This document shows positions 1-34,881 of a stretch of 34,881 bases of DNA, piece by piece. The notes beneath the pieces were generated by a model that had not been told where the DNA came from, searched no databases, and was given only the letters and a program-made list of their open reading frames with translations. Each line of letters opens with the position of its first letter. Positions within the stretch are counted from its first letter, which is position 1. Source of the DNA: Bacteroidales bacterium (GTDB lineage Bacteria; Bacteroidota; Bacteroidia; Bacteroidales; UBA932); NCBI GenBank assembly GCA_017519865.1, contig JAFWRQ010000025.1:1-34881 (forward strand), in the 5' to 3' direction. The translations under genes were made by a program, and so were the position numbers.

Positions 1-85
1 GAGGACGAGATTCGAACTCGTGGTACAGAATTACCCGTACGTCGGTTTAGCAAACCGGTGGTTTCAGCCACTCACCCACCTCTCC
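1..85 (-). tRNA. tRNA-Ser (anticodon GCU), 3' end cut off by the window edge
   Basis: On the minus strand the 5' acceptor GGAGAGG ends at position 85. A D-arm and an anticodon loop TTGCTAA follow, with GCT as the anticodon (reads AGC/AGU serine codons). A long variable arm has GTAC/GTAC pairing, and the T-arm is ACGAG-TTCGAAT-CTCGT. The long variable arm is the class II hallmark of tRNA-Ser. The last bases of the acceptor stem (TCC), the discriminator and any CCA lie beyond position 1. The base pair at the top of the anticodon stem appears to be a C-A mismatch. Confidence 0.95.
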
Positions 86-118
86 AGTTCCACGCGGCGG
101 AGATTCCGGTCGGGACTG

Positions 119-148
119 CAAATATACGAAGAAAAAGTATTATTGCAA
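119..148 (-). promoter_or_regulatory. Promoter of tRNA-Ser (Bacteroidota -33/-7 type)
   Basis: On the minus strand TATATTTG (119-126) fits the Bacteroidota -7 consensus TAnnTTTG. A TTG at 146-148 sits exactly 19 bp upstream, as expected for the -33 element. The -7 box lies 33 bp upstream of the tRNA 5' end. The -33 element overlaps the last codons of the neighbouring lipoprotein gene. This is the best-formed promoter in the window. Confidence 0.7.
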
Positions 149-769
149 GATTTTGAGCAATTCGTTTTCGAATATGTCACTGGCGACGATGCGGTAGTGG
201 GGATGGTACGCTTCGGAGAATTCTTCACTGTGGTGCATGATGAGGTGCCCGGCGCCGACGAGGGAGTCGAGCGCAGCGAGATCGGCTCCGGCGCCGGGGA
301 TGTCCGGGAAGCGGCGCTTGATGACGGCAGCGACCCGGTGCCATTTCTTGACCCAGGCCTTTTCGGAGGCGATATTGCCTTCGTTGGCGCTGCGCACGAA
401 GGCGTTGAGGAGCGTCTCCTCGTCGATGAGGCCGTCAAGGACGACAGAGAGGTCCACGCGTACGAAGTTGTGCCTGTCTCCGACGGGGACAAATCGTGCC
501 TGGGGCTTGGTGTAGCGGGCGCTGTCGAGGTCGTCACGGTACTCCTGCAGTTCGGAGAGGAGGTATGCCCTGGCCGATTCGGGGTCGGGGATGATGTGCC
601 CGGGGCCGAGGTTGTCCTGGCAGAAGTCCTTGTAGATATCGGTGACGCGCGTCTCGGGATACCGGGAGAGTTGCGAGGCGATGGCGTCCTTGATGGCAAC
701 CTGCTGGCAGGCGGCGAGGAGGAATAGCGATAAGGCGGCGGCGATCCGCAAGAAGCTGGCGTTGTGCAT
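140..769 (-). CDS. Uncharacterised lipoprotein, about 209 residues
   Basis: I do not recognise this family by name. The start is placed at 769 because it begins a clean type II signal peptide (hydrophobic segment, lipobox LAAC, lipidated Cys21). The longer frame from 808 would run through the -7 promoter element. The mature protein is about 188 residues, rich in charged and aromatic residues, with no membrane segment. A stretch reading DIYKDFCQDNLGPGHIIPD, followed by a Tyr/Leu-rich segment, looks like a conserved signature, and several His residues (GPGHII, GAGHLIMHH) recur in similar contexts. It lies divergent from malQ across a densely structured regulatory region and ends just upstream of the tRNA-Ser gene with no clear terminator. 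An envelope location is inferred; function is unknown. Confidence 0.8.
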   Translation of the reverse strand: MHNASFLRIAAALSLFLLAACQQVAIKDAIASQLSRYPETRVTDIYKDFCQDNLGPGHIIPDPESARAYLLSELQEYRDDLDSARYTKPQARFVPVGDRHNFVRVDLSVVLDGLIDEETLLNAFVRSANEGNIASEKAWVKKWHRVAAVIKRRFPDIPGAGADLAALDSLVGAGHLIMHHSEEFSEAYHPHYRIVASDIFENELLKILQ

Positions 770-782
770 AGAGGGGTTGTTT

Positions 783-791
783 TCGTTCGTC
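783..791 (+). promoter_or_regulatory. Single LytTR/AlgR-like box (TCGTTCGTC)
   Basis: TCGTTCGTC differs by one base from the AlgR consensus CCGTTCGTC and from the box at 5162-5170. It lies in the predicted leader of the minus-strand lipoprotein gene, just downstream of its -7 element. There is no second box at 21 bp, so this may be a chance match. Confidence 0.35.
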
Positions 792-795
792 GATG

Positions 796-803
796 CAAAT
801 ATA
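796..803 (-). promoter_or_regulatory. -7 element (TATATTTG) for the uncharacterised lipoprotein gene
   Basis: On the minus strand TATATTTG matches TAnnTTTG, 26 bp upstream of the chosen ATG, which predicts a short leader of about 20 nt. No TTG stands at the usual 19-bp distance. Repeat unit 1 of the AAGAACAAA array (821-847) occupies that position instead, so the promoter may depend on a regulator. Confidence 0.6.
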
Positions 804-820
804 CTCAAAGTCAGCCTTTC

Positions 821-991
821 GAGAACAAAAACGCATTGTTTGTTCTTGAATCGACGCTCTCACCCCAGAATAAGAACAAATCCACCCGTTTTGTTCTTCA
901 AGCAGATTGAAACAAGAACAGAATCGTTAAATCTGTTCCTGAAACGGATGAGCCAGTGCGAGAAAAGAACAAAACCCGGCAGTTCGTCCTG
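821..991. repeat. Array of four 27-bp inverted-repeat units (AAGAACAAA, 9-bp spacer, TTTGTTCTT)
   Basis: Half-sites of AAGAACAAA alternate in orientation. Unit 1: 821-829 (GAGAACAAA) and 839-847 (TTTGTTCTT). Unit 2: 872-880 and 890-898, both exact. Unit 3: 914-922 (AAGAACAGA) and 932-940 (TCTGTTCCT). Unit 4: 965-973 exact, with a degraded partner at 983-991. In every unit the two half-sites start 18 bp apart. Units start 51, 42 and 51 bp apart, close to whole helical turns (5, 4, 5). This looks like an operator array for a dimeric DNA-binding protein. RNA hairpins are the alternative. Confidence 0.7.
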
Positions 992-1009
992 CAATTCGTT
1001 CAGTTCATC
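980..1009 (+). promoter_or_regulatory. Tandem LytTR-like boxes upstream of malQ
   Basis: CAGTTCGTC (980-988) and CAGTTCATC (1001-1009) are direct repeats with an exact 21-bp period, and CAATTCGTT (992-1000) lies between them. LytTR-family regulators are known to bind 9-bp direct repeats separated by about 12 bp, that is 21 bp start to start. The same sequence family with the same period occurs at 5120-5170 upstream of the kinase and transporter genes. The pair lies about 45-70 bp upstream of the malQ -7 box, a plausible activator position. Confidence 0.55.
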
Positions 1010-1030
1010 GGGAAAAGCGGTATAATCGGA

Positions 1031-1044
1031 GTCAATTAATTGAC
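1031..1044. promoter_or_regulatory. Perfect 14-bp palindrome GTCAATTAATTGAC upstream of the malQ -7 box
   Basis: The sequence equals its own reverse complement over 14 bases. It ends 8 bp before the malQ -7 element, covering where a -33 element would lie. This makes it a candidate operator. It occurs nowhere else in the intergenic regions of this window. Confidence 0.5.
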
Positions 1045-1052
1045 ATTCTTAT

Positions 1053-1060
1053 TATATTTG
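1053..1060 (+). promoter_or_regulatory. -7 element (TATATTTG) for malQ
   Basis: TATATTTG fits TAnnTTTG and predicts transcription from about 1067, giving a 5' leader of about 60 nt before the ATG at 1128. No TTG lies 19 bp upstream; that place is taken by the 14-bp palindrome. Confidence 0.6.
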
Positions 1061-1127
1061 TCTCAACAAGGGCACGGCCGGTGTTGCCAAGCGCCGCGGT
1101 GACCTTGGAGACTAACCGCATTCTGAT

Positions 1128-3182
1128 ATGAAAGCTAGATTTACCGTTGAATACCACACGCAGTGGGGCGAGGACCTTTACCTGGTTTGCCAGGGGAAGA
1201 AGTACGCCATGGAGTATTGCAAGGGCGGTTTCTGGACCGTCGAGATCGACAAGTTCACCGGCGCCATGCTGCTGGACTACACGTACGAAGTCGTGCGCGA
1301 CGGGCTTGTGGTGCGCCAGGAGTGGAAGCACCACAGCCGTCAGGCGAAGCGGGGCGAGACGTCGTTCCGCGATGCGTGGAACGACGTGCCCCCGGGAGGC
1401 AACGGCTTCCTGCGCGAGCACTCGACCGCGCTCTTCGACAAGAAGGGTTTCCGCGGGGCGGGCACGGCCATCCCGGTGTTCGCGCTGCGCAGCAACGACG
1501 ATTTCGGCGTAGGCGAGTTCTACGACCTGAAGCAGATGGCCGACTGGGCGGCGATGACCGGCCAGACCGTGCTGCAGTTGCTTCCTATCAACGACACGAC
1601 GATGACCCACGAGTGGATGGACTCCTATCCGTACAACGCCAACTCTACGTTCGCCCTGCATCCGCAGTTCATCAATCTGCCGGCGGCTGGTGTGAAGGTG
1701 ACGCCCGCGTTCAAGAAGCAGCGGGCTGAGTTGAACAAGCTGGAGAAGATCGACTACGTCAAGGTCAATCAGGCGAAGACTAAACTGCTCAAGGCGGTCT
1801 TCGCGGGGCCGGAGGGCGAGAAGGTGCTCGCGAGCGAGGCCTACAAGGATTTCTTCGCCGCCAATGCCCACTGGCTGCTGCCGTACGCCGTTTTCTGCGC
1901 CCTGCGCGACGAAAACGGCACGCCGGACTTCTCGCAGTGGGGCCCGTACGCGAAGTACAGCCTTAAGAAAGCGAAGGACTACTATGCAGCCCACAAGTCC
2001 GAAGTGGACTACCACTGCTTCGTGCAGTACCATCTCGACAAGCAACTTAAGGAAGTCTGCGCCTATGCTCACGGCAAGGGCGTTGTGTTCAAGGGCGACC
2101 TGCCCATCGGCATCAGCCGGACGAGCGTGGACGCCTGGTGCCACCCGGACCTCTTCAATATGGACTCGCAGTGCGGCGCACCGCCGGATGCTTTCGCTGC
2201 CGACGGCCAGAACTGGGGATTCCCGACGTACAATTGGGACAAGATGGCCGAAGACCATTACGCCTGGTGGAAGAGCCGCCTGGGCAAGATGGCTGAATAC
2301 TTCGATGCTTTCCGCATCGACCATATCCTCGGTTTCTTCCGCATCTGGGAGATCCCCGTGCCGGAGAAGAGCGGCCTTATGGGCCACTTCAGCCCGGCCC
2401 TGCCTTACGCAGAGGAGGAGATCAGGCAGAAGGGCCTTCCGTTCGACGGGCTTTTCCTTGAGGACCCGCACCACAAGGGCTACTGGCATCCGCGCATCTC
2501 GTCGCAGTTCACCGAGGCTTATGAGCGCCTGAATGACTGGCAGAAATGGACCTACAACGACATGTACGACCATTTCTTCTACCACAGGCACAACGAGTTC
2601 TGGAAGCAGCAGGCCCTGCGCAAGCTGCCGGAACTGCTGGGCGCGACCGGCATGCTCGCCTGCGGTGAGGACCTCGGCATGATCCCTGCCTGCGTTCCGG
2701 AAGTGATGGAGTCGCAGCGCATCCTTTCTCTGGAGATCCAGCGTATGCCGAAGGACCCGAAGCAGACCTTCGCCATTCCTTCGGAGTATCCTTATATGAG
2801 CGTCTGCACGACCTCCACCCACGATATGAGCCCGCTGAGGGCGTGGTGGGAGGAGGAAGACCGCGGCACCATCCAGCGTTACTACAACGAAGTGCTGGGC
2901 CGCGGCGGCGAGGCTCCGGCTGAGTGCACGCCCGAGATCTGCGAGCAGATCATCGCGCAGCACCTCGCCTCGCCCGCGATGTTCACAATCCTGCCCCTGC
3001 AGGACTGGCTGGGAATGGATGCCGAACTGAGGTTCAAGGATCCGGCCGAGGAGCGCATCAACGTTCCGGCCATCTGCCCTTACTACTGGCGCTACCGCAT
3101 GCACCTGACGCTTGAAAACCTCCTGTCACAGAAGGCTTTCAACGACAAGGTAAAGAAGATGGTGGAGGATAGCGGAAGGTAG
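1128..3182 (+). CDS. malQ: 4-alpha-glucanotransferase (amylomaltase, GH77) with one N-terminal CBM20-like domain
   Basis: MalQ is a cytoplasmic enzyme that transfers maltodextrin segments between chains and releases glucose. It has 684 residues and no signal peptide. Residues about 1-90 resemble a starch-binding CBM20 domain (a WGEDLYL start and many aromatics). The GH77 barrel begins near 110 (AIPVFALRSNDDFG). Expected catalytic residues are present: nucleophile D398 in FRIDHILG, acid/base E514 in CGEDLG, and D566 in STHDMSP. Many Bacteroidota and plant DPE2-type enzymes carry two CBM20 copies and are longer, so this is a compact form. Its stop codon abuts that of the response regulator coming from the other side with no spacer. 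Upstream boxes suggest joint control with the starch operon. Confidence 0.95.
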   Translation: MKARFTVEYHTQWGEDLYLVCQGKKYAMEYCKGGFWTVEIDKFTGAMLLDYTYEVVRDGLVVRQEWKHHSRQAKRGETSFRDAWNDVPPGGNGFLREHSTALFDKKGFRGAGTAIPVFALRSNDDFGVGEFYDLKQMADWAAMTGQTVLQLLPINDTTMTHEWMDSYPYNANSTFALHPQFINLPAAGVKVTPAFKKQRAELNKLEKIDYVKVNQAKTKLLKAVFAGPEGEKVLASEAYKDFFAANAHWLLPYAVFCALRDENGTPDFSQWGPYAKYSLKKAKDYYAAHKSEVDYHCFVQYHLDKQLKEVCAYAHGKGVVFKGDLPIGISRTSVDAWCHPDLFNMDSQCGAPPDAFAADGQNWGFPTYNWDKMAEDHYAWWKSRLGKMAEYFDAFRIDHILGFFRIWEIPVPEKSGLMGHFSPALPYAEEEIRQKGLPFDGLFLEDPHHKGYWHPRISSQFTEAYERLNDWQKWTYNDMYDHFFYHRHNEFWKQQALRKLPELLGATGMLACGEDLGMIPACVPEVMESQRILSLEIQRMPKDPKQTFAIPSEYPYMSVCTTSTHDMSPLRAWWEEEDRGTIQRYYNEVLGRGGEAPAECTPEICEQIIAQHLASPAMFTILPLQDWLGMDAELRFKDPAEERINVPAICPYYWRYRMHLTLENLLSQKAFNDKVKKMVEDSGR

Positions 3183-3932
3183 TTATCCGAGCCAGGCGAG
3201 GAAATCGTCCACACGGGCCCGGGCCACCGTCATCTCGAACGGAGGCCCGGGCTCGGCGTCTATCCGCAGCCTCCCGCCGAACTGGCGGGTGACGCTGCGG
3301 ATGGCCGGCATCGATACGATGCAGCCCCGCGAGATGCGGAAGAATTTCCTGGGGTCGAGTTCCGCCGCGATGGTGTCCAGCGACGCGTCAACGATGTAGT
3401 GCGCGCCGCTGGTGTCAGCCAGATAGTTGTATTTGTCCTTGGAATAGAAATAGGCGATGTCGGATGTCTTGACGGGTATTATGCGTTCTCCGACGCTGAC
3501 GACGAAGCGCTCCTTGTATTCCGGCTGCTCCCTGCGACCGAGGGCTTGCATCAGGGCATCGACGTCGACGCCGCCGCTCCGCTCGCGGCAGCGGTCGACA
3601 GCCCTGTGCAGCGCCGCCGGATCTATCGGCTTGAGCAGATAGTCCACGCTGCCGGCCTCGAAGGCCTTGACCGCGTAACTGTCGTAGGCCGTGGTCATTA
3701 TGACTTTGGCTGTGATCCTTTCCTGACGGAAGATCTCGAAACAGTCTCCGTCCGAGAGTTCCACGTCCATGAAGATGACATCGGCGGAGTGGGCCGGGTC
3801 GCGCAGCCAGGCCAGCGTCCCGGCCACGGAAGAGGCCGTCCCAACGACCTCTATGTCAGGGAAACTGGAGGTAAGTGTCCTGGCGAGGTTGTCCCGCGCC
3901 ATCTTCTCGTCTTCTACGATCAGCGCCTTCAT
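3183..3932 (-). CDS. LytTR-family response regulator
   Basis: A 249-residue cytoplasmic transcription regulator. The receiver domain (1 to about 120) has the acidic pocket E7-D8, phosphoacceptor D56 (IFMDVELSDG), the switch Thr in MTTAY and the Lys in LLKPID. A LytTR DNA-binding domain fills about 144-249. The gene starts 6 bp after the kinase stop, so the two are co-transcribed. LytTR proteins bind tandem 9-bp direct repeats. Matching boxes lie upstream of the kinase and MFS genes (5120-5170) and of malQ (980-1009), so I infer that this protein regulates itself and the starch genes. Known relatives are LytR/AgrA/AlgR. Its 3' end meets malQ end to end. Confidence 0.93.
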   Translation of the reverse strand: MKALIVEDEKMARDNLARTLTSSFPDIEVVGTASSVAGTLAWLRDPAHSADVIFMDVELSDGDCFEIFRQERITAKVIMTTAYDSYAVKAFEAGSVDYLLKPIDPAALHRAVDRCRERSGGVDVDALMQALGRREQPEYKERFVVSVGERIIPVKTSDIAYFYSKDKYNYLADTSGAHYIVDASLDTIAAELDPRKFFRISRGCIVSMPAIRSVTRQFGGRLRIDAEPGPPFEMTVARARVDDFLAWLG

Positions 3933-3938
3933 ATTTCT

Positions 3939-5075
3939 CTATATCAGGGGTATTACTACTGTATAATCCTTGTCGGTCATCTGGACGGTGACTTCCTTGC
4001 CGGACACGTCCCGGTACTGCTCGCGCAGGTACTTCAGGCCCAGGCCGGTGGAAGGTCCGTTCGAAACCTTGGGGTTAAGGTTGTTGGACACGACTATGCT
4101 GTCGTCCTCGCAGCGCACGCCGATGCGCAGGAGTTTGTCTTCGCTGATGGAGTTGTGCTTGGTGGCGTTCTCGATCAGCAATTGGACCGAGCAGGGGACC
4201 ACGCGCCGCCCCATCTTGTCTTCGGGAATGTCGATGCTGATGTCTAGTCCTTCCGGGAAGCGGACCTTCAGCAGGTCGACGTACTGCTCCACGAACTCCA
4301 TCTCGTCGCGGAGGGTCACCAGCCGCTCCTGCTCTATGCGGAGCATGTAGCGGTAGATGCCGGCCAGTTTATGGATGTAGGTGGATGCCTGTTCGGTTTT
4401 CTCCTCGCAGACGAGACAGTCCAGGATGTTGAGGCTGTTGAACAGGAAGTGGGGGTTCACCTGCTGGCTGAGGTTCATGTAGCGGTACTGGGCCAGGCGC
4501 GCCTTCTCCTGGTCCTCGAGCGCCCGCGCATTGATGCGCATGGCGTTCTCGGCCAGGAAGATCAGCGCGCCGAGGCTGAACACGTAGTCGACGATAATGC
4601 TCGCCACGATGTTCTCCCTGTCGACGCCTCCGGAGAGTATGAGCAGGATGGTCAGCCTGACGGCGATGACGGTCACGAAGGCCAGGAGCAGCCAGCGCAT
4701 GCCGCTGCTGTCGGTGACCTGGAACTTGCCTTCGCGGGCCAGCCTGCCGGCTATCATATAGATGCCCCAGCCGACGATCTCTGTCGTGAGGAAGGTGGAG
4801 ATGGGGTTGATTACGAGAGGGGAGGATGCGGCAAGCCCGACCAGCGAGGATATGCCCTTGGCTATGCCGAAGCCGACTATGTTGACGAGGATCAGGCTGA
4901 AAGCCATGAACTTGGCGCTCATCCCGCGCCGCAGGCAGATGATGACTACCAACAGCATCGTGAGCAGGGTCAGGACGATTTCGTCGGTGAGTCCCAGGGC
5001 GCGGCATCCGAGCGCCAGTCCTGCGTGCAGGAGGGCGAACAGATGGATTATCAGGGCGTCACGGGACTTCGACAT
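3939..5075 (-). CDS. LytS/YehU-type membrane sensor histidine kinase
   Basis: A 378-residue sensor kinase. Roughly the first 175 residues hold about six hydrophobic membrane segments with little extracytoplasmic sequence, so no separate ligand domain is visible. A short linker leads to the His_kinase domain with phospho-accepting H209 in QQVNPHFLFNSLN, typical of the LytS/AlgZ class. A HATPase region follows with N303 in LLIENATKHN and a G-box STGLGL. It is the first gene of a two-gene operon with the LytTR regulator and is divergent from the MFS transporter. The signal is not evident from the sequence. Maltodextrin sensing is inference from position only. Confidence 0.92.
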   Translation of the reverse strand: MSKSRDALIIHLFALLHAGLALGCRALGLTDEIVLTLLTMLLVVIICLRRGMSAKFMAFSLILVNIVGFGIAKGISSLVGLAASSPLVINPISTFLTTEIVGWGIYMIAGRLAREGKFQVTDSSGMRWLLLAFVTVIAVRLTILLILSGGVDRENIVASIIVDYVFSLGALIFLAENAMRINARALEDQEKARLAQYRYMNLSQQVNPHFLFNSLNILDCLVCEEKTEQASTYIHKLAGIYRYMLRIEQERLVTLRDEMEFVEQYVDLLKVRFPEGLDISIDIPEDKMGRRVVPCSVQLLIENATKHNSISEDKLLRIGVRCEDDSIVVSNNLNPKVSNGPSTGLGLKYLREQYRDVSGKEVTVQMTDKDYTVVIPLI

Positions 5076-5109
5076 GTTCTGGATGCTGGAGTTTTGGCAA
5101 TGCTCTTGA

Positions 5110-5117
5110 CAAATATA
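5110..5117 (-). promoter_or_regulatory. -7 element (TATATTTG) for the kinase-regulator operon
   Basis: On the minus strand TATATTTG fits TAnnTTTG and lies 34 bp upstream of the kinase ATG. The tandem LytTR-like boxes begin 3 bp further upstream in this orientation, and no -33 TTG is present, consistent with autoregulation. Confidence 0.6.
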
Positions 5118-5119
5118 GT

Positions 5120-5170
5120 CAATTCGTCCATGAAATAATGCGTTTCGTCGGCAAAAACCGACCGTTCGTC
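5120..5170 (+). promoter_or_regulatory. Three tandem LytTR/AlgR-like boxes at 21-bp period
   Basis: CAATTCGTC (5120-5128), CGTTTCGTC (5141-5149) and CCGTTCGTC (5162-5170) are direct repeats sharing TTCGTC, each exactly 21 bp apart. The third is identical to the published AlgR (LytTR family) consensus CCGTTCGTC. They lie between the -7 elements of the divergent kinase-regulator operon and the MFS/sus operon, beside the gene for a LytTR regulator. This is the strongest operator prediction in the window. Confidence 0.75.
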
Positions 5171-5203
5171 TTTTATAATGTTCGCGCGTGTGAAAAAAAT
5201 ATA

Positions 5204-5211
5204 TACATTTG
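5204..5211 (+). promoter_or_regulatory. -7 element (TACATTTG) for the MFS/sus operon
   Basis: TACATTTG fits TAnnTTTG, 27 bp upstream of the ATG at 5239. The last LytTR-like box ends 33 bp upstream of it, near where an activator would touch RNA polymerase. A -33 TTG is lacking (TTCG instead). The element overlaps an upstream in-frame TTG at 5209, which argues against that TTG as the start codon. Confidence 0.65.
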
Positions 5212-5238
5212 CCCTATAATGACACTAAAACGTTTAAG

Positions 5239-6564
5239 ATGAACAAACGTAACCTCACCTTCTGGCAGATGTGGAATCTCAGCTTCGGATTTTTCGGAGT
5301 CCAGATAGCCTATGCTCTCCAGAGCGCCAACATCAGCCGTATTTTCGCGACGCTGGGAGCGGATCCGCACCAGCTCAGTTTCTTCTGGATCCTTCCGCCG
5401 CTGATGGGCATGATCGTCCAGCCCCTCATCGGCAAATGGTCAGACCGGACCTGGTGCCGCATGGGCCGCCGCAAGCCCTACCTGCTCGTCGGAGCGATCG
5501 TGGCAGTGCTGGTGATGCTCTTCCTGCCCAACGCAGGCAGCCTGAGCTTCAGTTCGCGCCTGCTGCTGGGGCTTAACGGAGCCATGTGGTTCGGCCTGTT
5601 CTCGCTGATATTCCTCGACACTTCCATCAACGTAGCCATGCAGCCCTTCAAGATGATGGTGGGCGACATGGTGAACGAGGAGCAGAAGGGCAAGGCCTAT
5701 TCCATCCAGTCGTTTCTCTGCAACGCCGGATCCTTCGCCGGCTACCTCTTCCCGATCTTCTTCACGTGGATCGGTATCGCCAACACCGCTCCAGAAGGGG
5801 TCGTGCCCGACTCCGTCAAGTGGAGCTTCTACATCGGCGCCCTCATCCTTATCCTCTGCGTTCTCTACACCTTTGCCAAGGTCAAGGAGATGAATCCGCA
5901 GGAGTATGCCGAGTTCCACGGCATCGACCTGCAGAAGCAGCAGGAGCAGAAGCACGAGGGCATCATCAGCCTGCTGGCGCATGCGCCCAAGGCTTTCTGG
6001 ACCGTCGGCCTCGTGCAGTTCTTCTGCTGGTCGGCATTCCTCTACATGTGGACCTACACCAACGGCGCCATCGCCTCCACCGTCTGGGGGACTACCGACG
6101 CCGCGTCGGAAGGCTATCAGGCCGCCGGCAACTGGGTGGGTGTTCTGTTCGCCGTCCAGGCCGTGGGCTCCATGCTCTGGGCGCTCCTCATCCCCAAGTT
6201 CCGTTCGCATCGCACGGCCTACGTCGTGAGCTTGATCCTCGGAGCCGTGGGATTCATCTCCGTGTTCTTCGTGCATCACCAGTATGCGCTGTTCGTGTCG
6301 TTCCTGCTCATAGGCGCGGCCTGGGCGGCTATGCTGGCACTGCCGTTCACCATCCTTACCAACTCCCTCACCGGTGAACACATGGGCGAGTATCTCGGCC
6401 TGTTCAACTGCACGATCTGCCTGCCGCAGATCGTCGCGGCCGCCATCGGCGGAGTTGTGCTGCGGCTGGTCGGCGGCGCGCAGGTGAGCATGATGGTAGT
6501 CGCGGGCGTGCTGCTGCTGTGCGGCGCCGCCGCGGTCTTTGCCGTCAAGGAAAAGAAAAACTAA
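5239..6564 (+). CDS. MFS sugar transporter (GPH/SLC45-like; probable maltose or maltodextrin importer)
   Basis: An inner-membrane carrier of 441 residues with about twelve hydrophobic segments. The loop SDRTWCRMGRRKPYLL is the MFS motif A in the form typical of the GPH/SLC45 sucrose-maltose transporter branch. The start is set at the ATG at 5239 because the in-frame upstream TTG sits inside the -7 promoter box. It is the first gene of the starch operon, 21 bp before susC, and divergent from the kinase. Several Bacteroidota carry an MFS maltose transporter beside their starch locus. Here it probably imports maltose or glucose made in the periplasm by SusA and SusB. The substrate is inferred from context. 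Confidence 0.9.
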   Translation: MNKRNLTFWQMWNLSFGFFGVQIAYALQSANISRIFATLGADPHQLSFFWILPPLMGMIVQPLIGKWSDRTWCRMGRRKPYLLVGAIVAVLVMLFLPNAGSLSFSSRLLLGLNGAMWFGLFSLIFLDTSINVAMQPFKMMVGDMVNEEQKGKAYSIQSFLCNAGSFAGYLFPIFFTWIGIANTAPEGVVPDSVKWSFYIGALILILCVLYTFAKVKEMNPQEYAEFHGIDLQKQQEQKHEGIISLLAHAPKAFWTVGLVQFFCWSAFLYMWTYTNGAIASTVWGTTDAASEGYQAAGNWVGVLFAVQAVGSMLWALLIPKFRSHRTAYVVSLILGAVGFISVFFVHHQYALFVSFLLIGAAWAAMLALPFTILTNSLTGEHMGEYLGLFNCTICLPQIVAAAIGGVVLRLVGGAQVSMMVVAGVLLLCGAAAVFAVKEKKN

Positions 6565-6585
6565 TATATCACAACCAATGTCTTT

Positions 6586-9500
6586 ATGAAAAGAATCGTA
6601 ACAAAACTCGTGGGCATCATGCTTCTCAGCCTGGTGACCACCGCTGTGTCCGCTCAAAACGGATATCAGGTCAAGGGTGTAGTTACTGATGCCTTGGGTC
6701 CTGTCATCGGTGCGACCGTCATCGAGCAGGGTACCACCAACGGTACCACGACAGGCATCGACGGTGACTTCATCCTTAACGTTGCCAGTGCCAACTCGAC
6801 GATCGAAGTCAGTTGCATCGGCTACGCCACGCAGACTTTCAAGGCTTCCGAGGTGCCTGCAACCATCCATCTCGAGGAGGACAGCGAGTTCCTCGACGAG
6901 GTGGTCGTCATCGGCTACGGTACGGTCAAGAAGAGCGACCTCACAGGTTCGGTCTCGACCGTCAAGGCCGATCAGCTTACGAAAGGTGTCGCAACTTCGC
7001 CTACTACCCTGCTCCAGGGTAAGAGCGCAGGTGTCGTAGTCACTTCAGGCGACGGCGCTCCTGGCTCTGGCAACACGATCCGTATCCGTGGCGGCTCTTC
7101 ACTGAAAGCCAACAACGACCCTCTGATCGTTATTGACGGTCTTCCCATCTCTGAAGTCGGCATCACCGGTGTCGCCGACCAGCTCTCTTCGATCAACCCG
7201 AGCGATATCGAGTCGTTCACCGTCCTCAAGGATGCATCTGCTACCGCAATCTTCGGTAGCCGTGCTTCCAACGGTGTTATCATCATCACCACCAAGAAGG
7301 GTTCGAAGTTTGACAACTCCGTCCACGTAGACTTCGACTTCACGGGCTCTGTCAGCCAGAACACCAAATATGTCGACGTCCTGACTGGAGACGAAATCCG
7401 TGCCTTGATGGCGAAGCGTTACGGCACTGACAGCGATGCTTATGCGCTGCTCGGCAGCGCCAACACCGACTGGCAGAAAGAGATCTTCCAACTTGCACGC
7501 ACCCTCGAGGGCAATGTTTCTGTAACTGGAAAGGTAGGCAAGACCAATGACTTTTATATGCCTTACCGCTTGTCCTTGGGTTATCACAACCAGGATGGTA
7601 CCCTCAAGACCTCCAATCTTGCACGCGAGACCCTGGCCATGAGCCTCACTCCCACCCTGCTTGACGAACACCTCACCGTGAACCTCAATGCCAAAGGAAT
7701 GAATATGGACAACCGTTTCGCCAATACAGGCGCCATCGGAGCCGCGGTCAAATACGACCCTACCAAGCCTGTGTATGACAACAACGGTCTGAACGGTTAC
7801 AGCTGGTGGAATTACGGCAAGGGCACTTTCACCGTGGACAACTGTAACACTATGGCCGGCCAGAACCCTATGGCATTGTTGAACGACTTCGTAGACTATG
7901 CCAACGCAAAGAGGTTCGTCGGCAACGCCCAGTTCGACTACAAGCTGCACGGTTTCGAAGACCTGAGATTCAACCTTAATCTCGGTATCGACTACTCCAG
8001 GTCCAACGAGACCATCGATGTCGCCCCCGACACCGAGCAGTCAATGCACAGCACTGCACAGCAGGCTAACAACCACGCTTCAGGTTATCACCAGAACAAG
8101 ACGCAGACCAAGAACGACCAGACTCTCGAGTTCTACACGGACTACAGTCACGATTTCGACGGACACTTCATCGACCTGATGGCCGGATATTCATGGTCTC
8201 ATTATTATTACGAGAACTTCTCCGAGACCTTCAAGGCTGACGGCACCTCCAAAAGTGATGCATCTTACTATCTGTCGAATCCTTATACTTTCAAGACGGA
8301 GTACTTCCTGGTTTCTTTCTTCGGAAGGGTCAATTACAGTTACAGCGACCGTTATCTGATCACTGCTACCCTTCGCCGTGACGGAACTTCGAGGTTTGCC
8401 AACAACAAGTGGGGTCTTTTCCCTTCGGTTGCTGTCAGCTGGAACATAAAGAACGAGCCTTTTATGGGCGACGCCAGCGCGCTTTCCGCCCTCAAGCTCC
8501 GTGCTTCCTGGGGCCAGACAGGTCAGCAGGACCTCAACGCGGGAAACTATCCTTCCCTCGCCACTTATACTTATAACACCGACGCCAGCATGTTCATCTT
8601 CGGCGACAAGGTCATCACTCCTATCACCCCCAACGGCTATAATGCCGACTTGAAGTGGGAGACCACGACGACCATCAATGCCGGACTCGACTGGGGTTTC
8701 TTCGGTGACCGTCTGTATGGCGCCTTCGACGTTTACAAACGCAATACCTTCGACCTCCTCAACTGGACTCCTGTCGCTGCAGGCGCCAACCTCACCAACT
8801 ACCTCAATGCCAACATCGGCGACCTTGAGAACCTGGGAGTCGAGATGGAAGTCAATGCCGTACCCGTGGAGACCAAGGACTGGAGCTGGACCCTCGGATT
8901 CAATGCCGCTTATAATAAGACGATCGTAACCCGTCTGACTTCGGATGACGAAAGGGAGGACTATTACGGCGTCGACACCGGCGGTATCTCCGGCGGTTCG
9001 GGCAACACCGTCCAGGTCCACCAGACCGGACAGGCTCCCAGCTCGTTCTACGTGTACAAACAGATCTACGACACTGCCGGCAATCCTATCGAGGGTGCTT
9101 ACGTCGACCTCAACAATGACGGTGTGACCGATGCCAAGGACAAGTACTGCTTCCACAAGGCGGCTCCGGACTGGACCTTCGGCTTCAACACCCAGTTGTC
9201 TTGGAAGCAGTGGACCCTTGCTGCAAGCGCACATGCCAATGTGGGCAATTATGTCTACAACAACGTGATGAGTGATGGTGACCTTCTCACCGACCTTACC
9301 ACCAACGGCTTCGTGAACAACCGCTACAAGACTGCGGAGGCCCACAATTTCAACAACTACGCCCAGTACTGGTCAGATATGTACGTGACCAACGCCTCTT
9401 TCCTGAAGCTTGACAACATAACCCTTCAGTACAGCTTCTCAAATCTCTTTAAGGTGGGTGAGCGCGGTATTGGTGGCAGTATCTTCACGACCGTCAACAA

Positions 9501-9615
9501 TGTCGCCTGTTTGACTGGATACAAGGGTATCGATCCCGAGATCTTCAACGGCATTGACAATAACATGTATCCTCGTCCCCGCACCTATATCCTTGGTGTG
9601 AAATTCAATTTCTAA
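6586..9615 (+). CDS. susC: SusC-like TonB-dependent outer-membrane transporter
   Basis: A 1009-residue outer-membrane barrel importing oligosaccharides using TonB energy. It has a cleavable signal peptide (cleavage near VSAQ), an N-terminal carboxypeptidase-regulatory-like domain (about 28-100: VKGVVTDALG, GATVIEQG), and a TonB-interacting segment DEVVVIGYGT starting at D104. A plug follows (SVSTVKADQL, LLQGKSAGVVV, IRIRGGSS, VIDGLP), then a long beta-barrel ending in aromatic F (VKFNF), as is usual for outer-membrane insertion. It is followed 12 bp later by susD. The neighbours (GH13 enzymes, GH97, MalQ) make starch or maltodextrin the likely cargo. The length matches typical SusC proteins. 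Confidence 0.95.
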   Translation: MKRIVTKLVGIMLLSLVTTAVSAQNGYQVKGVVTDALGPVIGATVIEQGTTNGTTTGIDGDFILNVASANSTIEVSCIGYATQTFKASEVPATIHLEEDSEFLDEVVVIGYGTVKKSDLTGSVSTVKADQLTKGVATSPTTLLQGKSAGVVVTSGDGAPGSGNTIRIRGGSSLKANNDPLIVIDGLPISEVGITGVADQLSSINPSDIESFTVLKDASATAIFGSRASNGVIIITTKKGSKFDNSVHVDFDFTGSVSQNTKYVDVLTGDEIRALMAKRYGTDSDAYALLGSANTDWQKEIFQLARTLEGNVSVTGKVGKTNDFYMPYRLSLGYHNQDGTLKTSNLARETLAMSLTPTLLDEHLTVNLNAKGMNMDNRFANTGAIGAAVKYDPTKPVYDNNGLNGYSWWNYGKGTFTVDNCNTMAGQNPMALLNDFVDYANAKRFVGNAQFDYKLHGFEDLRFNLNLGIDYSRSNETIDVAPDTEQSMHSTAQQANNHASGYHQNKTQTKNDQTLEFYTDYSHDFDGHFIDLMAGYSWSHYYYENFSETFKADGTSKSDASYYLSNPYTFKTEYFLVSFFGRVNYSYSDRYLITATLRRDGTSRFANNKWGLFPSVAVSWNIKNEPFMGDASALSALKLRASWGQTGQQDLNAGNYPSLATYTYNTDASMFIFGDKVITPITPNGYNADLKWETTTTINAGLDWGFFGDRLYGAFDVYKRNTFDLLNWTPVAAGANLTNYLNANIGDLENLGVEMEVNAVPVETKDWSWTLGFNAAYNKTIVTRLTSDDEREDYYGVDTGGISGGSGNTVQVHQTGQAPSSFYVYKQIYDTAGNPIEGAYVDLNNDGVTDAKDKYCFHKAAPDWTFGFNTQLSWKQWTLAASAHANVGNYVYNNVMSDGDLLTDLTTNGFVNNRYKTAEAHNFNNYAQYWSDMYVTNASFLKLDNITLQYSFSNLFKVGERGIGGSIFTTVNNVACLTGYKGIDPEIFNGIDNNMYPRPRTYILGVKFNF

Positions 9616-9627
9616 TTCTGACACGGT

Positions 9628-11223
9628 ATGAAAAAGATTTTAAACATATTTATCACAGCTGTCGCACTTGTCGCGGCTTGCTCGCTTTCTTCTTGTGTCG
9701 GTGACCTTGATGTAACCCCTATAGATCCCAATACCGTGCTCCCTGAGGATGTGTTGAAAGACCAGGATGCATTCACCAGCCTGCTCGCCAAGTGCTACCA
9801 GGGACTTGCCTGCTCATCGTCCAGCGGTGAGAATGGAAATCCCGACATGTACGGTATCGACGGCGGTTTCGGCCAGTATATGAGGGCTCTTGTGAATACA
9901 GAGGAACTTCCTACCGACATTATAACCTGCTGCTGGAATGACGGTAATCTTTTCGATGTCCACAATATGTCGTGGAATGCATCCAACGAATTCGTGCTCA
10001 GCATGTACTATAGGATTTTCTTCCAGATAGGCCTCTGCAATGAATTCATACGCCAGTCCAACTCAACGGAAATCACCGGATACACCCTTAAGAATGCATA
10101 CATCGCCGAGGCGCGCGCCTTGAGGCTCCTCAGCTGGTATCATGCCATCGATATGTTTGGCAACGTTCCTTTCTCCGACGAGAACTCAAGCGTCGGTTCT
10201 CTTGGTGGTGACCGCATCGAGAGGGCGGATCTCTTCGACTGGATGGAGAATGAAGCCAATGACCTTCTCTCCGGGAGCGACCTTGCAGAGCCCGGCAAGA
10301 ATGAATACGGCCGCGCCGACAAGGGCATGGTCCAGATGATCCTTGCTAAACTCTATCTAAATGCTGAGATTTGGAAAGGTAGTGCAATGTATGACAAATG
10401 TGCGGCCGTGTGCGAGAAAATCATCAGCGAGTATCCTCTTCACAGCACTTACACCGATCTCTTCAGCGCCGACAATCACCTTTTCAGCGCCAACACCACC
10501 TATAAAGGTGACGAGATCATCTTCCTTTCTCCTCAGGACGGCGACCTGATCCACTCCTGGGGCTCTACCAACTTCCTTGTTTTTGCCAGCACCTGGGCAG
10601 TTACAGGCGACCCCGACCGGACGATGGACGTCAATGAAGTCGGCATTTCTTCCGGTTGGTCCGGACTCAGCCTTACCGGTGCCTTCACCAGCAAGTTCGA
10701 GAGCTCGGATGCACGTGCAACCTTCTTCAAGGGCGGATTCGAGCAATACATCGACTATCTGCGCGGCCCTAATGGTGAGTCGAACGGTTGGAAGTCGATG
10801 AAGTTCAGGAATATCAACCACGATGGTTCAGCTGCAAAGGCTCAAGGTTTCGTGGATACCGACTTCCCGATCTTCCGCAGCGCCGACGCTTACCTGATGT
10901 ATGCAGAGTGCGCAGCACGCGGACAGGCTGACAAGACCAAGGGCCAAAACTACCTCAATGCCGTCCGCAGCCGCGCCGGCGTGGGTAACATCGACCTCAC
11001 TCTATCCAATATCATCGACGAGCGCGGACGTGAGCTTTATCTTGAAGGTTTCCGCCGTCAGGATCTCATCCGGTTCGGCCTCTTCACCACCTCTGATTAC
11101 CTTTGGGAATTCAAGGGCGGCGTACAGAACGGCCAGGCCGTCGACTCCCACTATAACCTCTATCCGATCAGCCCCGGTGAGCTCAATGCCAACAGCAAGC
11201 TTATCCAGAACCCCGGATACTAA
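9628..11223 (+). CDS. susD: SusD-like surface glycan-binding lipoprotein
   Basis: A 531-residue RagB/SusD protein that caps the SusC barrel and binds glycan. The lipobox SLSSC gives lipidated Cys23, followed by acidic residues (VGDLD), consistent with surface export. The N-terminal helical region includes NAYIAEARALRLLSWYHAIDMFG, the usual SusD TPR signature (shown here only as evidence of the fold). The C-terminus has RGRELYLEGFRRQDLIRFG and a final NPGY. It lies between susC and the SusE/F-like gene, 15 bp from the latter. The order C-D-E matches the classical Sus locus. Starch as ligand is inferred from the operon. Confidence 0.95.
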   Translation: MKKILNIFITAVALVAACSLSSCVGDLDVTPIDPNTVLPEDVLKDQDAFTSLLAKCYQGLACSSSSGENGNPDMYGIDGGFGQYMRALVNTEELPTDIITCCWNDGNLFDVHNMSWNASNEFVLSMYYRIFFQIGLCNEFIRQSNSTEITGYTLKNAYIAEARALRLLSWYHAIDMFGNVPFSDENSSVGSLGGDRIERADLFDWMENEANDLLSGSDLAEPGKNEYGRADKGMVQMILAKLYLNAEIWKGSAMYDKCAAVCEKIISEYPLHSTYTDLFSADNHLFSANTTYKGDEIIFLSPQDGDLIHSWGSTNFLVFASTWAVTGDPDRTMDVNEVGISSGWSGLSLTGAFTSKFESSDARATFFKGGFEQYIDYLRGPNGESNGWKSMKFRNINHDGSAAKAQGFVDTDFPIFRSADAYLMYAECAARGQADKTKGQNYLNAVRSRAGVGNIDLTLSNIIDERGRELYLEGFRRQDLIRFGLFTTSDYLWEFKGGVQNGQAVDSHYNLYPISPGELNANSKLIQNPGY

Positions 11224-11238
11224 TAAGGAGACTGCAAT

Positions 11239-14200
11239 ATGAAAAAGATTCTTTATTCATTTCTCTTGATGGCGGCCGGCTTATTCGCCGCATCATGTGA
11301 ACAGGCTCATATTGAAGAGATATTCAACCCCGCAGCGGTCAACGTCCAGACTCTCGGAGTTATTCCCGGAGCGGTCCTGGATTCTGAAGGAGCGGCACTG
11401 ACCACTACTTTCAATGCTGTGGACTTCAAGATACCTGTAGCTTCTACATACACCCTTTATGCTTCTGCTTCGTCCGACATGTCGGACCGCAAAAAGGTTT
11501 CTGCATCTATCAAGCTGGATGAGAATCGCGAAACCGGTACGATCACTTTGCTGCAGAAAGATCTCAATTCTCTGGTTTACAACCTCGGAGGAGAGGCTGA
11601 CGTTCCTTTTACAATCTATTTCCAACTGGCGGCTGCCATAGTCAATGACAAGAGTGCGGCAATTGCCGTTACCGAGCAGCTCTCCAATATCGTGTCTGCG
11701 GAATTTACTCCGTACAGCACTGTTATCAGGGATGTCGACCTGTATGATCATGTCTGGGCTATCGGTGCCAGTTCCATGATGGGTGGCTGGAGTCACGATA
11801 AGGTGTTCCAGTTCCTTTATGATTACGGCAAGACCGGCGACACATTTACTGGCCTGCTGGACTTCGGTGAAGACCATAGCGAAAACCAGTTCAAGTTCAC
11901 AGGTGCAGCCAGTTGGGACGACGCTACCGGAAACTGGGGTGTCGCTGCTGACCAGGAAGAAGCAGAGCCTGCCAGCCTCCAGCTCGAGAATGGTTCAAGC
12001 ACCAATATCACCCACTATACCGAGAAACGCTACTATGCATTCTCGCTCAACACCACATCTCTCGTCCTTACCAAGCTCTACAGCTTCGACAACATAGGTA
12101 TCGTCGGTGCATTCAACGGCTGGAACGCCGCAGATGCCAACATGAAGATGACCTACAATGCGTATATGAACCGCTTCTGGATCGATCAGACCTTCTCCGA
12201 GGCCACGGAGCTCAAGTTCACCTGTGACGACGACTGGGGCCTCAACTGGGGTGGTTCCAACGGTGAAACCGCTCCCGGCGGAGACAATATCGCCGTCGAT
12301 CCCGGTTCATATCGTATCTACATCGACCTCAATAAGGGTCAGTATGAGTTCAGCGCATCAATGTACGGCAAGGACGAACCTACAGGAGACGATACTCCCG
12401 ACGAGCCCGTAGCTTATGAAGGCTGGGGTGTTGTCGGCACCATCAACGATTGGGGTGGCTCCCCTGATGTCCATATGACCGTAATGGGTGATTTCTGGGT
12501 AGCCAAGGGTGTCAGCATCACTGCCCAAGACCAGTTCAAGTTCCGCAAGGATGAGGATTGGGGTGTCAACATCGGTGCTGCCGGCGACGTCGAGCCGTTC
12601 ATTGTCACCGTGGGTAATAAATATGAAGGTGTTGCAGGCGGTAAGAACCTCGGTGTTCCCGCCGACGGCAAATATGACCTCTATGTTAATCCTGATGCTT
12701 CAACATTCTACGTAATGGCAGAAGGTGAGGTCCCCGGAGAACTTGCAACCTGGGGCGTCGTAGGCACCATAAATGGATGGGGCAGTTCCGCCGACCTGGC
12801 GATGACCGTTGAAAACGGTATGCTTGTACGCAAGAACGTAGCCCTGACCACAGATGACCAGATCAAGGTACGCTTCCAGAACGACTGGGATGTCAACCGT
12901 GGTGCTCCCGGTAGTGTAGAGCCATTCATTATGGGCAAGGACGCTATCCAGGCTGTTCCAAATGGAAAGAACCTCGGTGTGGCGGAAAACGGAGAATATG
13001 ATGTATGGTACGACGAGGGTAACGAAATCCTCTTCGTGGTGCCTGCCGGAGAAGCTCTCGAATATTGGGGAGTTGTAGGCAACCTTACCAACTGGGGCGG
13101 TGATCCTGACTTCATCATGTACAAGGAAGGCGACTTCTATGTACGCAGGGGTATAGAATTCACCACAGAACATCAGTTCAAGATCCGCTTCAGTAGTGAC
13201 TGGACCGTCAATCGTGGAGCCCCCGGTGATGTTGAGCCGTTCGTTGTCGAGGCTAACTCTGTGGTTGATGCTTCTCAGAATGGCAAGAATCTCGGTGTCG
13301 CTGAAGCCGGCAGTTACGATGTCTGGTATGACGCAACCAACGAGAAACTGTACGTAATGACAAATGGAACCGCACCTGCCGATGCGACGGAACCCGAAGA
13401 ACCGGAGCCTACAGCTCCTAACAGTTGGGGTATCGTAGGCGAAATGACGGAATGGGCAGACAATGCTGACATTGCTATGACCAAAGAGGGTGTCTGGTTC
13501 TATGCTACCGGCGTCAATCTCGGAGGTGGCCAGCAATGGAAGATTCGCGGAGACGGAGCGTGGACGTTCAACCGTGGTGCATCGGGCGACGTCGAGCCGT
13601 ATGAGATGACTGTTGGCGAGGGTCTGTCCGTCGTACAAGGTGGAAAGAATCTTTCCGTTGCCGAGAGCGGTACCTATGACGTGTACTATAACTCTGCCGA
13701 CGAGATGCTCTACGTTATGACGGAAGGCAGCAAACCCGACGGTTTCCGCGTTTTTGGCGATTATATCTTTGCCATCGGCGGAGATACCGGTTGGAGCGGA
13801 ACATATCCTCTGCGCAGCAGTGTCACTGATGGAAGCAATACCGGTGTCTACAAGGGATTCGGCTGGCTGAGCGCTGAGTTCAAGTTCAAACCGAATGCAG
13901 ACAACTGGGAGGGTGACTGGGAGTTTGACAGCGAGGGCAAGATTGCCGACATTGCCGACGGCCCCAACTGTCCTGCTCCGGAGACTGCAGGTTATTATAT
14001 GATCGAGGTCGACCTCAACACCATGACATTTAAGTTGACCCTGATCAATTCCATCGGTATCATCGGACCAGCTCAGGATGGAGGATGGGACACCGATACG
14101 GATATGACCTACGATTCTGAGACCGGTGCCTGGACAGCCACTGTCACACTTGCTTCCGACAACATGAAATTCCGGGCCAACGATGCTTGGGATATCAATT

Positions 14201-14328
14201 GGGGTGGAAGCCTCGATGCCCTGACTCAAGGTGGTGGTGATATCGCCGTTGAGGCTGGTACCTACACCATCCACCTTTATGCTTGGTGCGATGGCAAGGC
14301 CTACGCAAAAATGACAAAGTCAGAATAA
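11239..14328 (+). CDS. Very large SusE/F-like starch-binding lipoprotein with about eight tandem binding modules
   Basis: A 1029-residue surface lipoprotein (lipobox AASC, Cys20, then acidic EQAHIEE). Residues about 22-160 match the SusE N-terminal domain. SusF/SusE-type modules begin near residues 165, 285, 395, 505, 610, 730, 835 and 939. The four from 395 to 834 are close copies, each opening with WG(V/I)VG and containing VEP(F/Y), GKNL and Y-D-(V/L) motifs; modules at 505 and 610 are identical at about half of positions by eye. A Pro/Glu/Thr-rich linker precedes the module at 730. The classical SusE and SusF proteins carry two and three modules, so this protein could do the work of both. 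It is followed by a terminator. Starch binding is inferred from family and context. Confidence 0.9.
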   Translation: MKKILYSFLLMAAGLFAASCEQAHIEEIFNPAAVNVQTLGVIPGAVLDSEGAALTTTFNAVDFKIPVASTYTLYASASSDMSDRKKVSASIKLDENRETGTITLLQKDLNSLVYNLGGEADVPFTIYFQLAAAIVNDKSAAIAVTEQLSNIVSAEFTPYSTVIRDVDLYDHVWAIGASSMMGGWSHDKVFQFLYDYGKTGDTFTGLLDFGEDHSENQFKFTGAASWDDATGNWGVAADQEEAEPASLQLENGSSTNITHYTEKRYYAFSLNTTSLVLTKLYSFDNIGIVGAFNGWNAADANMKMTYNAYMNRFWIDQTFSEATELKFTCDDDWGLNWGGSNGETAPGGDNIAVDPGSYRIYIDLNKGQYEFSASMYGKDEPTGDDTPDEPVAYEGWGVVGTINDWGGSPDVHMTVMGDFWVAKGVSITAQDQFKFRKDEDWGVNIGAAGDVEPFIVTVGNKYEGVAGGKNLGVPADGKYDLYVNPDASTFYVMAEGEVPGELATWGVVGTINGWGSSADLAMTVENGMLVRKNVALTTDDQIKVRFQNDWDVNRGAPGSVEPFIMGKDAIQAVPNGKNLGVAENGEYDVWYDEGNEILFVVPAGEALEYWGVVGNLTNWGGDPDFIMYKEGDFYVRRGIEFTTEHQFKIRFSSDWTVNRGAPGDVEPFVVEANSVVDASQNGKNLGVAEAGSYDVWYDATNEKLYVMTNGTAPADATEPEEPEPTAPNSWGIVGEMTEWADNADIAMTKEGVWFYATGVNLGGGQQWKIRGDGAWTFNRGASGDVEPYEMTVGEGLSVVQGGKNLSVAESGTYDVYYNSADEMLYVMTEGSKPDGFRVFGDYIFAIGGDTGWSGTYPLRSSVTDGSNTGVYKGFGWLSAEFKFKPNADNWEGDWEFDSEGKIADIADGPNCPAPETAGYYMIEVDLNTMTFKLTLINSIGIIGPAQDGGWDTDTDMTYDSETGAWTATVTLASDNMKFRANDAWDINWGGSLDALTQGGGDIAVEAGTYTIHLYAWCDGKAYAKMTKSE

Positions 14329-14340
14329 ACTCCTGTTTTA

Positions 14341-14370
14341 CCGGGAGCCTTTGACCGGGCTCCCGGTTTT
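14341..14370 (+). terminator. Intrinsic terminator between the SusE/F-like gene and the amylase gene
   Basis: CCGGGAGCC (14341-14349) pairs perfectly with GGCTCCCGG (14358-14366), with an 8-nt loop and TTTTCT after the stem. The amylase ATG follows 16 bp later and no new -7 element is visible. The likely effect is partial termination, so that binding and transport proteins are made in larger amounts than the enzymes. Confidence 0.85.
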
Positions 14371-14385
14371 CTAATTCCAGAAGCT

Positions 14386-16641
14386 ATGAGAAAGTTGATT
14401 ATCGGCATGTTGAGCGCGGTGCTGCTCGCCATTGCCTGCACCCACCCGGTTGACCCTGCAACCCTTTCCGTTTCGCCGGCTTCCATGTCCTTCGAAGCTG
14501 AAGGAGGTACTTCGCAGTCCCTTACCATTACCAGCAATTCCGACTGGACCCTGTCTGTCACGGAGAGCTGGCTGCATGTCAGTCCTGCCATGGGTAGCGG
14601 TAACGCAACCGTCAGCATCGTGGCCGATGTCAACAATGGCACGGAATCCCGCAGGGCTGCAATCAACGTCAATGGTGCTAAAACATTCACGGTTGACGTT
14701 ACACAGTCAGGTGTGGCCATTACTGATATCGTTCCCATTCCATCCTCTTTCGACGGCAATAAGCGCTCGTCGACGACGTATCAGCTGCTGATTTATTCCT
14801 TCGCGGACAGCGACAATGATGGTGTTGGAGACTTCAATGGAATCCGGAACCGTCTGGACTATCTGCATGACCTGGGAGTGACCGCGCTGTGGCTTTCTCC
14901 TGCACATCCCACCTCGTCTTATCACGCATATGACGTGAACGACTATTTCAAGGTCAATGATCTGTACGGCACGCAGGCTGATTTCGAGAATCTTGTCAAA
15001 GCCGCCCATGATAAGGGAATCAAGATCTATATGGACTTCGTGTTGAACCATAGCGGCAAAGGCAATGATTGGTTCAAGAGCGTACAAGCTGACCCCGAGA
15101 ACAGCCCGTACAAAGATTTCTATGTGCTCTCCAAGAACCCTTCCGCTGACGCAAGTGCCGGGAAGATAGACAATTATGGTGGAGGAAAGGATATAGGAAT
15201 GGGCGGATGGCATTCCCTCGGAGATGGTGACCTTGGCTACAAGGGCCGTCTGCATTTCAAGGTTCAGACCAACGGCGGTAAACCATACAAGGTGACTGTG
15301 ACCGAGACGGACGAAGCAGTCACCGGGAGCGTTTCGAACGCATCCCTATGGATATATGCTGGTAATCCCGGGAAGGATTATGCGATGAAGAAAACCGCCG
15401 ACAACGTTTTTGAACTGGTTGCGGACATCGACACCCCCTGGGGCTTCCTGGTCCGTACGGTCAGTGGCGGCAGCTGGCCCGATGGAAGCAAGTACGGCGG
15501 TGTGGCGGGTGCCAATACCATCACCTTTGACCAGCCTCTCACCCTGACTTCAAACAATGCCCAGGACATTACCTTTGGGGCTACGACTTATTATCTGGCG
15601 AGTTTTGACGCTTCGATGCCTGACCTCAATTATGGCCCGTACACTTCTTGCGAAGAGTCCGGCGCTTTCAAGTCCACCGTGGAAGCGGCAACAAAATGGA
15701 TGAACCTCGGCGTAGACGGTTTCCGCCTGGATGCCGTACTATGGATCTATCAGGCACAGATAAAGGCCAACCAGCGTTTTCTGGACCAGTGGTATCAGGC
15801 AGTGAACACCGCTTACAAGGCCATTCCAGGCCATGACGATGACATCTTCATGGTCGGTGAGGCGTGGGAAGGGCACGGGATAGAGAAGCAATACTACAAA
15901 GGACTTATCTCCAACTTTGAATTCGAGTATTTCGGTGCACTCACCAATGCGGTTAACAAAGGTTCTGGAGGAAGTTATGTCTCTGCGGTCTCTGGTTATA
16001 TACAGGACCACAAGAGTCAGCGTTCCGATGCCATCACTTCCATCTTTATGACCAATCACGATCAGGACCGCGCTGCAGAATCCTTCGGCAAGGATGTAGC
16101 TAAGGAGAAGCAGGCCGCAGCAATGCTTCTAAGTTCGGAAGGTAAACCCTTCATCTATCAGGGCGAAGAACTTGGTTATTGGGGCAAGACTGAGAAAGGC
16201 GACGCTTCCCGTCGTCAGCCGATGGCCTGGGACAAGAATCTTTCCGACCTGTGCAAATTCGGCCTGTCCGACAACCATAAGTCGGACCTGACAGATTACG
16301 ATATGGTTACAGCTTCCATCTCGGTGGAGGCCCAGGATTCGGACAAGAACAGCCTTCTGAACGTTTACAAGGCGTGGAACCGGGTACGTAACACCTATCC
16401 CGCGATGGCGGAGGGCACGATGACCGCCTCGTCGCTGAATGGCGGCGCTATCGCCTCGTGGTATATGACCTCCAGCGACGGAAAGAAGATGCTGGTCATA
16501 CATAACTGCGGTAACGCGGAGAAGAGGCTGGGTGTCGCTGACAGCATCTCCAAGCCTGTTGTTGTCCTTGGTACGGTCAAGGCCGAACGCAATACGTTGA
16601 TTATGCCTGGACATTCCTCAATAGTTTTTGATTTACAGTAG
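14386..16641 (+). CDS. susG: SusG-like outer-membrane alpha-amylase: BACON + GH13 with an inserted domain
   Basis: A 751-residue lipoprotein (lipobox AIAC, Cys18) hydrolysing alpha-1,4-glucan at the cell surface. Residues about 28-112 form a BACON domain (LSVSPASMSFEAEGG, TITSNSDWTLSV). The GH13 barrel starts near 130 (YQLLIYSFADSDNDGVGDFNG). Catalytic residues: nucleophile D449 in GFRLDAV, acid E492 in MVGEAWEG, D559 in TNHDQDR. A segment of roughly 110 residues (about 285-400) interrupts the barrel between the KDIGMGGWH region and FDASMPDLNYG. SusG carries CBM58 at the equivalent point, and this insert may be the same. The symbol is assigned by architecture and position. B. thetaiotaomicron SusG is shorter and, to my knowledge, lacks a BACON domain. 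Confidence 0.9.
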   Translation: MRKLIIGMLSAVLLAIACTHPVDPATLSVSPASMSFEAEGGTSQSLTITSNSDWTLSVTESWLHVSPAMGSGNATVSIVADVNNGTESRRAAINVNGAKTFTVDVTQSGVAITDIVPIPSSFDGNKRSSTTYQLLIYSFADSDNDGVGDFNGIRNRLDYLHDLGVTALWLSPAHPTSSYHAYDVNDYFKVNDLYGTQADFENLVKAAHDKGIKIYMDFVLNHSGKGNDWFKSVQADPENSPYKDFYVLSKNPSADASAGKIDNYGGGKDIGMGGWHSLGDGDLGYKGRLHFKVQTNGGKPYKVTVTETDEAVTGSVSNASLWIYAGNPGKDYAMKKTADNVFELVADIDTPWGFLVRTVSGGSWPDGSKYGGVAGANTITFDQPLTLTSNNAQDITFGATTYYLASFDASMPDLNYGPYTSCEESGAFKSTVEAATKWMNLGVDGFRLDAVLWIYQAQIKANQRFLDQWYQAVNTAYKAIPGHDDDIFMVGEAWEGHGIEKQYYKGLISNFEFEYFGALTNAVNKGSGGSYVSAVSGYIQDHKSQRSDAITSIFMTNHDQDRAAESFGKDVAKEKQAAAMLLSSEGKPFIYQGEELGYWGKTEKGDASRRQPMAWDKNLSDLCKFGLSDNHKSDLTDYDMVTASISVEAQDSDKNSLLNVYKAWNRVRNTYPAMAEGTMTASSLNGGAIASWYMTSSDGKKMLVIHNCGNAEKRLGVADSISKPVVVLGTVKAERNTLIMPGHSSIVFDLQ

Positions 16642-16644
16642 AAT

Positions 16645-17871
16645 ATGAGAATTAGAATAATACCTTGGCTCGCGGCTTCCGCCCTCGCGCTCTGCCTGAG
16701 TGCCTGCGGGGGTACCGTCGACCCCAATGAGGTGACCCCGTCGCCCGTCCCGGCCGTGACTCCGGGTCTCGATGTGTTTTACAAGGGGACGACGATGTGC
16801 TTCGCCTCCTATCTTCAGGACCGTGGGCTGGTCTATCGTGAGAACGGAAACGTGACCGATCCGTACGAGTCCGTGGCCAATCACGGTGGCAACTGCGTCC
16901 GGCTCCAGCTGGACATGGTGCCTTTTGAGGAATATGACGGCACGGTCATCGACTGGCAGAGCTGGGACCGCGTCGTAGCCGACGCGAAGAAAGCCCAGGC
17001 GAAAGGCCTGAGCGTCTTCCTGACCCTTAAGCCGGACTATGACATCTTCAGCAGCGGCCCCACCAATCACAACAACGTCCCCGCTGCGTGGGCTTCTATG
17101 ACCGATGAACAAATCGGGAAGAGCCTGTTCGACTGGGTTTACGGCCGCCTTGTGGCTCTCGCCAAAGAGGGGGTTTATCCCGCCCTCGTCGCAGTCGGCA
17201 ACGAGGTCAATCTCGGATTCCTGAAGAGCCGCAACGTGGTGGACAACAGCCGCACGGGGCGTCTGCTCAAATACGGATTCCAGGCTGTGAGGAATTATAT
17301 GGTGGAATACAATCCCGCCTGTATTTCAGTACTGCACATTGCCGACCCGTCTCGGGCGGAATATGCCGTCAGGGACATCGAGGCTGCGGGTGGTAACGAT
17401 TACGACGTTCTGGCTATTTCATACTATCCGGGAACCAATATCGGCCACGGGGCTCCGTTGGGAGGCTCTTTCTCCGCAATGGCGAGATCTTTCAGCAAAC
17501 CCTTGATGGTGCTGGAGACGGCTTACAGTTTCAATTACGGCTACGATAACGGACAATGGATGGGGGACGACTGCAACAATGCCTACAACTATCCCGACTG
17601 GAACAAGGACCAGAACGAATCTAATTACACCCCTTCGATGGGGCGCGCATGGCTGGGAGCCCTGGCGCAGGACATCAAGAGGGGAGGCGGCGTCGGCCTC
17701 ATCACCTGGGGCACTGAGTCGTTGCCGGACGAGCCGAACCACGGGAAGGGGCTTTACACCTATCCCGCTCCCTGGGCTCACGGAAGCACCTGGGAGAACA
17801 ACTCCTATTGGGACTTCACCAGGGGCAACAACCTCCACGAGGGTATAGACTGGATGCAGGACGTAAGATAA
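16645..17871 (+). CDS. GH53 endo-beta-1,4-galactanase-like lipoprotein
   Basis: A 408-residue lipoprotein (lipobox LSAC, Cys21; mature start GGTVDPNE). The single domain matches GH53: VFYKGTTMCFASYL opening, RENGNVTDPYESVANHGGNCVRLQL, acid/base E187 in VAVGNEVNLGFL, and nucleophile E291 in LMVLETAYSFN. GH53 enzymes cut beta-1,4-galactan in pectic arabinogalactan, so its place 3 bp after a starch amylase is unexpected. Both catalytic Glu are present, so it should be active. It may widen the locus to mixed plant cell-wall substrates, or this branch of GH53 may have another specificity. I am confident of the family and unsure of the substrate. Confidence 0.85.
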   Translation: MRIRIIPWLAASALALCLSACGGTVDPNEVTPSPVPAVTPGLDVFYKGTTMCFASYLQDRGLVYRENGNVTDPYESVANHGGNCVRLQLDMVPFEEYDGTVIDWQSWDRVVADAKKAQAKGLSVFLTLKPDYDIFSSGPTNHNNVPAAWASMTDEQIGKSLFDWVYGRLVALAKEGVYPALVAVGNEVNLGFLKSRNVVDNSRTGRLLKYGFQAVRNYMVEYNPACISVLHIADPSRAEYAVRDIEAAGGNDYDVLAISYYPGTNIGHGAPLGGSFSAMARSFSKPLMVLETAYSFNYGYDNGQWMGDDCNNAYNYPDWNKDQNESNYTPSMGRAWLGALAQDIKRGGGVGLITWGTESLPDEPNHGKGLYTYPAPWAHGSTWENNSYWDFTRGNNLHEGIDWMQDVR

Positions 17872-17881
17872 CTGGCTTGAA

Positions 17882-19102
17882 ATGAAACGCATACTGTACT
17901 TCATGTTTTTGGCGGCGCTGGCGCTGGGTTGTGCCAGGAAGCCGGCCCCGGAACGCGACTGGGTCGACACTGCCGTCGTTTATGAACTTAACGTCCGGCA
18001 GTTCACGCCGGAAGGCACTTTCGCCGCGGCGCAGCGTCAGCTGCCGCGCCTCAAAACCCTCGGCGTGGACATCATCTGGCTTATGCCGATCTATCCCATC
18101 GGCGAACTGGAGCGCAAGGGGAGCCTCGGCTCGTACTACGCCATCCGCGACTACTGCGACGTCAATCCCGAGTTCGGAACGCTGAAAGACTTCAATGTCT
18201 TCCTGGCCGAGGCCCACGACCTGGGATTCAAGGTCATCCTCGACTGGGTGGCCAACCATACTTCTCCCGACCACCCCTGGGTGACGGAAAAGTCCGCCGA
18301 GTGGTATTACCGTGATTCGCTGGGACATACGATAGTCGAGTACGACTGGACCGATATCGCGAAGCTGAATTACGGCACCCCCGAGGTCGGCGAGGCGATG
18401 CGCGACTGCATGCGTTTCTGGGTGAAGCGCGGCGTGGACGGCTTCCGCTGTGACGTGGCTTACCAGGTGCCTCAGGCATTCTGGGAGGCGACGATCCCCG
18501 TGCTGCGTGAGGAGGCCGGCCGCGAGCTGTACTTCCTCGCCGAGGGCGAGGAGACCTGGCTCCACGACGCCGGCTTCGACGCGACGTACGCCTGGAAGCT
18601 GCACCATCTGCTGAACGACATCGCTCAGGGCGCAGCGGATGGCGACTCGCTTGCGCGCTACGTCGCCTGGAACGCCCAGGAGTATCCCGCCGATGCCAAG
18701 CGCCTGTCCTTCACCTCCAACCACGACGAGAACTCCTGGTCCGGGACCGAGTTCGAGCGTATGGGTGATGCCTGGAAGGCGATGACCGTGCTGTGCTGGA
18801 CCCTGCCCGAGTCCCAGCCGCTTATCTATACCGGCCAGGAGATCGGCTGGAACAAGCGTTTCGAATTCTTCGAGAAGGATGCCGTGCCCGCCACTTCGTG
18901 GAAGGCAAATGAGTATACCGAATTCTATGAGTATCTGACGGCCCTGCGCCACGACCATCCCGCCCTCGATCCGGCGGCCTCCTGCAAGTTGCTCAAGGTC
19001 TCTCCGACATCCATTACGTATCAGCGTCAGGCAGGCAGGGACAAGGTCAAGGTGACCGTGGACCTCGCCGAGCCGTGGTCCTACAAGATAAGCTGCAAAT
19101 AG
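17882..19102 (+). CDS. Short GH13 alpha-amylase-family lipoprotein
   Basis: A 406-residue protein with lipobox LALGC (Cys17). The mature start (ARKPAPE) lacks an acidic run, so a periplasmic face is more likely. It is a compact GH13 barrel: VYELNVRQFTPEGTF, DWVANHTSPDHPW, nucleophile D191 in GFRCDVA, acid E221 in LAEGEE, D282 in TSNHDENSW, and GQEIGW. The C-terminal domain is very short (about 50 residues). It starts 10 bp after the GH53 gene and ends 7 bp before the SusA-like gene. It probably acts on maltooligosaccharides; the exact subfamily cannot be assigned here. Confidence 0.88.
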   Translation: MKRILYFMFLAALALGCARKPAPERDWVDTAVVYELNVRQFTPEGTFAAAQRQLPRLKTLGVDIIWLMPIYPIGELERKGSLGSYYAIRDYCDVNPEFGTLKDFNVFLAEAHDLGFKVILDWVANHTSPDHPWVTEKSAEWYYRDSLGHTIVEYDWTDIAKLNYGTPEVGEAMRDCMRFWVKRGVDGFRCDVAYQVPQAFWEATIPVLREEAGRELYFLAEGEETWLHDAGFDATYAWKLHHLLNDIAQGAADGDSLARYVAWNAQEYPADAKRLSFTSNHDENSWSGTEFERMGDAWKAMTVLCWTLPESQPLIYTGQEIGWNKRFEFFEKDAVPATSWKANEYTEFYEYLTALRHDHPALDPAASCKLLKVSPTSITYQRQAGRDKVKVTVDLAEPWSYKISCK

Positions 19103-19109
19103 TACCAAT

Positions 19110-21020
19110 ATGAAACGATATCTTATGACAGTCGTCAGCGTTCTCGCGTTCATCGCGTGCGGACAGGAACAGAAAGCCCCGGACGTGGCCGAGGCAACTC
19201 CGGACCAGGTTACCCGTGTGGAGCCCCCGTGCTGGTGGGCAGGGATGAAGACCGACCTCCAGCTTCTGGTCCAGGGACCTTCGATCTCGGACTATGACGT
19301 CCGTATCTTCGGCGACGCCGAAGTGACGGGCGTCCACAAGGCCGAGAGTCCCAACTATCTCTTCGTCGACGTGAAGGTCGGCGGTCCGGGTGCATGCTCC
19401 ATCGTCTTTGTCAAGGACGGCGAATACGCCTTCAAGGTCCCTTATCAGATAGGGGAGCGCCGCGAAGGCTCCGCCGAGCGCAAGGGTTTCAGTTCCGCGG
19501 ATATGGTCTATCTGATCATGCCGGACCGCTTCGCCAACGGCGACCCTTCCAACGACAACACTCCGGACACTGCCGACAAGGTTGACCGCGAGAAACTGGC
19601 GGGCCGCCACGGAGGTGACATCAAGGGCATAATGGACCATCTCGACTATATCGCCGACCTTGGCGCCACAGCCATCTGGAACACCCCTCTCCTCGAGGAC
19701 AACGAGCCCAGGGAGTCCTATCACGGCTACGCCTGCAGCAACTACTATCGCATCGATCCGCGCTTCGGCGACAACGAGATGTACTGCGAACTTGTCCGCC
19801 AGAGCCACGCCCGCGGCATCAAGATGATAATGGATATCGTCACGAACCACTGCGGAAGCGCGCACTGGTGGATGAAGGACCTGCCTTTCCAGGACTGGGT
19901 GCACCAGTGGCCCGAATACACGCACTCCAACTGCAACTTCGCGATGCAGAACGACCCCAACTCCGCGACCATCGACCAGATCAACATGCAGAGCGGCTGG
20001 TTCGACACTTCTATGCCCGACATGAATCTCGACAACCCTTACCTGCTGCAGTATTTCAAGCAGTGGGCTGTGTGGTGGATCGAGTATGCCGACCTCGACG
20101 GCCTGCGCGTCGACACCTATCCTTACAACGAGAAGGTGCCGATGTCGCAGTGGTGCGCCGCTGTCCGCAAGGAGTATCCGAATATCAACATCGTGGGCGA
20201 GGTCTGGACGTCGAACATCGCCCAGCTGGCCTACTGGCAGGACGGGGCCTTGAACCGCGACGGCTTCAACTCCAACCTCCCGGCCATCATGGATTTCCCG
20301 CTTCACGGGGCTTTCTGCCAGGGACTTAACGCCGACTATGAGAACTGGGACGAGGGCATTACCAAGGTGTTCGACGCCATCGCGAACGATGCCTTCTACG
20401 CCGATCCCAAGAATATCCTCGTGTTCTGCTCCAACCATGACACCGACCGTATCGGAGACGTTCTCCGCCGCGATCCCGACCGTATGAAGATGGTGCTTGC
20501 CCTTACCGCCACCGTGCGCGGTATTCCTCAGATCTTCTCGGGAGACGAGCAGATGTTCACCCCCAGCGGCTACTCCCACCACGACGGCGGCCTGCGCGTC
20601 GACTTCCCCGGAGGATGGAAGGGCGACAGGTTCGACCTGTTCACCGAGGAGGGGCGCGCGGCGTGTGACGTCGATTTCGACGGATCGCCGCTGCGCGAGG
20701 GCGTGCGCGCCGAAGTCTTCGACTATGCGCGCAAGCTCTTCACCTGGCGCAAGGGCGCCGCTGCCATCCACGACGGCAAGACGCTGCACTTCCTGCGCAG
20801 GGACAATACATACGCCTTTTTCCGTTACACGGACGACAAGGTAGTGTATGTCTTTGCCAACAACTGTCCTTTCCATGTCGCCGTTCCCTGGGCCGACTAT
20901 TCCGAATTCACCGCCTCCCGCGGGCTCACGGCCGGCAGGGACGTGATCACGGGAGAGCGCGTCGACTTCAGTTCCGAAGTGTTGGTGGAGCCCCGCCATG
21001 TTTTGATCGTAGAATTCTAG
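19110..21020 (+). CDS. susA: SusA-like neopullulanase/cyclomaltodextrinase (GH13)
   Basis: A 636-residue lipoprotein (lipobox FIAC, Cys17). Residues about 35-120 form the cyclomaltodextrinase N-terminal Ig-like domain (VEPPCWWAGM). The GH13 barrel starts near 127 (DMVYLIMPDRFANGDPSND), with nucleophile D335 in LRVDTYPY, acid E364 in VGEVWT and D444 in SNHDTDR. A beta-sandwich C-domain ends in RHVLIVEF. Length and architecture match SusA, the periplasmic neopullulanase of B. thetaiotaomicron, which degrades imported maltooligosaccharides. It differs in carrying a lipid anchor. Upstream and downstream gaps are 7 and 13 bp, so it is in the operon with SusB. Confidence 0.92.
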   Translation: MKRYLMTVVSVLAFIACGQEQKAPDVAEATPDQVTRVEPPCWWAGMKTDLQLLVQGPSISDYDVRIFGDAEVTGVHKAESPNYLFVDVKVGGPGACSIVFVKDGEYAFKVPYQIGERREGSAERKGFSSADMVYLIMPDRFANGDPSNDNTPDTADKVDREKLAGRHGGDIKGIMDHLDYIADLGATAIWNTPLLEDNEPRESYHGYACSNYYRIDPRFGDNEMYCELVRQSHARGIKMIMDIVTNHCGSAHWWMKDLPFQDWVHQWPEYTHSNCNFAMQNDPNSATIDQINMQSGWFDTSMPDMNLDNPYLLQYFKQWAVWWIEYADLDGLRVDTYPYNEKVPMSQWCAAVRKEYPNINIVGEVWTSNIAQLAYWQDGALNRDGFNSNLPAIMDFPLHGAFCQGLNADYENWDEGITKVFDAIANDAFYADPKNILVFCSNHDTDRIGDVLRRDPDRMKMVLALTATVRGIPQIFSGDEQMFTPSGYSHHDGGLRVDFPGGWKGDRFDLFTEEGRAACDVDFDGSPLREGVRAEVFDYARKLFTWRKGAAAIHDGKTLHFLRRDNTYAFFRYTDDKVVYVFANNCPFHVAVPWADYSEFTASRGLTAGRDVITGERVDFSSEVLVEPRHVLIVEF

Positions 21021-21033
21021 ACACAGACCAGAT

Positions 21034-23277
21034 ATGAAAACAAGGTTTACCGTACTGATTCCCTTGATCCTCGCTGTCCTGGCCGGATGCAAGACAAAGC
21101 CCGCCCAGGTCGCGCACACCCCTTCCACGGACAAGATCGTGCTGGCTTCGCCGGACGAGCAACTGTATGCGACGGTCTATCTCGACCAGGACGGAACTCC
21201 CGTTTACGAACTCTCGCGTGCCGGCATCCAAGTGATGCTGCCCAGCGCTCTCGGATTCGAGTTGCGCGGCACCGTGAAGTACACGGGCCTCGAGTACAAC
21301 GGCAGCGAAGTGCTCAAGCCGGATACAGAGCCGCCGTATATGTTCAACAGTGCTTTCGAGCTCGTGGACCATACCTTCGACACGTTCGACGAGACCTGGG
21401 AGCCCGTCTGTGGCGAGGAGCGCAGCATTCGCAACCATTACAACGAACTGCTGCTCAAGCTCCGCCACAAGGATGACGGCAAATTGATGAACATCCGTTT
21501 CAGGATGTTCGACGACGGTCTGGGATTCCGTTACGAGTTCCCTTCCGACCAGCCGCTGGTGCATTTCGTCATCAAGGAGGAACTCACCGAGTTCAACTGC
21601 GCGCAGGACAATCTCGCCTGGTGGATCCCCGGCGACTTCGACTCCCAGGAGTACGAGTACGCGACTTCGAAACTCTCCGAGATCCCGGAGATCTTCCCTT
21701 CGCGCACCAATCCTTCCAATTCCAGCACGACGCTTTACAGCACGGGCGGAGTGCAGACTTCGCTGCAGATGAAGACCCCCGAGGGGCTCTACGTCAATAT
21801 CCACGAGGCTGCGCTGGTGGACTATCCCTGCATGCACCTGCTGGCCACGGGCCATTCGCTGCGCTCTTTCCTGACGCCCGACGCCGAAGGCTGGAAGGGC
21901 CGTCTGGAGACGCCCTGCGTGACGCCCTGGCGCACCATTCAGGTTGCCACCTCGGCCGAGAAACAGTTGGAGAGCCGCCTGGTCCTCAATCTCAACGAGC
22001 CTTGCGCCCTCGATGACGTGAGCTGGATCCACCCCGTGAAATATATGGGAGTATGGTGGGAGATGATCGCCGGTGCCGGCAATTGGGACTACACCCACGC
22101 GTCCTCCGTCAAGCTGGACAGCTTCGATTATGCCGCAGCGAAACCCCACGGCCGTCACTCCGCGAACAACGCGAACGTACGCAAGTACATCGACTTCGCG
22201 GCGGCGAACGGCTTCGACGCCCTGCTCGTCGAAGGCTGGAACATCGGCTGGGAAGAGTGGGCCAACTGCAACAAGGACTACGTCTTCGATTTCCTGACTC
22301 CTTATCCCGATTTCGATATCGAGGCCCTTAATGCCTATGCACACTCCAAGGGCATCAAGCTCGTGATGCATCACGAGACTTCGTCCAGCGTGCGCAACTA
22401 CGAGCGCCACATGGAGGCTGCCTATACCCTTATGAACAAGTACGGCTACGATGCTGTGAAGTCCGGCTATGTCGGTGACATCCAGCCGCTTGGCGAGCGT
22501 CACTACGGACAGTATATGGTGAACCACTACCTCTATGCCGTCACCGAGGCTGCAAAGCACCACATCATGGTCAACGCCCACGAAGCCGTGCGTCCCACCG
22601 GCCTCTGCCGCACTTATCCGAACCTGATCGGCAACGAATCCGCCCGCGGTACCGAGTACCAGGCCTTCGGCGGTACGCAGCCCGACCACGTGACCATCCT
22701 TCCTTTCACCCGCCTGAACGGAGGTCCGATGGACTTCACCCCTGGCATCTTCGAGATGAATCTCAAGGAGTGGGCAGGAAACGATTCGCACGTCAATGCC
22801 ACAATCGCCAACCAGCTCGGCCTGTACGTGACGATGTATTCGCCGCTGCAGATGGCGGCCGACACGCCGGAGCACTATGCCCCTTATATGGACGCGTTCC
22901 AGTTCATCAAGGACGTGGCGGTCGACTGGGAGCAGACGCGTTACCTCGCCGCCGAGCCCGGTGACATCCTCGTCATCGCGCGCCAGCCGCGCCAGGAGAC
23001 GCTGACCGGCTCGGCCAAGGCCTTCAGCGCCGGCCGCGACACCTGGTTCGTGGGCGGCGTGACCGACGAGCAGGCCCGCACCGCGGACTTCGCGCTCGAT
23101 TTCCTGACGCCCGGAAAGACCTACGAGGCCGTCATCTACGCCGACGCTCCGGATGCACATTACAAGACCAATCCCAAGGCCTATGTGATTACCCGCCGCA
23201 CCGTAACTGCCGCCGACTCCCTGTCGGTCGCAATGGCCCCCGGCGGCGGCTTCGCCGTGTCGCTCCGCGCCCTTTAG
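21034..23277 (+). CDS. susB: SusB-like alpha-glucosidase (GH97, inverting type)
   Basis: A 747-residue protein with lipobox LAGC (Cys19) followed by Lys, consistent with a periplasmic location. It releases glucose from the non-reducing ends of maltooligosaccharides. The N-terminal beta-sandwich, (beta/alpha)8 barrel and C-terminal sheet all fit GH97. The expected carboxylates are at E448 (VMHHETS), E517 (NAHEAVRPTG) and E541 (ARGTEYQ). These are each nine residues on from E439, E508 and E532 of B. thetaiotaomicron SusB, so the inverting alpha-glucosidase arrangement is kept rather than the retaining galactosidase one. It is the last gene before a strong terminator. Confidence 0.95.
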   Translation: MKTRFTVLIPLILAVLAGCKTKPAQVAHTPSTDKIVLASPDEQLYATVYLDQDGTPVYELSRAGIQVMLPSALGFELRGTVKYTGLEYNGSEVLKPDTEPPYMFNSAFELVDHTFDTFDETWEPVCGEERSIRNHYNELLLKLRHKDDGKLMNIRFRMFDDGLGFRYEFPSDQPLVHFVIKEELTEFNCAQDNLAWWIPGDFDSQEYEYATSKLSEIPEIFPSRTNPSNSSTTLYSTGGVQTSLQMKTPEGLYVNIHEAALVDYPCMHLLATGHSLRSFLTPDAEGWKGRLETPCVTPWRTIQVATSAEKQLESRLVLNLNEPCALDDVSWIHPVKYMGVWWEMIAGAGNWDYTHASSVKLDSFDYAAAKPHGRHSANNANVRKYIDFAAANGFDALLVEGWNIGWEEWANCNKDYVFDFLTPYPDFDIEALNAYAHSKGIKLVMHHETSSSVRNYERHMEAAYTLMNKYGYDAVKSGYVGDIQPLGERHYGQYMVNHYLYAVTEAAKHHIMVNAHEAVRPTGLCRTYPNLIGNESARGTEYQAFGGTQPDHVTILPFTRLNGGPMDFTPGIFEMNLKEWAGNDSHVNATIANQLGLYVTMYSPLQMAADTPEHYAPYMDAFQFIKDVAVDWEQTRYLAAEPGDILVIARQPRQETLTGSAKAFSAGRDTWFVGGVTDEQARTADFALDFLTPGKTYEAVIYADAPDAHYKTNPKAYVITRRTVTAADSLSVAMAPGGGFAVSLRAL

Positions 23278-23292
23278 CCGCTTCGCCTGGCT

Positions 23293-23330
23293 CGATAACC
23301 TGCGGGTTTTTCCCGCAGGTTATCGGTTTA
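23293..23330. terminator. Strong hairpin terminator after susB
   Basis: CGATAACCTGCGGG (23293-23306) and CCCGCAGGTTATCG (23312-23325) form a perfect 14-bp stem with a TTTTT loop, followed by GTTTAT. It closes the starch operon. Its inner core CCTGCGGG/CCCGCAGG is also found in the repeats at 34113-34140. Confidence 0.88.
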
Positions 23331-23391
23331 TATGACGCGAATTGTGTGTTTAAATACGCAAAAACCCACTCTCTGTTGTATACTTAATATT

Positions 23392-23405
23392 TATTTTTGC
23401 AAAAA
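23392..23405 (+). promoter_or_regulatory. -7 element and overlapping palindrome upstream of the ROK kinase
   Basis: TATTTTTG (23392-23399) fits TAnnTTTG, 22 bp before the ATG at 23422. It overlaps a perfect 12-bp palindrome TTTTTGCAAAAA (23394-23405). The word GCAAAAAC occurs at 23358-23365 and again at 23399-23406, 41 bp apart. The arrangement suggests an operator pair over the transcription start. No TTG lies at the standard -33 distance. Confidence 0.5.
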
Positions 23406-23421
23406 CGCTAATCACATAGAT

Positions 23422-24252
23422 ATGCCTTCAATTGGAATTGATATAGGAGGAACCAACCTTTGCCTCGGCCTGGTGGAAGGCGGGCAGGTCTCCAATATGT
23501 TCTCGACCCCCTCTTTTTCTCCCGAAGATACCCTTGAGCAGACTTTGGAGTACCTTTCGCGCCAGATAGACAAGATATTCCACTCCGGTGTCAGCAAGAT
23601 AGGGATCGGAGTCCCTTCGGTAGTGGACCCCAAACTCGGTATCGTTTACGATACTCAGAACATACCTTCGTGGAAGGAAGTCCATTTGAAGGAGTATCTT
23701 GAAGAGCGCTTCAAGGTGCCGGTCGCCGTAAATAACGATGCCAACTGCTTCGCGATGGGCGTGTACGGGACCTATCCCGCCGATGCCAAGCCGGAAACGC
23801 TTGTAGTCGCGACGCTGGGAACGGGAGTGGGAATAGGCATAGTCGACGGCGGCAGGCTTTTCTGCGGAGCCAACTGCGGGGCCGGCGAACTCTGCTGCCT
23901 TCCGTACAAGGATTCCATCCTCGAGGACTATTGCAGCAAGAAGTTCTTCACCGGAACCGGCTGGGACAGCAAGCAGGCGGCGAAGGCCGCAAGGGAAGGC
24001 AATTCGGACGCCCTGCTACTGTTCGACGAGTTCGGACGCCACCTCGGCGCCCTCGTGTGCGCGGTCCTGTACGCCTACGACCCGAGCCACGTCGCCCTCG
24101 CCGGAGGAGTAGCCAACAACTATCCTTTCTTCTGCCAGTCGATGGAGGACTATTTATGGTCCAATTTCCCTTATCGCAAAACTCTCGAGAAACTCAAAAT
24201 CGACATCTGTACCGACAATAATATCCCGGTCATCGGGGCATCCCTTATCTGA
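23422..24252 (+). CDS. ROK-family sugar kinase (probable glucokinase) without the usual zinc motif
   Basis: A cytoplasmic kinase of 276 residues that would phosphorylate glucose or a related hexose. The start is the ATG at 23422; the longer frame from 23332 runs through the promoter. The N-terminal phosphate loop is IGIDIGGTNL, the catalytic base is D106 (NNDANCFA), and the second phosphate motif is LGTGVGIGIVDGG. The canonical ROK zinc site (CxCGxxGC) is absent; the segment reads GANCGAGELCCLPYKDS instead. There is no DNA-binding domain, so it is a kinase rather than a NagC/Mlc-type repressor. It is the first gene of an operon with the GH2 and phosphatase genes (2-bp gap). Confidence 0.9.
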   Translation: MPSIGIDIGGTNLCLGLVEGGQVSNMFSTPSFSPEDTLEQTLEYLSRQIDKIFHSGVSKIGIGVPSVVDPKLGIVYDTQNIPSWKEVHLKEYLEERFKVPVAVNNDANCFAMGVYGTYPADAKPETLVVATLGTGVGIGIVDGGRLFCGANCGAGELCCLPYKDSILEDYCSKKFFTGTGWDSKQAAKAAREGNSDALLLFDEFGRHLGALVCAVLYAYDPSHVALAGGVANNYPFFCQSMEDYLWSNFPYRKTLEKLKIDICTDNNIPVIGASLI

Positions 24253-24254
24253 TT

Positions 24255-26768
24255 ATGAAACCGATCTGGACCATCCTCCTTACCGCATTGGCGGTATCAT
24301 GTTCATCAGGCGCCTCCACCGATTCCGGCGACCGCATGTCGCTGGACTCCGGCTGGAAACTCAGCCGTTCCGGCGCGTCCGTGACCTACGACGCTTCGGT
24401 CCCGTCCACCGTTGCCGGAACGCTCGACGCAGCGGGCGTCTTCGGCGATGACCTGTTCGTCGGCAGGAATTATGAGAATGCCGACAAGTCCATCTTCGAC
24501 GACGAGTGGACTTACAGTACAGTATTCCCCGGAAAGCCGGCGAAGGGGCAGCACGCCGAGCTGGTCTTTGACGGATTGGACTATTATGCGGACGTTTTCC
24601 TGAACGGAAAGCAGATCGCCTCGTCCGACACGACGTTCGGAGTGTTCATCCGCCGCGCATACGACGTCACCGGTCTCCTGAAAGGGAAGAACAAGCTGGA
24701 AGTCAGGCTCCGCCGCGCTCAGAAAGGCGACCTCAACATCGGCTTCGTTGACTGGAATCCCCGTCCGCTTGACGAGAGCATGGGCATAGTGCGTCCCGTA
24801 ACGCTCCGTACGACCGGGGCCGTGTCGATCGAGGATATCTATGTGGTTCCCGACCTGGACGTCGAGTCTTTCGCCAAGGCCGACCTCTGCGTACGCGTGA
24901 CGCTGCGCAACAAGGAAAACCGCCCGGTGGATGCGACGCTGGGCCTTGAACTTGGCGGCGGCGATGCCGACCCGGTCTCCTCGGACATCGCGGTTTCCCT
25001 CGGTGCAGGTGAGACGAAGGACATTACCCTGACGCCCGCCGAAGCCTCTATCCTTCACATTGACAACCCCCGCGTCTGGTGGACCTATGATCTCGGCACC
25101 CCCGAACTCTATGACCTTACCGTCTGCGTAAAGGAAGGGGAAGGCGTTTCCGATGTGGACGCGACCACCTTCGGCATCCGCAAGATCGAGAGCCGTCTCA
25201 CCGAAGAGAATTACCGGCAGTTTACCCTCAACGGCAAGGATATCCTCCTTAAAGGCGCCGGCTGGACCGATGACATCTTCCTCGAGGATACGCCGGAATC
25301 CATCGAGCGCCAGGTCCGTTATGTAAAGGACATGAACCTGAACCTCATACGTTTCGAGAACATCTGGGGCAAGGATGACACTGTGTACGACCTCTGCGAC
25401 AGGCTTGGAGTCATGGCCCTCGTGGGTTTCAGCTGCCAGTGGGAGTGGGAAGGCTATTGCGGACTTCCCGAAGTCGACGGCTACGGCTGCATCAATACTC
25501 CCGAGTCCGAGGCTTTGGCCGTGCAGTATTTCCACGACCAGGTGGTGCGCCTGCATAACCACGCTTCTGTCATTGCGTGGCTGACCGGAAGCGACCGCAT
25601 CCCGAATCCGGGACTTGAAAAGCGCTACCTCGCCATCTACGAGAAGGAAGACTATCGCCCCTATGTCTGTTCCGCCAAGAACATCGAGAGCCTGGCCGGC
25701 TGGTCCGGAACCAAGATGGAAGGTCCGTACGAGTATGTAGGAGCCGATTATTGGTATAAGGACACAAGGTCCGGGGGCGCATTCGGCTTCAATACCGAGA
25801 CCGGTATCGGTGCCAACCTGCCTCAGATCGAGTCGCTCAGGAGGATGATTCCCGAGGATGCCCTCTGGCCCCTTTCCGACTCCTGGGACTTCCACTGCAC
25901 GGCTTCCGGCTCCGCGATGAGTTCAACCAGGATGCTGCAGAGGACGGTGACCGGCCTGTATGGCGGATTCGATGGCCTTGAGGACTTTGTACGCAAGGCC
26001 CACGCCGTGGACTACGACGGCACGCGCGCCATGTTCGAGGCGTTCCGCGTGCGCGTCCCGAAGTCCACCGGTATAGTCCAGTGGATGCTCAATTCCGCGT
26101 GGCCGTCCCTTTACTGGCAGCTATATGACTGGTACGGCATCCCGACTGCCGGCTATTATGGCACCAAGAAGGCCTGCGAGCCTGTCCAGCTGCTGTTCGA
26201 CTATGATACCAGAAAGGTCTACGCCGTAAACGAGAGTGCTGACGCTGCGCCTCGTGCGCTGCAGGCCAGCGTGAAGGTCTTTGACTCCTCTTCCCGCCTG
26301 ATCGGAGAGCAGAAGGCCACCGTGAATGTCGGTTACCGCGATGTCCTGCCGGTCTTCGACCTCAGGCGCTACGACGGCAAACCGCACTTCGTGGCGCTGT
26401 CGCTGTCGGACGCTGACGGTTTCGTCGCCGACAACTTCTACGTCCTTCCCGCCAAAGACAACGAGTACAACTGGAGGCGCTCCAACTGGTACATGACCCC
26501 CATTACCACCTGGGCGGATCTCGGCTTCGCTTTCGCTCAGCCCGAGGCCGATGTCGAGATGACCGTGGAGGGCAACTGCATCACCCTTACCAACAAGTCC
26601 GCCGTCATCTCCTACATGAATATCCTGAAAGCAAAGGATGCCGACGGCAATCTCGTGGCCCCTGCTTTCTGGAGCGACAATTTCTTCCCGCTCCTGCCCG
26701 GCGAGACCAAGACAGTCGTCTGCGATGCCGAGGCTGAGGACATACGCTATGAACTCGATAAACAGTAA
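24255..26768 (+). CDS. GH2 exo-acting glycosidase, exo-beta-glucosaminidase/endo-mannosidase branch, lipoprotein
   Basis: An 837-residue lipoprotein (lipobox AVSC, Cys16). It has a GH2 sugar-binding domain (about 30-190, with DWNPRPLDESMGI), an immunoglobulin-like domain, and a catalytic barrel starting near 320 (FTLNGKDILLKGAGW). Two beta domains follow. The acid/base position is Asp, D447 in WLTGSDRIP, where most GH2 enzymes have Asn-Glu. The nucleophile is E515 in FNTETGIG. The Ser-Asp pair is the known feature of the exo-beta-D-glucosaminidase CsxA group (D469/E541), and plant-type mannosylglycoprotein endo-mannosidases are related. The substrate is therefore probably a beta-linked GlcN, Man or similar residue, not starch. 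Confidence 0.85.
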   Translation: MKPIWTILLTALAVSCSSGASTDSGDRMSLDSGWKLSRSGASVTYDASVPSTVAGTLDAAGVFGDDLFVGRNYENADKSIFDDEWTYSTVFPGKPAKGQHAELVFDGLDYYADVFLNGKQIASSDTTFGVFIRRAYDVTGLLKGKNKLEVRLRRAQKGDLNIGFVDWNPRPLDESMGIVRPVTLRTTGAVSIEDIYVVPDLDVESFAKADLCVRVTLRNKENRPVDATLGLELGGGDADPVSSDIAVSLGAGETKDITLTPAEASILHIDNPRVWWTYDLGTPELYDLTVCVKEGEGVSDVDATTFGIRKIESRLTEENYRQFTLNGKDILLKGAGWTDDIFLEDTPESIERQVRYVKDMNLNLIRFENIWGKDDTVYDLCDRLGVMALVGFSCQWEWEGYCGLPEVDGYGCINTPESEALAVQYFHDQVVRLHNHASVIAWLTGSDRIPNPGLEKRYLAIYEKEDYRPYVCSAKNIESLAGWSGTKMEGPYEYVGADYWYKDTRSGGAFGFNTETGIGANLPQIESLRRMIPEDALWPLSDSWDFHCTASGSAMSSTRMLQRTVTGLYGGFDGLEDFVRKAHAVDYDGTRAMFEAFRVRVPKSTGIVQWMLNSAWPSLYWQLYDWYGIPTAGYYGTKKACEPVQLLFDYDTRKVYAVNESADAAPRALQASVKVFDSSSRLIGEQKATVNVGYRDVLPVFDLRRYDGKPHFVALSLSDADGFVADNFYVLPAKDNEYNWRRSNWYMTPITTWADLGFAFAQPEADVEMTVEGNCITLTNKSAVISYMNILKAKDADGNLVAPAFWSDNFFPLLPGETKTVVCDAEAEDIRYELDKQ

Positions 26769-26774
26769 GTTACG

Positions 26775-27935
26775 ATGAAGAGAACCCTCCTTTTCCTCAT
26801 TGGCCTGACTTTTTCCGCCTTCGCCTTCGCGCAGCAGGTGGACCAGGGCCGCGACCTGTCCAAATATGCCGACGACAAGTTCAGCGAGGATGACAAGTAC
26901 ACCGTTGCGGAGCCGTATGCTACGGTCTCGGTCAAGCAGCCCAAGTCGAAGAAGATCAAGAACGTCATTTTCCTGATCGGCGACGGAATGGGCCTGGAGC
27001 AGGTCAGCGTGGCCTGGACGCTGAACGGCGGTCACCTTAACCTGGACAATTTCCCCGTTGCAGGTCTTTCCCGGACCTACTGCACGGACGAACTTGTGAC
27101 CGACTCGTGCGCCGGTGGTACTGCGCTCTCGTCGGGAGTCAAGACGAAGTATGGCTACATCGGTCAGGATGCTGACGGCAATCCCTGCTTCACCCTGCTT
27201 CACAGGGCCCAGCAGAAGGGGATGAAGACCGGCGTGGCCGTGACCTGTCGCATCAACGACGCCACCCCCGCCGATTTCATCTGCGCGTCGCCTGACCGCC
27301 ACCTGGAGGCCGAGGTCGCCGCAAAACTCGCGGACAGCGGCGTCGATTTCATCTCGGGCGGCGGACGCCAGTTCTGGGACGAACGCGAGGACGGCCGCAA
27401 CCTCATCGAGGAGATGAAGGCCAAGGGATATACCTTCGTGGACAACGACGCGGACCTGCGGAACGCCTCCGGGGAGCGTCTGCTGGGCCTTTACGGCCCG
27501 CTGGACCTCGACCCGGTGCTGGACCGCGGCTCCATCCTCGAGGACAGCGCCATGAAGGCCATCGAGATGCTTGACAACAAGAAGGGCTTCTTCCTGATGA
27601 TCGAGGGCTCGCAGATCGACGACTGGTGCCACCGCAATAAGGTGGGCTATATGGCTGAGGAGTTCTTCGACTTTGACAAGACCATCGGGAAGGTGCTGGA
27701 GTGGGCCGAGAAGGACGGGCACACCCTCGTCATCGTGACGGCCGACCACGCTACCGGAGGCCTCACCCTCATCGACGGCAGCCTTGAAGACAGGTCTGTA
27801 AGCGTCCATTTTTCGACCAAGGGCCATAACGGCATAATGGTTCCGGTCTTCGCTTACGGCCCGCACGCAGAGGAGTTCGTCGGGGTCTATGAGAATTCCG
27901 AATTGTCGGACAAGATCCGACGGCTGATGAAATAA
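26775..27935 (+). CDS. Secreted alkaline phosphatase
   Basis: A 386-residue periplasmic enzyme hydrolysing phosphomonoesters. It has a type I signal peptide (cleavage near AFAQQ), the metal motif FLIGDGMG, nucleophile S111 in VTDSCAGGTALSSG, metal ligands in MIEGSQIDDWCH and VTADHATGG, and the C-terminal metal His in KGHNGIMVP. It is shorter than E. coli PhoA (471 residues), mainly through fewer insertions. Cys follows the nucleophile where Ala is usual. It begins 6 bp after the GH2 gene. Phosphatase in a glycan operon suggests that a phosphorylated sugar or a stored phosphoester is among the substrates, but this is inference. Confidence 0.93.
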   Translation: MKRTLLFLIGLTFSAFAFAQQVDQGRDLSKYADDKFSEDDKYTVAEPYATVSVKQPKSKKIKNVIFLIGDGMGLEQVSVAWTLNGGHLNLDNFPVAGLSRTYCTDELVTDSCAGGTALSSGVKTKYGYIGQDADGNPCFTLLHRAQQKGMKTGVAVTCRINDATPADFICASPDRHLEAEVAAKLADSGVDFISGGGRQFWDEREDGRNLIEEMKAKGYTFVDNDADLRNASGERLLGLYGPLDLDPVLDRGSILEDSAMKAIEMLDNKKGFFLMIEGSQIDDWCHRNKVGYMAEEFFDFDKTIGKVLEWAEKDGHTLVIVTADHATGGLTLIDGSLEDRSVSVHFSTKGHNGIMVPVFAYGPHAEEFVGVYENSELSDKIRRLMK

Positions 27936-27957
27936 CCGGTTCTCAGGGTAGTACGAA

Positions 27958-27990
27958 AATAAGGTCGTCGGGATATCCGACGACCTTATT
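27958..27990. terminator. Bidirectional terminator between the alkaline phosphatase and the second susD
   Basis: AATAAGGTCGTCGG (27958-27971) and CCGACGACCTTATT (27977-27990) form a perfect 14-bp stem with a GATAT loop between two convergent genes. On the minus strand it is followed by TTCG after a T-rich stem end. On the plus strand the T-run is only that within the stem. Confidence 0.8.
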
Positions 27991-28006
27991 CTGTATATGG
28001 AGGATC

Positions 28007-29755
28007 CTATTTTTTGAAGTAGGGGAGATCTCCCTTGGCGAAGTTGGTGCCATCGCCCCAGCCGGGATTCTGCTCCAGGACACCCTCGGACAGGGTCACC
28101 TGGTCCTCAGGAATCTTGAAGAATCCGCCCTGCGTGTCGTTGTAGCGGGTCATGAAGTCCTGCGTGAAGGCATACTCTCCGGTATACTTCTCGTTGAGGA
28201 TCTTGTTGCCGACCTGGTTCTTGACGATTTCCTGGACGTCGCCCCAGCGGCGAAGGTCGTTCCAGCGGATGGCCTCGAAACAGAGCTCGTAGCGGCGCTC
28301 CTTCTTGAGGGCGTTCAGGCTGTAGGCCACGTCGGGCAGTTTCGCACGTGCGCGGACGGCGTTAAGGCCGCTCTTGCCATTGTAGACGACAGCGCCATCG
28401 GTCAGCTCGGAGTGCATCAGGAGCACGTCTGCGAAGCGAAGCCAGGTAATGGCCTGGGTCAGGCCGGTCTGACGGTTGTTCGGGCTGCCGTAGTAGTAGG
28501 CATAGCTGAGGTAACGGCTGCCGTGGTCTTCGCTGTAGGCTTCGCAGCCGATGTATTTCTTCGCGAGAAGGTTGGTATTCTCGACTTCCTTTGCCTTGTC
28601 TCCCGGATAATCCGGAATCTCGACGAGACGGTCGCAGATGGAACCTACGCGGCGGTAGTCGCCGGCGTAATCAGGATCATTTGCCCAGTCGGTCCACAAT
28701 TTCTCGCAGACGGGGCCGTTGGAATATCCCTGTACGGAGAACGGGAAGGCCGCGGCAGTGGTCTTGCGGAGGCCGTAGAACTCCACGATGCGGTTGTGGC
28801 GGTATGTGCCGCTGAGGCCGCCGCCGTAGCCGGAGGAGTTGGACATCTTGATAGCGAACATGCTCTCGATATTCTCGTCGGTCTCCCAGTTCAGGTTGTT
28901 GTCTTTGGCGTAGGCATAGTCCTTGGCGGTGTAAGGATTGGTGTAAGGCCAGAGGTTGCGCTGGTCGGATACCAGGCCGTAACCGCTGTTCTTGATGCAG
29001 TCCTCGAGCCATGTGGCTACCTGATCCTTCGAGATGGAGCCGCCTTCCGCAAGCGGAAGCTCGGACTTCTTGTAGAAGCCTGTATAGAACAGCCATACGC
29101 GTGCCATCATGCCCTCGGCGGCCCACTTGGAGGCGCGGCCGATGCCGAAATCGGGATACTTCTGGGAAGAGCCGAGTTCGATGGCCTGCTTGAGGTCGGA
29201 AGCGATCTGGGCATACACCTCATCGGGGGTGTTGCGAGGCAGGTTCAGGGGTTCGGTGGTGAGCACGAGCGGCACGCCGTTGAAGACCTGTGCAAGGTTG
29301 AAGTAGTAGAATGCGCGCAGGAAGTAGATCTCGCAAAGGAGCTGGTTTTTCTTGGTGGGAGAGCTCCAGTTCTCCACGTTGTCGATGGTCTCCAATGCGC
29401 TGTTGGCACGGTTTATACCGGCATAGCGATACTGCCAGAGAGGCTTCATCCAGTCGGTATAGGAGTTGAGCAGGCGGTCGACGCCCTGGGCGCCGATGTT
29501 GCTCTGGCTGCCGCCGCCGAGGCGGTCGTCCGAAGCGATGTCGAAGATGAAGAAAGGATCTTCCTCAGGGTCGCCGAGGTTCAGGTTCATTACGGTATAG
29601 ATACCGTTGACCATCTGGATGGCATCCGTCTCATTTATCGGGAAGTTGGAGGTGTCCTTCTTGGTGAGGTTCTGCGTATCGAGGAAGTCGTCGCAACCCG
29701 CGAGGAACAACACGCAAAATGCAGCAGCAATAAGGTTCGGAATAATCTTTTTCAT
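28007..29755 (-). CDS. Second SusD/RagB-family surface lipoprotein
   Basis: A 582-residue SusD homologue. The start is set at the ATG at 29755 rather than the in-frame GTG at 29764, giving a clean lipobox FLAGC (Cys21) followed by acidic DDFLD. It contains the SusD helical signature LCEIYFLRAFYYFNLAQVF and the C-terminal RRYELCFEAIRWNDLRRWGDV. It is only weakly like the first SusD, so it probably binds a different glycan. It follows its SusC partner by 12 bp and ends at the terminator at 27958-27990. No enzyme gene lies in the same unit, so the ligand cannot be inferred. Confidence 0.94.
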   Translation of the reverse strand: MKKIIPNLIAAAFCVLFLAGCDDFLDTQNLTKKDTSNFPINETDAIQMVNGIYTVMNLNLGDPEEDPFFIFDIASDDRLGGGSQSNIGAQGVDRLLNSYTDWMKPLWQYRYAGINRANSALETIDNVENWSSPTKKNQLLCEIYFLRAFYYFNLAQVFNGVPLVLTTEPLNLPRNTPDEVYAQIASDLKQAIELGSSQKYPDFGIGRASKWAAEGMMARVWLFYTGFYKKSELPLAEGGSISKDQVATWLEDCIKNSGYGLVSDQRNLWPYTNPYTAKDYAYAKDNNLNWETDENIESMFAIKMSNSSGYGGGLSGTYRHNRIVEFYGLRKTTAAAFPFSVQGYSNGPVCEKLWTDWANDPDYAGDYRRVGSICDRLVEIPDYPGDKAKEVENTNLLAKKYIGCEAYSEDHGSRYLSYAYYYGSPNNRQTGLTQAITWLRFADVLLMHSELTDGAVVYNGKSGLNAVRARAKLPDVAYSLNALKKERRYELCFEAIRWNDLRRWGDVQEIVKNQVGNKILNEKYTGEYAFTQDFMTRYNDTQGGFFKIPEDQVTLSEGVLEQNPGWGDGTNFAKGDLPYFKK

Positions 29756-29767
29756 TGCATTCACGGA

Positions 29768-32700
29768 TTAAAAGGTGATGTTCAGGCCCACCTGCCAGGA
29801 GCGGGCGGACGGGTAGTAACCGTTGTCGATGCCGGAAGCCCAGCTGGAGCCGTTGCCGAAACCGACTTCAGGGTCCATACCGGAGTATCCGGTGAAGGTG
29901 AACATGTTGATGGCGTTCACGTACAGGCGGCACCTGGCCATCGGGAGGAACTTCGCAACGCGTTTGATGTCATATCCGAAGGAGATGTTGGAAATCTTGA
30001 AGAAGTCGGCATCCTCGAGCCATACGCGGGAGAGTTCGGACATATTGACGTGCTTGCCGTGGGTGAAGCGGGGATAGTGGTTGGTGGTGCCTTCGCCCGT
30101 CCAGTACTTGGTGTACACGTCGGTGCAGTAGTTGTCGTCCGGGTGGTCGGAGAACTGGCGGTAGCTCTTGGCTACCTGCTGGCCGAAGGAGCCGTAACCG
30201 TTGAGGTTGAAGTCGAAGCCCTTGTACTGGAAGTTGAGGGACAGACCGACGGTGTAGTCCGGGTTAGGGTCGCCGATCATGGTCTTGTCGCTCTCGTCGA
30301 TCTTCTGGTCGCCGTTCCGGTCCACGAACATCACGTCACCGGGCTGGATGTCGCCCTTCTGGAAGGATTTGCTGGCATCGCCGCCGAAGTACTTGTTCAG
30401 GTAGTCCTGCTTCTGCTGCTCGTTCTGGATGATGCCGTCTATCTCGTAGCCCCAGAAGTAACCGATGGGATAATCCACCTGGATGCGGTAGAGCTCGGCC
30501 GTGTTCTGGGCGATGGCGTTGCTGCCGCCGTGGATGATACCCTCGGAGTTGGCCAGACGGGTGACGATGTTCTTGTTGTGGGTGAAGGTGGTGGACAGAC
30601 CGTAGGAGAAGTCCCTGCCGACAGAGTCATTCCAGGAGAGGAGTATCTCATAACCGGTGTTGCGGATGTCGCCGCCGTTCACGTAAGGGGCGCCGGTACC
30701 GAAGGAGAGAAGCATCGGGGCCTGGACGAGCCAGTCCTTCGTGTCTTTCTGATACCAGTCGAAGGTGAGGCCGAGGCGGCTGTTCAGGAAGCGTGCGTCG
30801 AAACCGAAGTCGAGCTGTTCGGAAGTCTCCCACTTGACGTCCTTGTTGGGGAGGATGTCGGGATATGCTCCGATGCCCGGGTTGTTCTTGTCGTCGAAGT
30901 AGTAAGGCGCGCTGAAGGAGATGGTGGCGAGATACTGGAAGCTGGAAATGTTGCAGTTACCGTTCTGACCCCAGCTGCCGCGGAGTTTTAGGAAGCTCAG
31001 CCAGTCTTTGGTGGAGGCCATGAACGGCTCGTTGCTCACAACCCAGCCAACGGAAACGGAGGGGAAGATACCCCAGCGGTTGCCGCGGGCGAAGTTGGAG
31101 GAACCGTCGGCGCGGAGCACCAGGGAGAGCAGGTATGTCTCGTTGTAGTTGTAGTTGATACGTCCGAAGAATGAGGACAGTGCACCCTGACCGTTCGGGC
31201 TGCCGCTGATGCTCGTGTAGGCGGGATCGACTACGTTGGCATTGGCGATGTAGGCGTGTTCGAAGGAGCCCGGGAACAGTGAGTTGGAGTTGGTCACGCC
31301 GACGCTGCTGCCGTATCCCCATTTCTCAAGGGACTGTCCGGCGAGGATGTCGAGGTTGTGATTGCCGAAGGATTTCACCCAGTTGGCGGTGTTCTCCCAG
31401 GACCAGCGCAGACTGTAGGACTGACTCTGGCTGACATCGTCGGCAGGGTTGGAGGTCTTGGTGCTCAGCTCGTAGACGGGCACGTAGCTGCGGTTCTCGC
31501 TGTGGTTGTAGAGCCATCCGGCGCTGGAACGGAAAGTCAGGCCGCGGATGGGTACGAACTCGAGGAAGAAGTTGCTCTGGAGCCTGTAGCCCTTGTTGTA
31601 ACGGTTGTTGCGGGTGTAGTCGAGCTGTGCGAGCGGGTTGGCCATTTCGGCGCTGAAATCCCAGTTGTCGGCTACGATGTCGTCATACTCGTACCAGCCG
31701 CCGTCATCGTCGTAGGCGGGGAGGAGCGGGGACATCGTGAGGAGCGTACGGATGTTGTTGTCATAGATGCCTCCGATCGAAACACCTCTCTTGTTCGTGT
31801 AAGTGAAGGTGATGTTCTCGCCGAGCTTCAGGATGTCACGGTTGTCCTTCCGGATGAGGGAGTAATCGGAATTCATGCGGAAGGTGTCTCGTACATAATA
31901 CGGGGTGGCGGGGTAACCGAGCGTACCGGTCTGGTCGAACTTGCTGAAGCCGATGGCGAAGCGGGACACGTCGCTGCCTCCGAGGATGTTGACGGATGCG
32001 TTGCTGATCGGGGCATTGTGGACCATGGTCTCCTCGAGCCAGTTGGTACCGTTCCAGGTGCCGTTCTGTATCCTTGCGTACTGCTTGGGTATCAGGGAGG
32101 CCCAGTCGTAGGTGGCCTGGCTTGCGGTCTGGTAGGCGAGGTCGTTGATCTCCATATACTGCTTGGCGTTCAGCGGGGTGACACCGTTGGTGTTCGCATT
32201 CTGCCAGCCATAGTAGCCGTCGAAGGTCACCTGGACCTTGCCGGCCTTGCCCTTCTTGGTGGTCACGAGGATGACGCCGTTGGAGGCGCGGGCGCCGTAG
32301 ATGGCGCTGGAAGCTGCGTCCTTGAGTACGTCGATGGACTCGATGTCATCGGGGGAGAGAGCGGTGATGGAGCCGTTCGGAACACCGTCTACGACGTAGA
32401 GAGGAGTGTTGGATCCGGCTGTACCCATACCGCGGATGGTAACCTTGTAGCTTTCGCCCGGCTGTCCGGAGTTCTGGACGATGTTGACGCCGGCGGCCTG
32501 GCTCTGCAGGGCGCCGAAGGCGTCGACGGCGTGCGTCAGGGCGAGCTTGTCGCCGGATACGCTGACCGTCGAACCGGTGACGAGCTTCTTGCGCTGTACG
32601 CCGTATCCGACGACGACTGTCTCTTCGAGGAATTCACTGTCCTCTTCGAGGGTAAAATCGATGACGGACCTTCCATTCACGGCAACTGTCTGGGACGCGT

Positions 32701-32941
32701 AGCCGATGCAGGAAACCGTGATGTTGGCCTGGGCCGGGACAGCGAGTGAATAGGTGCCGTCGAGGTCCGTGACCGTGCCAAGGGCATTCTGGCCTACTAC
32801 CATAACGGATGCGCCCACTACGGGCTCTCCGTTCCGGTCAACCACTTTTCCGCTCAGCGCCCTGTTCTGGGCGAAGGATACGCTGCCCAGAAGCAGGAGC
32901 GACAGGAAAAATGCTGCTCTTTTCAGGATCGTTTGTTTCAT
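29768..32941 (-). CDS. Second SusC-like TonB-dependent outer-membrane transporter
   Basis: 1057 residues. It has a type I signal peptide (cleavage near VSFAQ), a carboxypeptidase-regulatory-like domain (SGKVVDRNGEPVVGASVMVV), a TonB-interacting segment EETVVVGYGVQ, a plug (LQSQAAGVNIV, VTIRGMGT, YVVDGVPNG, IDVLKDAASSAIYGARASNG) and a barrel ending in GLNITF. It is paired with the SusD homologue just downstream. It is larger than the first SusC and clearly diverged from it. Its promoter is the TATATTTG at 32977-32984. It forms a transport-only unit with no visible glycosidase or regulator. Confidence 0.95.
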   Translation of the reverse strand: MKQTILKRAAFFLSLLLLGSVSFAQNRALSGKVVDRNGEPVVGASVMVVGQNALGTVTDLDGTYSLAVPAQANITVSCIGYASQTVAVNGRSVIDFTLEEDSEFLEETVVVGYGVQRKKLVTGSTVSVSGDKLALTHAVDAFGALQSQAAGVNIVQNSGQPGESYKVTIRGMGTAGSNTPLYVVDGVPNGSITALSPDDIESIDVLKDAASSAIYGARASNGVILVTTKKGKAGKVQVTFDGYYGWQNANTNGVTPLNAKQYMEINDLAYQTASQATYDWASLIPKQYARIQNGTWNGTNWLEETMVHNAPISNASVNILGGSDVSRFAIGFSKFDQTGTLGYPATPYYVRDTFRMNSDYSLIRKDNRDILKLGENITFTYTNKRGVSIGGIYDNNIRTLLTMSPLLPAYDDDGGWYEYDDIVADNWDFSAEMANPLAQLDYTRNNRYNKGYRLQSNFFLEFVPIRGLTFRSSAGWLYNHSENRSYVPVYELSTKTSNPADDVSQSQSYSLRWSWENTANWVKSFGNHNLDILAGQSLEKWGYGSSVGVTNSNSLFPGSFEHAYIANANVVDPAYTSISGSPNGQGALSSFFGRINYNYNETYLLSLVLRADGSSNFARGNRWGIFPSVSVGWVVSNEPFMASTKDWLSFLKLRGSWGQNGNCNISSFQYLATISFSAPYYFDDKNNPGIGAYPDILPNKDVKWETSEQLDFGFDARFLNSRLGLTFDWYQKDTKDWLVQAPMLLSFGTGAPYVNGGDIRNTGYEILLSWNDSVGRDFSYGLSTTFTHNKNIVTRLANSEGIIHGGSNAIAQNTAELYRIQVDYPIGYFWGYEIDGIIQNEQQKQDYLNKYFGGDASKSFQKGDIQPGDVMFVDRNGDQKIDESDKTMIGDPNPDYTVGLSLNFQYKGFDFNLNGYGSFGQQVAKSYRQFSDHPDDNYCTDVYTKYWTGEGTTNHYPRFTHGKHVNMSELSRVWLEDADFFKISNISFGYDIKRVAKFLPMARCRLYVNAINMFTFTGYSGMDPEVGFGNGSSWASGIDNGYYPSARSWQVGLNITF

Positions 32942-32976
32942 TTGGTTGTTTTGATTTTAGTTTATAATGGTTTATT

Positions 32977-32984
32977 CAAATATA
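32977..32984 (-). promoter_or_regulatory. -7 element (TATATTTG) for the second susC
   Basis: On the minus strand TATATTTG lies 35 bp upstream of the ATG at 32941. TTTTG is found 16 bp further upstream (33001-33005), a little closer than the usual 19 bp. The surrounding 32942-33060 stretch is AT-rich and free of genes. No LytTR-like boxes are seen here. Confidence 0.6.
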
Positions 32985-33070
32985 GCCATTCTATTCTCGA
33001 CAAAATTTCACTATTTATCTATAACCTTTTAATTATAGGTCATATAAGTATTAGAGGTGCTCATATGTGT

Positions 33071-33108
33071 AAAAAGGCGGGCCTGCTTGATAGCAGGCCC
33101 GCCTTTTT
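33071..33108. terminator. Strong bidirectional terminator downstream of the alpha/beta hydrolase gene
   Basis: AAAAAGGCGGGCCTGC (33071-33086) and GCAGGCCCGCCTTTTT (33093-33108) form a perfect 16-bp stem with a TTGATA loop and T-runs on both strands. It ends the minus-strand hydrolase gene 17 bp after its stop and insulates the second susC promoter. Confidence 0.92.
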
Positions 33109-33125
33109 GTGTGTTTTTCGGAACG

Positions 33126-34028
33126 TCAGTCGATATTCTTCTTCTCGGCCGTCCAGCCTTCACGCTGGGCTACGCCGCAGGGATTGCCCTGGAACATCTT
33201 GGCGGCTTCCTTGTCGCCCTTGAGTTGCCATTTCAGCCACGCCGTAGCGACGATCGAGAACTCGCCGCCGTGCGGCTTGGCGTAGGTGCCGCCGTGGCCG
33301 ACCGGATAGTTGGCCGCGAAGGCGGGCACTTGGTTGATTCGGGAGAAGTCATCCATTCCATTGCCGTAGGCGATGTCGGTTTCACCTCCGAGGATGTAGA
33401 TGATGGGGACCTTGATGTTCTGGAGTTTGTCCTTGTCCGGCATGGGCATTCCGGGCACTGCGCCAGCGGGGTTGGTGAACAGGCCGCTGTTGCAGATCAT
33501 CAGGGTCTTGATGCGCGGGTCCGCGGAATTGTCCAGGGTCTCAAGGCCGCCGCAGGACATACCGGCTGCCGCAACTGCGTCGGTGTCGAGTTTCTTGTAA
33601 TAGGGGCTTTCCTTGTCGGCGTTGCGGTCGATCGCCCACTCAATGCCTTCGATCTGCTGGGCAGAGGTGGATGAACCGTAGTCGCGCCGTCCTTCCTCCG
33701 GCATATAGCCCGTGGCTACTACGAGAAATCCCTGCGAGGCTATCTCGCTGAGGAAGTTGACGTGCTCCCACGGAGAGTTCCTGCAAGCGCCGTTGCCCCA
33801 GACGAGGACGGGCAGGGGATTCTTGGGCCCGAACGGGCTCAGGTCTTCCGGACGGAAGATCGTGTGGGCGTCGAGACTGGGCTCGGTAACCATTATGGCC
33901 TTGTAAGGGCCGGAGCCTCCGTCTTCAACCACTTTTTTCTCGGAATAGGTCTCTGCCGGCGTGCTGCCGCCACAGGCCTGGAGCAGCGCTATCGCGCCCG
34001 CCGCCAGAATTAAAAGAGTCTTTCTCAT
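33126..34028 (-). CDS. Alpha/beta-hydrolase lipoprotein (esterase-like)
   Basis: A 300-residue lipoprotein. The start is set at the ATG at 34028, which begins a signal peptide with lipobox LLQAC (Cys19); the longer frame to 34211 would cross the promoter and a hairpin array. The alpha/beta-hydrolase core is visible: LPVLVWGNGACRNSP (oxyanion strand), nucleophile Ser in AAGMSCGGLETL, a probable acid in GGETDIAYGN and a probable His in NYPVGHGGTY. The elbow reads G-M-S-C-G, a form seen in dienelactone-hydrolase and cutinase-like esterases. It may remove ester groups from glycans. It is transcribed alone from the box at 34061-34068. The family is clear but the substrate is unknown. Confidence 0.88.
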   Translation of the reverse strand: MRKTLLILAAGAIALLQACGGSTPAETYSEKKVVEDGGSGPYKAIMVTEPSLDAHTIFRPEDLSPFGPKNPLPVLVWGNGACRNSPWEHVNFLSEIASQGFLVVATGYMPEEGRRDYGSSTSAQQIEGIEWAIDRNADKESPYYKKLDTDAVAAAGMSCGGLETLDNSADPRIKTLMICNSGLFTNPAGAVPGMPMPDKDKLQNIKVPIIYILGGETDIAYGNGMDDFSRINQVPAFAANYPVGHGGTYAKPHGGEFSIVATAWLKWQLKGDKEAAKMFQGNPCGVAQREGWTAEKKNID

Positions 34029-34060
34029 ATAATCGTTTTTTGAGGTTGTCATTCGACATA

Positions 34061-34068
34061 CAAATTTA
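34061..34068 (-). promoter_or_regulatory. -7 element (TAAATTTG) for the alpha/beta hydrolase gene
   Basis: On the minus strand TAAATTTG fits TAnnTTTG, 32 bp upstream of the ATG at 34028. The hairpin-arm array at 34088-34166 begins 19 bp upstream, taking the place of a -33 element. Confidence 0.55.
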
Positions 34069-34087
34069 CTCTTTTTTTCCGCCTTTA

Positions 34088-34166
34088 CCGCAGGGTACGT
34101 CATTTTCGTGTCTACCCTGCGGGAAAATGCCCGCAGGGTACGGCGTTTTTGGGGCTGCCCTGCGGG
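34088..34166. repeat. Four alternating inverted arms of CCCGCAGGGTA
   Basis: Arm A is CCGCAGGGTA (34088-34097), arm B TACCCTGCGGG (34113-34123), arm C CCCGCAGGGTA (34130-34140), arm D CCCTGCGGG (34158-34166). A pairs with B, B with C and C with D, so the hairpins exclude one another. B-C is the best, with 11 bp and a 6-nt loop. The core CCTGCGGG/CCCGCAGG also makes up the inner stem of the terminator at 23293-23325. Confidence 0.75.
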
Positions 34167-34177
34167 AAATAAAGAAA

Positions 34178-34196
34178 GGCCGCCATCCCGGCGGCC
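34178..34196. terminator. GC-rich hairpin, possible terminator
   Basis: GGCCGCC (34178-34184) pairs with GGCGGCC (34190-34196) around ATCCC. AAA precedes the stem and GTTT follows it. It lies between two minus-strand genes, so it may back up the terminator at 34402-34421. Confidence 0.5.
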
Positions 34197-34401
34197 GTTT
34201 CCCCTTAACACAAACCAATTGAATTATACCAGCCTTATGGTATCTGATATTCGCTCTTTTATTACGTTAGGCTTTCCGAGAGCAAATGTCGCTATTAATT
34301 GTATATTAATGTTTTAAAAATTATTCAATAGATTCACTAATTCGTTACTTATGCGAAAATGGGGCGTTTTTTACAACTAATTGGTTCCTGATTGAAAGAA
34401 A

Positions 34402-34421
34402 GGCCCCGCGAAAGCGGAGCC
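34402..34421 (-). terminator. Terminator of the partial susD gene
   Basis: On the minus strand GGCTCCGC and GCGGGGCC form an 8-bp stem (one U-G pair) with a 4-nt loop, followed by TTTCTTT. On the plus strand the same pair would be a C-A mismatch, so it works best in the minus direction, 41 bp after the susD stop. Confidence 0.75.
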
Positions 34422-34462
34422 CTTCTTCTAAATGTTCAGTCTGTCATGTCGACAGTTGCTCT

Positions 34463-34881
34463 CTACTGCCAGAAAGGAAGCTGGTTAAGCGTAGGGTTCT
34501 GACGGACAGAGACGCTGGGGAACGGGAAGTACTCCTTGCCCGCCACATATCCGACGGAAAGACCGTTGTCCTTCGCCTCGTGGGTCCTGACGGTATAGAA
34601 GCGGCTGTTGGCCTCGGAACCGTTCTCCCAGATGATATCTTCGTCGGAGCCCTGGGGAGCACGGAAGAGTTTGTCGTACAGGATAGGCACGTTGGTGCCG
34701 GCGAGCTTGGACTTCTCGAAGTCGCCCCAGCGGACCTGGTCCGGCCAGCGGCACATCTCGAGCCAGAGCTCGAACTTCTTCTCCTTCTTGATGGCGTTCA
34801 TGTCGACAGCGCCGTTGAAAGGCTTGGCGCCGGCACTATCGTGCACCTGATTGAACGCCCAGGTAGCCTGAGCGGCGTCAC
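34463..34881 (-). CDS. Third SusD/RagB-family protein, C-terminal part only
   Basis: The reading frame runs from the stop at 34463 to the right edge of the window, giving about 139 residues; the N-terminus lies outside. The segment KKEKKFELWLEMCRWPDQVRWGDFEKSK is a variant of the conserved C-terminal SusD motif (E-R-R-x-E-L followed by R-W-x-D-x-x-R-W-G). The C-terminus reads NPTLNQLPFWQ, close to the usual N-P-x-x-x end. A GTG within the frame at 34846 is not a true start because the frame stays open to the edge. A susC and the rest of another glycan locus probably lie upstream, beyond the window. Confidence 0.88.
   Translation of the reverse strand, partial: DAAQATWAFNQVHDSAGAKPFNGAVDMNAIKKEKKFELWLEMCRWPDQVRWGDFEKSKLAGTNVPILYDKLFRAPQGSDEDIIWENGSEANSRFYTVRTHEAKDNGLSVGYVAGKEYFPFPSVSVRQNPTLNQLPFWQ

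Follow-up and report, generated by a model that had tools for sequence, protein, structure and literature searches.

Background

Most of what is known about the control of starch use comes from work on SusR in Bacteroides (PMC3878776). In that account, SusR and the HTCS regulators control SusC/SusD genes together with polysaccharide-degrading genes, and the HTCS sites are direct repeats averaging 21 bp. These regulators carry the periplasmic sensor and the DNA-binding domain in one polypeptide, whereas the locus described here encodes a separate LytS-type kinase and a LytTR regulator.

Published LytTR operators consist of repeats of 9-11 nt with spacers of 11-13 bp (PMC4847170). The same source describes the YpdA/YpdB pair of E. 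coli, likewise of the LytS/LytTR type, which turns on the MFS gene yhjX via tandem repeats. The YpdB oligonucleotide printed there contains GGCATTTCAT twice, 21 bp apart, and the TTCAT core is common to the family box of the present locus. As presented in that source, YpdA/YpdB differs in having two boxes, a single direct target gene and an extracellular pyruvate signal, and it involves neither Sus proteins nor a Bacteroidales promoter. LytTR regulatory systems, including LRS-like operons of Bacteroides, similarly place direct repeats, separated by 11-13 bp, a few bp ahead of the promoter (PMC6193735). In S. mutans the repeats lie 4-11 bp upstream of the -35 element, in the other systems listed there the distance is most often 10 bp, and in the LRS-like example of B. 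thetaiotaomicron they stand 11 bp before TGTA-19 bp-TATCTTTG. In contrast to the present locus, these systems are described with a membrane inhibitor in the kinase's stead, with autoactivation rather than a starch operon as the outcome, and with other repeat words. The AlgZ/AlgR system of Pseudomonas also relies on a LytTR regulator, and its core word is CCGTTCGTC, yet its sites, as reported, are not necessarily 12-bp-spaced repeats and its targets are others (PMC4064291).

A LytTR pair controlling a Sus-type locus was absent from the titles and abstract openings searched, most subscription papers being outside reach. The locus is assembled from parts of known kinds, and a LytTR phosphorelay acting on a Sus-type alpha-glucan regulon would be the new combination.

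A box array between a LytS-type kinase gene and a sus operon

The window, i.e., the whole stretch of 34,881 nucleotides that was analysed, belongs to a 2.1-Mb Bacteroidales genome that is 75% complete and encodes seven LytTR proteins. A kinase/regulator pair and an MFS gene diverge from an interval with three boxes:

3183-3932, minus strand: response regulator with a receiver domain (PF00072; D56, K101) and a LytTR DNA-binding domain (PF04397), both above cut-off
3939-5075, minus strand: LytS-type sensor kinase (PF06580, above the Pfam cut-off) with hydrophobic N-terminal segments and HFLFN at residue 209
5120-5128, plus strand: box 1, CAATTCGTC, read from the letters of the window
5141-5149, plus strand: box 2, CGTTTCGTC, read likewise
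5162-5170, plus strand: box 3, CCGTTCGTC, ending 33 bp ahead of the -7 box
5239-6564, plus strand: MFS sugar transporter (Pfam), first gene of the target operon

The three boxes, their 21-bp period and their location between the kinase and sus genes had been pointed out in a preliminary description, and the positions are exactly as given there. The period is exactly 21 bp (9 + 12), which corresponds to two helix turns. The pattern CNNTTCGTC-N12-CNNTTCGTC has two overlapping matches in the window and none in 100 dinucleotide shuffles. Stop-to-stop frames span the array, yet the kinase gene starts on one side of it at 5075 and the MFS gene on the other at 5239, and we reject it as coding sequence.

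The presence of a LytTR regulator gene in the divergent operon holds as well: receiver and LytTR domains are encoded directly beside the LytS-type kinase. The residues D8, E9, D56 and K101 of the regulator are invariant in 27 aligned sequences, and together with the HFLFN of the kinase they form an intact set of what we take to be the phosphotransfer residues. Judged by hydropathy only, the N-terminal half of the kinase comprises several hydrophobic segments; since the longest gap between them is 43 residues, a large periplasmic sensor domain appears unlikely. Structures retrieved by a PDB sequence search match mainly the receiver, with 3d6w matching the LytTR part (best 60 of 70 and best 60 of 282 matches). 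In the alignment, no clear rule connects LytTR residues with box words. A plasmid search returned 43 records, every one below 60% identity.

The layout of nine-nucleotide repeats and 12-bp spacers was previously taken as the LytTR arrangement. It does fall within the published LytTR range of 9-11 nt and 11-13 bp (PMC4847170), but LytTR cannot be diagnosed from a direct repeat of 21 bp, since the HTCS sites predicted in PMC3878776 average 21 bp too. Box 3 is indeed identical to the AlgR core word as printed (PMC4064291). This identity says little, because the family box is degenerate and AlgR sites, according to the same source, are not necessarily 12-bp-spaced repeats; orthology with AlgR on the basis of one shared 9-bp word, given that degeneracy, is not accepted.

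Downstream of the MFS gene, the plus strand encodes:

6586-9615, plus strand: SusC/RagA TonB-dependent transporter (Pfam)
9628-11223, plus strand: SusD-like lipoprotein (Pfam; under the NCBIfam SusD cut-off)
11239-14328, plus strand: SusE-like protein of 1029 amino acids (Pfam)
14386-16641, plus strand: SusG-like alpha-amylase, GH13 with CBM58 (Pfam)
16645-23277, plus strand: GH53, GH13, neopullulanase-like GH13 and GH97 genes, separated by gaps of 3-13 bp

SusC, SusD, a SusE-like protein, a SusG-like amylase and GH97 together make this a Sus-type starch locus. The GH53-family gene (16645-17871) is set among amylase genes. Two long hairpins lie within the co-directional run, at 14340-14367 (11 pairs) and 23292-23326 (15 pairs), while terminator-like sites overall are not raised (10 versus 10.9 in shuffles). 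Because of these two hairpins, read-through to the last gene is unproven, and so is the predicted control over all 12 genes of the run. Elsewhere in the window, long open frames at 64-798 and 1032-3104 (both minus strand) are without Pfam match, the latter opposing a GH77 gene and probably being no gene. The minus strand at 28007-34879 encodes a SusC/SusD pair distinct from that of the operon, along with a PETase-like hydrolase and a portion of a further SusD gene.

Conservation of the array in relatives

Loci were collected around relatives of the regulator: 80 named ones from the best 80 of 267, mostly from uncultured rumen and gut Bacteroidales including Cryptobacteroides and Alistipes, and 30 unnamed ones including the window's own. 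From 111 regions, 28 without an MFS match and L099 (1588 bp) were left out. The 82 that remained, window included, were reduced to 68 non-redundant ones by removing right-aligned sequences at least 80% identical. A chain of boxes was present in 62 of the 68 (exceptions L016, L045, L046, L065, L093 and L096), and these 62 were used for box-anchored profiles.

The divergent kinase/MFS layout is kept in most loci long enough to show it. An exact TTC[AG]TC pair at 21 bp occurs in 53/68 intergenic regions and in none of 200 shuffle rounds; with one mismatch tolerated, 62/68 have a pair and 42/68 a triple, and boxes are on the opposite strand in 3/68. The conservation of the boxes in relatives, proposed earlier as a check, is thereby borne out. 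Pair distances are sharply confined, with 78 at 21 bp, 35 at 42 bp and at most two at any other distance up to 90 bp, and 9 of the 15 regions lacking an exact 21-bp pair have exact boxes 42 bp apart. The same periodicity emerges independently of the motif: 6-mer repeats are found at lag 21 in 47/68 loci and at lag 42 in 25, compared to a mean of 2.0 and a maximum of 7 at other lags. The shuffles of window and relatives and these motif-free repeats rule out a chance repeat.

The family box reads C-[CA]-[GA]-TTC-[AG]-TC. In the three closest relatives (L045, L046 and L049; regulator 81-83% identical), box 2 has two core changes, which leaves boxes 1 and 3 at a distance of 42 bp as the only ones preserved. 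L093 lacks boxes altogether, and L072, L074, L077, L119 and L124 have neither an exact 21-bp nor an exact 42-bp pair. Neither is a pair present at L092, L095, L110, L115 and L118, where the regulator is 52-56% identical and there is no divergent MFS match; L092 and L095 stop short of the SusC promoter.

The dimensions of the conserved element bear on whether the array could be an AraC-type operator of the HTCS kind. The 21-bp average of predicted HTCS sites would agree with this, as would the 15 AraC-type HTH_18 matches of this genome, eight of them in open frames of more than 900 amino acids. Two examples in PMC3878776, however, are 14- and 16-bp sites with spacers of 6 and 5 bp, whereas in the present family conservation covers about 9 bp and does not extend to the spacer. 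None of the 15 HTH_18 matches lies on the contig of the window, so an HTCS encoded at the locus is lacking, and the 23 window ORFs scanned with Pfam gave no match to an AraC, ECF or other regulator. On site dimensions and HTH_18 locations we judge an AraC/HTCS operator extremely unlikely.

Promoter elements around the array

Three promoter elements flank the boxes:

5204-5211, plus strand: -7 element TACATTTG of the MFS-sus promoter (Bacteroidales TAnnTTTG), from sequence and family profile
5180-5183, plus strand: weak -33 element slot, GTTC, deduced from the T-rich stretch that 62 loci show at +8 to +11 past the last box
5110-5117, minus strand: -7 element TATATTTG, 2 bp from box 1 and assigned to the presumed kinase promoter, its position not fixed in relatives

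Aligning the 62 loci by nothing but their last box brings out TAnnTTTG at +32 to +39, and T-rich positions at +8 to +11, the place of a -33 element. An exact TAnnTTTG is located 15-70 bp downstream of the array in 33/67 loci, with a gap of 31-33 bp in 27 of these 33. Such a layout is that of an activator site, suggesting that the regulator turns the promoter on. Geometry alone does not give the sign of control, and the regulator might instead repress the MFS-sus promoter, with induction being the release of repression. Against this, the array is positioned upstream of the -33 slot, so that the core promoter stays unobstructed; the slot of the window is weak, and LytTR regulators with repeats just upstream of -35 are described as activators (PMC6193735; YpdB in PMC4847170). 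We consider repression very unlikely and activation the preferred reading.

The kinase side is less uniform. On the minus strand, an exact TAnnTTTG is found in 17/62 regions at scattered offsets, some toward the MFS gene; with one mismatch, 12/62 have one 41 bp before box 1. Since the resulting 33-bp gap resembles that of the MFS side, activation of the kinase promoter is possible in those 12 relatives. The geometry of the window itself suggests repression of the kinase promoter: with the -7 box only 2 bp from box 1, a bound regulator would compete with the polymerase there. Among relatives the kinase-side -7 box varies in place or was not found, and autoregulation as a conserved feature is therefore not supported. 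Of the earlier proposal that the pair drives the MFS-sus operon and autoregulates, the first part gains from the comparison, in which the array is conserved at a fixed promoter distance; its extension to the whole run is unproven given the hairpins, and autoregulation is uncertain.

A second box pair ahead of a GH77 gene

The preliminary description covered the array only and had missed a second pair of boxes with its own -7 box:

980-988, plus strand: GH77 promoter box CAGTTCGTC
1001-1009, plus strand: GH77 promoter box CAGTTCATC, 21 bp from the first
1053-1060, plus strand: GH77 promoter -7 element TATATTTG, separated from the box by 43 bp
1128-3182, plus strand: GH77 4-alpha-glucanotransferase (Pfam), second predicted target

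Throughout the 2.1-Mb genome, TTCRTC-N15-TTCRTC occurs 16 times versus four for the backward control: two overlapping pairs in the array, the one ahead of GH77 and 13 others. Fifteen pairs, array included, were re-examined and all are overlapped by a stop-to-stop frame of 100 amino acids or more; the GH77 pair (980-1009) was checked separately. The 13 others have no TAnnTTTG 20-70 bp downstream, whereas both overlapping pairs of the array have one.

The 43-bp gap is kept in all four close relatives examined (L045, L046, L047 and L049), two of them with one box mismatch, and in three genomes whose regulator is 45-46% identical, the GH77 and MFS genes are each preceded by an array with a gap of 32 bp. 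Among 23 GH77 upstream regions, nine of which are distant matches (at most 40%), two have an exact pair and four a one-mismatch pair, four of these six coming from close relatives. The GH77 site is hence rejected as a general feature.

Distribution of arrays and other 21-bp repeats

When 151 genomes of the genus were scanned for the array together with a -7 box, 30 of them yielded a total of 37 sites, counting the one in the window, whereas the backward control yielded no site. These sites cover sus-type loci, GH77 promoters and OMP_b-brl_3 operons with their own kinase/LytTR pair. At 23 of the 37 sites, a LytTR gene is no more than 4.3 kb away, compared to about 3% expected from seven LytTR genes in 2.1 Mb, which argues further against an HTCS operator; at the other 14 it is absent from the fetched flank, some flanks being short. 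At L172 (7270-7345), an array is placed between YebC-like and DUF4412 genes. Its -33 slot is taken up by a hairpin-like inverted repeat, the flank is devoid of LytTR genes, and several other sites of the scan resemble it.

The scan brings up the question which LytTR regulator of the cell uses the array. It could be another one, e.g., that of the OMP_b-brl_3 system, with the adjacent pair acting elsewhere. Related genomes (L171, L173 and others) have OMP_b-brl_3-kinase-LytTR operons fronted by TTCGTC arrays 32 bp before a -7 box, with a regulator that is 23-24% identical, and one of the seven LytTR genes of the present genome adjoins an OMP_b-brl_3 gene. The repeat there, however, is a different-looking one (ATCCGTCGA/ATTGGTCGA), and kinase-regulator, array and MFS gene co-occur in most of the 68 non-redundant loci, which were picked by regulator similarity and so are not an independent proof of linkage. 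Triple arrays point the same way, being found in 11/44 genomes with a P0001 relative versus 0/17 without (p = 0.018, a statistic that ignores kinship). This association test is weak, because the backward control gives six matches in four genomes, only 9 of the 13 triple-array matches adjoin kinase or MFS matches, and the triple array of G293 lies within open frames (p = 0.028 once it is dropped). On balance, another LytTR regulator as the user of the array seems improbable, and the adjacent pair is the preferred candidate.

Other LytTR pairs have 21-bp repeats of their own. At a second alpha-glucan locus of this genome (L134; contig C9, 150000-165000), a paralogous kinase/LytTR pair stands in line with SusC/SusD, the regulator being 57% identical. 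The family box was not found at this pair; it has a different 21-bp repeat, CTGCTCACG/CCGCTCACA, whose GCTCAC pattern, picked after sight, occurs once in the genome. The related loci L115 and L118 show no 8-of-9 repeat at 21 bp. The YehT site oligonucleotide printed in PMC4847170 contains a CCGCTCA word similar to this repeat. At L135 (5080-5250), CAGTGAACG and CAGCGAACG are 21 bp apart before the kinase gene of another kinase/LytTR pair.

Discussion

In this study, we propose that the adjacent LytS-type kinase/LytTR pair uses the three boxes as its operator to activate the MFS-sus operon, and that the two-box site serves likewise for GH77. Judged from boxes, spacing, promoter elements, protein domains and conservation, we regard this as highly probable.

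The active membrane kinase, possibly responding to an alpha-glucan-related signal, would phosphorylate the regulator. The phosphorylated regulator would then line up two to three LytTR domains along one face of the DNA, from where it could touch RNA polymerase about 8-9 bp upstream of the weak -33 element. This contact would switch on transcription of the MFS-SusC-SusD-SusE-amylase genes, and the two-box site would have the same action on GH77. In this genome, a regulator on boxes 1 and 2 would overlap the divergent kinase promoter and probably limit the expression of the pair itself, as a negative feedback.

In a broader sense, the locus may represent a dedicated LytS/LytTR alpha-glucan regulon (sus plus GH77), a widespread further control mode beside SusR, hybrid two-component and ECF systems, in which the array activates sus and damps the kinase promoter. 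We hold the case for this wider reading to be evenly balanced. As the kinase appears to lack a sizeable periplasmic sensor domain, the cue for sugar uptake that it reads would be one in the membrane or inside the cell.

For Bacteroidales of gut and rumen, the use of starch is a central trait, and the array layout is seen in dozens of related gut and rumen bacteria. The rule of boxes plus promoter provides a route to LytTR regulons from sequence. If the proposed reading is true, a large group of mostly uncultured relatives would employ a phosphorelay with a different sensor and a different operator.
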